Shown: piece after piece, positions 1-64,000 of the stretch | Layout of the letters: every line of letters begins with the position of its first letter | Numbering within the stretch: the first letter of the stretch is position 1 | NCBI RefSeq assembly: GCF_000251145.1 | Contig: NZ_AIDW01000036.1 | Span: forward strand, 124,001 to 188,000 | DNA length: 64,000 nucleotides | From: Sphingomonas sp. PAMC 26621 | GTDB taxonomy: Bacteria > Pseudomonadota > Alphaproteobacteria > Sphingomonadales > Sphingomonadaceae | Reading direction: 5' to 3' | The notes under the pieces: model-generated | Seen by the model: the letters and a program-made list of their open reading frames with translations, nothing else | Database searches by the model: none | Told to the model about the DNA's origin: nothing | Program-made: the position numbers and the translations under genes

Positions 1-47
1 GCTTAAAGGGCTTGATAAAGATCGCATATCGCCCGCATTATCGCCTC

Positions 48-533
48 ATGAAAGACGATACGCCTGTAACGGGTGCACACAGAAGTGATCTTGACCGGTT
101 CGATGCCGCGATCGTCGACCTGTTGGCGCAGGATGGCCGGATGACCGTGACCGATCTCGCCGCGCGGATCGGTCTGTCGAAGACGCCGACGCAGGTTCGG
201 CTGAAGCGGCTGATCGACGATGGCTATATCCTCGGCTTCCGCGCGGTAACCAACCGCGCCAAGTTAGGGCTCGACCATGTCGCCTTCACCGAGGTCAAGC
301 TGTCCGACACGCGCGAAGCCGCGCTCCGCGACTTCAACGCGGCGGTGCGCCGGATTCCCGAGGTCGAGGAATGCCATCTGATCGCGAGCAGCTTCGATTA
401 TCTGCTCAAGGTGCGCACCACCGACATCCGCCGCTATCGCTATGTCCTGGGCGAGAAGATCTCGAGCCTGCCGCATGTCGCGAGCACCTCGACCTTCGTC
501 GCGATGGAGACGATCCTCGACCAGGACCGGTAG
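48..533 (+). CDS. Lrp/AsnC-family transcriptional regulator
   Basis: A DNA-binding amino-acid-responsive regulator, 161 aa. The N-terminal third holds the winged helix-turn-helix (RFDAAIVDLLAQDGRMTVTDLAARIGLSKTPTQVRLKRL), followed by the ligand-binding/dimerising domain ending in the typical VASTSTFVAMETI strand. ATG 48 is chosen because frame-open sequence upstream offers only a TTG at 12 and the family starts close to the HTH. It belongs to the host chromosome outside the prophages. The amino acid sensed and the target genes cannot be read from sequence. Confidence 0.85.
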   Translation: MKDDTPVTGAHRSDLDRFDAAIVDLLAQDGRMTVTDLAARIGLSKTPTQVRLKRLIDDGYILGFRAVTNRAKLGLDHVAFTEVKLSDTREAALRDFNAAVRRIPEVEECHLIASSFDYLLKVRTTDIRRYRYVLGEKISSLPHVASTSTFVAMETILDQDR

Positions 534-541
534 CGCGAGGC

Positions 542-1468
542 TTACTGCCAGGCGACCCCGCCGTCGGGGGTGCGACCGGTCAGCCGCAAGGTCTGCCGGA
601 ACACCCAGCCGGACACCGCCGAGGCCAGGCCGCGCCGGACGATCGGCGTGGTCAGCGTCGAATAATGCGCCGCGGCAAACACCGTCGCGCGCTTGTATCC
701 GCTATATTCCAGCGAGAATTGCGTCTCGTTCTTCGCCAGGACGTGGGGATAGGCGTCGCGGATCGGATGGATCGCGCGGGTATAAGCGATCGGCCCGGTC
801 AGCCGCAGCACGCCGATCCGCCCGACATTGGTCATCCACGGGCTGTAAGTCTCGATATTGGCGAGCACCGCAGCGATCACCGCGCGCAGATACGGATGGC
901 CCGCCACGCCGATGACATGCCATTGCTGATATTCGCCACCGGGGATGTCGGCAATATCGTCCAGCAACCCCATGTTGAAATGGAGCTCGCCCGGTCCGTT
1001 GCGCCATTGCGCGAGGATGAAGGATTCGTCGCCCCGGATCGCGGCGTTGATCGGTCCGGTAAAACGGCTCTTGATGTCGAGATATGCGCCGCCGAGCGCA
1101 TAAATCAGGAGATAGCGGAACAGATCCGCGCGCGCCGCGCCATATTCGGGGCGCAGCAGGCGATAGACCGACAGAACTTGTGCGCCATAGGTCGACCCGA
1201 TGAAGGTCTCGATCGCGTCGTCCGAATAGAGCCGGAAATCCCAGTCCGGGTTTTGCGCGATCGCGTCTTCCCGCCCGACCCGTATCGCCTCGGGCAAGGC
1301 ATCCGTGGCATAGGTCTGGTGCACGATTCGCGGGATCGCGGTTCCCATCGGGACCGCCAGCAGCGCCTGCGCCCAATGCTCCTCCCGCCGACGCCGCCGC
1401 GTCGCATGGAGCGCACCAAGAAACGGAATGTCAGACAGCAGCATGCGCTCATATTGCATATGCACCAT
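542..1468 (-). CDS. Glycosyltransferase, GT32/sugar-binding DXD type
   Basis: A 308-aa cytoplasmic or membrane-peripheral sugar transferase. IPRIVHQTY near residue 50 and the DXD-region GGAYLDIKSRF near residue 135 are hallmarks of the Gly_transf_sug/GT32 fold, where the acidic residues bind the metal-nucleotide sugar. Likely role is surface polysaccharide synthesis; donor and acceptor are unknown. It is convergent with the upstream regulator, 8 bp away, and is the last chromosomal gene before the tRNA used as prophage attachment site. Confidence 0.8.
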   Translation of the reverse strand: MVHMQYERMLLSDIPFLGALHATRRRRREEHWAQALLAVPMGTAIPRIVHQTYATDALPEAIRVGREDAIAQNPDWDFRLYSDDAIETFIGSTYGAQVLSVYRLLRPEYGAARADLFRYLLIYALGGAYLDIKSRFTGPINAAIRGDESFILAQWRNGPGELHFNMGLLDDIADIPGGEYQQWHVIGVAGHPYLRAVIAAVLANIETYSPWMTNVGRIGVLRLTGPIAYTRAIHPIRDAYPHVLAKNETQFSLEYSGYKRATVFAAAHYSTLTTPIVRRGLASAVSGWVFRQTLRLTGRTPDGGVAWQ

Positions 1469-1521
1469 GAGCGGGCAACGCGCACCGCCAAGGGCAGAAG
1501 ATCGAGCATGTGTTCAGGGGG

Positions 1522-1597
1522 TGGTGGGCGATGACGGGCTCGAACCGCCGACATTCTCGGTGTAAACGAGACGCTCTACCAACTGAGCTAATCGCCC
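1522..1597 (-). tRNA. tRNA-Val (anticodon TAC)
   Basis: Reads as a complete 76-nt cloverleaf on the minus strand: 7-bp acceptor stem GGGCGAT/ATCGCCC, D arm GCTC-GAGC, anticodon stem TCTCG/CGAGA with loop TTTACAC (anticodon TAC, decoding GTA), T arm GGCGG-TTCGAGC-CCGTC and an encoded CCA. Its 5' half lies inside the 40-bp prophage att repeat, so the mature gene is a chromosome/prophage hybrid. Confidence 0.95.
1558..1597. repeat. attL core (40-bp direct repeat, prophage 1 left end)
   Basis: Identical to 42366-42405 over 40 bp, from the anticodon loop to the 5' end of tRNA-Val; the match stops abruptly on both sides. The copies flank a complete phage gene set with an integrase next to the right copy, as expected of attL/attR. 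The core covers the 5' half of the tRNA rather than the more usual 3' end. Confidence 0.9.
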
Positions 1598-1614
1598 CCG
1601 CTACGGGAAGCCGC

Positions 1615-1642
1615 GTAATAGCGTGGTTTTTGACACGGGCAA
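1615..1642 (-). promoter_or_regulatory. Putative tRNA-Val promoter supplied by prophage 1
   Basis: On the minus strand a -35-like TTGCCC (1637-1642), a 16-bp spacer and a -10-like TATTAC (1615-1620) precede the tRNA 5' end (1597) at the right distance for a short leader. It lies on the prophage side of the 40-bp core, so the resident promoter was displaced and the phage appears to bring a replacement. Inferred by motif only. Confidence 0.5.
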
Positions 1643-1703
1643 GCATGCGATCGCAGAAATTTCGCGGACCAAAAGGGAAACGAACGGACGCTCAGGGAGC
1701 TAA

Positions 1704-1724
1704 GAGTCCCGGACTATCCCCGAA
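1704..1724 (+). repeat. Putative integrase arm-type site, left
   Basis: A 21-bp sequence (core GTCCCGGACTATCCCC) identical and in the same orientation to 42281-42301. The copies sit 107 bp and 65 bp from their att cores, where arm-type integrase sites lie in attP of tyrosine-recombinase phages. Confidence 0.6.
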
Positions 1725-1820
1725 CTGATTTGAACGGCTCCCCCGCTTGCCGTCATCGCGGTAGCGGACGCGTTCTTGATTTCGTAGGCGCTCGTGGAAT
1801 GATGAAACGAGGAGGCCGGA

Positions 1821-2069
1821 ATGAAGCCTATCGTCGCCGCTACACCCGACCAGGTGCGCGAGACGCTACGATCATTGGCCGTGGAGCACCGCGTGACGCT
1901 CGCCGCATTGTCGCGCATGTTGCGCCGACCGTCCGGCTATCTGTCGCAGTTCGCGCGCGGTGCTGGTCCGACACGACTGCCGGTCGACGAGCAGCAGCTG
2001 CTGGCGCAGTACTTCCGGGTCGATCCGCGGCTGTTCGGGGAACGCGAAGACTGGGAACCCGACCGGTAG
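1821..2069 (+). CDS. Small helix-turn-helix protein
   Basis: 82 aa; VTLAALSRMLRRPSGYLSQFARG near residues 26-48 has the spacing of an XRE-type helix-turn-helix, and the rest is a short helical tail ending in an acidic DWEPD. A strong GAGGAGG ribosome site lies 5 nt before ATG 1821. It is the first gene inside attL, on the strand opposite to the late genes, and could be expressed from the lysogen. Target unknown; may be a cargo regulator. Confidence 0.65.
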   Translation: MKPIVAATPDQVRETLRSLAVEHRVTLAALSRMLRRPSGYLSQFARGAGPTRLPVDEQQLLAQYFRVDPRLFGEREDWEPDR

Positions 2070-2172
2070 CGGCCGCAGCTAGAGCTGCAGCATGGCTCCC
2101 CCTCGCTGCAGCCCGTTCCCTGTTCTGAATATGTTCTAGCCGAATCACCGTTGCGCGTGCTTCACGGCGCGG

Positions 2173-2448
2173 ATGGCGAAGCACGACACGGCCCCGATCA
2201 ACCTTGCTCTCCAGGTGCTGGCCGAGGCGGTCGCGCGGCACCCTGCCGACCCGATTACCACGCAGCCGGTGCAGCTGGCGCTTCGCACGCTGTACCCGTA
2301 CCTGCGCGATCCGAAGGACCTCACGCGGTTCTGGCAGGATGCAGGCCGGACAGATCCGATATCGCTCAGCAGCCGGCGCGGGGATTACGCGGCGATCGCG
2401 ACGCGGCTGGTGGCGCTGGGGTTCGAGGTCGATGCGCGGCTGCGGTAA
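2173..2448 (+). CDS. Hypothetical small protein
   Basis: 91 aa, no recognisable family. The sequence is predicted helical, with an amphipathic first half (INLALQVLAEAVARHP) and a basic centre. It follows the HTH gene by about 100 bp on the same strand and precedes the acyltransferase, so the three may form a lysogen-expressed cargo unit. Confidence 0.55.
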   Translation: MAKHDTAPINLALQVLAEAVARHPADPITTQPVQLALRTLYPYLRDPKDLTRFWQDAGRTDPISLSSRRGDYAAIATRLVALGFEVDARLR

Positions 2449-2589
2449 GCGGCAGTGGGCCGGTTGGCGGGAGTAGCGGCAGGCATTTCCCCCTCACTTC
2501 CACCTCATGCCAAAGCATGATAATCGAAGCGGGCCGCAACGGTGGTTGCACACCGCGCGGCCCTAACCACCATCGCACGGAGCGCGACA

Positions 2590-3828
2590 ATGGCTGACCT
2601 AGATATTAGCGCAACTTCGCGCGTTACGGAACACTCTCAAGCGGCAACGCCTGATACCCGGAGCCCCCACCGGTATCTCGTTCTCGATAGCATGCGCGGT
2701 ATCTGCGCATGCATCATCGTGTTGCTTCACCTCAGCACCCAAGGATATATCTCGAACAGTCAGTTTGTTCGGAACGGTTTCCTGTTCGTGGACTTCTTTT
2801 TCGTACTAAGCGGGTTTGTGATTGCGGCCAGCTACGGAAGCCGCCTCTCCAAAGGGTTCTCTCCGGTAGCTTTTATGGCTCTGCGACTGGGCCGAGTTTA
2901 CCCGATGCACCTTGTAATGCTGGCGCTGTTCTTGGCGTTCGAGATCGCCTTCGCGGTATCGTCAACGCAGTTTGCAGGCCGCGCTCCCTTCTCCGAGGTT
3001 TACGGTCCGGGTCTGCTGGTAGCGAATTTGGCCCTGGTGCAGATTTTCTTTGGCCCCGATCGCACAAGCTGGAATGCGCCTAGCTGGAGCATTGCTGCCG
3101 AGGTGTGGACCTATCTGGTTTTTGCGATGATCTTTCGGCTCGCCGGACGCTGGCTCGTACCGATCTGTGCGGCGATTGCCGTCGCGAGTTGCCTCTACCT
3201 CGCCATGCTGACCGATCGCTATCTTGAGGTATTTCACAACGGCGCTTTTGCCAGGTGCCTCTACGGCTTCTCGCTCGGCGTAATCGCCTATGCGGTTCAG
3301 CAGCGCATCCGATCATCGGCAAGCCAGAAGGGGTCTCAGGGTTTGTGGACGCTTGGTGAAGCTGCAATGGTCGTGGCCGTTATCGCAGCGGTCACGTTCT
3401 CCGGGCCTAGCGTTTCCTCTCTCGCGATCCCGCCGCTCTTCCTACTTGTGATCCTGCTGTTCGCTCAAGAGAATGGCCGGTTGAGCTATATTCTTACCCG
3501 CAAGCCCTTCGTATTTGTCGGGACGCTATCGTACTCGATTTACATGATTCACAGCTTCCTCGAGCTGCGGTTCGTCAACGTCATTTCCGCGGTGGGACGG
3601 ATCATACACCGCCCGCTCGTGGTATCGGTTAGCGGCCACAACGAGATCGGCTTCGGTCCGTTATTTGGTGATGCGATGTCGCTGCTGATGCTTGCGATCA
3701 CCATTGCCTGCGCCATCCTTAGCTACCGCTGGATCGAGCAAAAAATGAATGACCGGACCCGTAAATGGGTGGCATCGCGTTTCCATACCGGAGTGCGCGC
3801 GAGCGAGGATGCAGCGCCTACATTCTAA
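2590..3828 (+). CDS. Acyltransferase 3 family protein (O-antigen/exopolysaccharide acetylase-like)
   Basis: 412-aa integral membrane acyltransferase of the OafA/Oac type. The family signature RYLVLDSMRGICACIIVLLHL is at residues 28-48, FVDFFFVLSGFVIA follows and RLGRVYPMHL comes next; about ten hydrophobic segments span the protein, and SYSIYMIHSF marks the last helices. ATG 2590 has GGAG 8 nt upstream. Family members acetylate cell-surface glycans and are common lysogenic-conversion genes that change phage receptors. Its position beside attL, next to the tail fibre gene, fits that role. Confidence 0.85.
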   Translation: MADLDISATSRVTEHSQAATPDTRSPHRYLVLDSMRGICACIIVLLHLSTQGYISNSQFVRNGFLFVDFFFVLSGFVIAASYGSRLSKGFSPVAFMALRLGRVYPMHLVMLALFLAFEIAFAVSSTQFAGRAPFSEVYGPGLLVANLALVQIFFGPDRTSWNAPSWSIAAEVWTYLVFAMIFRLAGRWLVPICAAIAVASCLYLAMLTDRYLEVFHNGAFARCLYGFSLGVIAYAVQQRIRSSASQKGSQGLWTLGEAAMVVAVIAAVTFSGPSVSSLAIPPLFLLVILLFAQENGRLSYILTRKPFVFVGTLSYSIYMIHSFLELRFVNVISAVGRIIHRPLVVSVSGHNEIGFGPLFGDAMSLLMLAITIACAILSYRWIEQKMNDRTRKWVASRFHTGVRASEDAAPTF

Positions 3829-3830
3829 TA

Positions 3831-3894
3831 ATTCGGCACTATGGCGATGGGCACAGGTAAGGTTCTTTCCACCGCCATAGTGTGCCTTCCGAAT
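3831..3894. terminator. Bidirectional hairpin terminator between convergent genes
   Basis: ATTCGGCACTATGGCG (3831-3846) pairs with a downstream arm starting CGCCATAG (3873) and ending CCGAAT (3894), with a 2-nt bulge. A/T-rich flanks lie on both sides. It fills the whole gap between the acyltransferase stop (3826-3828) and the tail fibre stop (3896-3898). Confidence 0.65.
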
Positions 3895-3895
3895 A

Positions 3896-6800
3896 TTATG
3901 CGTTCGCCGCCACCGCCGCGATCATCGGGCTGGTGCGATCCAACTCGTCGCTCTGCGACTGCCACGGAAGCTGCAATCCGGCACGACCGTACCAGACGGC
4001 ATTCCCGCCGACCAAAGCGCGGTAACGCTGCAAGTAGCGCGCCACCGCCGTTCCAGCGCGGCTGTCAGACCGGATAGCTGACATCAAGGCCTGCGACGCA
4101 GTGCTATCGGGCCAACTGATCAACGTGTGCGTGTTGAACTCGTAGGACACGAACTGGATTGCATCCACGCTCAGGCCCTTTGACACCAGATATTCTGCCA
4201 ACTCGTTCTTCCGAGTGCGTGCAAGGTTGACTGCAGTGTCGATCGGATCGTTACGTTAGCATAGAAGGCATCCACGCACGCCGCGAGGTTGGTGGTGTAG
4301 AGCGCCTTCGTTCGCGGGGTCCACGTCCCGAAGCCCGCATCGCTGTAGTTGCTCATGGCACTGCCACTGGCCGAGGCATCCCAGTAAGGAGCAACACCGG
4401 CCTCCTTGATGACCTTGAAGTTATCGTCAAAGTCGAGCGCGTACTTGATGGCGCTATTAACCTGCTGAATAGCCCACCACAGGAATGCAGGGAGAAGCGT
4501 GGAAGTGTCACGCCCGATTGCAGTGTAGGCAGCCTTGGCGATGTTCGACGCCACTACAAGCCGCTGAGAGACCCAGCGCACACGAGCGATGTTGGTGGCA
4601 TTGGTATCATATACTACCTGCCAGTAGGCGTTCGTGGCTGCCGTAACATTTGCATTGGTATCGTTGGCGGTGACAGGTTGCAGAGCCTTCCACAGCTGAT
4701 AGCCAACGCCGGGGATATTCCCGAGAACGGTATCGCCGGTGGCGAATGCGCGGGTTGGGGTTGCCGTCTTAGCCGAGCCGCTCACGTTGAAGTTGGCGTC
4801 CAGAGGGAGCGGTGTGATAGGAACTGCCCCAGCGGTTGTGGCGGAGATGGTCAATCCTGCCCGAACGCCTCGATCTGCCGAGTCATACCACTGGCTAAAT
4901 TTGTCGTTCCAGTGCTCGTTGACGAACTCGATGTGGACCGGAAGGCCGGGGTTGAGGTTCGCTGCGATGTAGTCGAACTCGGATCGCATCGAGTCAGCCG
5001 TCTGGTCGAGGAACATGCATAGCCACAGGTCCTGTCCCGTCTGGTTGCACAAGTCCACGGCCATGGCCACGGACATGCGGAAGAACTGCTGGACGTTGTT
5101 AATCGTCTTGGTGCCGCCGTTGTTGTTGACAGGCCGAGCATCCATCATTCGGAAGATTTTACTCTTCGCAAATGCCATACTTGCGACGACCTCATCGGTG
5201 ACAAGCTGGTTGGGCTTGGTGTCACCCTTGAGCTTCATCGTTGGACGGAAGCCCATCGTGGTGGCAGTTTTGCCGGTCGGAATTCCGCTGAAATTAATTT
5301 CAGACTGCGGCTGTCCGGCAGTGATCGTATAGTTCGTCTTTACGACCAAATCACGGGCTTTGTTATTGGTATCAAACTGGTATTCAGTACCAATTGTGTA
5401 ATAGTTACCATCAAGATTGTTTGTACCGGCTGCCATACCGTTTGGATATACGATCGGGTAAGTACCGAGTCGCGCCCAGTAATACGGCAGGATCATACGG
5501 ATAGAACTTTCACCAGCCTTATAGCCGTTGATGTATCCGTTCTTATCTACACCATCCAAGCCGTCATCGCTGTAACCCCAATCGACGTAGCTGCTACCCT
5601 TGCGGTAGTCGGAGCGCCGCACTTCGTCCCGGGCATAATCATTCCCGCTGTAGTACGAATAGTTGCCGTCCTGCTGACCAACACGCAGCGGGAAGATCGT
5701 CTGGCGCGCAGGGATCGCGAAGTTAAGCGCCCCGAAGGATGTGGGGTTGGAGGCATCGCGGACGTAGAACGTCGACGGGCCTGCGGCACCGGCAGGCAGC
5801 GTCGCGCTAAAGCTGTAGGTCTGGCCGCTGATGCCCGAGAAATTCGTCCAGGGCGTGACAACCGTGCCATTTGCGAGGACGACCGCATACTGAAGCTGCG
5901 CGATCGTGCCCGTGAACGTCCCGGATACAGTGGTCGTAATCTGGGAAGTGGCCGCGAGGGGGTCCGTGGCGTTCACAACCGAGACAACCGAAATAGCCGT
6001 GACATGGTTGTCGTAGATGTTGAGCGCGCGGGTGATCGGGCGCGGATAGGCTGTCGAGCTTGTGTTCTGCGCCCCGCCGATAGCCAAGGCATTCACGGCA
6101 GGAACGTCGCGAACGTCCAGGCCAAGTCCACCGCTGGCAGACGCAGACTGCGACATCTCTGCATCGTTGATGTACATTCGCATATAGCCGTTGATGATGG
6201 CAAAACGCAGCTTCGAGCCATAGGCCAACGTACCGAAGTTAATGAAGCCCGTGAGAGGAGTGCTGACGCCCCCCACCTTTTTCGAGGGCGTGAAGCCGTG
6301 GTAGCCCATATCCACATTGATGTGGTTGTTGGCGTCCGTGTAGCGCAGGCGGTTCAGGCGAACCGACCCAGGATCATCCAGCGGGCTGGTTACATAATCC
6401 ATGTACACTTCAAGCTCGTGATCGGGGCCTGCCGTCGCGTGCTTCCACAGATCGTTGGCAGACAGGCCGGTGGCTACCAGTGCCCCGCCTTGGATCTTGA
6501 GCGTGTCGCTCCCGCCGACAACCTGCGTCCATCCCGCATACCCATTCAGCGAGGTATTGTCCGGGGCCGCAGACAAAGGAGCGGCGTAAGCGAGGGTCCG
6601 CAGCGCGGTCATCATCACATTGCTGAAAACGGTCACCCCGCCAACAGTGTCGCCCCGCGCGATGAAGTGGCCATCATCGAGCGTAGAATTCCAGGTATAG
6701 GTAGATGTCGTGACCGCCGGGGACATGGCGACCCCATCGCGATACCAGTTGGTCGCGATGGTCGGGTTTCCAGTCCACACCGACGACGTCGAGCTGATCG

Positions 6801-7293
6801 TGTTCCCGTTGATCGGTGTCCCCGAGATCGCGGGATAAGTCGTGGGAACCGGCGCGCCCGCGACTGGGGTAGCGCTTTGGATAGCCGAGGTCGGACCTTC
6901 ACCAACCGAGTTGACGGCAGAAAGCGCGTAATACCGGATTGTGCCGTTCGTCAGGCCCGTTTCGATATAGGGCGACGCCGACATGATCGTGCCGACCAAC
7001 GTAAGCGTACCTGGCGCTGAACCGGCATACAGCTTGTGCGCGGTAATAGCCGCACCGCCGGTAGCGCCATCGTTCCAAGTAAGGGTGTTCTGCGCATTGC
7101 CGGGCGAAACAGTGAGCGTTGGAGCTGCGGGAAGGGTCGGGCTTGGCGTAGGTGTCGGCGTTGGGGTCGGAAGCACCGACACCACGTTTCCAACCACTGG
7201 CGCGGCCAGGCCGAGCCCCTGACCGGTCTGAAGCACCAGCAATGGCACCATGACACGCGCCAGTCGGTCTTTTGCAGGGCCGTGCTGGATCAC
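3896..7293 (-). CDS. Tail fibre/tip protein with glycosidase-like module (frameshift near 3' end)
   Basis: About 1130 aa if intact. GTG 7293 overlaps the stop of the preceding gene (GTGA). Order: hydrophobic start, a PTPTPTPTPSPT linker near residue 45, a fibronectin-III-like domain (50-145), a second Ig-like segment, a lectin/LamG-like region (235-430), then a large domain whose PVHIEFVNEHWND segment near residue 790 resembles the acid/base Asn-Glu strand of clan GH-A glycoside hydrolases. Frame 1 stops at 4171; the missing C-terminus (starting IDTAVNLARTRKNELAEYL) continues in the -1 frame to 3896, implying one lost base near 4248. Likely receptor binding or polysaccharide degradation; specificity unknown. 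Confidence 0.7.
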
Positions 7294-7471
7294 CGCGGCA
7301 ACGGATGCACCACCTCGATCGTGCGCCTGCCATCAGGCTGCCGGCATCCGCCGGGTTGGCGGGGGCAGCCACGCCAGCGCGAACGCATACCGAGGCAAGC
7401 GCATCGTCGAGCGTCAGACGATGGGGCGGGTTGCCGGGAAAGCGGGAATCCCAAAGCAGAATGGTCTTCAT
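7290..7471 (-). pseudogene. Small phage protein preceding tail fibre (apparent frameshift)
   Basis: Starts MKTILLWDSRFPGNPPHRLTL with GGAG 8 nt before ATG 7471. The reading frame holds to about residue 48 (ADAGSLMAG); a plausible ending TIEVVHPLPR with a TGA at 7290-7292 lies in the -1 frame, and that stop overlaps the GTG of the fibre gene. One base near 7321-7327 therefore seems to be missing. Without correction the frame reads on through nonsense sequence to 6899. Function unknown; no domain recognised. Confidence 0.5.
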
Positions 7472-7504
7472 CGGTAGATCTCCGGAAAGGAACAGGGAGG
7501 AAAA

Positions 7505-7777
7505 TTAAGGGCGCGTGCAGGTGACGATCGCGGCGTCCGCACGCTCGCCGTAGCCGCCCGGGCCGCTCCACTCCGCGAGCTTGGCTCCGAGGACGGCAGC
7601 TAGGCGCGCGAGCGACGTCGGCAGCGCGCCGAGCGGCACGGGCCGCGCGGGCCGGGTCACGACGCAGGGACGTTGTACCTCGCGCGTGACGGTCACGGTC
7701 TTGATCTGGACCGCGGGCGGCGTAACCTTGGCGGCGCACCCGGCAAGCGCCAGCGCGGCGATGATAGCAAAGCGCAT
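7505..7777 (-). CDS. Outer-membrane spanin-like lipoprotein (Rz1-type)
   Basis: 90 aa. A short signal peptide ends in the lipobox LALAGC, so a diacylated Cys 14 would start the mature protein; a Pro/Val-rich stretch follows, as in Rz1/o-spanins. ATG 7777 shares bases with the stop of the upstream i-spanin-like gene, the usual tight i-/o-spanin layout. It would join the inner-membrane partner to fuse or disrupt the outer membrane in the last step of lysis. Confidence 0.7.
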   Translation of the reverse strand: MRFAIIAALALAGCAAKVTPPAVQIKTVTVTREVQRPCVVTRPARPVPLGALPTSLARLAAVLGAKLAEWSGPGGYGERADAAIVTCTRP

Positions 7778-8183
7778 CACAGTCCCTTCAGGTTGTTGAG
7801 CAGCGCGGTCGGTGCGGCGCAGTCGGGCGAGGTCGGCAGCGTTGTGGCCAACTTCAGCAGCGTGTCGGTCCGGCCCTTGTCGGCGTCGCGCCGCGCGTCC
7901 GCCGTGGCGACGTTGGCAGCGTTCTGCGTCTTGCTATCGGCGAAGGCGTCCGCGCGCGCGCGCTGTCCGCTTCCTTGGCTGCAAGCGCTGCCTCGAGGTC
8001 CTTGATCGACGCGAGGTTGATCGCGTTCTTCTGGATCTCGGCATCGCGCTCGGCGACGTGCTGCGCATCACGCGCGTGGCACTGGGTAGCATCGGCGCGG
8101 GCGAAGAAGACGGCGATCGCGAGCACGGTCATGCCGACCCCGCCAACGATCGCCTGCCAGTATTTGGCGAGGAAAAAGCTCAT
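7777..8183 (-). pseudogene. Inner-membrane spanin-like protein (Rz-type), frameshifted
   Basis: N-terminal membrane anchor (YWQAIVGGVGMTVLAIAVFFA) followed by a coiled-coil-like region ending AALAAKEADSARA, as in Rz. The frame is lost in an alternating CG tract at 7950-7963; the proper continuation in the other frame reads DAFADSKTQNAANVATAD to LLNNLKGL and stops at 7777-7779 against the Rz1-like start. One base missing or one CG repeat unit extra explains it. Uncorrected, the frame runs to 7854. Confidence 0.65.
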
Positions 8184-8583
8184 GCCGTGCCCCCGTTAAT
8201 TTGATCAGCAGCGTCTGCCGCCGCGCCCGCAACCTTGTCCGCAGCCTGCCCGCGTCGCCGCCGGTGCGCAGCTTCAGCCCCCAGCCCTCCGCGTCGATCT
8301 TGGCTTTCAGATCGCGCGTGACGATCGTCAGGAACGCGATCGCGACGACTCCGAGCAATCCGACTGCGGTCCACCCGAGCCACTTGATCAGTTCCATCTC
8401 GATCGACGTGCAATCAGCGATCGAGCTAGTTGCGAGCTTCGTGTCGGCCACGCGGACGCTGCACCATTTGACGGGATCGGACAGGATCCAGATCAGCCAG
8501 GCGAGGAAAGCGAGCAGCACCGGCAGACCGACGATGATGGCGATCGACGTCCACGACTTGCGACGGTTCGTGACGATGCTCAT
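8180..8583 (-). pseudogene. Two-transmembrane lysis-region protein, frameshifted
   Basis: ATG 8583 overlaps the previous stop (ATGA). Two hydrophobic segments (IAIIVGLPVLLAFLAWLIWIL and LGWTAVGLLGVVAIAFLTIV) separated by about 40 residues with two Cys. After LKLRTGGDA the frame is lost near 8250; the other frame gives an Ala-rich tail ending DQINGGTA and stopping at 8180-8182, overlapping the next start. Holin or holin-associated role is possible from position and topology; not proven. Confidence 0.55.
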
Positions 8584-8922
8584 CGGGGGAACTCCGGCAG
8601 GTCGACCGTCTGACCCGACAACGCGTGCGTGCAGTCGCCCAGAAACTGGATGCGGCCATCAGTGACGAAGCTGTGGCATACTTCGGGAGGTCGCCCGGTT
8701 CGCGCTGGAACGCGAGATCAACAGCCCGGCCGGTCGTCACAAGCACGGAAGGTGTCAGCGTTGGGCGATCTAAGTCGCATTCCAGCCCCAGGCCGGACGA
8801 TCGAGCCCCTCCTTGATCGTGCAGACATGCGGGGAGTTGCAACCTGGGCAGTGGAAGGCGAGGCGGGAATGGTCCGAGTTCCAGAGGACTGCTCGCTCAC
8901 CGCGAATTTGGCGCGCGCCCAT
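8580..8922 (-). pseudogene. Cys-rich phage protein (DUF6527-like), two frameshifts
   Basis: Start ATG 8922 overlaps the endolysin stop. Stitching three frames gives about 114 aa: FHCPGCNSPHVC (two Cys pairs) then WGWNA, DLDRPTLTPSVLV, then CHSFVTDGRIQFLGDCTHALSGQTVDLP. This matches a small phage family often labelled DUF6527. The frame breaks near 8777 and near 8680, each repaired by one extra base. The uninterrupted pieces end in a stop at once, so the present sequence does not encode the full protein. Confidence 0.55.
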
Positions 8923-9488
8923 CACTGCGCCGCCAGCGCAGCGGCGACGTCGGCGCGAATATCGACCCGCACCGGCTTGCCGGGCAGGAAGCTCGGCTTG
9001 CTGACTGGGTAGACGTTGACGATGCCATCGAGGTGCTTCCAGCGGCCGTCGAAGAACAGGGCAGCTTCGTCCATCCGCCGTTGCTTGAGATCGCCGTCGT
9101 TCAGGTAGTGCGTCTCGAGGAACTTCCGCGCCTCAGCGACCTTGCCCGCCAGAAACACGCCCACTCAAGTCGTCGCCGCGATCGCGCCGGTGTTGTAATG
9201 GATCGACAGCGCCGCGGCGAACTGCGCCTCGGTCAGGGCGCGGCCCTTGAACGCTGCCAAGACCTCGGGCCCGTATTTGGTGCGCAGCAGCCAGATATAG
9301 ACCTCGAGCACGCGCTCGATCGTCGCAGGCTTGTCCTTGTACCGATCGACCAGATGCCCGGAAGCGTCCGTCACGCCGACGCCCCATGTGCCGACTCCGA
9401 CGCTGTCGCGGTACCATTCGCGGACGATGCCCTCGGCACCGACGAGTTCGCACGCGATGCGCGCAGTGATGCATCCGTTGATCGTCAT
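8922..9488 (-). pseudogene. Endolysin, GH24/T4-type lysozyme, interrupted by in-frame TGA
   Basis: Muramidase cleaving peptidoglycan at lysis. The catalytic Glu-Asp-Thr triad of T4 lysozyme is present with exact spacing (Glu, +9 Asp, +6 Thr) in GAEGIVREWYRDSVGVGT, and AALSIHYNTGAI follows. At 9165-9167 a TGA falls where the family has a conserved Trp (ATW.V); the same frame continues at once with VGVFLAGKVAEARK and the normal C-terminus (ALFFDGRWKHLD, VYPVSKPSF) to 8922. Total 188 codons. The 107-aa N-terminal part alone lacks the C-terminal lobe and is unlikely to be active. Confidence 0.8.
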
Positions 9489-9550
9489 GATCTCGGTTTC
9501 CCTTCGATTGGTTTGAAAGCGCGCAGCAGGTGCGCGGTCGGCTGGAGGTG

Positions 9551-9706
9551 TCAGTCTGCCTTCATCATGGTCTCGGCCAGGTGGCCGATCTCTTCCGCGC
9601 TTGTGAACGCGGTCGGCAGGATCTCGCGGAGCAAGACACGCGCTTGACGGGCTACCGAATTTCCGGGCGACACCCGCTCAAGCTCATCGATCACGAGCGT
9701 CAGCAC
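9551..9706 (-). CDS. Small lysis-region protein, 51 aa
   Basis: A short reading frame starting GTG 9706, which overlaps the stop of the preceding gene (GTGCTGA), running VLTLVIDELERVSPGNSVARQ to ETMMKAD. Coding-like amphipathic helix composition and the exact overlap, the same pattern as its neighbours, support it. No family recognised. It precedes the endolysin by 62 nt. Confidence 0.55.
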   Translation of the reverse strand: MLTLVIDELERVSPGNSVARQARVLLREILPTAFTSAEEIGHLAETMMKAD

Positions 9707-9987
9707 GAACCGCTGCTGTCCAATCGGGATCGTCTGGCCGCGATTTGCGCCTCAGCGATCGTCATGCGCCGGGACTGCGCATCCTTCGACTGCTTAAGGG
9801 ACTCGATGTCCTTCCACATCTCGGCACGCATGCGTTCCTCGGCATCGATGTCGATCTTGCGCCAGCCCCCGCGGTTCTTGATCCATGCGACCAGCGCCCC
9901 GCCGCCAAGTAGCAAATTGATGAAACCGAAGATCGCACCCCAGCCGATGGGCAGCCCGACCAGGTCCGGGGCATGGTTACCGGTCAT
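9700..9987 (-). CDS. Single-span membrane protein with coiled coil
   Basis: 95 aa; one hydrophobic segment (GAIFGFINLLLGGGALVAWI, residues 16-36) then a charged helical tail (DIDAEERMRAEMWKDIESLKQS). ATG 9987 lies inside the end of the upstream gene. Such proteins occur in phage lysis cassettes between holin and endolysin; a holin-partner role is inferred from position only. Confidence 0.6.
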   Translation of the reverse strand: MTGNHAPDLVGLPIGWGAIFGFINLLLGGGALVAWIKNRGGWRKIDIDAEERMRAEMWKDIESLKQSKDAQSRRMTIAEAQIAARRSRLDSSGSC

Positions 9988-10237
9988 GCTTTTGGTACCA
10001 AAGCGAGCCGGCACCCATAACCAGGGCAAGGATGAGGGCTGTCGTGTATGAGAGGACGGCGTGCACTCGAAACAGGAACGAAAGCCGGTTCAGTGCTAGA
10101 AGGAAAACGATACCCCAAACCGGGTCGAGATAGCGCCCCCGGCGTCGAAATATCCGTGCGACGGCCGGCGAAAGACAGCCGAGGCAAATCAGCCACGCAC
10201 CAACGGCTGCGCCGCGAAGCGCATCAGCAAGCAACAT
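9977..10237 (-). CDS. Multi-span membrane protein, holin-like
   Basis: 86 aa, three hydrophobic segments (LRGAAVGAWLICLGCL; PVWGIVFLLALNRLSFLF; TTALILALVMGAGSLWY) and a short charged C-terminus, the topology of a class I holin. AGGAG precedes ATG 10237. Placed directly before the endolysin group. No sequence family recognised, so holin is a topological guess. Confidence 0.55.
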   Translation of the reverse strand: MLLADALRGAAVGAWLICLGCLSPAVARIFRRRGRYLDPVWGIVFLLALNRLSFLFRVHAVLSYTTALILALVMGAGSLWYQKHDR

Positions 10238-10251
10238 CACGGTAGCTCCTA

Positions 10252-10530
10252 TTATTTCGGCGCCATGCCCAGGAAGGCCGTCTCGATCGCGCGGGCGCAG
10301 TGCCCCGACTTCGATCCGAGCAGCATGAAGAGGTGGTCGATCGCCCAGGCGCATGGCTTGCCCCACCAGGCCCCCGCCATCGCCGCGCGCCCGACGCGCG
10401 AGCTTATCGTCTCGTCGGCCGAGGGGCAGTTACCGCCGAAGATCAGGTAGTAAGGCCCGGCGAGCAGCACGTAGGCGAACTGGTCGATCGCGATCAGGAT
10501 CTGGATGATCCAGCGGCCGAGCCGCTTCAT
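10252..10530 (-). CDS. Hypothetical phage membrane-associated protein
   Basis: 92 aa; start ATG 10530 overlaps the preceding stop. One hydrophobic N-terminal segment (IIQILIAIDQFAYVLLAGPYYLIFG) then a Cys/Trp-containing region (GAWWGKPCAWAIDHLFMLLGS). The order in the operon (tail tip, this gene, holin-like) suggests lysis or virion completion, not more. Confidence 0.6.
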   Translation of the reverse strand: MKRLGRWIIQILIAIDQFAYVLLAGPYYLIFGGNCPSADETISSRVGRAAMAGAWWGKPCAWAIDHLFMLLGSKSGHCARAIETAFLGMAPK

Positions 10531-10937
10531 AGCGCCGCGATACGGTCGTAAGTGGCAGCGCTCACCCAACCCTTGCTGACCAGGTAGCCGAGGCCCTCGA
10601 GGGTGCGTGCGTCCTTGGGATCGATGTTGCCGGACGCGGATTGCGCCCGATCATAGATCAGCTTCGCTAGGGGATCCGACATCGTCGCCGTGACGATCGC
10701 GACCTGCTCTACCAACGGGAAAAGGTCGACCCACTCGTTGAAGGTGTATCGGACCGACACCGGCAGCGTCACGGCTCCCGGCACCAGCACGTCGTCGATG
10801 ACGTGCCAGCCACGCGGATCCGTCGACGGATCGAATTCGATGTACGCAAACCCGGTCTCGGCATCCGGCACGATCTCTGCCGATATCGTCCCGATCACGG
10901 TCCCGGTTGCGATCTCATAAAGGGCAAGGTGGTTCAT
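10527..10937 (-). CDS. Phage tail-tip region protein
   Basis: 136 aa; ATG 10937 overlaps the upstream stop. Beta-rich first two thirds, then a C-terminal helical part (LEGLGYLVSKGWVSAATYDRI). No transmembrane segment. It follows the large tail-tip gene and is likely a small tail or chaperone protein; no domain recognised. Confidence 0.6.
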   Translation of the reverse strand: MNHLALYEIATGTVIGTISAEIVPDAETGFAYIEFDPSTDPRGWHVIDDVLVPGAVTLPVSVRYTFNEWVDLFPLVEQVAIVTATMSDPLAKLIYDRAQSASGNIDPKDARTLEGLGYLVSKGWVSAATYDRIAAL

Positions 10938-13402
10938 AGCGCGGTCCAGTAGACAGAGCATTGAGGATTCTGGACGATTGCCCAAGTTCGGTCTGTCGCG
11001 CGCGTGGCGACTCGCCAGCGGATCGTCAGGCCTCCCCAAACATTCAGGATGCGGATGACGAAGTTGTCTAGCCGGCCGGCTGGGCCAAACCCGGGGGTCG
11101 GCAGGCGGACGCTTGCCAGCACGCTGTTATCGGCCGCGTTCAGGATTTCGAACGACGCATAGATCGAGCCGGTCGCATCGGTCGTTGCCGCGATATTGCC
11201 GGTGAAAGTTAGGTAGACTGACCCACCGGACTTGATCGCCATATCGGCACCGAGATTGGGGATATAAGCGATCGAGGGCGTGCCCGCGCCGCCGTACGTG
11301 CCCGAGACGCTGCCAGAAGTCGTGGCCGTCATCGTGTTGCGGTCGAGTTCGTTGATCGTCGCCTGATCGAGCGTCGACAATCCGCCCTGGTTGACGAACG
11401 ACGCCGCCATATTCTCGATTGTACGGTCCGCGAGCGGATCATTGGGGCCTGGCGAATAGGGCGGCAATACCGTCTGCGTCTTCGGGATGACCCCCATGCC
11501 GGGCTCCGTCAGGAACAGATACGGGTTGTTGCCCCCGTTGCCGATCATGCGGACCATCAGGATCGCCAAGGCTGCTGTGTCCTCGACAATGTCGTACAGC
11601 CCTTCGACGGGCGGACCGAAGTTTGCGGGGTCGCCGAACTGCCCGCCGCCCTGCCGCCCGCCATAGACGCTCGGCGCGTTCAAGAGCTGACCCACCTTGT
11701 TGAAGATGAGCAGGAACAGCTGCGCGATAGAACGATGCGGGGCTAGAAGGGCGCGGAAATACGCGCGGTCGCCCTTCTTGACAGGCATCATGTACCCGTT
11801 GCCGCTCGCGAGGCTGTCCCCGCCCCATGGCCCGGGGGACCAGAACACGTCGATGTAGTCGTTGTTGTTCCCGTCACCGCGGAGAGTGTCGGTGTAGGTC
11901 GCATACGCCACGTTCCTCAACCCCGAGTAGTCGGCGTTGAGGTTGAGTCCGGTGTTAAGGATCGCCGTGGGCGAACCGTTCGATCCATTCGGAGTCACCA
12001 GTGCGGACCGAATACCCGGGCGGAGGCCCTGGAGTCCGCGGACAAAGCTGGACAGGACGAACTGGTTCACGCCGGTCGCTACGGTCGTTCCGGTCGCCGC
12101 CGAATATTGGAACCAATAAGCGCTTCCGGGACCGGGAGGGTTACCCGCCGTGGGTGTCGTCGCAGTGTAGAGCCAGGTCGACCCATCATCGAGGCTGACA
12201 ATGTTGCCTTCGCGGTAAGTCGTCAGGCCTAGATATGCCCCGAGCGGCACAAGCGGCGCGGTGAAAGCGATGTCGGACAGCGCGTGGACCGTCCATGCGC
12301 GTTCCGCACCGATCGAAATCTTCTGCCATGGTGCTGCGACGTCGATCTGGCTGACCGACGACACCGGTGGCAAGGCGCTGCCGTCCGCGGCGAGCGTGGT
12401 GTTGGCTGCGCCGATCGCGACGGGGGCCACGAACAGCTTGCCCAGCCACGACACACCCGCGACCGCGTTTACGCTCGCCGCGATGCTTTGGATCAACTGG
12501 CGCGCGGTAGTCTGTTCCTCGATATAGATCGAGATCGGATATGGCCGGGCGGCGTCTAGCGCGTCGAGGGACACATCGTCGATCTTGCCTGCGCCACCGG
12601 AAAAGAGCGCAATACGCCGGATGATTTGGCCTGGCAGCCGCGCCCAGCCGTCCTGGCCGGCTGAGTCGCCGCCGACTAGAAAACTGATCAGGCCGGCAGG
12701 AGGTGCACCGAAACGGGCCATCCCGACTGCCTTAGCGGTTGCCCAGCGACCTGCAGGGATCGCGGCTCCGATTAGAGCGGCATAGGAAGCATAGTCGCCG
12801 ACCGAAGGTGCGAACCGGTTCAGCTTCTCGAGCGCCGTGTCGATGCTGCTGATCGCGTTATATGCCGAGATCTGGAACACGTTGTTGATGCTGTCGATCA
12901 GCTTCCCCGGGACGTAGCGTGGAGCGCCCAAAGCCAGCGGCTTCGTTTGGCCCTTCATCGTAGCGGCCCCCTCCGCGCCGCTCGTGCCTGCATATGTCGT
13001 GAGCAGCGCTGTATCGAGCCACTTGTCGTCGACCGCGAAATCTACAGCGGCGGTGCCGTTTTCGATCTTCGGCTGCGAGGAGATGCGACCGTCGAACCGC
13101 AACGTCCAGTTGTCCGGGCTGCCGCTCGTGACCCGAACTCGCGCGTCAGCAAAGGCGTAGCGCGCGAAACTCGGCCATGGCTCCGTTTGCATGATCAGCG
13201 ACGATGACGGCGCGGTGATCTGACCTTCGAAAGCGCCATCAAATAGGTCGTATCGCAGCGCCGGAAGCTTCGCCAACGCAGGCCACCATACAGAGGGACC
13301 GGGTGCATGGCAGGCATCGGTGTCGTCATGGCTGCTGGCATAGAGCGATACGGGCGCGCCTGCGACAGGGTCATAGGCGTTGATTTCGACAAGGACCGCC
13401 AT
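10934..13402 (-). CDS. Large tail-tip/baseplate hub protein
   Basis: 822 aa. The start is ATG 13402, overlapping the preceding TGA, not the TTG one codon earlier. N-terminal half holds a repeated beta-rich fold with LRFDGRISSQPKIENG and KPLALGAPRYVPGKLID, typical of central tail hub proteins of alphaproteobacterial siphophages; the C-terminal quarter is Gly/Thr-rich and beta-structured. Position after two smaller tail proteins and before the fibre agrees with a hub that connects tail tube to fibres. Confidence 0.7.
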   Translation of the reverse strand: MAVLVEINAYDPVAGAPVSLYASSHDDTDACHAPGPSVWWPALAKLPALRYDLFDGAFEGQITAPSSSLIMQTEPWPSFARYAFADARVRVTSGSPDNWTLRFDGRISSQPKIENGTAAVDFAVDDKWLDTALLTTYAGTSGAEGAATMKGQTKPLALGAPRYVPGKLIDSINNVFQISAYNAISSIDTALEKLNRFAPSVGDYASYAALIGAAIPAGRWATAKAVGMARFGAPPAGLISFLVGGDSAGQDGWARLPGQIIRRIALFSGGAGKIDDVSLDALDAARPYPISIYIEEQTTARQLIQSIAASVNAVAGVSWLGKLFVAPVAIGAANTTLAADGSALPPVSSVSQIDVAAPWQKISIGAERAWTVHALSDIAFTAPLVPLGAYLGLTTYREGNIVSLDDGSTWLYTATTPTAGNPPGPGSAYWFQYSAATGTTVATGVNQFVLSSFVRGLQGLRPGIRSALVTPNGSNGSPTAILNTGLNLNADYSGLRNVAYATYTDTLRGDGNNNDYIDVFWSPGPWGGDSLASGNGYMMPVKKGDRAYFRALLAPHRSIAQLFLLIFNKVGQLLNAPSVYGGRQGGGQFGDPANFGPPVEGLYDIVEDTAALAILMVRMIGNGGNNPYLFLTEPGMGVIPKTQTVLPPYSPGPNDPLADRTIENMAASFVNQGGLSTLDQATINELDRNTMTATTSGSVSGTYGGAGTPSIAYIPNLGADMAIKSGGSVYLTFTGNIAATTDATGSIYASFEILNAADNSVLASVRLPTPGFGPAGRLDNFVIRILNVWGGLTIRWRVATRATDRTWAIVQNPQCSVYWTAL

Positions 13403-14202
13403 CAAAAGATGCTCACGAGATTGGCCTTGGCTTCGAACGCCGCCGCATTACGCCAGGTGTGACCAAGGTCGCCGACGAGCGCGCCGTAATAGGCGCGGTT
13501 CTGCCGTTGCGGGTCTGGCGCGGGGTCGGTCAGAAGTGCGACCATTTCCGTGTTGCCGATCTGCTCGAGCAGCGGTTGCGTTACGGCTTCGACCTCCGCC
13601 TTGCGGATATTGGAGAAGGTCAACCCGACCGTGCGCAGCTTCTTGGCGCGCCGGCGCAGCAATACGCCGCGCGCGGAGAAATCGAGCGAACCCAGATCGC
13701 GAACCCCGAATGCCGCGCCGTAGTTGAAATTGCGATCGAGCTGTATCCGCTTGCCAATCACCATGCGCGCGATCGTTGCGGCACCCGAAGGCAAGCCAAT
13801 TACTATCCGCCAGTATCTACCAGTGATCGCAGCACCTGGTGCTTGCCACACGGAGACCCCGTTACGCGAAGTCGGCATTTCCGAACCTGCGAGAAACTGC
13901 TGAACGTTGCCCGCGGTGTAAGCACCCGGGTTGAAGACAGACCCCTGTGCCTGCGTCGCAACGTCGATCGACATCGTCCATGCCGTTGTCGCGCCCGCTG
14001 CGCCGAAGACCATTATGGTGTCCGCAGTGATGTCTGACCCCATATCCGCAACCAGCGCATGGCTTGACGATGCGGCCGCAACTGCCGACGTCCATACAAC
14101 GCCAGCATAGTCGTTGCCGACAAATACAGGCTCTCCGACAGAGGTCGAACTAGCAAACGCCGCCGTAATCGGCAGCGGTTTGACGATCCAAGCATTCGCC
14201 AT
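13402..14202 (-). CDS. Minor tail protein
   Basis: 266 aa, predominantly beta, with galactose-binding-like features in the middle (WQAPGAAITGRYWRIVIG) followed by GSLDFSARGVLLRRRAKKLRTVGLTFSNI. Starts ATG 14202, 3 bp after the previous stop. Placed between tape measure and hub, the position of distal-tail/minor tail proteins; exact role not recognised. Confidence 0.6.
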   Translation of the reverse strand: MANAWIVKPLPITAAFASSTSVGEPVFVGNDYAGVVWTSAVAAASSSHALVADMGSDITADTIMVFGAAGATTAWTMSIDVATQAQGSVFNPGAYTAGNVQQFLAGSEMPTSRNGVSVWQAPGAAITGRYWRIVIGLPSGAATIARMVIGKRIQLDRNFNYGAAFGVRDLGSLDFSARGVLLRRRAKKLRTVGLTFSNIRKAEVEAVTQPLLEQIGNTEMVALLTDPAPDPQRQNRAYYGALVGDLGHTWRNAAAFEAKANLVSIF

Positions 14203-14205
14203 CGT

Positions 14206-14568
14206 TCACCCGTACAGTTCGTAGGTGGTCGTCTCGGTTTCGAGATCGAGCTCGACCCGCGCGACAAGGAATGTGCCGTCCACGCTCTGATCTGCGTCGA
14301 CCAGGCGCACCTGCGGCAGGCCAGTCGACACCGATGGCCAGATCACGTCGGCAACGCCCACTGCGAACCGCCGGCGCTCAACCCCGATCAGCGCGCCGCG
14401 TGCAGTTGCCACCGTGGCCGATTCGCCAACGGCATCGAAATAGCCGGTTGACGGGCTTACGCTGCCGTCCCGCGCGGATGGATAGCGCGCCGCAATCGCG
14501 GTGTTGGCGAACGTGCCGGTCACGACGTCGCGCGATGCTGCCGCGATGTCCGCGGGAAGCGCACTCAT
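14206..14568 (-). CDS. Small minor tail protein
   Basis: 120 aa; ATG 14568 overlaps the tape-measure stop (ATGA). Mixed beta composition ending VARVELDLETETTTYELYG. Its position immediately after the tape measure is that of small distal tail proteins. No domain recognised. Confidence 0.6.
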   Translation of the reverse strand: MSALPADIAAASRDVVTGTFANTAIAARYPSARDGSVSPSTGYFDAVGESATVATARGALIGVERRRFAVGVADVIWPSVSTGLPQVRLVDADQSVDGTFLVARVELDLETETTTYELYG

Positions 14569-17500
14569 TTGAGGAAGGCCCGCGGCGCGGAGATGAACCC
14601 GCCGGAGCCTCCCCCGGTATTGTCCGCGACCTGTTGCATCAGCGTCGCGATCTGCGCGAGCAGGCCGTTGGTGTCTTCGGTCATCTGGTTCCCCGTGTTA
14701 ACCCCAGCGGCTGTGTCGGCCGCCGCTTTCGCCGTCGCTTCGGCGAACGGCGATGCGACTGCGGCCGTGATGGGAACAGCATTGTCGATCGACGAGATCG
14801 CCTTGTTCGTGGCCGCCTGGATCTCATCGAGCGCCTTGAAATAACCGTCGGTCGAGCCGAGCAGCTGCCGTTCAACGTCGAGGAACGACTTGGCCGCGTC
14901 CTGATATTTCGTCTGGTCCACGGCTTGGCCCGAATTGATCTGGTCGAGGAACGGCTGCAGCTGCGCGCGCGCGGTCGCTTCCTGATCGCGGAGCGAATAA
15001 GCCGACCCGCTGCCGACCTTCAGGCTGGTCATGAAGTCCTTGAGCGACTGGCTGGCGCTGTCGGTGCTGTTCTTCACCTTGTCCAACTGGAGCGTGTAGA
15101 GCTGCTGCGCCTGCGCCATTTGCTCTGTCGTCGCGCCACCTTCCTTCAGCGCGTTGACCGTCTTCTGCCATTTCAGGTTGAGCGCATCGATCGCTGCCCC
15201 GACCGGGTCGAGCGCTGCCTTCAGATCGCGCGGGACCGCCTCGATCAGCAGTGCCTTCGTGATCGCCGACTGCAGATCCTGCCCCGATGCGAGGATCGTC
15301 TGGCTGGCCTTGCTGATCCCGTTGATGACGGCATTGCTGATCGAATAACGCACCGCATACTCGATCGCGGCTTGCTGATCGCTGCCGAAGTCCTTCAACG
15401 TGCTGTCGCTGAAATTATTGTAGTTGAGCGACTTGGTCGTGGCTGTGGTGGCGACGCGATACTTGCTGTCGAACGTTCCAAGCGTCAGCGCCGGCAGGCT
15501 CTTGATCGTCGCGCCGAGCTGCTCTGCGATAGAATTGATGCCGGACGCAACCGAAGAGGCCACGCCAGTCGCCGCCGCAATCGCCTCCCCGCTCGTGCCG
15601 CTTCCTTTGTTGCCGGTTACGGTCCCGGTGCCGTTGAGCGAAACGCTCGAAGTGCTCCACTTCGGGCTATTGAATAGCCCGCCAACGACGCTGCCCAGAA
15701 CGCCACCAAGCACCGCCCCGATTGGCCCGGCTGCTCCACCCAGCGACTTCAGCAACCCCGAAGCACCATCACCGATCGTCTTGCCCAGCGCCTTACCGGC
15801 AACCTGACCCAGTGCACCGCCGATGCCGGACGCGAGCGGATCGCTCTTCCCCCCGGTGATCGAGGAGAACACCGAACCGCTAAGCCCGCCAATGCTCGCG
15901 CCCTTCAGGACATCCGGCAGCGTTTTTTTAAGCCCGGCAGTAAGCGTCTGTGGGAGCTTTATACCGAGACCGTCCAAATTCTTGACGAACCGGTCGAACC
16001 CGATACCAAACACCCCGCTCGCCGTAAGCAGCTTCTCGGCACTGCGGTCGATCTTGCCAGTAACGACGATATCAGCCGCACCGTCCGGGCCGGGGCCGGA
16101 TACACCGTTACCGCGCGACAGTAGGTCGTTCAGCGATCCGGTAGGTCCCGTGACACCGTTGCCCTTCATCAGCTTGTCGAGCAGCTCGGGTGCGATCCCG
16201 CCGTTATCGTTTGCCGCACCGCTGGCAAACGATGCCGATGCCGATCGGAAAGCGCGCGTCAGTTCGTCGAGCGCGGACACGTTATCGTTCGCGCCAATTC
16301 GAAGCACCTTGGCCGCATCGGTCGCCTGGCTCTCTAGAATTTCTGCCGGCGTCTGCCGACCAGTCATCTTACGGATATAGCTCTCGATATCGCGATCGAT
16401 GCCGCCGAACAGCTGGTTGCTGATCAGATTGCGTTGCAGCGACTTGAAGTCGTTGACGATGCCGCCAAACAGCCCCTTCACGCCATCTGCAACGCGCCCA
16501 TCTTGCAAGTCGCCGATGAAATCGTCGAAGGTACGGCGCACGTCGCCGAGCGAGTTTTCGTACACTCCGATGACACGGCGCTGATCCTCGATCTGACGGG
16601 TGATCGCTTCCTGCTGTTGCGCACCGCGGAGGAGTGCAGCGAGGTGTTCGGCATCGAGTGGGCCTTGCTGTTCCTGCAGGCGGATAGCGGCCTGCAAGGC
16701 GTCCGCCTCGGCGTCACGGCCCTGGAGCTGAAGGCGCTGCACCGCAACGCCTTCCTGCTGGTGCTGGATGAAGTCCTGAAACGGCCGGTCGAGACCATCA
16801 CGGATATGACCCTTGGCAGCCTGCGCATCGGCGATCAGCTTGTCGAACCCGGGCGGCTTGCGACGCGTCAGGTCCTTGATCATATTGTCGAGCTTGAGCG
16901 TTTCCAGGCTGGCCTTGTCGACCAGGCGTGGCTGCTTATCCCACTCGGCATTGATGCGTGCGATCGCCTCGGCAGCGGACTCCGCTTCGCGGTTCTGGTC
17001 AGGCGCAACCTTCGGCTTCTTCGGCGTCTTCGGTTTGTCGTCAGCCTTGTAGGGTTTCAGGTCGTCGGGGACTGGACCGCCATTCACGACGCCAAGCGCC
17101 TGTTTCATCGCGTTCTGGTCGTTCAGCGCGGTGCCGAGCGCCAGAACCTGCTTCTTCACTTCCATCACGTCACGGCCTGCGCTGCCTGCGCTAGCCCCGA
17201 TCTTGGTCATGGTTTGGTCGAGCGACGCATTGAAAGCGTTGTTGGCTGCGGTGACAGCAGCCGGCGATGCCTTGGGATCGTTCAGAACTGCGGCATAGCT
17301 CTCTGCGGCGGTCTTGTACGCGTTCAGATCTCGCGTCAGCGGGCCGAGCTGGTTGATCCGCTTGCCGACCGAGCCCATCAACGATTCGACCGGCCCGGTC
17401 ATGGTGTTGCTCGAAAGCAAGGCCTTGCCGAAATCGACGAGGGTTTCCCCGGTCCCAATGGTCGAGGAACCTTTGAGAGCGGTCGCGGCCGATTTCTGGT

Positions 17501-18467
17501 CTTCCTGCGCCTTGAGAATGCCAGCTTGCGCCTGGAGCTTGATCGTCTGGATCAACACCTCATTGTGGGTCTTGAGCTTGCCAGTCGCGAGATCGATCAC
17601 CTTGCCGATCACCGACTCCGCATTGCCAAACGAGTCAGCCGCAGTGGCCGCGTCCGCGAGGGATTTTGCCAGCTTTTCGCCGCCGTCGCTGCCCTCGAAT
17701 AGCTTCAGCACGAAGGGAGCGGTAACCACCGTCGCGGCAGTCAGAACAGCGCCCCAAGGCCCCCCAAGGAAGCCGATCAGGCCCTTGGACTCGCCGGCCA
17801 TGAGGCCGATTGCCTGAATGACCTGTGACCCCTGCTGCGCGAAGATCGTCATGGGCGAAATTCCGCCCTGGAAGCTCGTTGCAACGTCGTTCAGCTGGAA
17901 ACCGAGTTGCTGCATGCCGGCACGTTGCGCACCCGCGCTTACAACGACCTGCCGCCCCGCATCAGCATAGCCGCGCGTCGCATCAGAAGTATGCGTCAAC
18001 GCCGTGGTGGCGCTGGTCGTTTGGTTCAGTTCGCGCTGCACCTCCTGCAGCACGACAATGCGGTCGCGATGAGCGGACGCCTCACGCTCGGCTGCGATTG
18101 ATGCAACTGCCGATGCGTCCGCTTCCAGTCGCAACGCTTCGGTGCCGACGCGCCCGCTACTGGACGCGGAAAGCTGTGCTTGCGACAATTCGCGTAGCGC
18201 AATCGCATGCTGGTCCGCCTGATGCGCCGCTTGCGATAGTTGAGCAATCTCTGACGACAGATCGAGCGATCCAGCGGCGGTACGCGGCATCGTGATCGCG
18301 GTCTGCGCAGATTTCTGAACCTCGGCAAAGGCCGATACAAACGGCTGGCGAATATCATTGGCCGCGCGCGTCATTCTGCCGGTGATCTCGGCTGCAGCTT
18401 TACCGCTTTCGGACGAGAATTGCTGCGCGTTCAACTGGAGGCGCGCGATAATGTCGGTCTGTGCCAT
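14565..18467 (-). CDS. Tail tape measure protein
   Basis: 1300 aa. GAGGAGG lies just before ATG 18467, so the 23 codons upstream are not used. Long alpha-helical N-terminal half with Ala/Gln-rich heptads, the tape-measure signature LGFQLNDVATSFQGGISPMTIFAQQGSQVIQAIG near 215-250, a hydrophobic segment (GAVLTAATVVTAPFVLKLF) and Gly-rich hydrophobic stretches around 850-900. By the lambda rule of about 1.5 A per residue, the tail would be close to 195 nm. Sits directly after the G/GT chaperone genes and the DUF6441-like gene. Confidence 0.9.
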   Translation of the reverse strand: MAQTDIIARLQLNAQQFSSESGKAAAEITGRMTRAANDIRQPFVSAFAEVQKSAQTAITMPRTAAGSLDLSSEIAQLSQAAHQADQHAIALRELSQAQLSASSSGRVGTEALRLEADASAVASIAAEREASAHRDRIVVLQEVQRELNQTTSATTALTHTSDATRGYADAGRQVVVSAGAQRAGMQQLGFQLNDVATSFQGGISPMTIFAQQGSQVIQAIGLMAGESKGLIGFLGGPWGAVLTAATVVTAPFVLKLFEGSDGGEKLAKSLADAATAADSFGNAESVIGKVIDLATGKLKTHNEVLIQTIKLQAQAGILKAQEDQKSAATALKGSSTIGTGETLVDFGKALLSSNTMTGPVESLMGSVGKRINQLGPLTRDLNAYKTAAESYAAVLNDPKASPAAVTAANNAFNASLDQTMTKIGASAGSAGRDVMEVKKQVLALGTALNDQNAMKQALGVVNGGPVPDDLKPYKADDKPKTPKKPKVAPDQNREAESAAEAIARINAEWDKQPRLVDKASLETLKLDNMIKDLTRRKPPGFDKLIADAQAAKGHIRDGLDRPFQDFIQHQQEGVAVQRLQLQGRDAEADALQAAIRLQEQQGPLDAEHLAALLRGAQQQEAITRQIEDQRRVIGVYENSLGDVRRTFDDFIGDLQDGRVADGVKGLFGGIVNDFKSLQRNLISNQLFGGIDRDIESYIRKMTGRQTPAEILESQATDAAKVLRIGANDNVSALDELTRAFRSASASFASGAANDNGGIAPELLDKLMKGNGVTGPTGSLNDLLSRGNGVSGPGPDGAADIVVTGKIDRSAEKLLTASGVFGIGFDRFVKNLDGLGIKLPQTLTAGLKKTLPDVLKGASIGGLSGSVFSSITGGKSDPLASGIGGALGQVAGKALGKTIGDGASGLLKSLGGAAGPIGAVLGGVLGSVVGGLFNSPKWSTSSVSLNGTGTVTGNKGSGTSGEAIAAATGVASSVASGINSIAEQLGATIKSLPALTLGTFDSKYRVATTATTKSLNYNNFSDSTLKDFGSDQQAAIEYAVRYSISNAVINGISKASQTILASGQDLQSAITKALLIEAVPRDLKAALDPVGAAIDALNLKWQKTVNALKEGGATTEQMAQAQQLYTLQLDKVKNSTDSASQSLKDFMTSLKVGSGSAYSLRDQEATARAQLQPFLDQINSGQAVDQTKYQDAAKSFLDVERQLLGSTDGYFKALDEIQAATNKAISSIDNAVPITAAVASPFAEATAKAAADTAAGVNTGNQMTEDTNGLLAQIATLMQQVADNTGGGSGGFISAPRAFLK

Positions 18468-18483
18468 GCGTTCCTCCTCTCGT

Positions 18484-19155
18484 TCAGGGTTGCGTGATTG
18501 CGCTTGCGGCAGCGAGGAAGCCCCGCACCATTTCACCTTCGGACGCCGCGACGATCGGCTCGACCGCGAAGGCGTTGCGGAACTTCACCAGGGGCAGCAG
18601 CACGAAGATTGGAACCGTCGCGCTAGCCCGGCCCGCCGCAATTCGACGGGCTGTGTTGCCGCGCGCGATCTGCTTGCGTCCGGACAGAACCGCATCGACG
18701 GCAACCAGCAACGACGGCTTGCCCGGGCGGTAAACGAACTGAAGCCGCATGCCGGGATTGCGGCGCTCCCATTCCCCCGGGGTCAGGTCGCGCCCTCTTC
18801 CGCGTGGTCCCGCCGCAGGCAACGGGATGGCGAGAAACTGGCCGCCCTTGCCCCGGATTGCGCCGGGCTGCGTCCAAAACTGGATTGCCCCACGTGTCCT
18901 CGACCCGCCCTTCAACCAGATCGTGCCGACCGGGTTCTGGGCCGGGCCGCTTTGCGGGAACCGTGAAGACTGCCATGCCCGCCAGAGCTTGCCCGGCACC
19001 GCCGCCTGTGTTGCGGCCTCGAGCTTTTTCTCCAGGCTGCGCGTCGCTGTCGAAACCGCCACGGTCCCCGCCGTGAGGTACCGCCGCACCAGCTTATCGG
19101 TGTCTTTGGCGATCTTCGCCGCATCGATCGAGAGATCCGCACCGTTATTCGGCAT
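18484..19155 (-). CDS. DUF6441-like phage tail-region protein
   Basis: 223 aa; ATG 19155 overlaps the end of the T frame. Features KLWRAWQSSRFP, WLKGGSRTRGAIQFWTQPGAI, FLAIPLPAA and FVYRPGKPSLLVAVDAV resemble the DUF6441 family found between tail chaperones and tape measure in many alphaproteobacterial prophages. Function in virion assembly unknown. Confidence 0.65.
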   Translation of the reverse strand: MPNNGADLSIDAAKIAKDTDKLVRRYLTAGTVAVSTATRSLEKKLEAATQAAVPGKLWRAWQSSRFPQSGPAQNPVGTIWLKGGSRTRGAIQFWTQPGAIRGKGGQFLAIPLPAAGPRGRGRDLTPGEWERRNPGMRLQFVYRPGKPSLLVAVDAVLSGRKQIARGNTARRIAAGRASATVPIFVLLPLVKFRNAFAVEPIVAASEGEMVRGFLAAASAITQP

Positions 19156-20010
19156 CGGGCTTCTCGTGCTGCTCGATCAACATGAAGGCATCCATCAAGG
19201 CTGCAGGCTGTTCGCCTGGGCTTCCCGGGCAAGGAAGTGGCATGCCGCCCAACGGGGAAGCGTACCGACGGCAGGCAAAGTAGAGGTCTACGACTGGCCA
19301 GATTTCCGGAGGGAGCGCGAGCCGCGGGTTCTCTTTCCAGCGCCGCTCGCCGATTTGCCATCCGCCGTCGACGGTGCGTCCGAACGCGAAGTCGTCGGGC
19401 CGTCGTCGGACTGTGACGGCCGCGGCGAGTTTCCCGCCTGATCCGCACCGTATTGCAGGGAATAGGCGCGGTTCCCGGCTACTAGTAACTCTAACGGCTG
19501 GAGCTTGGCGAGCGACTCTTCGGTGATCTGCCCGTCGCGACCACGCGCATACGGAACCGGGTCGCCGGCATCGGTTACGACATTGTCCCAGCCTGTGCAA
19601 AAGCGGCGCAACGCGACGATCGGCGCGATCTGGTTGCGGCGCTCGAGCTGCGCCACCAGGTCGCGATATTCCGGCCAGTGTTCGGCCAGAACGGCGCGCA
19701 TCTCGACCAGAACACGCTTGTCCTCTTCCGTGAAGTCGTCGGTCTCGTTCGCCGCTTCCGCTTCGATCAAGCCCTGAACACGGTCCAGTTCGGGATCGTC
19801 CGCAAGCAGGGTGGCGATGCCACTGCGGATTGCGATCATCAGCTCATAGCCGAGGATCCGACCGGCACGGTGCGGCCCGGCCAGTTCAGCTTCCATTTGG
19901 CCGCGCTCGATGACCGAGGCTGCGCGGAGGTTGAACACCGGGGCGTTCGGCTTCCCTTCCAGCCACGCGGGCGTGAAGGGAACCGTCTCGGTCGTGCTGG
20001 TGACGATCAT
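19145..20010 (-). CDS. GT tail assembly chaperone (product of -1 frameshift)
   Basis: If ribosomes slip at GGGAAAC (19429-19435, read as GCG GGA AAC), 194 residues of G join 94 residues in the -1 frame (KLAAAVTVRR to EQHEKPDAE, including LPPEIWPVVDLYF). The heptamer fits X-XXY-YYZ in the correct phase, and the T frame has no start codon or ribosome site of its own. In lambda the equivalent heptamer gives a few per cent gpGT, which coats the tape measure. Frequency and function here are inferred. Confidence 0.75.
19288..20010 (-). CDS. Tail assembly chaperone (G-like)
   Basis: 240 aa, located between tail tube and tape measure, as lambda G. Helical core with ELAGPHRAGRILGYELMIAI and an acidic stretch NETDDFTEEDKRVLVEMR. 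After the slippery site the in-frame C-terminus becomes Ser/Arg/Gly-rich (SPRPSQSDDGPTTSRSDAP), typical of sequence dual-coded with the T frame. Overlaps the tail tube stop by one base at 20010. Confidence 0.8.
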   Translation of the reverse strand: MIVTSTTETVPFTPAWLEGKPNAPVFNLRAASVIERGQMEAELAGPHRAGRILGYELMIAIRSGIATLLADDPELDRVQGLIEAEAANETDDFTEEDKRVLVEMRAVLAEHWPEYRDLVAQLERRNQIAPIVALRRFCTGWDNVVTDAGDPVPYARGRDGQITEESLAKLQPLELLVAGNRAYSLQYGADQAGNSPRPSQSDDGPTTSRSDAPSTADGKSASGAGKRTRGSRSLRKSGQS

Positions 20011-21245
20011 CAGTAGAACACCAGGTAGCCGTCGGTGTCGCGCGTCACTGCATCGCGACCGATTGTCAGGACCTGCAATCCGGTATCTTCCGACGCCAGC
20101 TTGCCGCGCGTGCCGTTGTCGCTGCTCACCGGCTGCGCCTTCGGCAGGACCAGCGCCCAGCGGTTACCCAACTGCGAACCATGGCGCAGCACCGCAGGCA
20201 TGGTCACGCCGTTGCCGATGTCGCTGACGGTGTCACGGTTGGCGACCAGCGTGGCAAGCGGATCGACCTTCAGCATCTTCATGCGGTCGACGACCTGCCC
20301 GGCACCGAACCCGTAAATCGTGTTGGGATCGTCCGGCACTTCGATCTGGCTGCCGGGATCGAGCGACCAGGTGCTGATCGTCAGCGGCTTCATGTTCATG
20401 GACGCTGCCGGCGACTTGGACGACCCCTGCACCAGCACCGGGGCGGTGTGGCCAGCGATCACCAGAGTGGTCGGCATCGCGGCGTCGACCTTGCCCTGAT
20501 AGACACCGGTCATATTGAAGGTGCCGTAGCCGGGACGCGCGCTCTTGCCATCGAGCGCAACCGTTCCGCGGCAGCCGGTGAACTTGCGCAGCGTGCCGTC
20601 GATGTAAATGTAGACCGTCGCTGACGGCTGGTCGACGAGCCGGGCCGCGCCGTCGATCGGCGACGTGTTGGCATAGGTCCAGTTCGCCGGAACGGAGACG
20701 CTGGTCGAGGCGTCGAGGGGCGGGGTGAAGGTCTCCGACAGGGTCGCAACACGCGCCGCAGAATATTCGATGATCGCCGGCGCAGCGCCCGCGCCGGTGC
20801 CTGCGCCGATGAGCAGCAACATACCGAGCAATGCCCGCACAGTGCTGGGGAAGCTGGCAGGCAGGGTCACGCTGTTCGCGCCGCCGGCGGTCACCAATGC
20901 CGCGACGATCGCCGCCGTGAACTGGCCACGCATGCCGCAGGCCTGGAACGCCGGATGCAGGGGCGGCTTGACGGTCGCGCTGTAGATCGCGCCTGCGCCC
21001 GCGCCCTTGATGCGCGACTTGAAGGAGAAGGTCGACGCCTGCCCGATGATCAGCGGCGCGCCCGCGACGAGCGAGCCGGTTGCTTCGTTCGCGGCCTCGT
21101 TGGTCCACGGGTTGTTCGTCGTGACGGAGTCTGCCTCGACCGGGATCGCGTCAACCGCCGGATCCGGCTGAGCGTCAACGTTCTCGATCGTTTCGAGCTT
21201 GATCAGGACCGCAACGTTCGTCGGTCGGATGGTCTGGTCTGCCAT
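20010..21245 (-). CDS. Major tail (tube) protein
   Basis: 411 aa, beta-rich, beginning MADQTIRPTNVAVLIKLETIENVDAQP, a start style common to tube proteins of this phage group; central GTFNMTGVYQGKVDAAMPTTLV resembles the tube-fold repeat. Follows the tail-terminator-like gene and precedes the chaperones, the standard order. It would polymerise into the tail tube. Confidence 0.75.
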   Translation of the reverse strand: MADQTIRPTNVAVLIKLETIENVDAQPDPAVDAIPVEADSVTTNNPWTNEAANEATGSLVAGAPLIIGQASTFSFKSRIKGAGAGAIYSATVKPPLHPAFQACGMRGQFTAAIVAALVTAGGANSVTLPASFPSTVRALLGMLLLIGAGTGAGAAPAIIEYSAARVATLSETFTPPLDASTSVSVPANWTYANTSPIDGAARLVDQPSATVYIYIDGTLRKFTGCRGTVALDGKSARPGYGTFNMTGVYQGKVDAAMPTTLVIAGHTAPVLVQGSSKSPAASMNMKPLTISTWSLDPGSQIEVPDDPNTIYGFGAGQVVDRMKMLKVDPLATLVANRDTVSDIGNGVTMPAVLRHGSQLGNRWALVLPKAQPVSSDNGTRGKLASEDTGLQVLTIGRDAVTRDTDGYLVFY

Positions 21246-21254
21246 TATGGTCTC

Positions 21255-21686
21255 CTATGCGGGCTGGGCGGGATCATCCCGACGGGTTGCGTATGTGAGC
21301 GAGAAATCGATCGCGAAGCCGAGGCGCGGCTTGTCGGCTAGCGGTGCAACGGTGATCCGCATGTCGCCTTCGTCCAGCGTCTCGACGAGCCCGCCGAGGG
21401 GCGGGTCGGTAACCAGCGCGGCGACCGTCGCGGCGTAAAAGTTGTTGAGCGCGAGATAGGCGGCTTGCCCGCCCGGCTGCTCGAGGTATCCCTCGACCGT
21501 GAAGTCGATCTGATAGCGAGTGATGCCCGCCTCCAGTTCGACGATCGATTGACCGTTGTCGAAAATATGGCGCGCCGGAAACTCGACCGGATCGGACGAT
21601 GGCATCAGCTCGGTTTCGGCAGTGTCGCCGATCGCGGTGAGGCGCGCCAAGATGTCGAGGAAGATATCGGAACGAACAGCGGTCAC
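21255..21686 (-). CDS. Tail terminator/neck protein-like
   Basis: 143 aa; GTG 21686 overlaps the previous stop (GTGA) and has GGAG 8 nt upstream, so a longer form from ATG 21713 is less likely. Sequence SDIFLDILARLTAIGDTAETEL then a beta region (TRYQIDFTVEGYLE) resembles lambda gpU/Z-type proteins placed just before the tube gene. Confidence 0.6.
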   Translation of the reverse strand: MTAVRSDIFLDILARLTAIGDTAETELMPSSDPVEFPARHIFDNGQSIVELEAGITRYQIDFTVEGYLEQPGGQAAYLALNNFYAATVAALVTDPPLGGLVETLDEGDMRITVAPLADKPRLGFAIDFSLTYATRRDDPAQPA

Positions 21687-22000
21687 GCTGCGATCTCCAA
21701 TGTCACGACCCAAGCACCCACATCATCACGGTCGACCACCTCGGTCACGGCCCACACCTTGCCGCGTCGAGTGATCCGGGTCTGTTTGTTGGGGCGCGTC
21801 GGGACTGCAATCTGTTCGATCTCTGCGGTCTTCGTGCGGGTCGTGTTGCCCGGTCCCTGAAAGGCCTCCCCCGGCTCGTCCGACCAGATCACCGGCAGGC
21901 CGAAGATCGTGGCGGATTCGAAGCCTACCGCCGGGAGATAGTCGACAGGCTCGGACATGGCGGCGCGGATCGCCGCGAGCGCTGCCGCCTCGCCGTCCAT
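21683..22000 (-). CDS. Head-tail joining/stopper-like protein
   Basis: 105 aa, start overlapping the preceding stop at 22000. Beta-rich with TRITRRGKVWAVTEVVDRDDVGAWVVTLEIA at the C-terminus, like head-completion/stopper proteins of the lambda FII/gpZ neighbourhood. Assignment rests on size, fold impression and position. Confidence 0.55.
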   Translation of the reverse strand: MDGEAAALAAIRAAMSEPVDYLPAVGFESATIFGLPVIWSDEPGEAFQGPGNTTRTKTAEIEQIAVPTRPNKQTRITRRGKVWAVTEVVDRDDVGAWVVTLEIAA

Positions 22001-22188
22001 TATTCCGCAGCGTCCTTGGCAACGGCGAGCGCTGCAGTTTCAGACACGGCAACACGAATGCCGACTAGCGCCTTGGCGCATTCGGCGGAAATCTGTTCAG
22101 GGTTATCCCCAATCTCGAGCGTCGCGCCGGCATCGACATAGCCGCCGTCGTTCCGCACGGCAGCACCGTACAGTGTGATCTTCTTCAT
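22000..22188 (-). CDS. Small head-tail region protein
   Basis: 62 aa; GGAG precedes ATG 22188. MKKITLYGAAVRNDGGYVDAG gives a short beta hairpin followed by an Ala-rich helix. Probably a head completion or decoration component from position after the DUF2190-like gene; no family recognised. Confidence 0.6.
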   Translation of the reverse strand: MKKITLYGAAVRNDGGYVDAGATLEIGDNPEQISAECAKALVGIRVAVSETAALAVAKDAAE

Positions 22189-22271
22189 GGGATATTCTCC
22201 GAAAATAGCGGACGGCAGGGCACTTGCCGAGCCGCCCGCCAGTCTGCGCCAGGGGGCAGAAAGCCGACGGG

Positions 22272-22604
22272 TTAGGAAACCTGCCCAGTCAGCAGCACGC
22301 GCCCCACGGTGTCGGCCGATGCCTGCGCCTGCGCTACGACACCAACCAGCGTGTTGCTGGTTGCAGTGGTCGTGAGGTTGAAAGCCGCATTGTCCCAGTA
22401 GACTTTCTGGCCTTGGGTCCACGCTCCGGCTGCCTTGGCGAGATCCCAGACCCCGACCCGGCGCGCTTCGACCTGCGATCCCGATGCCGCATCGGCGAGC
22501 GCGACGGCGAAGAGTGCGCCGACTAGCAGTCCGCTACCCGACGAGACCGCGCGCGGCGCGATAAGGGTGAGAGTTTCACCCGGCTGCACATAGTTCTTGG
22601 CCAT
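22272..22604 (-). CDS. DUF2190-family capsid decoration/stabiliser-like protein
   Basis: 110 aa, MAKNYVQPGETLTLIAPRAVSSGSGLLVGALFAVA followed by GQKVYWDNAAFNLTTTATSNTLVGVV: the beta-rich pattern of DUF2190, phage proteins usually encoded right after the capsid gene. Likely binds the outside of the capsid. A ribosome site upstream is weak. Confidence 0.75.
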   Translation of the reverse strand: MAKNYVQPGETLTLIAPRAVSSGSGLLVGALFAVALADAASGSQVEARRVGVWDLAKAAGAWTQGQKVYWDNAAFNLTTTATSNTLVGVVAQAQASADTVGRVLLTGQVS

Positions 22605-22609
22605 GAGAC

Positions 22610-23068
22610 TTATTCCTTGCTTGGCGCGGGCTTACGGGTCCGCGACTTGGGTGCTGCCTCGGCAGCGGGTTCGGCTTCCGGGTCAGCGACAAGCGCAGGC
22701 TCCGCGGCTCCGAGGTCAGCTTCGGCAACCATCGCCTCACCTGCGACGGGTTCGGCTTCGGCCGCCGGCGCTTCCAGCGCGGTCAGGTGCGCTTCCGGCT
22801 CGGCTGCATCCGCAACATGCTGCGGTGCGACTTCCGATTGATGCGGATTGTCCGTTGCGGGGGCCTCCTCCATGCCACCGGGCGCACTGATATGCTCGAC
22901 CGGCGCAGCATCATTCTGATTGGAGGTGAAATCGTCGGTCACATCGACCGCAACGGCATCTGCGAACAGCTTGGTCGCTTCGTCGGTTTCGGTGTGGATC
23001 ACCCCCTCGGAGGGGTGACGCAGAACCCCGCCCACGTAGGCCGAGGTCAAGAGCTTGATGAAACGCAT
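22610..23068 (-). CDS. Ala/Glu/Pro-rich phage protein
   Basis: 152 aa; AGGAG precedes ATG 23068. A short ordered start (MRFIKLLTSAYVGGVLRHPSEG) is followed by a long low-complexity Ala-Glu-Pro tail and a basic end KSRTRKPAPSKE. Located between the capsid fusion and the DUF2190-like gene, so probably a head-associated or surface-exposed component. Confidence 0.65.
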   Translation of the reverse strand: MRFIKLLTSAYVGGVLRHPSEGVIHTETDEATKLFADAVAVDVTDDFTSNQNDAAPVEHISAPGGMEEAPATDNPHQSEVAPQHVADAAEPEAHLTALEAPAAEAEPVAGEAMVAEADLGAAEPALVADPEAEPAAEAAPKSRTRKPAPSKE

Positions 23069-23127
23069 AGGGTATCTCCTGCTGATCAGCGGAGCGACCA
23101 GAGCCGCCCCGCGTCGCGGTTCCGCGA

Positions 23128-25311
23128 TTAAGCGCCGGGCTGCTTGTAGCCCGAGCGCCAGTTGACGGCGCCGACGCCGTAGTCGTGGCGGACCTTCCAT
23201 TCGACACCGTCAGTCCGCCACCCGTCCTGGCTGTCTGTGAACGGCTCGGTCACGCCGTTAAGGAACACGACCTCGAGCGTCGGCGACACGCTGGGGTCGG
23301 CGAAGGCGTAATAGGCAGTACCGGTAAGGCGCGGCGTATCGACGATCGTCGAGAACAGGCCATTGACGATGTTCGGCACCATGAACTTACCGGTCTGGTC
23401 CGGGTCGTACTGTGCGCCGTTGAGGCGGCGGGCCGCCCCGCCGAGGCCGATCGGGGCGAGCAGGATCGCCGGATTATTGCCCCCGAGGAACTCGTTGCCC
23501 GAAAGGTCCTTCTGCGACGCCATCGCCACGCGGATCGCGTCGAGAGTGTTCACGCCGAGCGCTGCACCGGTCGCGGCAAGGTTGCCGTGCGCCGTAGAGA
23601 ACAGCTGGTTGCCGTCGTTCATCGTCGGGTTGCTGTTGAGCAGGGCGTAGACGTCGACTTCGATCGTAAGCTTGGCGGCGCGACCGAGATCGACCGCGAG
23701 GCCCGAGAATATTTCCATATCATCGTTGACGATCGCCTGTCGCGACAGGCTGATCATGTTGCCGACCGTCTTCGCCTTGATCACTTCCTTGGCGAGATCC
23801 GGGATCGGCTTGTTCTTGAACTCGCCAGCCTCATTCACCGTATCGAGTGCGCCGAACGTGCCGCGGAGATACCGGGTGTGCTGCCGGAAATCCATGACGC
23901 TGCCGATACCGCAGAACTGGCTCCAGGTGTCGGGGGCCGTGGCGTATGCCGCCTGCAGGATGCGATGGATCGCATTTTCGAACAGGACCGGGAAGTCGCT
24001 GGTCGTCTGCGTGATCACCGCACCGCGCGTCGTCATGGCTTCGCGAACGACCGAGTCCGGATCGCGCATCGACCGCGTATTCACGCCGAGGTTGTCCAGC
24101 GCCTCGCGTGCCAGATCGGCATTGCGCATGTTGCGGAACTCACCCGGATCGACGCGCGCCTCCGTCGCCGACTTGCCTGCCTTCATCGCTGCCCGTTCGA
24201 CGAGCGACGCGACACCCGCGCGGACGAGAATGGCGTTGGTCGCGCCTTCACGAAACTTCTCGCGCTGGTCGAGGGTCACGCGCGCCGGGCTGCTGTGCCC
24301 GATGTTCGCCGAATCGCCGGCATCTGCGAGCTTGTCGAGGATCTTCTCGCGCGCCACAGCAAGGCTGGTACCGTCCGCGACCAAGCCGTCGATGAAATCC
24401 GAAGGCAGATTATGCTTCGTGCCGAGCGCGCGGATCCCGGCAGTGCGGGTGCGTTCCGCCGAGACGGCGTTCTGGATGTCCGCCGCGGTCAGCTGGCTGA
24501 TGAGAGGATCGGCAGTTGCCGGGGTCAACGCCAATGCGCCACTGGCCGGCAGTGCGTCCCGCGCGTCGAGCGCAATGGCCGAGGCCGTGATCTTGTCGAT
24601 CTCGGTTTGAGTTCCGCCGTCCTTCTGGAAAGCGGAGATCGCGGCAACCAGCGCCGCGCGGGTCTTGTAGAGGTCCATGGTTTTCTCCTGTGGACGGTGA
24701 GGAGCGGACGCGGCCGCTTTGGGCTTGCCGATCATCGCCATTGCGGAGATGCGCGGGGTCTCCGGGGCCTTGCGGAACCCGAATGCTGTGACGTCACAGG
24801 CCGCGGCGCTGGACGCCTCGGTCACGGACGTGATGAACTTCTGCTCGAGCGCCTGCTCGCTGGTCAGCCAGGTCTCGGCATCGAGCATGGGCACGAGCTC
24901 GTCGGCGGTGAGCCCGGTCTGCCCCGAATAGATGCGGACCAATTGGTCGCGGATGACATCGAGCTTGTCGGCTGCGGCACGCAGCTCGCGCGCGTCGCCG
25001 ATCGCCACATCCCAAGGGTTGTGGATCATCATCAGCGCATTGTCGGCCATGATGATCTCATCACCCGCCATCGCGATGACCGAGGCCATGGAAGCTGCCA
25101 GACCGTCGATATGGATCGTGACCTTGCGGCCCGCCGTCTTCGCACCGATCAGCGCGTTGAAGATCGCCAGACCTTCCATGACGTAACCACCAGGCGAATT
25201 GACGCGGACGACCAAGTCATCATCACCGCCTGCGATCAGACCAAAAAGGGTCTTGGCATCGAGCCCGTCCCATTCGTCGCCAACGATGCCGTAAATCAAA
25301 ATTTCGGTCAT
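23128..25311 (-). CDS. ClpP-like prohead protease fused to major capsid protein
   Basis: 727 aa. Residues 1-190 are a ClpP-type serine protease: VNSPGGYVMEG, catalytic-Ser segment GLAASMASVIAM and His in LMMIHNPW. Residues 210-330 form an Ala-rich scaffold-like linker. Residues 340-727 are a major capsid domain of the Mu/lambda-E sort (TARTRGAVITQTTSDFPVLFENAI, VYALLNSNPTMNDGNQLFS). Protease, scaffold and capsid in one chain is a known but less common arrangement; self-cleavage would release the capsid protein. Start overlaps the portal stop. Confidence 0.85.
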   Translation of the reverse strand: MTEILIYGIVGDEWDGLDAKTLFGLIAGGDDDLVVRVNSPGGYVMEGLAIFNALIGAKTAGRKVTIHIDGLAASMASVIAMAGDEIIMADNALMMIHNPWDVAIGDARELRAAADKLDVIRDQLVRIYSGQTGLTADELVPMLDAETWLTSEQALEQKFITSVTEASSAAACDVTAFGFRKAPETPRISAMAMIGKPKAAASAPHRPQEKTMDLYKTRAALVAAISAFQKDGGTQTEIDKITASAIALDARDALPASGALALTPATADPLISQLTAADIQNAVSAERTRTAGIRALGTKHNLPSDFIDGLVADGTSLAVAREKILDKLADAGDSANIGHSSPARVTLDQREKFREGATNAILVRAGVASLVERAAMKAGKSATEARVDPGEFRNMRNADLAREALDNLGVNTRSMRDPDSVVREAMTTRGAVITQTTSDFPVLFENAIHRILQAAYATAPDTWSQFCGIGSVMDFRQHTRYLRGTFGALDTVNEAGEFKNKPIPDLAKEVIKAKTVGNMISLSRQAIVNDDMEIFSGLAVDLGRAAKLTIEVDVYALLNSNPTMNDGNQLFSTAHGNLAATGAALGVNTLDAIRVAMASQKDLSGNEFLGGNNPAILLAPIGLGGAARRLNGAQYDPDQTGKFMVPNIVNGLFSTIVDTPRLTGTAYYAFADPSVSPTLEVVFLNGVTEPFTDSQDGWRTDGVEWKVRHDYGVGAVNWRSGYKQPGA

Positions 25312-26838
25312 TTATGCCCCCTGGGCTGCACCGGACGAACCGGTGTTGGCGGCGTCTGCCGGGTTACCGACCGCGGTGACGCGGCGCGGATCGGAGTCGA
25401 AAATGAGGCCAAGCTCATCGAGCTTCTCCGCATCGGCTTTCCACTCAGCGAGGAAGGTATCTGGATCTTCACCCCGTTCGCGTGCCCACTGCGAAATCGT
25501 CTTCCCGCCGGCGCGGATCGCATCGCGGCTGGCTTTCACCTCTTCCGATGGGTTGATCATCTCACGGCCCGGCGGTGTCCAACGAACCGTTACACCGGAC
25601 GTGCTCTCGCCGAGCATTTCGAGTGCTTCGATCATCCATGTGCCTACCGCGCCGCAGAACTGCGGGATGAACATGCCCCACTGCCAAGTCGACAGAGACC
25701 GCTGGTATTCGAGCCAGCCCATGCGACCGGATGAGAAATTGACGTTGGAGAGATCGCCCGTCAGAGCCTCGTATGGCGTGCCCAGACCCGCCGCGATCGC
25801 GCGGAGCGAAACCTTCGAATATTCGGCATAGCCATCGACTTTGGGCGGGTCCGAAAATTCGATCTTCTGCCCTTTTCCAAGGGTGCTGATCGTTCCGGGA
25901 TCTACAAAGTCCAGCGCCGGTCCATCGGGAGTCGCTTCGTCAGTGCCAACGAGCGGCGATATGCTTGGCCCCGTCCCATCGTCGTATAGAAAGCCAGCGA
26001 AGGCCGCGGCAATCTTCTGTCTCGTCAGTTCTGCGTCTTCGAAGTCGCCGAAATCCTTCATCCGCAGCACGACGGGAGCAAACCAGGTCGCACCGTGCTC
26101 CATCTCGGGTCGATCGGCGCGAAAGACGTGGGCGACGTCTGCGGCCGGAACGAACTTTGACGCCAGCGAACTCGGCCGCGAACTCCCGGGGTGGCCGCTG
26201 TATAGCCAATATCCCTCACGTGCGCCGAGCGGGTTGAACTGCACGCCGTTGACGACGAAGCCACCGGCCACGCCAGGCGCGGTTGCCAGCGCGCCATGTT
26301 TCGACGGATCGATATAATCGGGCTCTAGGACCTGCAGCTGAAATGGCAGGGCCAATCCATCCGAGGTCCGTCGCCAGCGACGACGCATGACTGCGGCACC
26401 GCTTTCAACGATCGTGCGGGCTGCTTGCAGCTGGAGGCCGTAAAGGTCGTGCCGCCCACCAGAATCGCATGAAGTCGTGTCGAAGTGTCGCCGCGCGATC
26501 GCGTTCAATCGGTTGTCGATCACGCCGTCGCGGTAGACCTGAAAGGTGATCCCGGTTCCGACCATGTTGTTGGCGATGGTCGACACGCCGCGCGCTGCGA
26601 ACGGATTGTTTCGAACGAGATCCCGCGCGATGCCGCGCAGCGCCGCCATGACTGCTGGCGACAGTTCGCCATTGGCGTCGCGCTGTGTCCGCCGCCAGCC
26701 AGCGGAGCGCCGCCCGAACGTCGCGCCGTCATATTCGGCCCGCGTGCCGCGACCAAATGCAATTCGCTGAGCTGGTGATGGCTGCGGAACTGCCTCCGGG
26801 GCGCGACCCAGAAGCCGATCAAGAAAACTGCGGGCCAT
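25312..26838 (-). CDS. Portal protein, lambda B family
   Basis: 508 aa, full length. GIARDLVRNNPFAARGVSTIANNMVGTGI and the C-terminal GEDPDTFLAEWKADAEKLDELGL are characteristic of phage_portal_2. Forms the dodecameric portal at the capsid vertex and docks the terminase. Placed between gpW and the protease-capsid gene, as in lambda. Confidence 0.9.
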   Translation of the reverse strand: MARSFLDRLLGRAPEAVPQPSPAQRIAFGRGTRAEYDGATFGRRSAGWRRTQRDANGELSPAVMAALRGIARDLVRNNPFAARGVSTIANNMVGTGITFQVYRDGVIDNRLNAIARRHFDTTSCDSGGRHDLYGLQLQAARTIVESGAAVMRRRWRRTSDGLALPFQLQVLEPDYIDPSKHGALATAPGVAGGFVVNGVQFNPLGAREGYWLYSGHPGSSRPSSLASKFVPAADVAHVFRADRPEMEHGATWFAPVVLRMKDFGDFEDAELTRQKIAAAFAGFLYDDGTGPSISPLVGTDEATPDGPALDFVDPGTISTLGKGQKIEFSDPPKVDGYAEYSKVSLRAIAAGLGTPYEALTGDLSNVNFSSGRMGWLEYQRSLSTWQWGMFIPQFCGAVGTWMIEALEMLGESTSGVTVRWTPPGREMINPSEEVKASRDAIRAGGKTISQWARERGEDPDTFLAEWKADAEKLDELGLIFDSDPRRVTAVGNPADAANTGSSGAAQGA

Positions 26839-26840
26839 GA

Positions 26841-27056
26841 TTACAGGCCGCTGCGATAATAAGGCGTACGCCGACGCGACAATCCGCTGGTCGCCTGAGC
26901 CTGCATGTTAAGCTGCGCCTCAATCACCCCGCGCGCGGCCAGAAGATGGTCGAGGGACTGATATTCAGTACGGCGTCCATCAGCGAACGTGACCGAGCGG
27001 ATACCGCTTGAGATGGCTTGGTCGAGCCGATCGAGGTCGGACTGTTGATACGCCAT
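26841..27056 (-). CDS. gpW-like head-tail joining protein
   Basis: 71 aa with the gpW pattern: an N-terminal helix LDRLDQAISSGIRSVTFADGRRTEYQSL containing the beta hairpin, a second helix and a basic tail RRRTPYYRSGL. Sits 2 bp from both terminase and portal. In lambda gpW stabilises DNA in the filled head before tail attachment. Confidence 0.85.
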   Translation of the reverse strand: MAYQQSDLDRLDQAISSGIRSVTFADGRRTEYQSLDHLLAARGVIEAQLNMQAQATSGLSRRRTPYYRSGL

Positions 27057-27058
27057 TC

Positions 27059-29194
27059 CTACCTCCTCTTTTTGTACGGGTTGGTTTTCCGCGAAGCCGG
27101 AGCTTGCCGCGGTTGTGGGTCTTCAGTTTCGCTAACCGCATCACGTACTGCCGCTGGTTCCGGCGGTGCCGTTAATGGACGATCGAACAGATTCGGCTGG
27201 GCTGCACTGGCGGGGCCATGCCGCTCCGCACGCAAGCGCGCCCAATCCGCCGCGGTCAGAGTATCGAGCATCAGCTTTTCGTATGCTGCCGTGTTGTAAA
27301 CCCGGCAGTCCAACCAGTGATTTTCCCGCCCCGCGAGCGGCTTCCAAACACGTCGCGGCTGACCTCCGATCGTTTCGGTAACGATCGTCTCAGCAGTGAT
27401 CTGCTCAAAATATTCGTCTGGTAGATCAACGTTGAAGTGCGCCCGGCCGCGGGCCGAAGTGATGACCCCTACCGTCTCTGTCGCCGCTGCCGTGATCGTT
27501 GACCGCAGAAAGCCGTACCAGCTCAGTTTTACTCCGAACGTGCCGACGATGAATGCTTTGTCCTCGGCACGTTTCGACGCTTGCCCGGCTTTTCTGCCTT
27601 GCTGTTCGTAACGAAGGTTTTCGCCTCGTCCGAGGATCGGCAGGGCCCAACCTGCACGTCCGAAAACTGCCAGTCGATTCGGATGCGCGCGACAGAACGC
27701 CTCGGCGGCTTCGGTGTGATAGCCCGCATCGACACAGATCTGGTCGATGCCGAACGTTTTCCCACCGGGGAAAACCATCTTGCGTCGAGCGTACTGGTCG
27801 AGGTCGGCCCAAGCCCCCTCACCTTTGACGTCGGTTGCGCCGGGAAGGAAGCGAGCATCAAGCGTCCAGCTTTCCGCATTCTCGCTCCACCCGACTTTCT
27901 CGAGGTATAACCCATCGCCCTGAACGTCGACGCCCATGGTCGTGACCAACGGGCCGACAGGGATCTGAACCGGCTGGCGAGGTCCCCACCCCTGCTCCCG
28001 CAACTCCCGCAGCTTTTCATAATCGGGCGTGCCACCCTTCAGCTCAAACTCAAACCCGTGAACCAGATTGGTCCAGGTCTTGAGCTTGTTCAAATCCCCC
28101 TGCGCTTCGCCAAACGAGACGGCCATGTCGCCCCAGGTCTGGAACGATGAAATGATGCCGGTCAGATGGAAACCACGCTTCACACTGGCCGGCATCTGCC
28201 CACGGGCAGCTTGGAATTCCTCCTCACTCATAACGCGGGGCATCTTCGCCCCTTCGATCTCGTCCGACAGCCAACCATCCGGCAGCTTCATGGAAGCCTT
28301 CTGCCAGTGCTCCACATGGTCGAACCCGCAGCACGGCGGAATTAGGTGCGCCTCAGCCTGTTTGCCGTCCGGCCACTTGATGTCGTTCCACTCCGGAACG
28401 AACCGACTACCGCATTCGGGGCATTTGAGGTGATAGCGCCGCCGATCCGACGTGGCGTAAGCACGCCCGATCTTGCTCGTACCCTTGATCGTCGGAGTCG
28501 AGATTTTCAGGCGCTTCGATAGCCCCTGTCGACGCCAGACCTTCAACCGCTGGTCGACCATGACCTCGGGCGATCCCTGCCCGTCCAGGTCGTCAGGAAA
28601 CTGATCAAGATCGTCTTCAACCGCGTATCGGACGGTACGCTGCCGGAGCGACGCCGCGGAATTTGCACCGGCGAGCAGGACGAAGCCGTTGGACCGCGAA
28701 AAGCGAACCTTGCTCTTTGTCGAACCATTGCCATCCGGCGTGCCAAGCGCCCGGATGGTTCCGCCCCGCTCGGGGTTCAACTTCGGCGTATTCTCGACCA
28801 TCGGCCAGAATTTCTCAGCCGCCCACGCCAAGGCAGCAGTTAGCGTCGCCTGTACGAACAACATCGGCCCCGGCGCGAGATCGGATATGAATCCTATCCA
28901 GTTCTCGGCAGAGGCCGACCCGCCCGATTGTGCGCACTTGATGACCGGGACTTCTTCGCAGGGATCATGCGGCGAAAGCGCGTCCATGATCTCGACCAGT
29001 TCGGGTGCGGTTGCGTGCCGCCATGGCCCCGGGATTGGATCATCATCCGAGAACCGTCGAAACCTGCTTGCCCATTCGGATACTGCCATACGGGGCGGCG
29101 GACGCAGGCCGGAGGCGATCGCTCCATCGAGCGCCTCAACATTTGCTCGTAGGGCCACGCCGGCTGTGTCGCCGAAGTGACTGTAGTCGAACAT
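27059..29194 (-). CDS. Terminase large subunit, GpA family
   Basis: 711 aa, full length for GpA. Residues 1-300 hold the packaging ATPase with PVIKCAQSGGSASAENW in the Walker A position and YAVEDDLDQFPDD in the Walker B region; a four-Cys zinc-ribbon-like segment (CPECG...CC) follows; the nuclease domain carries TMGVDVQGDGLYLE and ICVDAGYHTEA acidic motifs. Cuts concatemers and pumps DNA into the head. Confidence 0.9.
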   Translation of the reverse strand: MFDYSHFGDTAGVALRANVEALDGAIASGLRPPPRMAVSEWASRFRRFSDDDPIPGPWRHATAPELVEIMDALSPHDPCEEVPVIKCAQSGGSASAENWIGFISDLAPGPMLFVQATLTAALAWAAEKFWPMVENTPKLNPERGGTIRALGTPDGNGSTKSKVRFSRSNGFVLLAGANSAASLRQRTVRYAVEDDLDQFPDDLDGQGSPEVMVDQRLKVWRRQGLSKRLKISTPTIKGTSKIGRAYATSDRRRYHLKCPECGSRFVPEWNDIKWPDGKQAEAHLIPPCCGFDHVEHWQKASMKLPDGWLSDEIEGAKMPRVMSEEEFQAARGQMPASVKRGFHLTGIISSFQTWGDMAVSFGEAQGDLNKLKTWTNLVHGFEFELKGGTPDYEKLRELREQGWGPRQPVQIPVGPLVTTMGVDVQGDGLYLEKVGWSENAESWTLDARFLPGATDVKGEGAWADLDQYARRKMVFPGGKTFGIDQICVDAGYHTEAAEAFCRAHPNRLAVFGRAGWALPILGRGENLRYEQQGRKAGQASKRAEDKAFIVGTFGVKLSWYGFLRSTITAAATETVGVITSARGRAHFNVDLPDEYFEQITAETIVTETIGGQPRRVWKPLAGRENHWLDCRVYNTAAYEKLMLDTLTAADWARLRAERHGPASAAQPNLFDRPLTAPPEPAAVRDAVSETEDPQPRQAPASRKTNPYKKRR

Positions 29195-29196
29195 TC

Positions 29197-29805
29197 CTAC
29201 TCCTCCGCCTCTTCGGCTGCAGCTACCTCATTCTCAATCGACGCTTCCTCCGCGCCGTCGTCGTCACTTGCCAAGAGGCCGCTGTCGACTTCGTCAGCGA
29301 GATCACTGAACACCTGGTCGATCTCGGCACCTCCGATCGCCATGATCGTGCGCGCGTCCCGCTCTGCGGCAAGCCGCTCTGCTATCGACCGGAACATCGA
29401 GTGCATCCGCTCGCGACAGACACGGCCTAGTTCGCCACTGCGCCGCTTCAGCTCCACCGCGGGAGCCAGCTCACCAGCTGCAAGCTTGTTCTTCAGCCGC
29501 TGGCCGATCAGCTGCTCTTCGGCAAGATCGGCCCGAACGTGGGCGGCGCTACGACGGCCGCTTAATAGATCGACGACATCGTCGCTTTGCGGTGCGGGCA
29601 TCAGCGGCACGCCAGCCGTCGGACGGCCACGCATCGGATCAAGCTTCGTATTAATGCGAGCCTCGGTCCGTTCGACGTCCACCTTGAGGACCGACGTTTC
29701 CGGACACTCGCCCAAGACCAACAGGCCCTTCTTTGCCCAATTGGAAACGGCCGACTTGCCGACGCCGCGATGACGGGCGAACTCACCCTTCGTCATCAGC
29801 GTCAT
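29197..29805 (-). CDS. Terminase small subunit, Nu1-like
   Basis: 202 aa. ATG 29805 has GGAG 6 nt before it and is preferred to the TTG at 29817. N-terminal helix-turn-helix TKGEFARHRGVGKSAVSNWAKKGLL recognises the packaging site; a long central helix and acidic C-terminal tail (EEASIENEVAAAEEAEE) likely contact the large subunit, whose gene begins 3 bp downstream. Confidence 0.8.
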   Translation of the reverse strand: MTLMTKGEFARHRGVGKSAVSNWAKKGLLVLGECPETSVLKVDVERTEARINTKLDPMRGRPTAGVPLMPAPQSDDVVDLLSGRRSAAHVRADLAEEQLIGQRLKNKLAAGELAPAVELKRRSGELGRVCRERMHSMFRSIAERLAAERDARTIMAIGGAEIDQVFSDLADEVDSGLLASDDDGAEEASIENEVAAAEEAEE

Positions 29806-30211
29806 TTGGGGCTCCAATTCACCACCGTGAACCAGTTCAGTTCACGAGGTTCATAATCCGAAACAGGGCTTGAACAGTGAAACCCTGCGCCTTTGCCCCC
29901 CGCATACGCCAAAATACCCGGAAGGACCCAAAGGGGGCACCCCCTGGGCAACGACCGTGCCAGATCTGCCCCACCCGCCCCGCCTCTGGCTGCATCCGCC
30001 CTCGGTTCGTCGCATTTCGCGCCGCGCCGCACCTGGTCAACGCCCGACCGCATCAAGCCCGTTGGCAAAACGCGGAACGACCAGCCGTGCCCATCGAGCT
30101 GGCTGGTCGTTCCGAGGTTAGGAGAGGATGCTGCGCCGTGTCCGAAGGCCCGACCCAGTGTGACGTGGAATAGCCTGAAAAGGCCGTCGATGTGGACATT
30201 CAATATTTGCA
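29806..30211. other. Non-coding gap with hairpins (possible cos/packaging region)
   Basis: About 400 bp between the small terminase and the DUF6362-like gene without a convincing gene on either strand. Holds GTGAAC/GTTCAC arms near 29826-29844 and a perfect 14-bp inverted repeat (next entry). Being just upstream of the small terminase, it is where a cos or pac site is expected; no consensus can be recognised. Confidence 0.45.
30073..30114 (-). terminator. Perfect 14-bp stem-loop, possible terminator
   Basis: CGGAACGACCAGCC at 30073-30086 and its exact complement at 30101-30114 enclose a 14-nt loop. On the minus strand it is followed by CGTTTTGCC, a short T-run, so it could end transcripts of the DUF6362-like gene before the late operon. 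It might also be a protein-binding dyad. Confidence 0.5.
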
Positions 30212-30769
30212 TCACGGATGATTTACCGGGTTGACGGAAGGTAGCCCCGGAAATCCGCCGTTCACGCGGCGGCATACCTCACCCATCGCGCGCTCATAAC
30301 GCTTGCGTAGCCCCTCTGCGCCCCGCGTCACGCCCATCGGTCCGCGCAACTGCATCCACGGCACCTGCTTGGCACCGCGAGCGAGCGCCGTGATCACCAA
30401 GCCGATCAGCTTGCGATCAACGGGCTTGAGCGGCTCGACCCACCCGAACGCCTCTTCCATCTCAGCCACTTCGAGCCGAGTGAGCGATGCCGAACGGATC
30501 TCAGCGTCGGGCATGGCAAGGTCACCGCCGCGCGCATCGTAATCACCCGGCTCAGCGGCCACGTCCGGCCAGGCCGAGCGGATCCGCATCCAACCGCGCT
30601 CGCGGTCCGGGTTGCGCCAGCATACCAGCATCGCCTCAACTAGCCGTTCCTCGACGTCACCGAACGATAGCAGGCTACCGCGGGCGCGTTCTTCGCGCGG
30701 ATCGACGACCCTTCCACCAACGGAAGCTTCATCAATCTCCCTTCCGCCAGCTTTGCTGTAGTAAACCAT
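30212..30769 (-). CDS. DUF6362-like phage protein
   Basis: 185 aa; AAGGG 9 nt before ATG 30769. VEERLVEAMLVCWRNPDRERGWMRIRSAWPDV and LKPVDRKLIGLVITALARGAKQVPWMQLRGPMGV resemble the DUF6362 family carried upstream of terminase genes in alphaproteobacterial phages. A role as late-gene or packaging regulator is a guess from position. Confidence 0.65.
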   Translation of the reverse strand: MVYYSKAGGREIDEASVGGRVVDPREERARGSLLSFGDVEERLVEAMLVCWRNPDRERGWMRIRSAWPDVAAEPGDYDARGGDLAMPDAEIRSASLTRLEVAEMEEAFGWVEPLKPVDRKLIGLVITALARGAKQVPWMQLRGPMGVTRGAEGLRKRYERAMGEVCRRVNGGFPGLPSVNPVNHP

Positions 30770-30785
30770 TAGAAAGTAGCCCTTA

Positions 30786-30970
30786 TTTATATACCGTGGA
30801 AGGATTGGAAGGATTGGAAGGGTTTATGGAACGTGAGTTTCACGCGCCCGCGCACACCCGCGCATATGTATGTGATAAGTTGGCCGCGATCCTTCCAACC
30901 CTTCCAAGGGCGCACAAATCCGCCCTTTTCCCTTCCAGTAAGCTTCCGCGATCCTTCCATATGGAAGGGT
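30786..30970. repeat. Array of 9-bp repeats (TGGAAGGRT), possible origin or activator site
   Basis: Three abutting direct copies at 30797-30823, two abutting inverted copies at 30889-30906, a variant at 30929-30937 and a head-to-head pair at 30951-30959/30962-30970. Two further copies lie at 30708-30716 and 32867-32875. The array fills the gap between the primase-helicase and the DUF6362-like gene; a minus-strand TATAAA (30786-30791) sits next to the first triplet. Fits replication iterons or stacked activator sites. Confidence 0.65.
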
Positions 30971-33900
30971 TATGGCGGGAGATCGTCGTCGTCGTAAATG
31001 GCGGGCGAGGCAGCGCGGCCGCTATCGGTCTGCTGGCGGACATTCCCCTCGCTATCGACGAAGTCATGCGCCTCGCGGGTCAGCTTGATCCCGAGCCAGT
31101 GCATCCCGTTCGAAGCCTTCTTCGTGAGCTTCGATTTGAGAGCGCCACTGAACCCCTTCTGTGACCACTCGGTTTCGCCTGCCGCCTTTGCCCACGCAAG
31201 GAACACGGCGTAAAGCGTGGACGACTGCACAGACCCTTGTTCGTCCGGTTCGGTGCACGCCCGCAAGAAGCGCGTCGCAGGATCACTGTCAGCCTTGAAC
31301 TCCGCCGTTGCATCACGAACGGAGTCCGGCTCGACGAACCCGTTATCCATCCAGTCCAGCGCACCGCGCACCATCCAAGCGAGAATGCCCGAATACTCGT
31401 CGCGGAGCTTGCGCGGCAGGCTGCGATCTTTCTCATGCTCTTCGAGATGGCTTTCCCACAAAACGACTTTGATGCGTCGCCAGATACCCTCGGTTCCCTG
31501 CGGGATCGGGGGTAGCTTGTTACAGGACAACGTCCATTTGAATGCAGGCGTGAACCAGAAGAAGCTGCGGAAGTTGTCGCGAGCCATCATCTCATCGCCG
31601 CCGGTGACGGTGTTGATCAGTGCTTCATCGACCTTCGCATCCTTGGGCGGCTCGCCTGATACGAGCAGCCGGATACTGGGCAGCACCGCCAAGCCCGGAG
31701 AAGCCGCGTCCGCGCCCTTCTTTGCGCCAACCTCCAGAAAGGTTTCCGCTTTCGTCATCGCGCCGTAATCACCGACAGCATCACGACAGACGTTCGACAC
31801 CGTGGATTTGCCGTTGGCTGCGCTCGGTCCCCACCATACGTGAAAGATCTGTTCGCTGGTCTCGCCTGTCAGGTTGTAGCCCATCCATTGCCGTAGGTAC
31901 CGACGACGTTTGGAATCGGGTTGGGCCCATTCAATCAGTGGCTGGAACAATGGCGCGGGAGCTTCTGGCTCGTAAGCACAAGCGGTGACCTTCGTCAGAC
32001 GATCGGCGCGGTTGTGCGGCTGTAGCTCGACGCGTGAAGACGAACCCTCGCCCCCCCGAATGAACCGCAACGTGCCGTTGGTGCAGTTGAGCAGAAGAGG
32101 GTCAGTGTCGAACGTGCTCAGCTCGACCGTCACGTCACGTTTCACGAGCCCAGATATGCAGTTAATCCGCCCCGCAGCCTCAGAAGCATTCGCCCAACCA
32201 GCCAGCTTGTCAGAAAGCAGCTCAGTCTTTTTGCCGCCACCCTGCCATCGATCCATGCCGTGCGGCCGACGCGGATCTTGAAATGTTTCGTCCAGCAGAA
32301 GCTTCTCAGAAATCTCGACCCACTCGGCCCAGCCCGTATCACGGACAAAATCCGCTTCGCGCTGGATCGCTTCGATCGTAGCGACGACGCTGGCCAGCAC
32401 CTCTGCCGGTGTCGTGTCTTTCTCCTGATTGAGCACGCGGTACCGCCGCCCATCCCAACCGAGCCAACCTTTCGATGTGGTGTAAAGGTAATCCTCGCCG
32501 TACCGTGCAATCCACCGTTCGGAATTACCTTTGTCGGTGCGATTGAACATGGCGCACCGCCTATCGAGCAGCATCGGCGCAACGTCATAGCCCTTGGCCA
32601 TGCCAGCTTCAAAGGAACGGCGAAGGTTGCGGCCTTCCGCCCCGTTCCATTTGGCAACCCGCCCTTCCCCCAGCACGACGACGGCAGCTGCCATTGCCAT
32701 GAACGGATCGATTAGCCCGCTCGCAATCATGCCGCCAAGCTTGAAGGCAAACCTACCGGCTTGCTTTGGGTCATCCCCAACCGTGTTTGGTGTGCGAGAC
32801 AAGCGCAATTGCACGACACGGCGTACTCTCGCCCGGTCGGCCTCCCCCATGATAGAAAGATCGGCCACCCTTCCATGTGGAAGCATGTCATCTTCGGTCA
32901 TACCGGGGGGTAGCGGGGGGAACTCGGCGTCAAAGCGTGCGCGCCAGGCGGAGAGATAGTGCGCTCGTGTTTCGTCGTCGCGGACCGTACCGGCCATCGT
33001 CGCAAGTTGCGCCCAAAGCCCCGCGCGCCCTTCGGGTCCATCCACCTCGGCCGCGGCGAGCAGCGTTTCCCACAACCACGCGTCCATCGGCTGCGCAGCG
33101 GACAGCACGTGTTCAATCGCGGCGCGGCCTTCCTCAATCGATCCGGCCGCATTGACCAGCGTGTCCGGATCGTGCCCGTCCGGGAGCATCGCGATCGTCA
33201 ACGATCGTCCGGGACCGGCAAACGGAAGCGCGCGACCGCACGCCCGCAGCGCTGCTTTCTGCCCCGGCGCATCACCGTCGAACAGCAGGATTGGCCGCTC
33301 GGTCGCGCGCCAGGCGCGCTCGAGCTGGCGCTCGGTCAGTGCTGTTCCCATCGGCGCGACGCCTTCGAGGATCCCGACACGATCGAGCGCGATCACGTCG
33401 AAAAACCCCTCGCCGATGATTAGCCGACGCGCCGATCGCGCGGCCGGTGCGGCGCGATGCAGGTTGAAAAGCACCTCGCCCTTATTGAATACCGTACTAT
33501 CTGGGCTGTTCAGATACTTCGGTTCGGCGTCACCGATCGCCCGCCCGCCAAAGCCGATCATACGGCCTCGCGTGTCGTGGATGGGGATCATGATGCGCTG
33601 GCGGAACCGGTCGCGCCACAGCCCGGCGTCGCGACCTTCGGTCGCTTCCATCATCAGTCCGTGCGTTTCCAGCGTTTTCGGTGGAACGCCACTGGCCGCG
33701 ATCGACTTGCGAGCCGGCGCAACGCCTAACTCGAATCGCGCGATCGTCTCCGCGCCCACTCCGCGCTTTGTCAGAAGCTCGGTCGTCTTGGCATCGCCGA
33801 CCAGCTCGGCCGCGTACCATGCCGCGGCTTTAGCGAGTACGTCAGCTGCATTGCTAGCTTCGTTTTCCCGTCGCTCCACGTCCGGCGATGGCGCGGGCAC

Positions 33901-34182
33901 GATGACGCCGGCATCTTCCGCAAGCGTTCGGACCGCATCGATGAAACCAAGCCCGCTTTTATCGGTCAGCCAACGGATCGCGTCCCCGTGCGCGCCGCAC
34001 CCGAAGCAATGATAGAAGCCCTTGTCATCATTGACGTAGAAACTTGGCGTTTGCTCTTGGTGAAATGGGCAACAGGCGCGAAATTCACGGCCGGCGCGAT
34101 CGAGCTTAAGCGTGCGCCCAACGACATCCGACAACGTAATCCGCGAACGCAGATCATCGAGAAATTGCGTGGTAAGAGCCAT
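30970..34182 (-). CDS. Primase-helicase (CHC2 zinc finger, TOPRIM, D5-like SF3 helicase)
   Basis: 1070 aa. Residues 35-70: CHC2 zinc finger (CCPFHQEQTPSF, HCFGCGAHGD). Residues 225-320: TOPRIM with IGEGFFDVIAL and LFDGDAPGQKAA acidic residues. C-terminal half: D5_N-like region and SF3-type ATPase with WWGPSAANGKSTVSNV as Walker A, TPAFKWTLSCNKLP and GIWRRIKVVLWES. One protein both primes and unwinds phage DNA. Ends DDDDLPP at the edge of the 9-bp repeat array, which could be its origin. Confidence 0.9.
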   Translation of the reverse strand: MALTTQFLDDLRSRITLSDVVGRTLKLDRAGREFRACCPFHQEQTPSFYVNDDKGFYHCFGCGAHGDAIRWLTDKSGLGFIDAVRTLAEDAGVIVPAPSPDVERRENEASNAADVLAKAAAWYAAELVGDAKTTELLTKRGVGAETIARFELGVAPARKSIAASGVPPKTLETHGLMMEATEGRDAGLWRDRFRQRIMIPIHDTRGRMIGFGGRAIGDAEPKYLNSPDSTVFNKGEVLFNLHRAAPAARSARRLIIGEGFFDVIALDRVGILEGVAPMGTALTERQLERAWRATERPILLFDGDAPGQKAALRACGRALPFAGPGRSLTIAMLPDGHDPDTLVNAAGSIEEGRAAIEHVLSAAQPMDAWLWETLLAAAEVDGPEGRAGLWAQLATMAGTVRDDETRAHYLSAWRARFDAEFPPLPPGMTEDDMLPHGRVADLSIMGEADRARVRRVVQLRLSRTPNTVGDDPKQAGRFAFKLGGMIASGLIDPFMAMAAAVVVLGEGRVAKWNGAEGRNLRRSFEAGMAKGYDVAPMLLDRRCAMFNRTDKGNSERWIARYGEDYLYTTSKGWLGWDGRRYRVLNQEKDTTPAEVLASVVATIEAIQREADFVRDTGWAEWVEISEKLLLDETFQDPRRPHGMDRWQGGGKKTELLSDKLAGWANASEAAGRINCISGLVKRDVTVELSTFDTDPLLLNCTNGTLRFIRGGEGSSSRVELQPHNRADRLTKVTACAYEPEAPAPLFQPLIEWAQPDSKRRRYLRQWMGYNLTGETSEQIFHVWWGPSAANGKSTVSNVCRDAVGDYGAMTKAETFLEVGAKKGADAASPGLAVLPSIRLLVSGEPPKDAKVDEALINTVTGGDEMMARDNFRSFFWFTPAFKWTLSCNKLPPIPQGTEGIWRRIKVVLWESHLEEHEKDRSLPRKLRDEYSGILAWMVRGALDWMDNGFVEPDSVRDATAEFKADSDPATRFLRACTEPDEQGSVQSSTLYAVFLAWAKAAGETEWSQKGFSGALKSKLTKKASNGMHWLGIKLTREAHDFVDSEGNVRQQTDSGRAASPAIYDDDDLPP

Positions 34183-34185
34183 TGG

Positions 34186-34311
34186 CTATCTCGCGCTTCG
34201 ACGCGCTGAGCTTTTCGCCGCCGACCATTTCGACGGCGTCAGGTTGGTCACAGACACTGGTACGATCACCCCCGAATACGGCTGGAAAAGATCGGGGGGA
34301 TGTTCGAGCAT
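34186..34311 (-). CDS. 41-aa protein upstream of primase
   Basis: Short frame from ATG 34311, preceded by GGGGGGA, to TAG 34186-34188, ending 3 bp before the primase start. Begins MLEHPPDLFQPYSGVIVPVS; C-terminal half is basic (PSKWSAAKSSARRSAR). Coding-like and tightly coupled to the primase, so likely real. Function unknown; a small DNA-binding accessory is possible. Confidence 0.5.
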   Translation of the reverse strand: MLEHPPDLFQPYSGVIVPVSVTNLTPSKWSAAKSSARRSAR

Positions 34312-34371
34312 CGTCCCCCCAGCGATGGCGGACGCACAGTTCGGCAGAGCCCGTGCGTCCCGAAACTCAGA

Positions 34372-34623
34372 TCATGGCGGAGCGGCGCTAGCGTCGCCGA
34401 TCACGCGCGCGGTTGCCTGCCCCGGCTGGTTTTCCGTCAGCCACCGCGTCGCCTTGATTGCGGCCTTCGCCTCAAGATGCCGTGCGCGATTTTCCTTGGC
34501 TTCCGTGATCCGGCCGCGCAGATCCGCCGGCAGCCGTTTCCAGCAGCTCGGGCAGACGGCCTGCCAACGTGTTCGTGTTTCGCGGCAGAAAGGGACGGGG
34601 CAATCATGAGTAGCGTGCTTCAC
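34372..34623 (-). CDS. Small zinc-ribbon-like protein
   Basis: 83 aa; four Cys in CPVPFC and CPSC can form a zinc ribbon, followed by a helical basic part. Start overlaps the previous stop (34620-34623). Member of the run of short ATGA-coupled early genes between the switch and the primase. Confidence 0.6.
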   Translation of the reverse strand: MKHATHDCPVPFCRETRTRWQAVCPSCWKRLPADLRGRITEAKENRARHLEAKAAIKATRWLTENQPGQATARVIGDASAAPP

Positions 34624-34835
34624 GAAGCAGCCACCTTGCTCGGCGCTCCGAGCTGGGCGGCGACATCAGGCGCAGAGCCTTTGGCGCACAGGACATCGTT
34701 CGACAGGCGCATCAACGTCGTACCGGCGCGCTCGGGGTGATCCGCGATCCAAACAACGTGGGCTGGGTTAATGAACGTCCGGATCTCTCCGGTGTCGCTG
34801 GCAATATCGATCGTGATGATCGGCACTAGCATCAC
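34620..34835 (-). CDS. Hypothetical early protein, 71 aa
   Basis: Beta-rich first half (MLVPIITIDIASDTGEIRTFINPAHVVWI) and Ala-rich helical end. Start overlaps the upstream stop by 4 bp. No domain recognised. Confidence 0.55.
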   Translation of the reverse strand: MMLVPIITIDIASDTGEIRTFINPAHVVWIADHPERAGTTLMRLSNDVLCAKGSAPDVAAQLGAPSKVAAS

Positions 34836-35056
34836 CTGTCTCCATCAAATTCGTAGAAGCCGCCGCCTCGGGTCTTCACGGTCTTGTCACGCGCGTCGCG
34901 GCAGAGAGCGCACCAGCCATCAACCAGACGCTTGCTCTCATCGCCGCACTGGTGGCAGTCGCCTGGAACGCCACGCGGGACGGGCACGCACGCCGCTGCG
35001 ATCGCCGTGTCATTGTCCGCAGCCTGCAGCCGCTGCGCCATGTCGATGACGTCAGC
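34832..35056 (-). CDS. DksA/TraR-like C4 zinc-finger protein
   Basis: 74 aa from GTG 35056, which overlaps the upstream stop (GTGGCTGA). A coil of about 30 residues is followed by GVPGDCHQCG and DGWCALCRDARD, two CxxC pairs as in TraR/DksA-type zinc fingers, which bind RNA polymerase near the secondary channel. Prophage 2 carries a relative at 53059-53238 with the same VPxxVPG(D/E)C layout. Polymerase binding is inferred. Confidence 0.6.
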   Translation of the reverse strand, partial: ADVIDMAQRLQAADNDTAIAAACVPVPRGVPGDCHQCGDESKRLVDGWCALCRDARDKTVKTRGGGFYEFDGDR

Positions 35057-35249
35057 CACGGTATTGCGCCTCGAGCCGCGCCAGCTTCGCGCGCGCCGCT
35101 TCGATCTGCCGTGGCAGCCGCGATCGGCGCAGCTGCTCGACATTCTTGAGCCGCTCGATGCGCAGCTGTTCGTCCGAGGTAAGCGAACGGCCAACGGCTG
35201 CCGCCGCGATCGCGGCGATCTCCGCATCGACGGACACCCGGCGCGGCAT
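35052..35249 (-). CDS. Small coiled-coil protein
   Basis: 65 aa, almost entirely helical with regular Leu/Ile/Arg heptads (LRIERLKNVEQLRRSRLPRQIEAARAKLARLE). Start overlaps the upstream stop at 35249. No known family. Confidence 0.6.
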   Translation of the reverse strand: MPRRVSVDAEIAAIAAAAVGRSLTSDEQLRIERLKNVEQLRRSRLPRQIEAARAKLARLEAQYRG

Positions 35250-35806
35250 CAGACGCCCATTCCTGTCTTCGCGCCGGTTTCGAGGATCTCGATCTGACGG
35301 AAGTCGAGATCTTCGTAGCGCGTGATCGCGATCAAGTTGGCTTGGTCAAGTTTCGCCAGATGCTTCGACACGAGGTCGGCACTGCGCACCCCCAGCATCG
35401 CCGCCAGTGAGGGGTTGCTCGGACAGCGCCGCCGATCGTCGGCCAACCGGACCAACAGATCGAGCAGCAACCGGGCCTCGGTCGGCAGCGTCGTATCGAT
35501 AGCAACGGGCCGGGCATTGGCGAAAGCGAGAGCTGTTCGGCGGGCGGCGAAATCGAACAGCGAACTGCCCGGTTCATGGCGCGTCCGCCGCAAGGTGATA
35601 AGGCCCTGCAGCATCAGACGATGCGCGCGCGCACCGACGGCGCGGGGAGCTTGCGGCGCTCGAGCATAGACGCAGATGCGATCCGCCCCGGCGCCGGACA
35701 CCCATGCCGAGAGACCGTCTGCCGTGGCCGCGAACGGTCCGGCGAACGGAATTAGGCACTCCGCGCCCTCGAACGGACGGTGCTGGACGTAGGCTTCCTG
35801 CCCCAT
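35249..35806 (-). CDS. Winged-helix protein, possible replication/regulatory factor
   Basis: 185 aa from ATG 35806, chosen for the GGAGG 6 nt upstream; an extension to ATG 35959 is open but lacks a good ribosome site. The C-terminal 80 residues (LLLDLLVRLADDRRRCPSNPSLAAMLGVRSADLVSKHLAKLDQANLI) form a winged helix-turn-helix. In the leftward early operon between CII-like and primase genes, where phage replication initiators often lie; might bind the 9-bp repeats. Confidence 0.6.
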   Translation of the reverse strand: MGQEAYVQHRPFEGAECLIPFAGPFAATADGLSAWVSGAGADRICVYARAPQAPRAVGARAHRLMLQGLITLRRTRHEPGSSLFDFAARRTALAFANARPVAIDTTLPTEARLLLDLLVRLADDRRRCPSNPSLAAMLGVRSADLVSKHLAKLDQANLIAITRYEDLDFRQIEILETGAKTGMGV

Positions 35807-35921
35807 GGTCAACCTCCACAGCACAGCGGCCGACGCGGCCAGGGGGGGACAAGCCGCGTCGGCACGCGCGGGACGTCGGGGTGAAATCCCGCACGCTTGC
35901 TGTTCGAGAAACGGGAAAGGA

Positions 35922-36209
35922 TCATTCAGCCAGGGCTTGCCGATCGGCGGGCTGGTCATACCAAGCGCCCACCGCCTCGTTGTACCAGTCGAGCGGCAAT
36001 ACTGCCCCCTCTGTCCGGGGAACGAGATCGGTCAGCAGGAGCGATCCCGGCAACAGCGAACCATCGAGCAGCCGCCCAAGCTGGCTTTCGTCGACGAACA
36101 GGATCCGCTCTGCCGCCGTGAGGTCACCGCCGCATTCCGAGCCAATCCAGTGCGCGAGACGGCGCGCGCCTTCGTTCGCCGGGGTCGCCGTGAGGTGCAT
36201 CTTGCTCAT
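35922..36209 (-). CDS. Small helix-turn-helix phage regulator
   Basis: 95 aa; ATG 36209 overlaps the upstream stop. GARRLAHWIGSECGGDLTAAERILFVDESQLGRLLDG has the spacing of a Cro/CI-type helix-turn-helix, followed by a Trp/Tyr-rich end. Third gene of the leftward early operon; probably a DNA-binding regulator. Confidence 0.55.
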   Translation of the reverse strand: MSKMHLTATPANEGARRLAHWIGSECGGDLTAAERILFVDESQLGRLLDGSLLPGSLLLTDLVPRTEGAVLPLDWYNEAVGAWYDQPADRQALAE

Positions 36210-36676
36210 TCTTGGTTCCCTTCGATGGAAGCGAGCGCGGCATCGAGCTGCACCGCGACTTCGATTTGTTCGCGCAGTTGCTTGCGGATCGCGCGGGCCT
36301 CGGCTGGATTCACGACCTGGTCGGCGAGCGCCTTGCAAATCTCGCTGGCGATATCGCCGCCCTCCTTTGAGAGTCTGGCGAGCAGCATCAGCAGGTCGGT
36401 TCCTGACGGAGTGCACTCAGGCAGGCGCACCAGCGCGAAGCCCAGGCCCGCCGCCAGCGCACGAGTGATATGCGGCCAGCCCTCGCGATCACGCGCCAGG
36501 GGTTCGAGGTCCTGCACGACGTCGATCGCAACGAAGCTATCCGGGCGGTTGACTGACTGGTTGTCGCCAAGGACTGTCTTGCCGACGCGGCAGAATCCTG
36601 CCGAAGCTTCAAGCCCGCCGCATCCCTTGATCAACTCCGCGGTCGCGAGCTTGATGGCAATACGTTCCGGGGTCAT
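36206..36676 (-). CDS. Phage regulatory protein, CII/CP76-like
   Basis: 156 aa, start overlapping the Cro-like stop. IKLATAELIKGCGGLEASAGFCRVGKTVLGDNQSVNRPDSFVAIDVV matches the pattern of the CP76 (PF06892) regulatory family, with a C-terminal coiled coil (AIRKQLREQIEVAVQLDAAL). Second gene after cro, the CII position. Expected to activate repressor or integrase promoters; its sites are not identified. Confidence 0.6.
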   Translation of the reverse strand: MTPERIAIKLATAELIKGCGGLEASAGFCRVGKTVLGDNQSVNRPDSFVAIDVVQDLEPLARDREGWPHITRALAAGLGFALVRLPECTPSGTDLLMLLARLSKEGGDIASEICKALADQVVNPAEARAIRKQLREQIEVAVQLDAALASIEGNQE

Positions 36677-36948
36677 GCCGACACCGCAGCGGAAAGATTG
36701 CCCGCGTTTCCGGATGCGTCCGAAGCTTCCGAACCGGTATCAGCGCCAGCATGGTTCAGTTCCGCGCCGGTCTCCCAGTCGATCACCAAACCTTCCCGGT
36801 CCGCAACCAGACGCAGGTGCGCCAACCGAGAGCGAGGAATGCCATTCTTACGCCAGCTGTGAACCGTCGAGGGGGAAGTCTCGGTCATTCGAGAAACCAC
36901 GGTCGTGCCGCCAAGGGCATCGATGATTTGGTTGGAGACGTTTTCCAT
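36673..36948 (-). CDS. Cro/YdaS-like regulator
   Basis: 91 aa from ATG 36948. N-terminal IIDALGGTTVVSRMTETSPSTVHSWRKNGIPRSRLAHLRLVA is a YdaS/Cro-type helix-turn-helix; the Ala/Gly-rich tail is probably unstructured. It starts 7 nt after a CATATG -10-like element and may be leaderless. Divergent from the repressor, with operators between, so it should be the lytic-side repressor of the switch. Confidence 0.75.
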   Translation of the reverse strand: MENVSNQIIDALGGTTVVSRMTETSPSTVHSWRKNGIPRSRLAHLRLVADREGLVIDWETGAELNHAGADTGSEASDASGNAGNLSAAVSA

Positions 36949-36957
36949 GCGCAAACA

Positions 36958-37023
36958 TATGCGATAAACGCAAACTACCAGCAAGGGGTATTTTGCGATA
37001 ATGGCAATTGCGACATTCGCATA
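36958..37023. promoter_or_regulatory. Prophage 1 left operator cluster (three sites)
   Basis: Three 17-bp dyads of type TTTGCG-N5-CGCAAA: 36958-36974 (TATGCGATAAACGCAAA), 36992-37008 (TTTGCGATAATGGCAAT) and 37007-37023 (ATTGCGACATTCGCATA). The first lies between a -35 TTGCTG and -10 CATATG of the cro promoter; the last abuts the possible repressor start at 37024. They would let CI and Cro control both divergent promoters. Confidence 0.75.
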
Positions 37024-37629
37024 ATGCCGCTTGATGCCAGCATGGACGCGAACGACATCAAGGCGGAGCTACTTCGGCGCAATATGAGCCAGCGCGACCT
37101 TGCGCAGGCTATAGGCATGGACGAGAACCACCTCTCGAAAGCCCTAGCGGGAAAGCGCCAATTCAAGGTTCCGGAAATGGACGCGATCCGTCAGGAACTG
37201 GTGCCTGACGACGCGGATGAGGAACGCCTGCAGATCAGGTCGCTGCCGTTGCTTGGCGATGTCCCGGCAGGAAGTTTCCAGCCACAGGAGCAGCGCGGCG
37301 GTCGGCGGTTGATCGTTAGCGATCCAGACATTCCTGTTCGAGCATACGGCCTAAGGATTGTGGGCGACTCGATGGATTTGATCGCGCCAGCCGGCTCGAC
37401 CGTAATTATTGATCCAGATGACAAGCAGTTATGGGCCGGTAGGCGGTACGTGATTCGCACGAGCGACGGCGAGACAACCTTTAAGGAATACCGAGATGGC
37501 CCCGCCAGGCTCGTGCCTTGCTCGACGAACCCGGCCCATAAAGAGATGCTGATCGGTGCCGAAGCAATCACTATCGAAGGGCGGGTGTTCTCTTATAACT
37601 TGCGAGACGCTCCTATGCGGACCGCCTGA
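37024..37629 (+). CDS. CI-like repressor with S24 peptidase-like domain
   Basis: 201 aa from ATG 37024 (or 195 aa from ATG 37042, which avoids operator 3). DIKAELLRRNMSQRDLAQAIGMDENHLSKALAGKR is an XRE helix-turn-helix; IRSLPLLGDVPAGSFQPQ gives the Ala-Gly-like cleavage/linker region, IVGDSMDLIAPAGSTVIID the Ser of the S24 active site and GRRYVIRTSDGETTFKEYR the Lys region. Maintains lysogeny by binding the TTTGCG dyads; RecA-stimulated self-cleavage is likely. Confidence 0.85.
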   Translation: MPLDASMDANDIKAELLRRNMSQRDLAQAIGMDENHLSKALAGKRQFKVPEMDAIRQELVPDDADEERLQIRSLPLLGDVPAGSFQPQEQRGGRRLIVSDPDIPVRAYGLRIVGDSMDLIAPAGSTVIIDPDDKQLWAGRRYVIRTSDGETTFKEYRDGPARLVPCSTNPAHKEMLIGAEAITIEGRVFSYNLRDAPMRTA

Positions 37630-37801
37630 GCTCTTCATAAAAGCGCCATTCTATGCTGGCCGGGGCGTCGAGGTAGAGCTGCCCCCACTCGTCAAACTCG
37701 GCCAATCCTTGGGCTACAGCGTCTTCTTCAGCCCGCCGCTCAGTAGGACGCCACGGACCCTGCGGCTCACCGAACGCGATGACACGATACTCAACAGCCA
37801 C
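37613..37801 (-). CDS. Hypothetical protein, 62 aa
   Basis: Compact soluble protein (MAVEYRVIAFGEPQGPWRP to WRFYEELRRSA). It is convergent with the repressor and overlaps its end by 17 bp. A TTGACC -35-like box near 37865-37870, next to operator 37874-37890, would put it under repressor control. No family recognised. Confidence 0.55.
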   Translation of the reverse strand: MAVEYRVIAFGEPQGPWRPTERRAEEDAVAQGLAEFDEWGQLYLDAPASIEWRFYEELRRSA

Positions 37802-37873
37802 GCGAAACTCTCCCGGGAATCGATCACTAGTATGAGAACATAAAAAGAACAGATTCCGACGTAGGTCAAGACA

Positions 37874-37928
37874 TTTGCGAAAGTCGCAAACTTTTTGATT
37901 GACCGGCAGTTTGCGTTAATCGCATATG
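37874..37928 (+). promoter_or_regulatory. Prophage 1 right operator pair and early promoter
   Basis: Perfect dyad TTTGCGAAAGTCGCAAA at 37874-37890 and TTTGCGTTAATCGCATA at 37910-37926, 36 bp centre to centre. The second sits between -35 TTGACC (37899-37904) and -10 CATATG (37923-37928), 18 bp apart, driving the plus-strand genes towards integrase. Same operator type as 36958-37023. Confidence 0.7.
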
Positions 37929-37964
37929 GCCTCACAGCCGCATCCCGCGGCGGTGGAGGCTACG

Positions 37965-38231
37965 ATGTCTGTTCGCATCGACGCGAAACCCGAAGTTCAA
38001 TCCTACACGCCCCCGATCTGGGCAACCGAAACCGCTGAACGCGATCTCGCATCGTTGTTTCGCGCACGATCACTTCAGGTGTCTCGCAGTGCGCCACCCG
38101 TCGAGCAGTGCGCGGTTGAGGCCGATCCCGACTTTAAGCTGGTCGAGCGCGCCACCGTAGCGCTCATTGTCGTGTTCGTCCTGTACATGGCCGCGCAGTT
38201 CGTCCGTGCCTGGCTCGAGGGGCATCTGTGA
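37965..38231 (+). CDS. Small membrane protein
   Basis: 88 aa; ATG 37965 has GGAGG 6 nt upstream, so the ATG at 37926, inside the promoter, is not used. Soluble N-terminal part with PIWATETAERDLASLFRARSLQV and a single C-terminal membrane segment (VALIVVFVLYMAAQFVRAW). First gene of the rightward operon. Function unknown. Confidence 0.6.
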   Translation: MSVRIDAKPEVQSYTPPIWATETAERDLASLFRARSLQVSRSAPPVEQCAVEADPDFKLVERATVALIVVFVLYMAAQFVRAWLEGHL

Positions 38232-38344
38232 TGCGAACGCGCCTCGCGTCTGATTCTCGGTGCTCGCTACGCCGATCTCTCTCGATCGTCATCGCGGTGA
38301 CGATCGCGCTGTGGCTCGTCATCATCGCGGTCACCGTCGCATGA
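38231..38344 (+). CDS. 37-aa membrane peptide
   Basis: ATG 38231 shares its A with the preceding TGA and the stop overlaps the next ATG. A basic N-terminus (MRTRLASDSRCSLRRSL) is followed by one hydrophobic helix (IVIAVTIALWLVIIAVTVA). Tight coupling on both sides supports translation. Resembles other single-span phage early peptides; function unknown. Confidence 0.5.
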   Translation: MRTRLASDSRCSLRRSLSIVIAVTIALWLVIIAVTVA

Positions 38345-38622
38345 TGCTGCGTGAGCATAGCGCATTATTGCGTGGCTTCGTGTCCGCCCGCGTGAAAGGC
38401 CGCGACGTCGTCAACTTCGCCGACGAGCTGTCTGCGGCGCGCAAGGTTCTTGCCATGATTCCCGGCGAACCGGCCGGTGCGCGAAACACCCTCGCCATCA
38501 TTCCTGACCTCGACGGCAAGGCCGTCGCGAACGCTCTTCGCGCTGCCGGTTTCAATCGTGCGCGGGAGATCAGCGGCCGGAAGGCCACGACCGTCGTCTA
38601 CCATCGGAGGGTTCAAAAATGA
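38341..38622 (+). CDS. Hypothetical early protein
   Basis: 93 aa from ATG 38341, overlapping the stop of the 37-aa gene (ATGA). Alternating hydrophobic/basic sequence with LSAARKVLAMIPGEPAGARNTLAIIPDLDGKAVANALRAAGF; the repeat of (L/A)xxIP suggests a small alpha/beta fold. Not recognised. Confidence 0.6.
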   Translation: MMLREHSALLRGFVSARVKGRDVVNFADELSAARKVLAMIPGEPAGARNTLAIIPDLDGKAVANALRAAGFNRAREISGRKATTVVYHRRVQK

Positions 38623-38777
38623 TCCGTCATATGATTCCGCGTCTGCAGGTCGGTCGGTATTCCGGATCTGCGCTTACCGACGACTTTGGTCCCGACGGCG
38701 ATGAAGTTCGCGGCTTCGGCTTCTGCTGTCAGTGGTTCGGCATCCTGATCGAAGTATGCGTGGGGGGCGTGCGATGA
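38619..38777 (+). CDS. Hypothetical early protein, 52 aa
   Basis: ATG 38619 overlaps the preceding stop, TGA 38775-38777 overlaps the next start. Sequence MIRHMIPRLQVGRYSGSALTDD then an aromatic/Cys-rich end (GFGFCCQWFGILIEVCVGG). Coupling at both ends is the main evidence. Confidence 0.5.
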   Translation: MIRHMIPRLQVGRYSGSALTDDFGPDGDEVRGFGFCCQWFGILIEVCVGGVR

Positions 38778-39217
38778 CCGACACCGCCAAAGCCGCGCCG
38801 ATGCGCGAGGAATTGATCCGAGCTATCAACAATTATGTTACCGCAGCCGGTGTACCTAAGACCGAGTTCGACGCTGACTTTGCGGTCAAGATGATGTCCG
38901 CGATGATGGTCAGCTTTCACAAGTATGGCCGTGTTGCACAGGCATACCCGCTTAAGTTTTCGGCTAGCGATGATGTGCGGGCGCGGATGGCGAAATACCG
39001 CGCGACCGGCAACAAGCACTATCTGGTTGATGCCGCCAACTTCGCGATGATCGAAGCGATGCACCCAGGTCGCAAGGAAGGTGCTGAGTGGGCAGGCAAC
39101 GACGCCGCCGACAGTCCCGGACGCACCACGGCGAGCGGTCATCGTCTCGTGCAAGAGGACAACGACGGCAACCGGATCATGGGCGAGACGATCCTGCATC
39201 ATCCGGGAGATTTGTGA
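38774..39217 (+). CDS. Hypothetical early protein with shared AAPMRE leader
   Basis: 147 aa from ATG 38774. The N-terminus MTDTAKAAPMREELI is nearly repeated in the next gene and in a prophage 2 MazG-like gene; the encoding DNA is identical over 20 bp. The rest (VKMMSAMMVSFHKYGRVAQAYP, MAKYRATGNKHYLVDAANFAMIEAMHP) resembles phage proteins that form a small helical domain. Function unknown. Confidence 0.65.
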   Translation: MTDTAKAAPMREELIRAINNYVTAAGVPKTEFDADFAVKMMSAMMVSFHKYGRVAQAYPLKFSASDDVRARMAKYRATGNKHYLVDAANFAMIEAMHPGRKEGAEWAGNDAADSPGRTTASGHRLVQEDNDGNRIMGETILHHPGDL

Positions 39218-40218
39218 TGACTGCCCCCGCCAAAGCCGCGCCGATGCGCGAGGATATTACGCGGGCTGATCGATTGGTAAAGCTGATATTTCCGGCGGCT
39301 GCCGCTGCTTGGGACAGAGAAATTCAAGCGAGCCTAGACAAAGGAATGTCCCGAGCAGGTGCAATCGATGATGCTTACAATCGCACCAAGAGTTTTCGGT
39401 CTGAAGTAAATTGGATTGAGTGCTGCGACCGCGTCAGGAATGCCCTCGCCCACACCGCCCGCCCCGACGTCGATATAGCATGGCGGCTTGATCGCATTCG
39501 AGATGATGGCGGGCCGCTGACAGCTTCAGATAAGGCCTTTCTTGCCGAAGCGGCTAATTGCCTTCGCACCGCCCGCCCCGACGCCGGGCCGTGCGTCGCC
39601 GCACCGGATCATGCCGATATTCTCGAAACGATCGAGAACGCCGCCGATAACTGGCAGGCCAGCGGCTACACCAGCGCGCTTGCCGAAGTGCGTGACATGG
39701 CAAACGTTGGTCGATCACTGATGGAGGCATTGCCCACCGGCTATTGCTACATGGACAGCCCCGCCGAAATCGTCTGCGATCTGCAAAACAAGTTGGAAGA
39801 AGCGACCGCCCGCCCCGACGCCGGGGATGAGGATGTCGAGCGCATGGCGTTTCCTGACATCGGCCCTGATCCCATGAAGGGCGACCAAAGGACCACCGAG
39901 GAAGCCGTAGCGCGGGTACGCGAAGCCTATGTGAAACAGCAGGCGGGCGTGCCGGATCAAACCGCGCTTGTCTGGCGCTGGGATATCGGCGTGATCCTAT
40001 CGGAAAACACGCGTCTCGCATCGCGCGCCGCCGCCCGCGATGGGGTGGGCCGGGGGATGGTCGAGCGGAACGAGCAGTTAGCGGCAGCCGTTGCCAAAAT
40101 ACTGCCAATCGGAAACCCTCGACTGCCGGGCGATCGCGTTGTGCCGATTTACGTCCGCATGGATGAGCTTCGGGCGCTGTGGGCTCTCTCTGCCTTGGAC
40201 AAGGTCCAGCCCCAATGA
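39217..40218 (+). CDS. Hypothetical modular early protein with shared AAPMRE leader
   Basis: 333 aa from ATG 39217, which overlaps the preceding stop. After the MTAPAKAAPMREDIT start, four segments are separated by near-identical linkers HTARPDVD, RTARPDAG and ATARPDAG, a bead-like layout suggesting domain shuffling. Segments are helical; the last (LAAAVAKILPIGNPRLPGDRVVPIYVRMDELRAL) looks compact. No enzyme motif recognised. Confidence 0.6.
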   Translation: MTAPAKAAPMREDITRADRLVKLIFPAAAAAWDREIQASLDKGMSRAGAIDDAYNRTKSFRSEVNWIECCDRVRNALAHTARPDVDIAWRLDRIRDDGGPLTASDKAFLAEAANCLRTARPDAGPCVAAPDHADILETIENAADNWQASGYTSALAEVRDMANVGRSLMEALPTGYCYMDSPAEIVCDLQNKLEEATARPDAGDEDVERMAFPDIGPDPMKGDQRTTEEAVARVREAYVKQQAGVPDQTALVWRWDIGVILSENTRLASRAAARDGVGRGMVERNEQLAAAVAKILPIGNPRLPGDRVVPIYVRMDELRALWALSALDKVQPQ

Positions 40219-40649
40219 GCATGAGCGCGAGCTTGAGCGATGCGCGACCACGCTACGCTGACGAGCACGATACGCTCGCCAGCCTCGCCGCGCACCTGCT
40301 CGGCGAGCGCGTCGCACGCTATCCCGCTGCCGTCGCAGCTGCGAAGCTCACACAGGCCGACGCCGACACCGGTATCCGCATCATGTCGGCGATAGCCGCA
40401 AGGTGGCGCGCGATTGCCGACCGCCAGCCCCTGCCCCCGACCTGCGCCTGTTGCGGCGGTGCAAGTCTACACGAGCAGCGCGATACGCTTGCAGCGGCAG
40501 CGGCACGTACCAGCCAGATCGCGGCCAAGGATCGCGGCAACGCCAATAAGGCGGACTATGCCGCCGCTGCCACCACGCTTCTGTGGCACGCCGAGCATGC
40601 TCTCGCTGCCGAAGCCAACTGCAGGAATGGCTATGCCGAAGCGGCCTGA
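40215..40649 (+). CDS. Hypothetical helical protein with CxxC
   Basis: 144 aa from ATG 40215 overlapping the preceding stop. Ala-rich helices (LASLAAHLLGERVARYPAAVAAAKL) with a CACCGG motif in the centre that could bind metal with other ligands. No family recognised. Confidence 0.6.
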   Translation: MSMSASLSDARPRYADEHDTLASLAAHLLGERVARYPAAVAAAKLTQADADTGIRIMSAIAARWRAIADRQPLPPTCACCGGASLHEQRDTLAAAAARTSQIAAKDRGNANKADYAAAATTLLWHAEHALAAEANCRNGYAEAA

Positions 40650-41064
40650 CTCCGCGCCAGGAGCAGCCTTGTTACAAGGCTGCTCTCAGAAGGGCCACAA
40701 CCGCATGCCCGGACAACAGGCGGGGGACTGGACCGCTCGCCCCTGCCCTGAGTGCATGGGGCTTTTTGAACCGAAGGTCGTCAACCAGCTGTTCTGCAAG
40801 CCGGAGCATAACACGGCCTGGAACAACCGGGCGACCAAGCGTGGTCGCGTTCTCACGCCGCTGTCGATCGTCGCGCGGGTAACCCGCAATGGCACGCGAG
40901 GCACTCCGGAAGCGCGAGAGGCGGGCCGCGTGGCATCGTCGCAACACAACACGCTGATCCAGCGCTATCGCGACGAGGATCGCGCGGCCAACGACGGAAA
41001 GGGCCGGATGGAGTGGCCGGACTTTATGATCTTGCGGATCCGGCAGGGGTTCGACCCGCTATGA
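40633..41064 (+). CDS. Zinc-finger-like phage protein
   Basis: 143 aa from ATG 40633 (AGGA upstream) or 119 aa from ATG 40705. CPECMGLFEPKVVNQLFCKPEHNTAWNNRATKRG has the Cys/His spacing of a small zinc ribbon followed by a basic helix, as in DNA-binding accessory proteins. Stop overlaps the excisionase start (ATGA). Confidence 0.6.
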   Translation: MPKRPDSAPGAALLQGCSQKGHNRMPGQQAGDWTARPCPECMGLFEPKVVNQLFCKPEHNTAWNNRATKRGRVLTPLSIVARVTRNGTRGTPEAREAGRVASSQHNTLIQRYRDEDRAANDGKGRMEWPDFMILRIRQGFDPL

Positions 41065-41345
41065 CTCTGCTGACCCCCGAAGAGGCAGCCGCGCGGATCC
41101 ACGTCTGCACGAAGACCTTGCGCCAGCTGCGACGTGACGGGCACATTCGCTATATCGCCATCTCCGATCGCGTGATTCGGTACCGGCCCGAAGATTGCGA
41201 CGATTTCATTGAAGGCCGCGTTCGGAAAGCACCAGAATGTCAGTCTACAAGCCGAAAAACTCGCCGTACTTCCAATTCGACTTCGTCTGGAAAGGTCGTC
41301 GCTTTTTCGGAACGACAGGCTGCAAAAGCAAACGCGCAGCGCTAG
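41061..41345 (+). CDS. Excisionase/MerR-like helix-turn-helix protein
   Basis: 94 aa. LLTPEEAAARIHVCTKTLRQLRRDGHIRYIAISDRVIRYRPEDCDDFIEGR is a complete HTH_17/AlpA-type winged domain. It should bend attachment DNA and direct excision. Its last 36 residues (Ser/Thr/Arg-rich) overlap the integrase gene in another frame, so the useful protein may be the first 58 residues. Confidence 0.75.
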   Translation: MTLLTPEEAAARIHVCTKTLRQLRRDGHIRYIAISDRVIRYRPEDCDDFIEGRVRKAPECQSTSRKTRRTSNSTSSGKVVAFSERQAAKANAQR

Positions 41346-42331
41346 CGCACGAGGAGATCGAGCGGGCCAAGGCGCGCAATGGCGGCAACCTACGACCGCC
41401 CATCACCCTCGACGAAGCCTGTGGGCTCTACCAAGACAAGGTCGAGGAGCTGCCCAGTTGGATAGATACCGAACGCCATATGCGAATGCTTATGGCCGGC
41501 CTTGGCGGCGCGCATCTCTTGTCCGAAATCACTCAACGGGATCTCCTCGCACTCGTTGCGAAGCGTCGGGCGACGCTCGCCAACTCTTCCGTCAACCGTG
41601 AGATCGAGGACTGGCGCGCGATCTGGCGGTGGGCGGATAAGGCCCGTTACGACGTCGGCGAAATGCCCAACTGGGGCGCGCTGTTTCTCAAAGTCGCGAA
41701 GACCGATCCTCGTGAGTTGAGCGCTAACGAAGAGGACAAGCTCTTTGGCGAGATCCGACGTGACCTGTTCGACTTCTGCTCGTTCGCGCTGAAAACCGGG
41801 TGGCGGCTGAGCGAAGTGATCGGGCTGCGTTGGGTCGACCTGGACATGGCGAACGCGTCGGCCGTCACTCGGATCAAGGGGGGCGACATCGTCAAGCGAC
41901 CGCTGACACAGGAGATGATCATCATCATCGCCAACCAGCCTCGCGTCGGTCTGATACCGAACGTGTTCACCTATGTCGCGGTGCGAACAAAGCCAGGGTT
42001 CACTGACGCCCTTGGACGCAAGCAACCAGTTCGGATCAAGGGGCAGCGTTACCCGATGACGGAAAGCGTGCTGCGGAAGCCCTGGGTGGCAGCCAAGGAA
42101 GCTGCCGGCATCGAGAACTTCCGCTTCCACGACTTGCGCCATACGCGTGGCACCAGGATCTTGCGCGCTACGGGCAATCTCGCTGTCGCGAAAGAGGCGC
42201 TGAAGCACCGGTCGATCAAAACAACGCTGCGCTACGCGCATGCCACCGATGACGATGTTCGGCAGGCTTTGGATGCAAGCGAGTCCCGGACTATCCCCGA
42301 AGCCAAGCCGCAGCACCTGCGAAAAGCTTAA
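41237..42331 (+). CDS. int: Tyrosine-recombinase integrase of prophage 1
   Basis: 364 aa. N-terminal Arm-type/SAM-like domains, then the catalytic domain with Arg190 (TGWRLSEV), His298-Arg301 (HDLRHT), His324 (LKHRS) and Tyr333 (LRYAH). It lies 34 bp from the att core at 42366 and its 3' end contains the right arm-type repeat. Integrates into tRNA-Val. Start ATG 41237 has a modest GGAA upstream and overlaps excisionase by 109 bp. Confidence 0.92.
   Translation: MSVYKPKNSPYFQFDFVWKGRRFFGTTGCKSKRAALAHEEIERAKARNGGNLRPPITLDEACGLYQDKVEELPSWIDTERHMRMLMAGLGGAHLLSEITQRDLLALVAKRRATLANSSVNREIEDWRAIWRWADKARYDVGEMPNWGALFLKVAKTDPRELSANEEDKLFGEIRRDLFDFCSFALKTGWRLSEVIGLRWVDLDMANASAVTRIKGGDIVKRPLTQEMIIIIANQPRVGLIPNVFTYVAVRTKPGFTDALGRKQPVRIKGQRYPMTESVLRKPWVAAKEAAGIENFRFHDLRHTRGTRILRATGNLAVAKEALKHRSIKTTLRYAHATDDDVRQALDASESRTIPEAKPQHLRKA
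42281..42301 (+). repeat. Putative integrase arm-type site, right
   Basis: Second copy of the 21-bp repeat at 1704-1724, inside the last codons of the integrase gene, 64 bp before the att core. Same orientation as the left copy. Confidence 0.6.
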
Positions 42332-42365
42332 TTAGATCAAAGATTTAACTGGTCGTAGCTGTCAG

Positions 42366-42405
42366 CGGTGTAAACGAGACGCTCTACCAACTGAGCTAAT
42401 CGCCC
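42366..42405. repeat. Middle att site (attR of prophage 1 / left end of prophage 2)
   Basis: Exact copy of the 40-bp core at 1558-1597, but without the 3' half of the tRNA, so no tRNA is encoded here. Flanked by the two integrase genes; the prophage 2 integrase stop codon (42396-42398) is inside the core. Confidence 0.9.
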
Positions 42406-43652
42406 TCGCTCTCGCGAGACGCTAGGAAAGCTGCGGCTTCCGGACTGTCTCGCCGCATAACGACGGTCTGTCCATTTCCCACTTTGGCCCGCACATGGCC
42501 CGCATCCCAAACATCGGCTGCGGCCATGACCTCGCGAAACATCGTGGTCAGCACTCCTTGCGCGTTGGCGAGATAGTCCGGATCATATTTCGCGTAAACC
42601 CCCGTCGTCTTTTTCAGGACGCGGTGGCCGAGCAGCGTCTCGATCTCGTCAGTGGGCACGCGGTTAGTGCGCAGGTAGGTCGCGACCGTGTGCCGAATCG
42701 TCTTGGCGACAACCTCGTCGCCCAGCCCGAGCGCGCGCCGCAGCGTTCGCCACGCCGTCCGTTTGGAATGGACGCGCGCGCTGTTCGACGCGCGCCAGGC
42801 GCGCAGGATGGCGGCCATATCCTCGATCGCCGGCAGGATCGGATTGACCTTCTTCGTGCGCTGCCAGTGTGCCGGATGCAGGTCGACCAGCTTGCGCCCC
42901 TCGTCCCATTGCGTGCGCGGGTCGAACTGGCTCGCAGCTTCCGGCCGCGCCGCGGTGGACAGGATCAGCAGGACGAAGCGCAGCATCTCGATGTCGCCTC
43001 GCGCGAACCCGACGATCGCGCCCAACTCTTCCATCGACAGAACGCGGTCCTTCGCCTGCGACCGGTACTGGTCGGGCACAGCGGGCACCTTTGGCGCATA
43101 CGGGATTCGGCCATTGTCGGCATGATGCGTCAGCGCGGCGCGGATGTCGTCGAGGTTGCGCTGGACGCTTTCGCCGCGGACGCCCTTCGCAGAGGTGTGC
43201 TTGTAATCCTTCCCGCCCCACGGGACGTCGTAGCTATGCGGGCCCATGCGCCAGACGCGGAAGCGGACGAATAGGTTCGGCGTGATGTCGGCGACGGCCA
43301 GATCAAGCCCGGTGTCGGGATCCTGATCGAGGAAACCGATGAAGCACCGCAACGAGCTCGCGATCTGCGCGGGCGACACGACGCTCTTGCCGTGCTCCTC
43401 CCAGTACAGGAACAGCAGCGGAATCACCTTTGCCTCGGTGGGATGCTGCGCGCCGCGCGCGCGGGCACTCTCGAAGTGCGCGGTGATCTTGCCCTTGGCG
43501 TCCGCTAGGCTCCGGCACCGAGTGCTGCGATAGCTGATCGATCGAGTTTCGGCGTTGTAGCTGGCGATTTGCCAGACGTCGGGCGACTTGCCGTCGCGCC
43601 GCTTGTCGAGCCAGAAATCGCCGACGATGTAGGGTGATGTTTCGCGGCCCAT
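42396..43652 (-). CDS. int: Tyrosine-recombinase integrase of prophage 2
   Basis: 418 aa. Catalytic features: Arg in LSTAARPEA, RHTVATYLR, LLGH, and Tyr in TTGVYAKYDPDY. The C-terminus (SRESEGD) and stop are encoded within the 40-bp att core, so attP overlaps the 3' end of its own gene. Quite different in sequence from the prophage 1 integrase although it uses the same tRNA-Val target. Last gene of the leftward operon. Confidence 0.9.
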   Translation of the reverse strand: MGRETSPYIVGDFWLDKRRDGKSPDVWQIASYNAETRSISYRSTRCRSLADAKGKITAHFESARARGAQHPTEAKVIPLLFLYWEEHGKSVVSPAQIASSLRCFIGFLDQDPDTGLDLAVADITPNLFVRFRVWRMGPHSYDVPWGGKDYKHTSAKGVRGESVQRNLDDIRAALTHHADNGRIPYAPKVPAVPDQYRSQAKDRVLSMEELGAIVGFARGDIEMLRFVLLILSTAARPEAASQFDPRTQWDEGRKLVDLHPAHWQRTKKVNPILPAIEDMAAILRAWRASNSARVHSKRTAWRTLRRALGLGDEVVAKTIRHTVATYLRTNRVPTDEIETLLGHRVLKKTTGVYAKYDPDYLANAQGVLTTMFREVMAAADVWDAGHVRAKVGNGQTVVMRRDSPEAAAFLASRESEGD

Positions 43653-43804
43653 GTGGCCTTAAGCTCCTCGGTTTCAGCACGTTGAAGGGAATCGAGCGCG
43701 CCGACCTCGACCAGCGCGCGAAGCTCGTCCAGGCTGAAGGACGTGCCAGTTTCGTTGCGCAAAGCGCGTTTGAACTTCTTCGCCAGAGTGGTGATGTCGC
43801 TCAT
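43505..43804 (-). CDS. Small protein upstream of integrase, possible excisionase
   Basis: 99 aa, ATG 43804 overlapping the previous stop. First 45 residues (ITTLAKKFKRALRNETGTSFSLDELRALVEVGALDSL) form a helical bundle; the remaining Ser/Thr/Pro-rich part overlaps the integrase 5' end by 148 bp in another frame. Excisionase is suggested only by position. Confidence 0.5.
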   Translation of the reverse strand: MSDITTLAKKFKRALRNETGTSFSLDELRALVEVGALDSLQRAETEELKATWAAKHHPTSSAISGSTSGATASRPTSGKSPATTPKLDRSAIAALGAGA

Positions 43805-44328
43805 AGCGCACTCCAAGGTTGAGGGATGATGTCGTGCCCCACGTAGAGCGGGTGCTTCGGCGTTCCGTCGGCGTTGATCTGGAAGGCGGTGACGCGGGCG
43901 CCGGCGGCGGCGAGCAGCCCCAGCACGGCGCGCCCGCGGTCGAGGTGCCGCCCATGCGCGCCCCAAGCTGCGACCAGCGCCACCTTGCGTTCGATCGAGA
44001 TCAGCGCCGCCAGACGGATCGCTTCGTCGTTCTCCGGTCCGATCGGCTCGGGATGCAGCTTCATCACGCGCGGATCGGTGGCGCGTAGGGCAAACAGATT
44101 GACGACCACCACGCCCCCATACGCCCAGGCGCGCGCGCGCTTGGCGAGACCAGCGATCGTCGGATCGAGCTTCTCGTGTGTCGCGGTCGACGGGTTCAGC
44201 ATGCAGACGACGAGCGGCGGCAGCGCGCGGTCCCAGATCCACGACAGGCTGTAGCGATGGGCCTCGTCGTCGGAGAAGGTGGCGGTGCACTTCATGCCGG
44301 AGAGGTCGCTGCGTGATAGGGTCTTCAT
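43801..44328 (-). CDS. DUF1643-family protein
   Basis: 175 aa. VVCMLNPSTATHEKLDPTIAGLAKRARAWAYGGVVVVNLFALRATDP is the signature of DUF1643, followed by ALVAAWGAHGRH and LYVGHDIIPQPW. The family is common in phages and restriction islands; biochemical role not established. ATGA overlaps on both sides. Confidence 0.8.
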   Translation of the reverse strand: MKTLSRSDLSGMKCTATFSDDEAHRYSLSWIWDRALPPLVVCMLNPSTATHEKLDPTIAGLAKRARAWAYGGVVVVNLFALRATDPRVMKLHPEPIGPENDEAIRLAALISIERKVALVAAWGAHGRHLDRGRAVLGLLAAAGARVTAFQINADGTPKHPLYVGHDIIPQPWSAL

Positions 44329-44605
44329 CGTTCCCCGTCCCGCTTGACGACGACGCCGGGCCGAACGAATTTCAGATCCTCGGTGATCGTGACGATCGCT
44401 TTGGTGCCGGTCTTGTAAGGTGGTGACCCGGCGGTCTCGTCCTCGAATCGCACGTCAACGTTACTCCGGGACCTTTCGCGCTCGTTGGCGCTCGAGCGCC
44501 TATTTGCAGGCAGACGGCATCTGCGATCAAACGCTCGAGCTCTTTGCTATCCAAGACTGCGTGGTGTTTCCGGACGTGAGTCTCGGTGGTGACGACGTCT
44601 TTCAT
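44325..44605 (-). pseudogene. Small early protein, apparent one-base frameshift
   Basis: ATG 44605 overlaps the upstream stop; MKDVVTTETHVRKHHAVLDSK to SAKGPG, then the frame fails near 44466. Restoring one base joins VDVRFEDETAGSPPYKTGTKAIVTITEDLKFVRPG with a TGA at 44325-44327 that overlaps the DUF1643 start, as expected for this operon. Uncorrected it runs to 44372. About 92 aa if repaired. Confidence 0.55.
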
Positions 44606-44865
44606 TGCTGCTCGGGCTCCTCGTCCCAATGCTTGTTCAGGATATCGACGACGCGGCGGGCGATCGCTTCCGGCTCGTTTGCGTATGCCGAGACAATCAG
44701 GACCGGGAAGTTCAGGCTATGGCTGGTGCTGCCGCTCTCGTTCCGGACCGGCGCGCTCTGGTAGAGCACCGCCCAGGCCGTTCGGTCTGCCGAGTCGAGG
44801 TTACGCAGGTAGGCAGTCTGATCGGCAGACCAGCACAAGTGGTCCTTGCTTACGGCGGCGGTCAT
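44602..44865 (-). CDS. Hypothetical early protein, 87 aa
   Basis: Mixed alpha/beta protein (LCWSADQTAYLRNLDSADRTAWAVLYQSAP, LNFPVLIVSAYANEPEAIARRVVDILNKHW). Starts and stops overlap neighbours by 4 bp. No recognised domain. Confidence 0.6.
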   Translation of the reverse strand: MTAAVSKDHLCWSADQTAYLRNLDSADRTAWAVLYQSAPVRNESGSTSHSLNFPVLIVSAYANEPEAIARRVVDILNKHWDEEPEQQ

Positions 44866-45155
44866 TGGATGCCAGCTCCTACTACCGGCTCATCCTTGCC
44901 GACGAAGGTGGCACTCACATCGCTAGCGACTGAGGTGCCGGTCGAGATCCGCGTCAGGATAGCGAACAGCCGGTCCATTTCGTGCTGTCCGACGATGAAC
45001 GAATCCTCTGCGGTGTCCGGATGGCTGATCACGATGCTTACCTCGCAATCGGCACCGGCACGCTCTGCGAGCTCGCGAAGGAAGTCGATCGCAGTTGCCG
45101 ACGCCATCTTGAGCTCGTCGAGCAGGTTCTGGTTTGCTGTCGCCATGTCGCTCAT
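44862..45155 (-). CDS. Hypothetical early protein, 97 aa
   Basis: ATG 45155 overlaps the MazG-like stop. Helical N-terminus (LLDELKMASATAIDFLRELAERAG) then beta strands (CEVSIVISHPDTAEDSFIVGQHEMD). Small soluble phage protein, family unknown. Confidence 0.6.
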   Translation of the reverse strand: MSDMATANQNLLDELKMASATAIDFLRELAERAGADCEVSIVISHPDTAEDSFIVGQHEMDRLFAILTRISTGTSVASDVSATFVGKDEPVVGAGIQ

Positions 45156-45613
45156 CGGATTACCTTCCCGGCATCGTTCGCGCCCGACCGAGGCTCGCTC
45201 TCCCACAATCCAGGCGGATCGAAGCGGTTGAAGCCTTTCGCGGACTGCTCGGTAGGCAGACGATGAGGCAACCCGACCTTCTCCGATGTCGCATTAAATT
45301 TTGCGGCGGTGGCTTGGGCCAGATCGATCCCATAATATGCGGCCAGCTTGTCGAGGCAGACAACGACGTCGCCGATCTCTTCCGCAAGGTCCGCGACGGT
45401 GGCGCGCGAACCCCGCCAGCTCTGCGCTTCCCGGTGCAGCTTTTTGACGACGTTCAGCACCTCGCCGACCTCTCCTCCAAGCTCGGTGGCGTGGAACAGG
45501 CCGCAAGGTAGCTCAGTCTCGCTGCACCACGTCGCCATCCGGTCCGCAGCGACGCGACGCAGCTGGGTCAGAAAGTCCTCGCGCATCGGCGCGGCGGTGG
45601 GGGTGTCGTTCAT
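45152..45613 (-). CDS. MazG-like nucleotide pyrophosphohydrolase with AAPMRED leader
   Basis: 153 aa from ATG 45613. ELGGEVGEVLNVVKKLHRE and EEIGDVVVCLDKLAAYYGIDL carry the acidic ExxE and ExxD metal-binding motifs of all-alpha NTP pyrophosphatases. Phage MazG proteins hydrolyse NTPs/dNTPs or lower ppGpp and so adjust host metabolism. The start MNDTPTAAPMREDF shares its DNA with two prophage 1 genes. Confidence 0.75.
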   Translation of the reverse strand: MNDTPTAAPMREDFLTQLRRVAADRMATWCSETELPCGLFHATELGGEVGEVLNVVKKLHREAQSWRGSRATVADLAEEIGDVVVCLDKLAAYYGIDLAQATAAKFNATSEKVGLPHRLPTEQSAKGFNRFDPPGLWESEPRSGANDAGKVIR

Positions 45614-45618
45614 CGGTG

Positions 45619-46857
45619 TCAGGCTCCCACAAGGTCGCGAAAGAGGATCGGCTGTTCGCTGCCGTCGGCGAAGACGCTGTCGAGCCAGGCAGCGGCGCTG
45701 GGTTCGTCGCCGCCCCATTTATCGGGATAGGTGCGCTCGGCGATGAGACGGCGGATAAGCGCCTCCTCTTCAGCGTTGATCAGATCGATGCCGCGTTCCG
45801 GCGTGCCGGCTGCGACCGCGCCGGCGCAGACACGGCGCTGAATATCAAGAATCTGCTCAAGGGCAGCGCTCCGCGCTTCCAGCGTCAACGGTCCCATGCG
45901 TTGCGGGTTCTTCGCGATCGATCCGTCTTTTAGCCGTTCGACACCGGACTTGCGGTGTCGCTGCGCGGGCAGTCGCATCCAGCGATAGATCGGCCGCAAC
46001 TCGAGCAGCGGCGTCAGGTGGGTCCACCCCGGCGTCGCGACGATGACTGCAAGCGCCGTATCTTCGGCGGCGAGTGGGCAACCGGTGCAGCCCGTACGAG
46101 CGTTGACCTCGACGGCGTCGTCACCGCCATAGGCATCCGCCAAGATCGCGGTGGGCCAGCCCCCGAATTCATCGCGCGGTGCGTAGACCTTTAGCCAATC
46201 CCAGACGATGCAAACGCCCCAGTGCAGGATCGGCGCGAGCGTTGCGATCCGACCGCGAATTCCTGGGGAGTTCGGCAGAACCTGTTGATACCAGCCCTGC
46301 CCGCACTCGGCACCGTCCTTCGAGCACGACATGCGGATGCGGCCATCGCGGACGGCGCTTTCGCCTTCACGTACGCCGGTGATCGTCAGCAGCGTACCCG
46401 GCAGGGATTTGAGCACCTCAGCCATGGCCGCGGCCATTGGATCGACCTTGATCTGGCGAGTGCACCAGCGCAGCGTGTTGTTGTTCGGCGGTGGGACGCC
46501 GCGCCCCAAGATGTACGGCATGAAGCGTTTCTCGATCGGCGCGCGGACGACGATCACCTTGATCCAGTTGCGCTCACTCAGCTTGGCCATGATCATTTCC
46601 GCGGCGGCCTGAATGGGCGGAAGTTCCTGCCGAGTGTCGGCGTACAGCACGTAAAGGCATTCTGGCCGCGGCAGTTCACCAGCGTCGATCAGATGGACGA
46701 TCAGCGACAGGGTCGCGGTGCTATCCTTGCCGCCCGACCACGCGACCGCGACGTGTTCGTGCTGATCCCAGTAAGCACGGAGAGACGCGAGGGTCATCTC
46801 GACCGCTTCCTCGTGCAGCATACGCGCGCCCCGCGCAAAGAGGTTGTCGACGGCCAT
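45619..46857 (-). CDS. PP-loop PAPS-reductase-like protein, DndC-like
   Basis: 412 aa. AVAWSGGKDSTATLSLIVH is the ATP-pyrophosphatase P-loop; NNNTLRWCTRQIKVDP is the conserved WCTR segment of DndC/PAPS reductases; MSCSKDGAECG and ARTGCTGCPLA supply Cys residues able to hold an Fe-S cluster, as in DndC sulfurtransferases. No dndA/B/D/E neighbours are visible, so a complete phosphorothioation system is absent; another sulfur or nucleic-acid modification is possible. Confidence 0.75.
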   Translation of the reverse strand: MAVDNLFARGARMLHEEAVEMTLASLRAYWDQHEHVAVAWSGGKDSTATLSLIVHLIDAGELPRPECLYVLYADTRQELPPIQAAAEMIMAKLSERNWIKVIVVRAPIEKRFMPYILGRGVPPPNNNTLRWCTRQIKVDPMAAAMAEVLKSLPGTLLTITGVREGESAVRDGRIRMSCSKDGAECGQGWYQQVLPNSPGIRGRIATLAPILHWGVCIVWDWLKVYAPRDEFGGWPTAILADAYGGDDAVEVNARTGCTGCPLAAEDTALAVIVATPGWTHLTPLLELRPIYRWMRLPAQRHRKSGVERLKDGSIAKNPQRMGPLTLEARSAALEQILDIQRRVCAGAVAAGTPERGIDLINAEEEALIRRLIAERTYPDKWGGDEPSAAAWLDSVFADGSEQPILFRDLVGA

Positions 46858-46860
46858 TGT

Positions 46861-47208
46861 TCAGCCTTCACCATTGTTGAGGACGGCGGCACGTGAGGCG
46901 AGCCGGTGATAGACAGGGGTGGCGGGCGCACCGACGATGAGCCGGACAATCGCGGGATGGTGGAGCTTGCCGCCGGCACCCATCCAAGTCAGGCGACCGT
47001 AGTGGATCCAGTCCTCGGGCAGCTCGGACGCGCCGAACCGCAGCAGCGGCTCGATGTCCTCCGGATGCTCGGCGAGGTAGGAGACGAAGCTCCCAGCCGT
47101 CTGCGTACCGCTGACGCCTGCGGCCTGCGCCAATGCTTCCGAGACCTCGGCGAGCCGCCTGATCACCGCGGCGGCGGCGGCGAAGTCCATCGTCGACAGG
47201 TCAGTCAT
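46861..47208 (-). CDS. Hypothetical early protein, 115 aa
   Basis: From ATG 47208, overlapping the upstream stop. Ala-rich helix (FAAAAAVIRRLAEVSEALAQAAG) then LPEDWIHYGRLTWMGAGGKLHHPAIVRLIVG. No recognised domain; 3 bp gap to the DndC-like gene suggests coexpression. Confidence 0.6.
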   Translation of the reverse strand: MTDLSTMDFAAAAAVIRRLAEVSEALAQAAGVSGTQTAGSFVSYLAEHPEDIEPLLRFGASELPEDWIHYGRLTWMGAGGKLHHPAIVRLIVGAPATPVYHRLASRAAVLNNGEG

Positions 47209-47387
47209 GGCAGCACCGTCGCGCAGATGGCACCGACCATGACGACCGCGCATGCGAACGCAGCGCCGCCAAAGACGGTGGCGAACTCGGGGTGCCGACC
47301 ACGCAGGACCCGGCTGCTCCCCCATAGGAGTAAAACGAAGAGAAAAGTGCCGGCGGCGATCGCCAACGGCAGGCTGGCGCGACTCAT
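47205..47387 (-). CDS. Two-span membrane protein
   Basis: 60 aa, two hydrophobic helices (LPLAIAAGTFLFVLLLWG and FGGAAFACAVVMVGAICATV) joined by a basic loop. Overlaps both neighbours by 4 bp. Expressed in the early operon, so a holin role is unlikely; membrane-directed host takeover or exclusion is possible. Confidence 0.55.
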   Translation of the reverse strand: MSRASLPLAIAAGTFLFVLLLWGSSRVLRGRHPEFATVFGGAAFACAVVMVGAICATVLP

Positions 47388-47860
47388 GCGAACTCACCGC
47401 ATCCACGACCGACGAGCTCGCCGTTCTCGCCGCCCGTGAAGTCGCGCCAATGCACCCAACCCTTCGGACAGGCGAAGCCCCACTCGCGGACCTTGGGCCC
47501 GGTCATGAACAGCGACACCGCGCGCTCGCCGGGTAGGATCTCAAGACGGTGCAGCGCGTCGGCGCCGCGGCTGCCGATCCACCCGGCCTCGCGCCTGAAC
47601 GAACCCTCTGGCGTGTGCTCGACGTAGCGGCCCGAGAGCAGCATCGACGTGTTCGGCCACGGGTGGTCGTGCAGCGCGCGGTCATCGTCGCTGCGCAGGA
47701 TCTCGTGCAGGTAGACGTTCGCGCCCTCATTGCGCGGCACGACCCACCAGCGGCGGAGATACGGTGCGGCGGCCTCGCCGATGATGAAGTCCGGCGCACG
47801 CGCCATGACGTCCTGCGCCCATTCCGCCATATCGGCGGCGGTGGCGTATCCGATGCTCAT
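47384..47860 (-). CDS. Cupin-like phage protein
   Basis: 158 aa. LHDHPWPNTSMLLSGRYVEHTPEG and RLEILPGERAVSLFMTGPKVREWGF follow the two-motif cupin pattern with His residues for metal. The prophage 2 gene at 58175-58594 has the same core (HSHPWSFTSEVLHGGY). Such cupins recur in phages; substrate unknown. Confidence 0.65.
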   Translation of the reverse strand: MSIGYATAADMAEWAQDVMARAPDFIIGEAAAPYLRRWWVVPRNEGANVYLHEILRSDDDRALHDHPWPNTSMLLSGRYVEHTPEGSFRREAGWIGSRGADALHRLEILPGERAVSLFMTGPKVREWGFACPKGWVHWRDFTGGENGELVGRGCGEFA

Positions 47861-48255
47861 ACCGATGCTCCCGCGCCGGCACGCCGGCAGTAATCGATGA
47901 AAGAGAGGTTGCAGTCGGCGTCGAGCCAGGCCTGATAGCGGCGCTGGCTGCGCGTCAGCTTGGGCGGCGGGGGGCTGTTCGCGGCGACGAACTCCCGGCC
48001 CTCGTCGGTGACGAAGAATGCATCCATGCCGCCATACATCTCGACGTTCGCCCGGCGCTTCATCAAACCGGCCTCGAACAGCGCTATGCAGTGAGGGTGA
48101 TCGTCGCTCCCGGCACCGGTGACGAAGTGCGAGCGATATTGGTCACCCTGACCATACTGGTCGACACCGAGGGCGTGCTGCAGGATATGCAGCTGGCGTG
48201 CGGCGGCGCCCGCGCGCACCGTAGGCGCAGAGACGATGATTGGACGATCAGTCAT
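47857..48255 (-). CDS. Hypothetical early protein, 132 aa
   Basis: LHILQHALGVDQYGQGDQYRSHFVTG and MDAFFVTDEGREFVAANSP suggest a small helix-turn-helix-like fold (ArsR-like wing possible). Its start codon shares the palindrome CATG (48253-48256) with the divergent gene at 48254. Confidence 0.6.
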   Translation of the reverse strand: MTDRPIIVSAPTVRAGAAARQLHILQHALGVDQYGQGDQYRSHFVTGAGSDDHPHCIALFEAGLMKRRANVEMYGGMDAFFVTDEGREFVAANSPPPPKLTRSQRRYQAWLDADCNLSFIDYCRRAGAGASV

Positions 48256-48541
48256 GACCGATTCCGATGTTGCGGAGTTTGAAATGCCCCTGAAGTTTCA
48301 GGGCACGCTTGCCGGCGACCCGCAATTCGAGGGTATGAAGCGGCGGGTAACGATCACCCGGGCGGCTATCCTCAAGGCGATCGACCTGCCCCTCACCTTC
48401 GCGACGCAGGACATCTACGACGAGTTCTTCTCCGACATCTGGATGCAGGTGAGGAGCGAGGCTTGGCACAAACGGCCGGAGGGCGGCGCGATCCGCATCG
48501 ACGTCGAAGACATCAGGGACGGGGAGCCGGGCGGAAACTGA
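48254..48541 (+). CDS. Hypothetical protein on opposite strand
   Basis: 95 aa, MTDSDVAEFEMPLKFQGTLAG then VTITRAAILKAIDLPLTFATQDIYDEFFSDIWMQV. Composition is much more protein-like than the antisense frame, so the plus strand is chosen. The only rightward gene in a leftward operon; its start overlaps the divergent gene start base for base. Must have its own promoter inside the neighbour. Confidence 0.6.
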   Translation: MTDSDVAEFEMPLKFQGTLAGDPQFEGMKRRVTITRAAILKAIDLPLTFATQDIYDEFFSDIWMQVRSEAWHKRPEGGAIRIDVEDIRDGEPGGN

Positions 48542-48549
48542 ACCACGCT

Positions 48550-48735
48550 TCACGACGGCATCCCGTCATGCTGGACGCCATTAAGCAGGCGCCCGGCGGC
48601 ACTATTGTCCGGCCTCCGAACAACATGGAACTCGCCGCCACGGCGATCTTCGTCCGCGCGCCTGCGCTTCTCCGCCAAGACGCGTCCGAGCAGGTCATAG
48701 TCGTAGCGCTCAAAGCGCGTACCCTCGCCGATCAT
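48550..48735 (-). CDS. Hypothetical protein, 61 aa
   Basis: Charged small protein (MIGEGTRFERYDYDLLGRVLAEKRRRADED). Start overlaps the upstream stop (48732-48735). Convergent with the gene at 48254. Not recognised. Confidence 0.5.
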   Translation of the reverse strand: MIGEGTRFERYDYDLLGRVLAEKRRRADEDRRGGEFHVVRRPDNSAAGRLLNGVQHDGMPS

Positions 48736-48938
48736 AGCGCACCCCGCATACGGACCGGGCCCGTGTCAGGCGTGTGGGGCTTGGCGGCGTCCCAGCGCGT
48801 CTCATCGACTTCGAACGGCGGACGTTCGCGGTTCCGGTGGCGGCAAAGCACCTTCCCGTTGCGCGTTGGCACGGTCGACAGGCGGCGGAGCGGCAGGAAG
48901 TGACCGGTGGTCACCTCGACGTTGCGATACTGGGCCAT
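48732..48938 (-). CDS. Hypothetical protein, 68 aa
   Basis: Basic beta-rich peptide (YRNVEVTTGHFLPLRRLSTVPTRNGKVLCRHR). Overlaps its upstream neighbour by one base and downstream by 4. No family. Confidence 0.5.
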   Translation of the reverse strand: MAQYRNVEVTTGHFLPLRRLSTVPTRNGKVLCRHRNRERPPFEVDETRWDAAKPHTPDTGPVRMRGAL

Positions 48939-49213
48939 CAGCGCACCGCCTGCGCGGCGGGTGCCTGCTGCGCCTGGTGGACGAAGACCGGGAGGGCGTT
49001 GAACAGCATCGACGCCACCAGGATCACGGCGGCGATCAGCACGACCCGCGTCAGAACGAATTCCAGAAGCTCGGCGTTGGCGCGCATCCGATCGTTCTGG
49101 CGGCGCGCTGCGCGCTCCTCGTCAGCTATGCGGAACCAGTCGGCTGGCGTAAGTTCGATCGGCGCGACTTCGCGATCGCGCTGCTGCGCGATGGGGGTGC
49201 GGTCCATCTTCAT
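48938..49213 (-). CDS. Single-span membrane protein
   Basis: 91 aa from ATG 49213, overlapping the upstream stop. Soluble N-terminal half (IELTPADWFRIADEERAARRQNDRMRANAEL), then one C-terminal membrane helix (VVLIAAVILVASMLFNALPVFV) and an Ala/Gln tail. Orientation suggests a cytoplasmic domain anchored at the membrane. Confidence 0.6.
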   Translation of the reverse strand: MKMDRTPIAQQRDREVAPIELTPADWFRIADEERAARRQNDRMRANAELLEFVLTRVVLIAAVILVASMLFNALPVFVHQAQQAPAAQAVR

Positions 49214-49563
49214 ATCGTGGCATCCGTCCATTTGATCTCGCCCGAGGGCGTGATGATTTTGACACGCCGACCGTCGCGAGATTTCACGAGCAGCGGGCAA
49301 CGGAGGTAGATCGTCTTGTAGATGTCCCAGGGGTCGCTGGGGTTCGGCATCAGCAGCGGCACCTGATACGACCAGACCTTCTTGGCGCTGCTGCCGGGCT
49401 TCCGCGTCTCGAGCGTGGCGATCTGCTCCTTGGTCCAGGGCGAACCCTCGACCGCGGTTCCCTGCCAGACGTCATGCATCGACGGTCGAACCTTGGGCCC
49501 GGACTGGAGCGCGATCTTAATCTCGAGCGCGGACAGGCGCGGCGTTTCTGCTGCGTCGGTCAT
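49210..49563 (-). CDS. Hypothetical early protein, 117 aa
   Basis: Soluble mixed-fold protein with SPWTKEQIATLETRKPG and VWSYQVPLLMPNPSDPWDIYKTIYLRCPLLVKS. Start and stop overlap neighbours. No recognised domain. Confidence 0.55.
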   Translation of the reverse strand: MTDAAETPRLSALEIKIALQSGPKVRPSMHDVWQGTAVEGSPWTKEQIATLETRKPGSSAKKVWSYQVPLLMPNPSDPWDIYKTIYLRCPLLVKSRDGRRVKIITPSGEIKWTDATI

Positions 49564-49997
49564 CAGCCGGAATATCCCGTATAGGCGTGACAGGCACCGC
49601 GCGCCGCGGCGTCGAGACGCAGCGCCTCGCGATAGTCGGCATCAGCGCGGGCGAGCGCAGCCTCGGTCACGCGGACATGCTCGGCGCGGCCCTTACGCTC
49701 GGCCTCGAGCGCGACCGTCATCTGCCGCGCGCTGGGCTTGCGGTTAATCTTGGAGCGCTTGATCTCGTTGGCGTCGATCGCGAGGATCGCCATGAAGGCA
49801 TCGCAGTCGAGGCCGATCCGCTCCGCACGGAGCCCGATCTCAGACGCCAGATCGCGCACATACGCTTTCACCGCAGCCTGCACGTTCAAGTCATTGCGGA
49901 CCCGCTCGTAACGCAGCTTGGCCTTCTCTGCCCGCATCCGGGCGAATACCGGGCGAAGCTCTGCGATAGCCAGATCAAGGTCGGGATCACGCGTCAT
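49563..49997 (-). CDS. Hypothetical helical early protein
   Basis: 144 aa from ATG 49997. Almost wholly helical and Ala/Arg/Glu-rich (LRPVFARMRAEKAKLRYERVRND, LEAERKGRAEHVRVTEAALARADADYREAL), probably a coiled coil. The upstream gene ends inside its start (ATGA). Confidence 0.55.
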   Translation of the reverse strand: MTRDPDLDLAIAELRPVFARMRAEKAKLRYERVRNDLNVQAAVKAYVRDLASEIGLRAERIGLDCDAFMAILAIDANEIKRSKINRKPSARQMTVALEAERKGRAEHVRVTEAALARADADYREALRLDAAARGACHAYTGYSG

Positions 49998-50362
49998 CGC
50001 GGCGCGCCCTCGACATACGCCCAGCGCGCGCGGTGCGGCGACGCCTTCGCGTATGCCTTGCCCGCCTCGAAATGGTCGACGCGATACTTCGCCTGCCAAG
50101 TGCGCAGGCCGATGCTGTCCTTCTCCCGGTGCGCGCCCGAGCAGAGCGGCACGGCGTGATAGTCGGGGCTCTTGAGGCCAACGCCTTTCATGCCGTCAGC
50201 ATCGGAGTGCGACGCTTCCATCACGCCGGAGCAGACATGCCCCGCCCGCCCCTCAATCAGGCAGGGGCGCTTCCGCAGCCAAGCAAGGTGGGTCGGGAAA
50301 CGCCGGTCGGCATCCGCCTTCATGCTGTTGCGCTGGCGCGGCCGGACATCGACGCGGAACAT
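49994..50362 (-). CDS. DUF968/HNH-like recombination protein
   Basis: 122 aa from ATG 50362. CLIEGRAGHVCSGVMEASHSDADGMKGVGLKSPDYHAVPLCSGAHREKDSIG resembles the Cys/His core of DUF968 and HNH-type proteins in phages (a-c-H...PLC..HH). Probably metal-dependent nuclease or DNA-binding factor; the match is by motif only. Confidence 0.6.
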   Translation of the reverse strand: MFRVDVRPRQRNSMKADADRRFPTHLAWLRKRPCLIEGRAGHVCSGVMEASHSDADGMKGVGLKSPDYHAVPLCSGAHREKDSIGLRTWQAKYRVDHFEAGKAYAKASPHRARWAYVEGAPR

Positions 50363-50661
50363 CAGCGCTCGACCAATACGTAATGGGTGATCCCGCACAG
50401 GTCGCCGTGGTCACGGTTCCAGCGGCGCTCCCACGCGCCCGCCCGGCGCGGCGGCTGGAAATAGTCGAACTCGGATTCGAAGACGCACTGGATCTGCACC
50501 AGCGTCTGCGGCGGGAGCGGGCAATCGCCCCCTGCCCATGCGATCGGCTGCGCCTGCTCGGCGTCCAGCCCATCAAGCAACACCTTGTCGGTGACTGCCT
50601 TGCTGAAAACTTCGGGTGGTAGCAGGGCCACTTCGATCTCCTCGCCACCTGCATGCCGCAC
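50362..50661 (-). CDS. Hypothetical first gene of leftward operon
   Basis: 99 aa from GTG 50661, the first codon after the early promoter at about 50690-50720. IEVALLPPEVFSKAVTDKVLLDGLDAEQAQPIAWAGGD then aromatic C-terminal part (FQPPRRAGAWERRW). Same position as host-takeover or anti-restriction genes in other phages; no homology recognised. Confidence 0.5.
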   Translation of the reverse strand: MRHAGGEEIEVALLPPEVFSKAVTDKVLLDGLDAEQAQPIAWAGGDCPLPPQTLVQIQCVFESEFDYFQPPRRAGAWERRWNRDHGDLCGITHYVLVER

Positions 50662-50689
50662 GGCGCGGCTGATCAGGTGGCGAGGAGAA

Positions 50690-50741
50690 CTTTATGCGGG
50701 GAGTTTCCCGCAGTCAATAGGAGCGCGGGATGTTTCCCGCT
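50690..50741 (-). promoter_or_regulatory. Prophage 2 leftward promoter with two operators
   Basis: On the minus strand TTGACT, 17 bp, TAAAGT. Operator TGCGGGGAGTTTCCCGCA (50695-50712) lies within the promoter, exactly in the spacer; a second, CGCGGGATGTTTCCCGCT (50724-50741), lies just upstream. Both match TGCGGG-N6-CCCGCA found at the repressor gene, so the repressor should shut off the leftward operon including integrase. Confidence 0.75.
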
Positions 50742-50747
50742 TTTTTA

Positions 50748-51083
50748 TCAGCTGGAGGCCTTCAGGCCCACGCATTGTTTCCAAATTCCGCCAATCGTGC
50801 CGAACTTTTTGCGCCACTCCACGCGGCTGCCTGCACCTTCGGGGATCACCGTGAAGGCCATCGAAACGCCTCCATAGCCATTCTTGATCAGGACGACCTT
50901 GGACCCGTTGTCTTGGTCCAAGGCGGCCGTGTTATTCTTGTTCGCAAGGCAGAACGCGACCTTGTTGGCCGAGTCTTGCGAATGAAATGTCTCGGTGACC
51001 GGGCCATTCAAGACGGTTTGCGTAGAGGCGCAACCTGCCAAAAGAGCCGCTGCCCCCAGCGTACCCAAAACTAGGACCTTCAT
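50748..51083 (-). CDS. Lipoprotein expressed behind the repressor
   Basis: 111 aa from ATG 51083 (GGGGGA 5 nt upstream). Signal peptide MKVLVLGTLGAAALLAGC ends in a lipobox with acceptor Cys 18; mature part about 94 aa with three more Cys, possibly disulfides. It lies 39 bp after the repressor on the same strand, so it should be made in the lysogen. Phage lipoproteins in this position often block superinfection; here inferred, no family recognised. Confidence 0.65.
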   Translation of the reverse strand: MKVLVLGTLGAAALLAGCASTQTVLNGPVTETFHSQDSANKVAFCLANKNNTAALDQDNGSKVVLIKNGYGGVSMAFTVIPEGAGSRVEWRKKFGTIGGIWKQCVGLKASS

Positions 51084-51122
51084 CATATTCCCCCGTTTCA
51101 CCTCGCACAGCGCGAGGCATTC

Positions 51123-51848
51123 CTACATCCCGAAAGCCTCATCCCAGGGCATGACCCGGTGGACCTCCCGGTAAAGCCTCGAATCCAACCTGAAGATTGC
51201 TGGCGGATTGAATTGCTCGAGCTCGATATACGTTGCGGACCGACGCACCAGTCGCTTGATAAGCACGCCCGCGGCATCTGCGCCATCGGTACGATCTCGC
51301 AGGTAAACAACGACATAATCCCGCATATTTGGCGGGCGCTTAGGGTCGACGATGATCCCTTGACCGCTCTCGTATGCTGGCTCCATCGAAACGCCGGCGA
51401 CGTACAGGCCATAGATATCGCGTCGGTTCATCAGGTTGGGTGGCCGCCGGAAACGGTCCACCACTTCTGCCATGTTCAGATCGGTTTGTTCGATCGCGAG
51501 GCTTCCATCGAAATCGCCACTGAACTGCTGTTCCCCGCCCAACGCGGTGCCGTACACAGGTATATCCTGAAGCATATCCTGTGGTTCGGGGATCAATGCT
51601 CGGATCTCGCTCGAAGGCTCAAGTCCGGCCCCTGGTTGATCAGTGGTGCCTTGCAGGTAATCAACAGTGGTTTCGAGAACCCCAGCGAGAGCTTGCAAGC
51701 GAGACGCAAGTGGTCGAGCACCACGCCGAATATCACGTATTAGGTCCGGCTTGCCCACTGCCGTAAGTGACGCTTTGCGATCACTCACGCCGAGCGCGTT
51801 CAGTCGCTCGTCGATTCGATCTATGAGAACGATATTCGGTTCAGCCAT
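51123..51848 (-). CDS. CI-like repressor with S24 peptidase domain
   Basis: 241 aa from ATG 51848 (GGAGG upstream; an earlier in-frame start at 51941 would cross the operators). IDERLNALGVSDRKASLTAVGKPDLIRDIRRGARPLASRLQALAGVLE is an XRE-like helix-turn-helix; DIPVYGTALGGEQQ is the Ala-Gly-type linker; YVAGVSMEPAYESGQGIIVD carries the catalytic Ser and VLIKRLVRR the Lys. Maintains lysogeny of prophage 2 through the TGCGGG dyads, one of which covers its own start. Confidence 0.85.
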   Translation of the reverse strand: MAEPNIVLIDRIDERLNALGVSDRKASLTAVGKPDLIRDIRRGARPLASRLQALAGVLETTVDYLQGTTDQPGAGLEPSSEIRALIPEPQDMLQDIPVYGTALGGEQQFSGDFDGSLAIEQTDLNMAEVVDRFRRPPNLMNRRDIYGLYVAGVSMEPAYESGQGIIVDPKRPPNMRDYVVVYLRDRTDGADAAGVLIKRLVRRSATYIELEQFNPPAIFRLDSRLYREVHRVMPWDEAFGM

Positions 51849-51927
51849 GCGGGCTTCCTCCCGCAAACCGACCGAAAACGCATGCGGGAAGTTTCCCTTG
51901 ACAGGTGCGGGACGCGGCCCGCATATA
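51848..51927. promoter_or_regulatory. Prophage 2 right operator cluster and promoter
   Basis: Sites of type TGCGGG-N6-CCCGCA at 51848-51865 (exact, over repressor start and ribosome site), 51883-51900 (right half degenerate, ending TTG) and 51906-51923 (exact). A plus-strand -35 TTGACA (51898-51903) and -10-like CATATA (51922-51927), 18 bp apart, drive the cro operon with operator 3 in the spacer. Explains repression of cro and repressor autoregulation. Confidence 0.78.
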
Positions 51928-51953
51928 GGCGTTGCAATCACGAGAGCGACGCA

Positions 51954-52163
51954 ATGCCAGAGACGCCATTCCTTGCCGACGTAGACCGATTTCTCGCCGC
52001 TTCGAGGATGGCTGAAAGCGCGTTCGGTCGCGCCGCGGTAAACGACTGGAAGTTCATTTCCCAGTTGCGTGCTGGCCGCCGGGTATGGCCCGAGACCGAG
52101 GCGAAGGTTCGGAAGTTCATGGCTTCATATCGTCCGGCCAACCAAGAGCGGGAGGCGGCATGA
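51954..52163 (+). CDS. Cro-like regulator
   Basis: 69 aa from ATG 51954. LADVDRFLAASRMAESAFGRAAVNDWKFISQLRAGRRVWPETEAKVRKFM is a helix-turn-helix of the small phage regulator type. First gene right of the operator cluster, divergent from the repressor, hence Cro by position. Confidence 0.7.
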   Translation: MPETPFLADVDRFLAASRMAESAFGRAAVNDWKFISQLRAGRRVWPETEAKVRKFMASYRPANQEREAA

Positions 52164-52351
52164 CGCACGCCGAGGACATCGCTCGCGGCGACGCGGAGAT
52201 CGCCGCGCTCGTGGCGAAGCTCGACACCGTCCCCGGTACGCGCTGTGCCGTGTGCCGGCTCCCCGTCTGCGGGCACTCCGACGCGGAATATGCCGGTGTC
52301 GTTTGTCTCAAGGCGGATCATCAACTTCATGCAGAGAGCGATAAGGCATGA
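52160..52351 (+). CDS. Small Cys-rich protein
   Basis: 63 aa; start overlaps the Cro-like stop. Contains CAVCRLPVCGH and a later Cys/His (VCLKADHQLH), suggesting one zinc site after a short helix. Unknown function. Confidence 0.55.
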   Translation: MTHAEDIARGDAEIAALVAKLDTVPGTRCAVCRLPVCGHSDAEYAGVVCLKADHQLHAESDKA

Positions 52352-52824
52352 GCCTCGACCAGTCCGCGAATTTGCCGCCCCTCATTTCCCGCGAGCGCGG
52401 CCATGACGCAGTGCGCGATGCGCTGCGCCTCTTCATCGGTCGCGGTCGTCGCTATTCGGTCAAGCAGGTCTCGAACGCCACGGGCGTGAAGGATCGGGTG
52501 ATCGAATGCGCGATGACCCTCGCGGCGGATCCCGAGTGCCGGTCCATTCACATTGGCGACTTGCTATCGATCGCGGGCTTCCTCGGCCCCGAGTTCACGA
52601 CCGAGTGGCTGCTGCTCGCGCAACAGGCCGCGGTCGCGCTCCCCGATGCCGACGAGCCCGGGCCCGGACAGCTGGCGGCCGACGTTGCCGACGACACAGC
52701 GACGATCGTGCGCGCAGCCCGCGACGGTGTTTTTGATCGGGAGGAGCGGCGCGACCTGAAAGCGGTCGGTGCCCGGATGATTTTGCACGGCGGGGCGCTC
52801 GTACAGCTTCGCGCCATAGGTTGA
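52348..52824 (+). CDS. Phage transcriptional regulator, CII-position
   Basis: 158 aa, ATGA overlap with the previous gene. VRDALRLFIGRGRRYSVKQVSNATGVKDRVIECAMTLAADPECRSIHIGDLLSIAGFLGPEF forms a helix-turn-helix followed by a dimerisation-like helix; C-terminal DDTATIVRAARDGVFDREERRDLKAVG is a coil often seen in CII/CP76-type regulators. Position second or third after cro supports a CII-like role. Confidence 0.6.
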   Translation: MSLDQSANLPPLISRERGHDAVRDALRLFIGRGRRYSVKQVSNATGVKDRVIECAMTLAADPECRSIHIGDLLSIAGFLGPEFTTEWLLLAQQAAVALPDADEPGPGQLAADVADDTATIVRAARDGVFDREERRDLKAVGARMILHGGALVQLRAIG

Positions 52825-52861
52825 GGATCAACGCCGGGGCGACCGGCAGGGAGTAACGACA

Positions 52862-53059
52862 ATGCCGAACACCATCAGGGTGGTGGCGACGAAGGTCGCT
52901 TCTACCGGAGAGAAACTGCGCCCGGCGGCTGTGCTGCCGATGTCGCGTATCATCATCACCGGCGGCGAGTGCTTCGGCTTCATGCCGATCAGCGACGTCC
53001 GCAAGGTCCCGGTTTCGCGCGTGCTGCGAATGAACCGCCTGATCCAAGGCGCTGTATAA
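52862..53059 (+). CDS. Hypothetical early protein, 65 aa
   Basis: Beta-rich basic protein (VVATKVASTGEKLRPAAVLPMSRIIITGGECFGFMPISDV). Stop overlaps next start (TAATG). Not recognised. Confidence 0.55.
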   Translation: MPNTIRVVATKVASTGEKLRPAAVLPMSRIIITGGECFGFMPISDVRKVPVSRVLRMNRLIQGAV

Positions 53060-53238
53060 TGGCTGACCAGCTCGACCAAGCTGCCGAGATCACCGATCTC
53101 TACCTGCAGCGCAGCATCCGCGCCGCGCGCCAGCCCGTCCCAGTCGGCGTGCCCGGCGAGTGCGAGACCTGCTTTGAGGACAGCCCCCGCCTGGTCGGCG
53201 GATGCTGTGCCCCTTGCCGCGATGGGAAGCGCCGATGA
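53059..53238 (+). CDS. DksA/TraR-like C4 zinc-finger protein
   Basis: 59 aa. A 25-residue helix then VPGECETCFEDSPRLVGGCCAPCRDG with two CxxC pairs. Related to the prophage 1 protein at 34832-35056 (PVPxGVPG(D/E)C). Probably binds RNA polymerase like other short phage TraR proteins; inferred. Confidence 0.6.
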   Translation: MADQLDQAAEITDLYLQRSIRAARQPVPVGVPGECETCFEDSPRLVGGCCAPCRDGKRR

Positions 53239-53762
53239 CGCGCGCATGCTCCGATTGTGCTGGCCCGATCAGCCGCTGCTCGAAAGGCCGCTGCCGTGCG
53301 TGCGCAACCGCGCGCCTCAATAGTGACCCCGCGATCATTGCGCGTCGCCATGCCGCCATCAGCGCGGCGGCGGCGAAGCCTGGGGCAAACGATGCGAGGA
53401 AGGCCTCGCTCGCGCGCTACATCGCGAACATGCCGGAGGCCGAGGTCGAGCGGCGCCGCGCCAACGGTCGCCGTCTCGCGCGCGACGTGCTCAGCCGCCC
53501 CGAGGTGAAGGCAAAGGCGTCATCGGCAGAGGTCCGCGCCCGCGCCGGGCGGGCGAAGACCGAGACCATGCTCGGCTGGTGCCCACCCGCGTTGCGCGAG
53601 TCCTATCGGCACCTGCTCAAGAAGGGATACCTCGCCGCGGACGCCCGCCGGATGATCGAGGCCGAGATCCCGGAGACGGCGGCGCACACTAAGCGAGTGC
53701 TCGCCAATCACCGCGACGTTCAGCGCATCCGCGCCGAGCGTGAGCAGGCGCAGGCATACTGA
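53235..53762 (+). CDS. Zinc-finger/basic phage protein
   Basis: 175 aa. N-terminal CSDCAGPISRCSKGRCRAC is a four-Cys knuckle, then a long Ala/Arg-rich helix (ANMPEAEVERRRANGRRLARD) and a C-terminal part with CPPALRESYRHLLKKGYLAADARRMI resembling a small DNA-binding domain. ATGA overlaps at both ends. Nucleic-acid binding likely. Confidence 0.6.
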   Translation: MTRACSDCAGPISRCSKGRCRACATARLNSDPAIIARRHAAISAAAAKPGANDARKASLARYIANMPEAEVERRRANGRRLARDVLSRPEVKAKASSAEVRARAGRAKTETMLGWCPPALRESYRHLLKKGYLAADARRMIEAEIPETAAHTKRVLANHRDVQRIRAEREQAQAY

Positions 53763-54925
53763 TGACCGCCGCGCAGATCCTCATCGGTGACGTCCGCGAG
53801 CAGCTGGCGCGAATCCCGTCGAATTCGGTCGACTGTTGCGTGACATCGCCGCCGTATTGGGGGCTGCGCGACTATGGCGTGATCGGACAGATCGGGCTCG
53901 AGCCGACGCTCGGCGAGCACCTCGCCGTGATGGTCGAGGTGTTTCGCGAGGTTCGCCGGGTCCTGAAAGCACAGGGCACCTGCTGGCTGAACTATGGCGA
54001 CTGCTATGCGGCGGCACCGAACGGGAAGTCGGTAGAAGCCTATAAGGCCGACGGCAGCGATGACCGCACGTTCCGCGACAAGCCGTTCTCGACGGTTGGG
54101 CCGATCTACGATCCGAACCACCAAGGCGGCCGGAACAAGACACCAAACATCGGCGGCATCAGTGGAAAGGGTCAAGCTCCCTCCCGCGGTGCGATCGTCG
54201 CCGGTGGGTTCCTGAAGCCGAAGGATCTCTGCATGATCCCTAACCGGCTCGCGATCGCCTTGCAGGATGACGGTTGGTACGTCCGCTCGGAGATCATCTG
54301 GCACAAGCCGAACCCGATGCCGGAGAGCGTGTACGACCGCCCGACGACCGCGCACGAGAAGATCTGGCTCCTGAGCAAGGGTGAGGACTACTTCTACAAC
54401 CACGCCGCAATTCGGGAGCCGGTGACCGGTGGTGCCCATGCCCGCCGTCCAGGACCGAACAGCCGTCAGAACGTCGACCGCGTGCCGGTGCCTCGTAAGG
54501 GCAAGACAGCAGCAGCTGGTAGCGGCATTCGCAACAACGAGAGTTTCTCAGCTGCGGTGGCCGACATCGTCAGCGACACGAAGAACGCGCGCAACGTGTG
54601 GACGATCGCGCCGAAGCCGTTCCGTGAAGCCCACTTCGCGACATTCCCGCCAGCGTTAGCCGAGCGATGCGTGAAGGCCGGATGCCCAACGACGGTCTGC
54701 GGTTACTGCGGCGCGACCGACGGCTGCGGTGCGATTTGCGCAACGTTCGACCGCAAGCCAGGCGTCGTGCTCGATCCCTTCGGCGGCGCTGGGACGGTCG
54801 GGCTCGTCGCGGAAGAAATGGGGCTCGGCTCCATCCTGATCGAGCTTAACCCTGAATACGCCGCGATCGCTGATCGCCGGATCGCCGAGGCGCGCACACC
54901 AATCACCAAGGGAGAACGACCATGA
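53762..54925 (+). CDS. DNA methyltransferase, beta-class N4/N6 type
   Basis: 387 aa. Motif [14 protein letters not shown] (residues 29-40) comes before motif [18 protein letters not shown] near 340, the circular order of class beta MTases; SPPYW favours N4-cytosine over N6-adenine. A central [14 protein letters not shown] insert adds a possible zinc site. No restriction enzyme nearby, so it is likely an orphan phage methylase protecting DNA or controlling transcription. Confidence 0.85.
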
Positions 54926-55725
54926 GCGACGTGATCGCATCCGACCAATTGCGCCTCCTGATCGAGCGCATTGAGCGGCTCGAAGAAGAGAAGAAAGGCA
55001 TCGCTGACGACATCAAGGATGTCTACGGCGAGGCGAAATCGACTGGGTTTGACGTAAAGACAATCCGTGCGATCATCCAGCTGCGCAAGATGGACGTCAA
55101 CTCGCGCCGCGAAGCCGAAGCTTTGCTGGATACCTACAAGGCCGCGCTCGGGATGCTCGACGGCACCCCCTTGGGCCACTGGGCGCTCGAACGTCTTTCG
55201 AAGAAGCCTGACGATCAAATCGGGGCCGAAGAGGATGCATCGACAGCCGACGGCGAGACCTACGACGCCGCGGTAAAGCTGGTGCTCACCAGCCGCAAAG
55301 CCGCGGTATCATGGCTGCAGCGCCAGTTGCGTATCGGATATAATTCCGCCGCACGGCTTGTTGAGCGGATGCAAACGGAAGGCTTGGTATCTGCACCGGA
55401 TCATATCGGCCGCCGGGAAGTCATTGCACCCGCGCCGGAAGGCACCGACGCGGCTGAAACGGCCGATGTGACCGAGCCTGTAGCGCCTGAACCTACAGTC
55501 GAAGACGCCAGCGTGATAGGTCAAGAAGCGGCGCGGGCAGGTGCTCCGGTCACCGCGAACCCCTTCCCTGCACGCGACGTCCGGCGCGCAGCATGGGACG
55601 AAGCATGGTGCAAAGAATTGGGCAGCGATGGAATGGACATTCCTGATGCGCTGAAGCCGGCGGCTAAGCCCAAGAAGGAGGACGGTTCGGCACCCGCCGA
55701 TGAGCCCAAGGCGGCGGGGCAATGA
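54922..55725 (+). CDS. GapR (DUF2312)-FtsK gamma fusion protein
   Basis: 267 aa. Residues 5-78 ([37 protein letters not shown]) match GapR, which clamps overtwisted AT-rich DNA ahead of replication forks. Residues 112-168 ([37 protein letters not shown]) match the FtsK gamma winged helix that reads KOPS. An acidic linker leads to [17 protein letters not shown] near 213-230, similar to small RMF/CrpP-type motifs. The fusion may steer phage DNA topology during replication. Confidence 0.8.
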
Positions 55726-56624
55726 CGGCGGCGAACTCGACCGAACGGGAAAGCCTTGAGGCGGCACTTGGCGGGAGTGGCCAGGTCGTCATGCCCGGTG
55801 ATGCGCAGTCCCCGATCCTGACGGCACCGGTGCGCGCTGCGCTCCATCAGTGGCTCTTCGAGATGAACGCTGAGGACGAACTTGCAGAAGTCGGGCTCAA
55901 GCCGCGTAGTCGGTGCCTGCTCTCCGGGCCGCCAGGTTGCGGAAAGACCACCCTTGCTCATCACATCGCGGCGCGCCTCGGCGTTCCAATGCTGATTGTT
56001 CAGAGTCACGAGATCATCAGCAAATGGAAGGGCGAGACCGGACAGAATGTCGGCAAGCTGTTCCGCGAAGCACGGCGGCAGCATGGCGGCATTGCGCTGT
56101 TCTTCGATGAGTTCGACGCAATCGGTACCAAGCGCGAAAACATGAGCGGCTCCGGCGCTGATAACGAGCGCGCCGCGACCACGATTGCGCTTCTTCAAGA
56201 GTTTGATCGCTTCGACGGCCTGCTGTTCGCCGCGACAAACGTGACGGGGGCGATCGACCCGGCGCTTTGGCGCAGGTTTCAGATGCAGATCGAGATTGGC
56301 ATGCCTGGCCCTGCGGAGCGGTTCGCGATCGTACGCATGTACGTGGAACCGTTTGCCGTAACTGACGAAACCGTCACGGCCATTGCGGACGCCCTTTCCG
56401 GCGCATCCCCGGCGCTGATTCGGGAAGGCTGCGAGATGATCAAGCGCAGCATTATCCTCGGACCAAAAATGAACCTTCCGACCGATCTGACATCGATCAT
56501 GGAGCGGTTTGGCAACAGCGCGTCGCCTCCGGAAGGCATGCCAGTGCCGTGCCTTTGGTCAGATCGTCGCGGCGCATTGAACGACCTGCGCCGCGCACCA
56601 TGGCCGCCGGAGCGCCGGACATGA
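55722..56624 (+). CDS. AAA+ ATPase
   Basis: 300 aa. Walker [10 protein letters not shown] at residue 70, Walker [13 protein letters not shown] near 127, sensor-1 FAATN, and an arginine pair [10 protein letters not shown] near 188, typical of classical AAA (FtsH/Cdc48-like) modules. No N-terminal substrate domain is visible, so it probably unfolds or remodels a phage or host complex; role in replication suggested by neighbours. ATGA-coupled to the GapR fusion. Confidence 0.8.
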
Positions 56625-56836
56625 AGAGCTGGATAGCGAAACTGGTGCGCGGCCGACGCTCTTCGGTGTCGGTGGATGAGCGTATTCTTATCCTCGACAG
56701 CATGCTCGAGCAGCGGTTGCAGTCGAGGAAAGCTGACCGCGGTGTGCGCCAGGAACGCTCGCGTCGCGCTGCCGCAACAAAGGTGCATGCACAGGTCGCC
56801 CGCGACCCGCTGCTGCGCGAGCAGGTAGGATTCTAG
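56621..56836 (+). CDS. Small basic helical protein
   Basis: 71 aa, overlapping the AAA+ stop. Positively charged helices (LEQRLQSRKADRGVRQERSRRAAATKV) without hydrophobic core; probably nucleic-acid binding or a partner of the ATPase. Confidence 0.5.
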   Translation: MKSWIAKLVRGRRSSVSVDERILILDSMLEQRLQSRKADRGVRQERSRRAAATKVHAQVARDPLLREQVGF

Positions 56837-56839
56837 TCG

Positions 56840-57658
56840 GTGAGTAAGCGCCCTGCCTTTCAATTCTACCCAGCCGATTGGCGCACTGAGGCAGGTCTTC
56901 GCCTTTGCTCCATGCCCGCACGCGGGCTGTGGATCGAGATGATGTGCCTCATGCACGATGCCGCACCCTACGGCCATCTTACTGCGCTCGGCCGTCCCAT
57001 GACCGCCGAAGCAGTGGCCCGGTTGGTTGGTGAAGGCGTCGGCCCGGTCAAGAAGTGGCTTGCCGAACTAGAGGCGAACGAAGTCTTCTCGCGCAACGAC
57101 GATGGCGTGATCTTCAGCCGCCGCATGGTCCGTGACGAAGAGGTTCGGCAGGCACGGGCCGCTGGCGGACCGGCTGGTGGAGAACATGGCCATAAGGGGG
57201 CTTCGCACGGCGCGAAGGGCGGTCGACCGCGCAAAGAAAAAGCCCCCTTATCCGACCCAGAAAGGGGGGTTATTTTACCCCCCCCTTCTTCTTCTCCTTC
57301 ATCTCCATCTGCAGAAGAAGAAGAAGATTCAGTTGCTAACGCAACTGCCGAAAATCCGGTTGAGCCCCCTGAGCCAGTCAACCCCGAGAAGGTGATGTTC
57401 GACCAAGGCAAGCGACTGCTCGCAGAGGCCGGGATCGTGAACGGCAAGGCTGGCAGCCTCCTTGGGAAATGGAAGCGCGACCACGGTGCCGAAGCCGTGA
57501 TCGTCGCCCTCGGCAAAGCCCAGCGCGAAGGCGCAATCGACCCCGTCAGTTTCATCGAAGGATGTTTCCGGAATGGCCCACAATCCCGACCTGCCCGCCA
57601 ATCTCGCAACGGCTTCCTCGATGCCATCATTGATGAGGAGCGCGCAGCCCGTGCTTGA
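56840..57658 (+). CDS. Replication protein with DUF1376-like N-terminus
   Basis: 272 aa from GTG 56840. FQFYPADWRTEAGLRLCSMPARGLWIEMMCLMHDA matches the YdaU/DUF1376 phage replication domain; then a winged helix, a low-complexity GGPRKEK / SSSPSSPSAEEEEDS linker and a C-terminal helical domain (LLGKWKRDHGAEAVIVALGKAQREGAIDP) as in DnaD/DnaT-like loaders. The A-rich strand 57310-57335 encodes the acidic linker. Confidence 0.7.
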   Translation: MSKRPAFQFYPADWRTEAGLRLCSMPARGLWIEMMCLMHDAAPYGHLTALGRPMTAEAVARLVGEGVGPVKKWLAELEANEVFSRNDDGVIFSRRMVRDEEVRQARAAGGPAGGEHGHKGASHGAKGGRPRKEKAPLSDPERGVILPPPSSSPSSPSAEEEEDSVANATAENPVEPPEPVNPEKVMFDQGKRLLAEAGIVNGKAGSLLGKWKRDHGAEAVIVALGKAQREGAIDPVSFIEGCFRNGPQSRPARQSRNGFLDAIIDEERAARA

Positions 57659-58178
57659 TCGAGCGTTCGAACCTGGCGCGGTATTCAGCGCGGCCGATAT
57701 CGCGGTCATCACACCTCTGGCGAATGCTATCGCCGAGCCGCAGGTGGCTGACACGAAGTTCATTCGTCAGTCGCTGGGCGGCTTAGCTGCGTCCTTGCCC
57801 AGCCAAGCGACCGACATCATTCACGGCAACCTCAAGCTGGGCACGTACAAGGCGATGTTCGAAGGCTGCGACCCGCGTGCGCTGGCATACGCGGTGCGCC
57901 GCTGTCTGGACGAACTCGACTGGATGCCGACCGTCCATCAGATCAAGGAGCGGATGGCGATCTGGATCAGCCCCGAGGAGGCGGCGATCCGACGTGCGCG
58001 CTTCATTCTCCGAACGGGGAAGCGCGACGAGCCCGAGCAGGACATCCCGATCACTGCTGCTCAGATCCGCGCCATGAAGCCCGAATTCCGCTCAATGGGT
58101 CTGGCGGCTGGCCATCTGACACAGGACGAGATTGACGCGGCACTGTCCGAGCCGGTCGAGCAGGCACAAGCCGCATGA
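57573..58178 (+). CDS. Hypothetical replication-region protein
   Basis: 201 aa from ATG 57573 (GAAGG upstream) overlapping the previous gene by 86 bp; ATG 57621 or 57633 would reduce the overlap. FIRQSLGGLAASLPSQATDIIHGNLKLGTYKAMFEGCDPRALAYAVRRCLDELDWMPTVHQIKERM looks like a helical helicase-loader-like fold, but no motif proves it. Stop overlaps the cupin start. Confidence 0.6.
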   Translation: MAHNPDLPANLATASSMPSLMRSAQPVLDRAFEPGAVFSAADIAVITPLANAIAEPQVADTKFIRQSLGGLAASLPSQATDIIHGNLKLGTYKAMFEGCDPRALAYAVRRCLDELDWMPTVHQIKERMAIWISPEEAAIRRARFILRTGKRDEPEQDIPITAAQIRAMKPEFRSMGLAAGHLTQDEIDAALSEPVEQAQAA

Positions 58179-58594
58179 TGCCGCTGGTCGTAACCGCGCT
58201 AATCAAGGCGGCCCCCTCCATCCGGATCGAGGTCATGTCCCCGGCCCTCCGCAAGATCCACCTCGGCGATGATCGGGCTCTGCACCACTTCACGCGGGGC
58301 GACGACGGTGAGGAATACCATTCGCACCCATGGTCATTCACCTCAGAGGTTCTGCACGGAGGCTATGCCGAAGACATCGTGGTCAGCCTTTACCCGTTCA
58401 CCGTGCTGGAGAAACGCCGCCTGCCTGGTACCACGCACCAGGTTGAGGCGAACCACATCCACCGCATCACGCGATTGCTCGGCGAGGATTGCTGGACGCT
58501 AGTCATCGCGGGCCCGGCCGAGCGGGAGGTGCAGTTCTATCGGCATCGCGAGGGTGGCGTGCAGTCCCGGCGATGGGACGAGGCATGGCAATGA
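58175..58594 (+). CDS. Cupin-like phage protein
   Basis: 139 aa. HSHPWSFTSEVLHGGYAEDI and GTTHQVEANHIHRITRLLGEDCWTLVIAGP match the two cupin motifs with metal-binding His; related to 47384-47860. Two copies in separate operons of one prophage suggest distinct timing. Substrate unknown. Confidence 0.65.
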   Translation: MMPLVVTALIKAAPSIRIEVMSPALRKIHLGDDRALHHFTRGDDGEEYHSHPWSFTSEVLHGGYAEDIVVSLYPFTVLEKRRLPGTTHQVEANHIHRITRLLGEDCWTLVIAGPAEREVQFYRHREGGVQSRRWDEAWQ

Positions 58595-59307
58595 CGGCAG
58601 TCAATTCACAGTCAGTATCAAGGTTCAAGGGGTGGGGTATGAGTAGGAAGGCAGCACGGCGCAGGGAAGATACGGATTGGTGCATCCTGCGCACCTCGGG
58701 AGGCCGGACGCTCAACCTAGCCCGCTCGCTCGCCGAGGCGGGCTTTGACGTTTGGACGCCCATTCGCACCATCAAGCGACCGCACGGCAAGCCAGACCAG
58801 AAGGGCCGGCGCAGCACGGTAGAGATTGATATGCCGATTTTGCCGACGTTCGTGTTTGCCCGTGCCGGTGGCCTCTCTGCTTTGGCGCATACCGCGGGCG
58901 ATCCCGTACACCAGCATCCACCGTTCTCGATTTTCTTACATGCTGGGCGCATCCCGCTGATCGGTGCCGCCTCAGTTGCTGGGTTGCAGGAAGAGGAACG
59001 GTTCGCCGCCGAACAGATAACCGCGCTGCGTGACGCTGAGACGCGAGAGGAACAGCGCCGCATTCGTGGCGCCGCGCTGAAGACCAAACGCGAGCGGGAG
59101 AAAGCCTTGCGTGCGGAACGGCACGACTTCGCGATCGGCGCGGAGGTGTCCGTTGCCGATCAGCAGTCGTTGGCAGGGATGACCGGGGTGATAACGAGCA
59201 GCGATGGGCGCAGCGCGGTTGTCGCTTTCGGCGGTTCGCTGACTATGACGATTGAGGCTTGGCGTCTGTCGCCACATGATGTAAGCGCAGCTTTGATAGC
59301 CGCTTGA
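58591..59307 (+). CDS. NusG/RfaH-like antiterminator
   Basis: 238 aa from ATG 58591. DWCILRTSGGRTLNLARSLAEAGFDVWTPIRTIKRP and MPILPTFVFARAG form the NGN domain; a 60-residue charged helical insert follows; AIGAEVSVADQQSLAGMTGVITSSDGRSAVVAFGG is a KOW domain. A phage-specific paralogue of NusG at the end of the early operon and before late genes fits a processive antiterminator replacing lambda N or Q. Recruiting site not identified. Confidence 0.75.
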   Translation: MTAVNSQSVSRFKGWGMSRKAARRREDTDWCILRTSGGRTLNLARSLAEAGFDVWTPIRTIKRPHGKPDQKGRRSTVEIDMPILPTFVFARAGGLSALAHTAGDPVHQHPPFSIFLHAGRIPLIGAASVAGLQEEERFAAEQITALRDAETREEQRRIRGAALKTKREREKALRAERHDFAIGAEVSVADQQSLAGMTGVITSSDGRSAVVAFGGSLTMTIEAWRLSPHDVSAALIAA

Positions 59308-59535
59308 TCGGCACCTGGCGCAGATGATCTTGAGCTTGTTCTCATGCGCACGCCAACCCCGCGAGAGCCAGCGCTCAGACGGTTGTCCTACGGCATGACG
59401 ATAATGCAATTCATAGTTCGGTTGGCTGACTGTTCCCTCCCTGGCGGTCAGCACACCCCCTCACCGACGCGCGCGACGCGAGACATAGGCGATCAGGCAT
59501 AGCCTTGATCGGCCGACTGATGGTGAGGAAAGACA
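59308..59535. other. Intergenic region with dyad, possible late promoter or antiterminator site
   Basis: 228 bp without a gene. Near its end GATCAGGCATAGCCTTGATC (59491-59510) is a near-perfect dyad (GATCA-GGC/GCC-TGATC) 26 bp before the HNH gene start. The stretch divides early from head genes and follows the NusG-like gene, so a late-control or recruitment element is plausible. Confidence 0.45.
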
Positions 59536-59898
59536 ATGGCCAAGCTCAAGACGCTGCCCAGTCGCCTCGGTTCACTGAGCCCGACGCGCGGCCACCTGCC
59601 AGCGCCTGAGCGGAAGCCCGAAGCCGAACGCAAGGTGTTCTCGCCTTGGCGAGCTTGGTACAACACGACGCGCTGGCGTCGCCTGCGCTGGGCGCAGCTG
59701 GTCAAGGACCGCTTCACCTGCACCCGGTGCGGGAAGCTTGAAGGCGACACCGCCAAGCTGGTCTGCGACCACGTCACTCCACACCGCGGCAGCGCGGACC
59801 TGTTCTGGGACGAGTGCAACCTGACTACGCTCTGCAAGCCGTGCCACGATAGCGCCAAGCAACGCGAGGAGCAGACCCAAGGTATGCGCGGAGCGTGA
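59536..59898 (+). CDS. HNH endonuclease
   Basis: 120 aa. TCTRCG, CDHVTPHRG, DECNLTTLCKPCHDSAKQ give the two CxxC zinc ligands and the His-Asn-His core. In HK97-type phages an HNH nuclease beside the terminase is needed for efficient cos cleavage; the next genes are terminase subunits. Confidence 0.88.
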   Translation: MAKLKTLPSRLGSLSPTRGHLPAPERKPEAERKVFSPWRAWYNTTRWRRLRWAQLVKDRFTCTRCGKLEGDTAKLVCDHVTPHRGSADLFWDECNLTTLCKPCHDSAKQREEQTQGMRGA

Positions 59899-60071
59899 CG
59901 TGCCCTGCAGCGCGCTGGCGGGCTTCCTGCGAGGCCTGACGCGGCACCAGACCGGGGGGGGTGGGTCGGACTTCGGGGCGGGTCGACGCCTTAGACCGGT
60001 AATGCTCTCACGCAGAGAAAAAACTCCTCTGGAGCGATCCGGGGTGCGACTAGGCCGCGGGAACCGATGCG
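59899..60071. other. Intergenic region upstream of small terminase
   Basis: About 170 bp, G-rich around 59956-59975, no gene seen. A possible cos region because it lies between HNH and small terminase; no sequence proof. Confidence 0.35.
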
Positions 60072-60641
60072 ATGAAGACTTCCCGCCCAACTGTCGACTG
60101 GCCAAGAATTGAACTCGAATACTGTGCCAACGAAGATTCCATTCGAGAAATAGCCGACCGGCATGCAATTTCTGACACGGCTATTCGTAAGCGCGCCAAG
60201 GCCGAAAAGTGGGTTCGATTGGTTCGCACCCCGCCAAGTGCGAACCAGTGCGAACCTGAGCTAACCGCACCGCCTCCCCGGCCTGTTGACCCATCTGAAC
60301 CAGTCGACCCGGTCGCGATCGCGGATGGGGGGCGCGGCTTGGTCTGGCGTATGCTCGACGAGCTCGATGCCACCACGACACGGCGCGGCGAGCTCGAAGA
60401 CATGATCATCGCAGCGACCGACGGCGACGACGATACGGCCCGGCGGGAATCGATGATGCGCGCGGTCAGCCTGAGCAGCCGCGCCAACAATCTCAAGACG
60501 CTCGCGCTGGCGTTCAAGACGCTGAACGAAGCATCAGCGCCGCAAGGCAAGAAGGCCGCGGCGCAAGAGCGTGCCACCCAGATCGGGGGCAGTTCCCGGT
60601 TCGGATCTATCGGCCCACCGAAGCTGAAGGCAGTCCAGTAG
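60072..60641 (+). CDS. Terminase small subunit
   Basis: 189 aa. RIELEYCANEDSIREIADRHAISDTAIRKRAKAEKW is a resolvase-like helix-turn-helix; Pro-rich linker; C-terminal helices (LKTLALAFKTLNEAS) for oligomerisation. Located 1 bp before the large subunit gene. Confidence 0.75.
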   Translation: MKTSRPTVDWPRIELEYCANEDSIREIADRHAISDTAIRKRAKAEKWVRLVRTPPSANQCEPELTAPPPRPVDPSEPVDPVAIADGGRGLVWRMLDELDATTTRRGELEDMIIAATDGDDDTARRESMMRAVSLSSRANNLKTLALAFKTLNEASAPQGKKAAAQERATQIGGSSRFGSIGPPKLKAVQ

Positions 60642-60642
60642 C

Positions 60643-62328
60643 GTGGTGACCTGGTCGACCGCGAACCTCGACTGGAAGCGCAACATCCGTGAGCGGCGAT
60701 CGCTGATCCCGTTTGCTCCGCTGTTCCCGGCATCGGCTGATGCCAAGATGGCGGTGTTCACGTCGCTGAAGATCGTCGACATACCGGGTCGCCCGACGTT
60801 CGGCGAGGCATCGGACCAGTGGCTGCTCGACTTCGTGGCGGCGATCTTCGGCGCATACGACCCCGAGACCGGGCAGCAGATGATCCGGGAGTTCCTGCTC
60901 CTAATCTCGAAGAAGAATACGAAATCGACGCTAGCCGCGGGGATCATGCTAACCGAGCTTATCTGCGGCTGGCGCGAGGAAGATGAGAACCTGATCCTCG
61001 CGCCGACGATCGAGGTCGCGGGCAATAGTTCGAAGCCGGCGTTCGCGATGATCCGCGCCGACGAAGAGCTTGTCGAGCTTCTGCATATCCAGGAGCACAT
61101 CCGGCTGATCACGCATCGGGTGACGAAAGCGACCCTGAAGGTGGTTGCGGCGGACAGCGCTACGGTTTCGGGCAAGAAGGCCAGCCGGGTCCTAGTCGAC
61201 GAGCTTTGGTTATTCGGCAAGAAGTCGACGGCGGACTCAATGCTTCGCGAAGCGACCGGCGGGCAAGTGTCACGGCCGGAGGGATACACCCTCTACCTGA
61301 CGACGCAGTCAGACGAGCCGCCCGCTGGGGTGTTCAAGGAGAAGCTGGCCTATTTCCGCGACGTCCGCGACGGCGTCATCAACGACCCGGAGAGTCTGCC
61401 GGTTCTGTACGAGTTCCCCGACGAGATGGTCGCCGCGGGCGAGCATCTCGATCCTGCCAACTTCTACGTCACCAACCCAAATCTTGGCCTTTCGGTCAGC
61501 CAGAAGTGGCTTGAGAGCGAGTTCCGCAAGGTCGAGAACGCCGAGGACGGCACGAAGCAGGTCTTTTACGCGAAGCATTTGAATGTCGAGATCGGCGTCG
61601 GTCTTCGCCACGATGCTTGGGTGGGCGCTCTCTACTGGCAGGCGGCGCGCGCGGCGCCGGAAGTCTGGGACGGCACGCTCGACCAGTTCCTTGCAATCGT
61701 CGAGGTAGTGGTCGCCGGCGGCGACGGCGGCGGGCTCGACGATCTGATGGGGCTGGCGCTCCTCGGGCGGCACAAGGTCACCAAGCAGTGACTGCTCTGG
61801 TGCCGGGCGTGGGCGCAGCAAGACGTTTTCGACCGGCGCAAAGACATCGTTTCCAACCTCAACGACTTCGCGGCCGAGGGGTCGCTGGTCAAATGCCTGA
61901 CGCCGACGCAGGACCTGATTGAGGTCGCCGACCTGCTCGAGCGGGTGAAGGATCTCGGGCTGTTCCCGGAACAGGCGGCAATCGGCCTTGATCCGCAGGG
62001 CATTACCTCGCTGGTCGACGAACTGACCGGTCGCGGCTTCACGATCGACCAGATTCCGGCGATCAGCCAAGGCTTTCGGCTTTCAGGGGCGGTCTGGGGC
62101 ACCGAGCGAAAGCTGAAGGACGGCACACTGATTCACGCCGGTCAGGCGCTGATGGCCTGGTGTGCGGGCAACGCGAAGGCAGAGCAGCGCGGGAACGCCG
62201 TTCTGATCACCAAGCAAATCGCCGGCAAGGCGAAGATCGATCCGCTCATCGCCGCCTTCAACGCGGTGGTGCTCATGTCCCGCAATCCGGAAGCAGCCGG
62301 TGCGGGGCCGCAATTCATGTTCATCTGA
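60643..62328 (+). pseudogene. Terminase large subunit, HK97 type, interrupted by in-frame TGA
   Basis: 561 codons from GTG 60643. ATPase region SKKNTKSTLAAGIMLTELIC (Walker A-like) near 88 and SRVLVDELWLFGKK (Walker B) near 183; nuclease domain DGGGLDDLMGLALLGR. At 61789-61791 TGA stands where family members have Trp; the same frame goes on at once with [32 protein letters not shown] and [31 protein letters not shown] to 62328. The 382-aa front part lacks half of the nuclease domain, so packaging would fail unless the stop is read through. Confidence 0.85.
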
Positions 62329-62338
62329 AAGGCACCCC

Positions 62339-62959
62339 ATGGACAACAGGGCATACAGCGTCCTTGCGATCAAGGCGGTCAACGAAGACGCCCGCACGAT
62401 CGAAGGCATCGCGACTACGCCGACCGTCGACCGTGTCGGCGACATCATCGAGCCGTTGGGGGTCAAGTTCACCAACCCCATGCCGTTCCTGTGGCAGCAC
62501 AACCACGACCAGCCGGTCGGTACGTGTGAATTCGGTCAGCCGACTGCGAACGGTATCCCGTTCAAGGCGAAGGTTGCCAAGACCGACGAGCCCGGCCTCC
62601 TCAAGGATCTGCTCGACCTCGCTTGGCAGTCGATTAAGCTCGGCCTCGTTCGCGCGACCAGCATCGGCTTTCGGCCGATCGAATACGCCTACATGGAAGC
62701 CGGCGGCATCCGCTTTACGGAAGTGGAGGTGTTCGAGCTTTCCGCGGTCACCATCCCGGCCAATGCCGACGCCATCATCACCGCCATCAAGTCGATCGAT
62801 ACCGGACTGCGGCATGCGGCTGGCATCCCCGACCCAGAGATTCCTGCAAACCCCGAACGTGCCGCGTCAGGCAAGAGCGTCCGGGTCGTCAAGCTGGAGA
62901 ACCCTGCCCGCGATCGGGCTCCCCCTGTTGTGATCCGCGAAATCAAGCGGCTCGCCTGA
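62339..62959 (+). CDS. HK97-type prohead protease (S78)
   Basis: 206 aa from ATG 62339. PMPFLWQHNHDQPVGTC contains the active His and LVRATSIGFRPI the active Ser of peptidase S78; VFELSAVTIPANADAII is the usual end of the core. Removes the capsid delta domain. No portal gene separates it from terminase. Confidence 0.88.
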   Translation: MDNRAYSVLAIKAVNEDARTIEGIATTPTVDRVGDIIEPLGVKFTNPMPFLWQHNHDQPVGTCEFGQPTANGIPFKAKVAKTDEPGLLKDLLDLAWQSIKLGLVRATSIGFRPIEYAYMEAGGIRFTEVEVFELSAVTIPANADAIITAIKSIDTGLRHAAGIPDPEIPANPERAASGKSVRVVKLENPARDRAPPVVIREIKRLA

Positions 62960-62976
62960 TCAAAGGACGATAGACG

Positions 62977-64000
62977 ATGAACTATGCTGCGCAGATTGGC
63001 GCATTCGAGACCAAGCGCGCCGCGCTGGTCGCCGCCAACGACACCATCATGGAAAAGGCCGCGACCGATGGGGCAACCCTCGACGCTGCCCAGACCGAAG
63101 AATTCGACGGCAACCAAGCCGATATCGAAGCGATCGACAGCCACCTGAAGCGCCTCAAGCAGGCCGAGAAGTCGGCTGGCGAGAAGGCCACCCCGGTCGC
63201 TGGCGGCAGCGCTGCCGATGCCGGGACGACCCGCGGCGGTTCGCGGATCGAAATCAAGGGCCACAACCTGCCCAAGGGTACTGCCTTCACGCGCTACGCG
63301 ATGGCGCTCGCGCGCTCGAAGGGCAACCTGATGCAGGCCGCCGAAATCGCCAAGACCTGGCGCGACAGCACACCGGAAGTCGAGAACGTGCTCAAGGCTG
63401 CCGTCTCGGCGGGCACCACCACTGACACGGCCTGGGCAAAGCCGTTGGTCGAATATCAGAACATGACCAGCGAGTTCGCCGAGCTGCTTCGTCCGGCGAC
63501 GATCATCGGCCGCATTCAGGGCCTTCGCCGCGTTCCGTTCGAGATCAAGATCCCGCGTCAGACCGGCGGTTCGTCGGTCGGATGGGTCGGTGAAGGCAAG
63601 CCGAAGCCGGTCAGCGCGCTCGCGTTCGACCAGATCCGCCTCGGCCGCGCGAAGACCGCAGGCATCGTCGTGATCACCGACGAACTCGCGCGGGCATCCT
63701 CGCCCTCGGCCGAGCAGGTGGTGAAGGACGATCTGGTCAGCCAGACCGCGCAGTTCCTCGACCAGCAGTTCGTCGACCCGACGAAGGCAGCAGTGCAGGA
63801 CGTTTCGCCGGCGTCGATCACCAATGGGGTTACCCCCGTCGTGGCGTCGGGTGTTGATGCAGACGCCGTCCGGCACGACGCCAAGCTACTGATGAGCAAG
63901 TTCCTGGGCGCCAACCTGTCGCTGGCAGGCGCGGTCTGGATCATGACCGAGATGCAGGCACTCGGCCTCGCGCTGATGACCAATCCGCTTGGCAACCCTG
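62977..64000 (+). CDS. Major capsid protein, HK97 family (cut by window end)
   Basis: First 341 residues from ATG 62977. Residues 1-75 are a coiled-coil delta domain (TKRAALVAANDTIMEKA, EAIDSHLKRLKQAEKS), then the HK97 fold with TIIGRIQGLRRVPFEIKIPRQTGGSSVGWVGEGKPKPVS and KTAGIVVITDELARAS. C-terminal part lies beyond the window. Confidence 0.9.
   Translation, partial: MNYAAQIGAFETKRAALVAANDTIMEKAATDGATLDAAQTEEFDGNQADIEAIDSHLKRLKQAEKSAGEKATPVAGGSAADAGTTRGGSRIEIKGHNLPKGTAFTRYAMALARSKGNLMQAAEIAKTWRDSTPEVENVLKAAVSAGTTTDTAWAKPLVEYQNMTSEFAELLRPATIIGRIQGLRRVPFEIKIPRQTGGSSVGWVGEGKPKPVSALAFDQIRLGRAKTAGIVVITDELARASSPSAEQVVKDDLVSQTAQFLDQQFVDPTKAAVQDVSPASITNGVTPVVASGVDADAVRHDAKLLMSKFLGANLSLAGAVWIMTEMQALGLALMTNPLGNP

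What the first reader, a model, noticed from the sequence alone, without database searches (positions are those of the whole stretch)
54922..55725. GapR-FtsK-gamma fusion: a new combination of two chromosome-organising DNA readers
GapR binds overtwisted DNA ahead of forks, FtsK gamma reads polar KOPS sequences. Fusing them with a third short motif ([17 protein letters not shown]) in one phage protein, next to an AAA+ ATPase, suggests a factor that places phage replication or segregation relative to host chromosome topology. I do not know a described example.
Basis: partly seen in the sequence, partly recalled or inferred. Interest (0 to 1): 0.72.

Follow-up and report, generated by a model that had tools for sequence, protein, structure and literature searches.

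The report
Phage DNA-clamp fusion with its ATPase
This prophage gene really does fuse a DNA-encircling protein (GapR) to the DNA-reading tip of the cell-division motor FtsK, and it is one variant of a two-gene phage unit, apparently undescribed, in which a GapR clamp with a conserved tail is nearly always paired with its own ATPase, often beside phage replication genes.

Summary
The fusion is real. ORF 54922-55725 (267 aa) passes Pfam cut-offs for GapR (E 1.9e-33) and FtsK gamma (E 3.5e-21); the unnamed 'third motif' resembles the Rmf/CrpP hairpin, below curated cut-offs. But the fusion is not the unit. The unit is a two-gene cassette: a GapR-[middle]-Rmf-like protein and a classical AAA ATPase. 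An AAA motif found 119 loci; 117 encode the AAA; 102 of these have at least 900 bases upstream, and 101 of the 102 carry GapR plus the Rmf-like segment there. Controls separate: 27 of 27 weaker phage AAA loci lack both, and 73 of 73 GapR loci without this AAA lack Rmf. FtsK gamma is an optional insert: 5 of 104 cassettes, plus Rhodobacter capsulatus phages in another domain order, with at least 6 changes on the AAA tree. Replication genes are common nearby. Best reading: the AAA loads or strips a GapR clamp on phage DNA; gamma adds a KOPS or XerD contact. The cassette is shown; the mechanism is inferred.

The parts
54922..55725 (+). GapR-FtsK gamma-Rmf-like fusion protein, 267 aa; its ATG overlaps the stop of the methyltransferase gene and its stop overlaps the ATG of the AAA gene
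54937..55152 (+). GapR DNA-binding domain (residues 6-77); of the Caulobacter DNA contacts K34, K42, K49, K56, K59, K60, R63, K66 the aligned residues are K24, K32, K39, K46, R49, A50, Q53, K56
   Evidence: searches (Pfam; alignment), contacts from PMC7498317 passages, VIA-align to 6ozy_B
55156..55194 (+). conserved LDGTPLGxWAxER helix directly after GapR, shared with many GapR-Rmf relatives
   Evidence: alignment, one search list, model (helix 83-93)
55252..55428 (+). FtsK gamma winged helix (residues 111-169), the optional insert
   Evidence: (2ve9_A, rmsd 1.0 over 62), absent from the six relatives aligned
55321..55347 (+). residues 134-142 RQLRIGYNS, aligned with the 9-residue XerD-activating stretch RQFRIGYNR (FtsK 1289-1297) of E. 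coli; 7 of 9 identical; KOPS residues N1296, R1300, E1303 = N141, R145, E148 kept
   Evidence: alignment; PMC5052618 passages; PMC2533119 and PMC2680272 passages
55507..55644 (+). Rmf/CrpP-like helical hairpin and tail (residues 196-241, [18 protein letters not shown]...GSDGMDIP), conserved in the cassette members aligned
55722..56624 (+). partner AAA ATPase, 300 aa, classical AAA clade, only about 60 residues before the AAA core; Walker A/B, sensor and arginine residues kept
53762..54925 (+). N6/N4 DNA methyltransferase directly upstream (not a constant part of the cassette)
   Evidence: tblastn, on the 115 loci then held, found it only in the two copies of this phage
56840..57658 (+). replisome-organizer-like gene downstream of the AAA gene
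   Evidence: phrog_13246, E 4.2e-8

Best explanation
The protein is the gamma-bearing variant of a two-gene phage cassette: (1) a GapR-type clamp with a conserved C-terminal Rmf-like hairpin, and (2) a classical AAA ATPase, translationally coupled in the window. Most likely mechanism: the GapR part assembles a ring around phage DNA, preferring overtwisted or AT-rich stretches such as those near an active origin or fork; the Rmf-like tail is the handle by which the AAA ring takes hold of it; ATP hydrolysis opens, loads or strips the clamp so that phage replication can start and run. FtsK gamma, where present, is an inserted second address: it contacts KOPS-like DNA or host XerD and so ties the clamp to host terminus/segregation machinery or to phage sites. 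Shown here: the domains, the near-obligate pairing of GapR-Rmf with the AAA, the optional and recurrent gamma, frequent replication genes nearby. Inferred: clamp formation, the tail as AAA handle, loading or stripping, and what gamma binds.
For: Pairing: 101 of 102 AAA loci with at least 900 bases upstream have GapR and Rmf hits there; with the 15 shorter loci added, 104 of 117 (my own profiles). In 102 of the 104 both are in one ORF. Controls: 0 of 27 weaker AAA loci have either, and 0 of 73 GapR loci without this AAA have Rmf. Coupling: start and stop overlap in the window, RcKemmy and RcMeacham. Tail: A1, G5, N18, P19, D31, G42, M43 invariant in 35 aligned tails. Distances correlate a little better for AAA-Rmf (0.57; partial 0.41 given GapR) than for AAA-GapR (0.48; partial 0.23 given Rmf) in 88 loci. 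AAA: its profile hits p97/Cdc48/NSF-type protein remodellers (best E 9.6e-62), catalytic residues invariant in 9 aligned. Five of the eight listed GapR DNA contacts identical, one K to R. Replication genes nearby. Gamma keeps the KOPS triad and 7 of 9 residues of the XerD peptide in the window and changes state at least 6 times on the AAA tree, e.g. L176 with and L204 without at 82% AAA identity.
Against: No biochemistry exists here. The loci were found with a motif taken from cassette members, so 101 of 102 describes this AAA clade, not all AAA proteins; some loci are near-copies (107 distinct AAA stretches among 117). Control loci include short contigs. The distance correlations are not tests of contact, because the two genes are inherited together. 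The clamp's R63 and K60 equivalents are Q and A. KOPS is not enriched in the window. R1300 is A in 3 of 5 fusion gammas. The AAA's best defence-library match is IetA (E 4e-51), so a conflict role is open. One locus (L211) has the AAA without GapR or Rmf. Only a minority of the 115 neighbours scanned fall in any single replication family.
Confidence: 0.42

Rival explanations
1. Interference with host segregation: gamma works as a decoy that engages host XerD or occupies KOPS, so that FtsK/Xer chromosome handling is blocked or turned to the phage; the GapR clamp supplies avidity on DNA.
For: The five fusion gammas keep the residue aligned with R1289 and a stretch like the one that suffices for XerD activation in E. 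coli; R1300A separates XerD activation from KOPS reading (PMC2680272 passages) and 3 of 5 gammas have exactly that change.
Against: Gamma is present in only 5 of 104 cassettes, so it cannot be the core function. This prophage region has a phage-type integrase (42399-43652), so no sign of Xer-based integration. Nothing about the host Xer system was tested.
Confidence: 0.15
2. Conflict system: the AAA is a phage relative of the defence ATPase IetA, and the cassette blocks host defence or superinfecting phages, with the GapR-Rmf protein as sensor of foreign or replicating DNA.
For: PADLOC IetA models match the AAA at E 4e-51 to 6e-27; among the 15 plasmid records listed of 51 with a match, at 33-37% identity, one is annotated 'anti-phage ATPase' and one match runs into an S8 peptidase gene.
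Against: No S8 peptidase among the 10 representatives or the 25 of 113 families shown (the other 88 were not seen); no PADLOC match for the fusion protein; frequent replication genes nearby; IetA itself is a broad AAA match.
Confidence: 0.13
3. Transcription factor: like T4 DsbA, which a published analysis relates to GapR and links to late promoters, the clamp recruits RNA polymerase or shapes promoters, and the AAA removes it.
For: PMC7824862 passages: DsbA is a GapR homologue predicted to ring dsDNA and might recruit RNA polymerase to late promoters.
Against: The cassette lies near replication genes in the loci scanned; the partner AAA was not tied to transcription by any search.
Confidence: 0.12
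4. Gamma is a neutral passenger: phages pick up host FtsK tips by chance recombination, and the insert in the disordered linker does nothing.
For: The insert lies in a variable linker; gain or loss is frequent; gamma is also attached to unrelated phage proteins: RdgC, small terminase.
Against: The five inserted gammas pass the Pfam cut-off and keep R1289, N1296 and E1303, and gamma was captured in two domain orders.
Confidence: 0.13

Closest known systems
GapR (UPF0335/DUF2312) nucleoid-associated protein of Caulobacter
   Same: Residues 6-77 pass the Pfam cut-off; most lysine contacts kept
   Different: The solved GapR chains are 78-113 residues long and carry no such extension; here it carries a conserved tail, an AAA partner and in some phages FtsK gamma
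FtsK gamma domain (PF09397)
   Same: Fold (2ve9_A rmsd 1.0 over 62), KOPS triad N/R/E and 7 of 9 residues of the XerD peptide in the window protein
   Different: No translocase motor in the protein; R1300 replaced by A in 3 of 5 cassette gammas
Gamma-small terminase fusion of Bacillus phages Sam46/Sam112 (PMC8190038, passages seen)
   Same: A phage DNA-binding protein with an FtsK gamma added
   Different: Partner is TerS, not GapR; no Rmf-like tail mentioned in the passages
RdgC-gamma fusions of a Vibrio and a Pseudomonas phage (L116, L119)
   Same: Gamma joined to another DNA-binding protein near recombination/replication genes
   Different: RdgC instead of GapR; gamma at the C-terminus
T4 DsbA (GapR homologue according to PMC7824862, passages seen)
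   Same: Phage GapR-type ring
   Different: Linked to late promoters there; no AAA partner mentioned in the passages
IetA ATPase of the IetAS defence system
   Same: AAA of the same broad clade, PADLOC E 4e-51
   Different: Partner here is GapR-Rmf, not a subtilisin-like protease (the protease partner is recalled, plus one annotated plasmid neighbour)
Rmf/CrpP family (NF041886, NF041887, PF04957)
   Same: Hairpin with an NP(F/Y)...R..W..(G/A)W pattern; 31 of 35 tails hit NF041886 at E <= 0.01
   Different: Scores of the window protein stay below curated cut-offs; a domain of a larger protein; ribosome binding untested

Membership tests
GapR family (PF10073) | Profile score above the curated cut-off | tested here: met
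   114.3 bits against 22.6; the four other GapR-gamma-Rmf proteins also pass
GapR family (PF10073) | Channel-lining DNA-contact residues | tested here: inconclusive
   K34, K42, K49, K56, K66 identical, K59 to R, K60 to A, R63 to Q (alignment; contacts from PMC7498317 passages)
GapR family (PF10073) | Tetrameric ring around DNA, preference for overtwisted DNA | not testable with these tools
   needs biochemistry
FtsK gamma domain | Profile score above the curated cut-off and winged-helix fold | tested here: met
   75.1 bits against 30.6; 2ve9_A Z 11.9, rmsd 1.0 over 62 residues
FtsK gamma domain | KOPS-recognition residues N1296, R1300, E1303 | tested here: met
   Met in the window and in L216; not met in L176, L177, L241 (R1300 to A)
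FtsK translocase | DNA translocase motor in the same protein | tested here: not met
   Only GapR, FtsK_gamma and a weak RMF match in 267 aa; it is not an FtsK
Rmf/CrpP family | Curated score cut-off | tested here: not met
   28.5 and 31.9 bits against 40 (NF041887), 20.4 and 25.4 against 28 (NF041886), 18.2 against 27.9 (PF04957); called Rmf-like only
Rmf/CrpP family | Helical hairpin fold | tested here: inconclusive
   Model helices 193-205 and 220-233, pLDDT about 95; 53 of 54 residues of 9iot_y (chain of a hibernating-ribosome entry, presumed RMF, not checked) align at Z 7.2, a level that may be only a common arrangement; profile search of the PDB gave no hit
IetAS defence system | IetA-type AAA plus a serine protease IetS partner | tested here: inconclusive
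   AAA half matches IetA; the window genes scanned near it showed no protease, but not every neighbour was scanned; the definition of the pair is recalled
Gamma-small terminase fusion | Terminase_2 domain in the same protein | tested here: not met
   No terminase match for P0001

The most novel reading that the evidence does not exclude
The cassette is an undescribed phage machine: a DNA-encircling GapR clamp opened and closed by its own dedicated AAA ring through a C-terminal Rmf-like handle, a protein-level clamp loader/unloader for phage replication, onto which phages repeatedly graft the FtsK gamma tip to steer it to host segregation sites or to XerD. In phages gamma is attached to at least two unrelated DNA-encircling protein types (GapR and RdgC; the ring shape of RdgC is recalled), besides the FtsK ring itself.
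Probability: 0.33. Interest if true: 0.8.

Novelty: new variant of a known kind. Interest (0 to 1): 0.62.

Why it matters
All parts are known families, but their fixed pairing was not found in print in the searches made. If right, it gives a candidate for an ATPase dedicated to a GapR-type clamp, makes the question of how such clamps are loaded or removed testable in a plaque-forming Rhodobacter capsulatus phage, and offers a reason why FtsK gamma domains keep appearing in phage proteins with no translocase. It also puts a possible role on two phage families of unknown function (phrog_4212 and phrog_3757).

Tried and rejected
Rejected: (a) One-off fusion: refuted by L176, L177, L216, L241 and the Rhodobacter phages. 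(b) Phage genome rich in KOPS: 9 found against 7.2 expected in the window, 30 of 100 shuffles reach 9; 8 of 9 lie on the minus strand, too few to build on. (c) Xer-dependent (dif) integration: the prophage region holds a phage-type integrase; no dif search was made. (d) Sequence proof of the Rmf fold from the PDB: only unrelated hits for the window tail and none at E <= 10 for the tail profile. (e) Fold of the 'type II' middle module: no PDB match with E <= 0.001, best E 0.61; this does not show that the fold is new. (g) Prevalence in the class: 1 of 289 genomes at E <= 1e-40, but at most 8 candidates per genome were scored, so this is a weak lower bound.

Rows dropped and limits: of 119 pattern loci, 2 are not this AAA (L229, L261). 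In one search I had set aside 12 loci that end within 900 bases upstream and lack GapR or Rmf; the even-handed recount is 101 of 102 with at least 900 bases, and 3 both, 4 Rmf only, 8 none among 15 with less. In L157 and L245 GapR and Rmf lie in different frames. GapR, gamma and Rmf hits there come from my own profiles, the Rmf one built from cassette members. The tree used 88 distinct rows; it is a 'quick' tree with 32 of 85 inner branches open. In one search some likely type II members (L164, perhaps L208) were labelled 'linker', so its 3 changes of type II are probably too many. In one search, 115 proteins from 55 of 88 loci passed my filters (63 of the 88 had a first downstream ORF); greedy ORF choice may include wrong frames, and 25 of 113 families were shown. 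In one search the search expression itself required R1289 and N1296, so only R1300, E1303 and E1306 are counted for the host set, which is the 29 best-scoring loci other than the window, plus L003; one (L272) is a short frame. One search kept the best 80 of 139 relatives. Alignment A7 held wrong-frame rows and was discarded. Of the 95 papers I saw the listing of 15 and one passage of PMC12429752 (a UPF0335 entry in a table, nothing on GapR, AAA or FtsK).

Full report
What is there. The ORF at 54922-55725 (+) encodes 267 aa. It holds a GapR domain (residues 6-77, Pfam E 1.9e-33) and an FtsK gamma winged helix (111-169, E 3.5e-21), both far above their curated cut-offs, and a C-terminal segment (about 196-241) that resembles Rmf/CrpP proteins below cut-off. 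Its start overlaps the stop of an N6/N4 DNA methyltransferase gene and its stop overlaps the start of a 300-aa AAA ATPase. The AlphaFold model (15 sequences, mean pLDDT 81.6, pTM 0.33, so domain positions relative to each other are not defined) shows GapR helices, the gamma winged helix and a helix-loop-helix at 193-233, the last two at pLDDT about 95. Gamma superposes on KOPS-bound Pseudomonas FtsK gamma at 1.0 A over 62 residues; residues 1-79 align with Caulobacter GapR over 79 residues (Z 7.2).

The gene is in a prophage. The window holds two adjacent phage regions: one with a large terminase at 27062-29194 (-), and one with an integrase at 42399-43652 (-), a repressor at 51126-51941 (-), this cassette, a replisome-organizer-like gene at 56840-57658 and a large terminase at 60643-61791. 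The host genome has a stand-alone GapR and an FtsK on other contigs.

The constant unit is larger than the fusion. Close relatives of the protein have GapR and the Rmf-like tail but no gamma: L005, L035, L037, L040, L042, L044, L047 (six of them aligned). All seven, and the two Rhodobacter phages then held, have a related AAA gene directly downstream. To look from the AAA side I used the DNA pattern for [13 protein letters not shown], which the nine aligned AAA proteins share. It hit 75 loci in viral contigs and 44 in genome contigs, the latter mostly alphaproteobacteria by record title. Of these 119, 117 encode the AAA. With at least 900 bases upstream, 101 of 102 have both GapR and Rmf-like hits within 2.2 kb upstream and one (L211) has neither; among the 15 with less, 3 have both, 4 Rmf only, 8 neither. 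So 104 of 117 show both, in 102 of these in one ORF. Some loci are near-copies: 107 distinct AAA stretches among the 117. Controls: among the 30 loci of the generic AAA search, the 3 with a strong AAA score have GapR+Rmf and the 27 weaker ones have neither; among the 80 GapR loci, 7 have the AAA and all 7 have Rmf, while 73 lack the AAA and none of the 73 has Rmf (4 of the 73 have a gamma hit). Some control loci are short contigs. The pattern came from cassette members, so these numbers describe this AAA clade.

The middle varies. Among 97 distinct fusion proteins in held loci the stretch between GapR and the tail is often an acidic, proline-rich linker; in at least 18 it is a module (PPLFR..G.M.VD...) of unknown fold, two helices and three strands in the model; in a few it is FtsK gamma. 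Gamma lies between GapR and Rmf in 5 of 104 cassettes: L176, L177, L216, L217 (this phage) and L241; both GapR and gamma pass Pfam cut-offs in all five. In Rhodobacter capsulatus phages RcKemmy and RcMeacham the order is gamma-gamma-GapR-typeII-Rmf, again followed by the AAA; 11 Rhodobacter phage records match the window protein and 11 the AAA, but I read only two. L036 is GapR-gamma without Rmf and AAA; L103 has GapR and gamma in separate overlapping ORFs. On the AAA tree gamma changes state at least 6 times, and pairs such as L176 and L204 (without), 82% identical in the AAA, or L216 and L040 (80%), show recent gain or loss.

What gamma can still do. In E. coli N1296, R1300 and E1303 are implicated in KOPS reading (PMC2533119 passages); R1300A or E1303A impair KOPS recognition but support XerCD-dif recombination (PMC2680272 passages); residues 1289-1297 suffice to activate recombination when fused to XerC (PMC5052618 passages). 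The window gamma keeps N, R and E, and 7 of those 9 residues. L216 also keeps the triad, but L176, L177 and L241 have A for R1300, while 30 of 30 gamma sequences read from host genomes, the best-scoring ones, have R there. So KOPS reading is not uniformly kept, and XerD contact is at least as good a guess. KOPS octamers are not enriched in the window (9 against 7.2 expected).

What the AAA can do. By profile it belongs with p97/Cdc48/NSF-type protein remodellers (best E 9.6e-62); Walker A, Walker B, sensor and arginine residues are invariant in nine (assignment of these motifs recalled). It has only about 60 residues before the AAA core. In a defence library it matches IetA at E 4e-51, and plasmid relatives include one annotated anti-phage ATPase and one beside an S8 peptidase (15 of 51 records listed). 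Replication and recombination genes are common among the neighbours: among 115 downstream proteins from 55 loci the most frequent named families are RusA resolvase (6), DNA methyltransferase (5, 3 and 2), primosomal protein (5), SSB (4), primase/helicase (4) and replication initiation families (4, 4, 3, 2), with 25 of 113 families shown and one protein able to match several (representatives).

Mechanism. I think the AAA acts on the GapR clamp through the tail to load or strip it during phage replication, with gamma as an optional second address (confidence 0.42). The pairing, the coupling in three phages and the neighbourhood are shown; the clamp, the handle and the direction of remodelling are inferred. 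Protein distances correlate slightly better between AAA and tail than between AAA and GapR (partial 0.41 against 0.23), which fits the handle idea but does not test contact. Rivals are Xer/FtsK interference, a conflict role near IetA, a DsbA-like transcription role, and a neutral gamma.

Known and new. Phage GapR-type rings have been noted (T4 DsbA, PMC7824862 passages) and gamma fused to a phage DNA-binding protein has been published for a small terminase (PMC8190038 passages). The RcC phage paper does not mention FtsK or GapR in its main text (PMC8601537, term search and passages). I found gamma joined to RdgC in the one Vibrio and the one Pseudomonas phage protein so annotated that I scanned. 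No paper in the listings was seen to describe GapR-Rmf with an AAA partner, or GapR with gamma; I read passages of a few only, and the library holds open-licence papers only. I therefore rate it a new variant of a known kind, with a real chance that the cassette is a system of its own.

Noticed in passing
L116 2598-3695; L119 1942-3159: FtsK gamma fused to the C-terminus of RdgC in a Vibrio phage and a Pseudomonas phage; many further Vibrio phage rows carry the same annotation under their gamma match.
   Followed up: partly
L114 4611-5942, L115 3668-4990: Rhodobacter capsulatus phage proteins with two gamma domains in front of GapR; the first gamma is degenerate at the KOPS positions.
   Followed up: partly
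L162 3406-4137 and at least 17 others: A conserved module (two helices and three strands in the model) replaces the linker between GapR and the Rmf-like tail; no significant PDB match.
   Followed up: partly
L211: The only cassette-type AAA locus with at least 900 bases upstream and neither GapR nor Rmf there; a 105-aa unknown ORF sits upstream instead.
   Followed up: no
L103 4548-5455: GapR and FtsK gamma as two overlapping separate ORFs, a split counterpart of the fusion.
   Followed up: no
window 23128-29194 and 42396-61791: Two adjacent phage regions with two different large terminases, suggesting neighbouring prophages.
   Followed up: partly
window 45622-46857: Phage phosphoadenosine phosphosulfate reductase family gene (phrog_12882, E 6.8e-205) in the same prophage region.
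   Followed up: no
window 58534-59307: ORF matching a phage transcription antiterminator family (phrog_6386, E 4.8e-18).
   Followed up: no
window 2542-3828: O-acetyltransferase-like gene (phrog_3333, E 9.3e-42) near a tRNA-Val at 1522-1597, possibly a lysogenic conversion gene.
   Followed up: no
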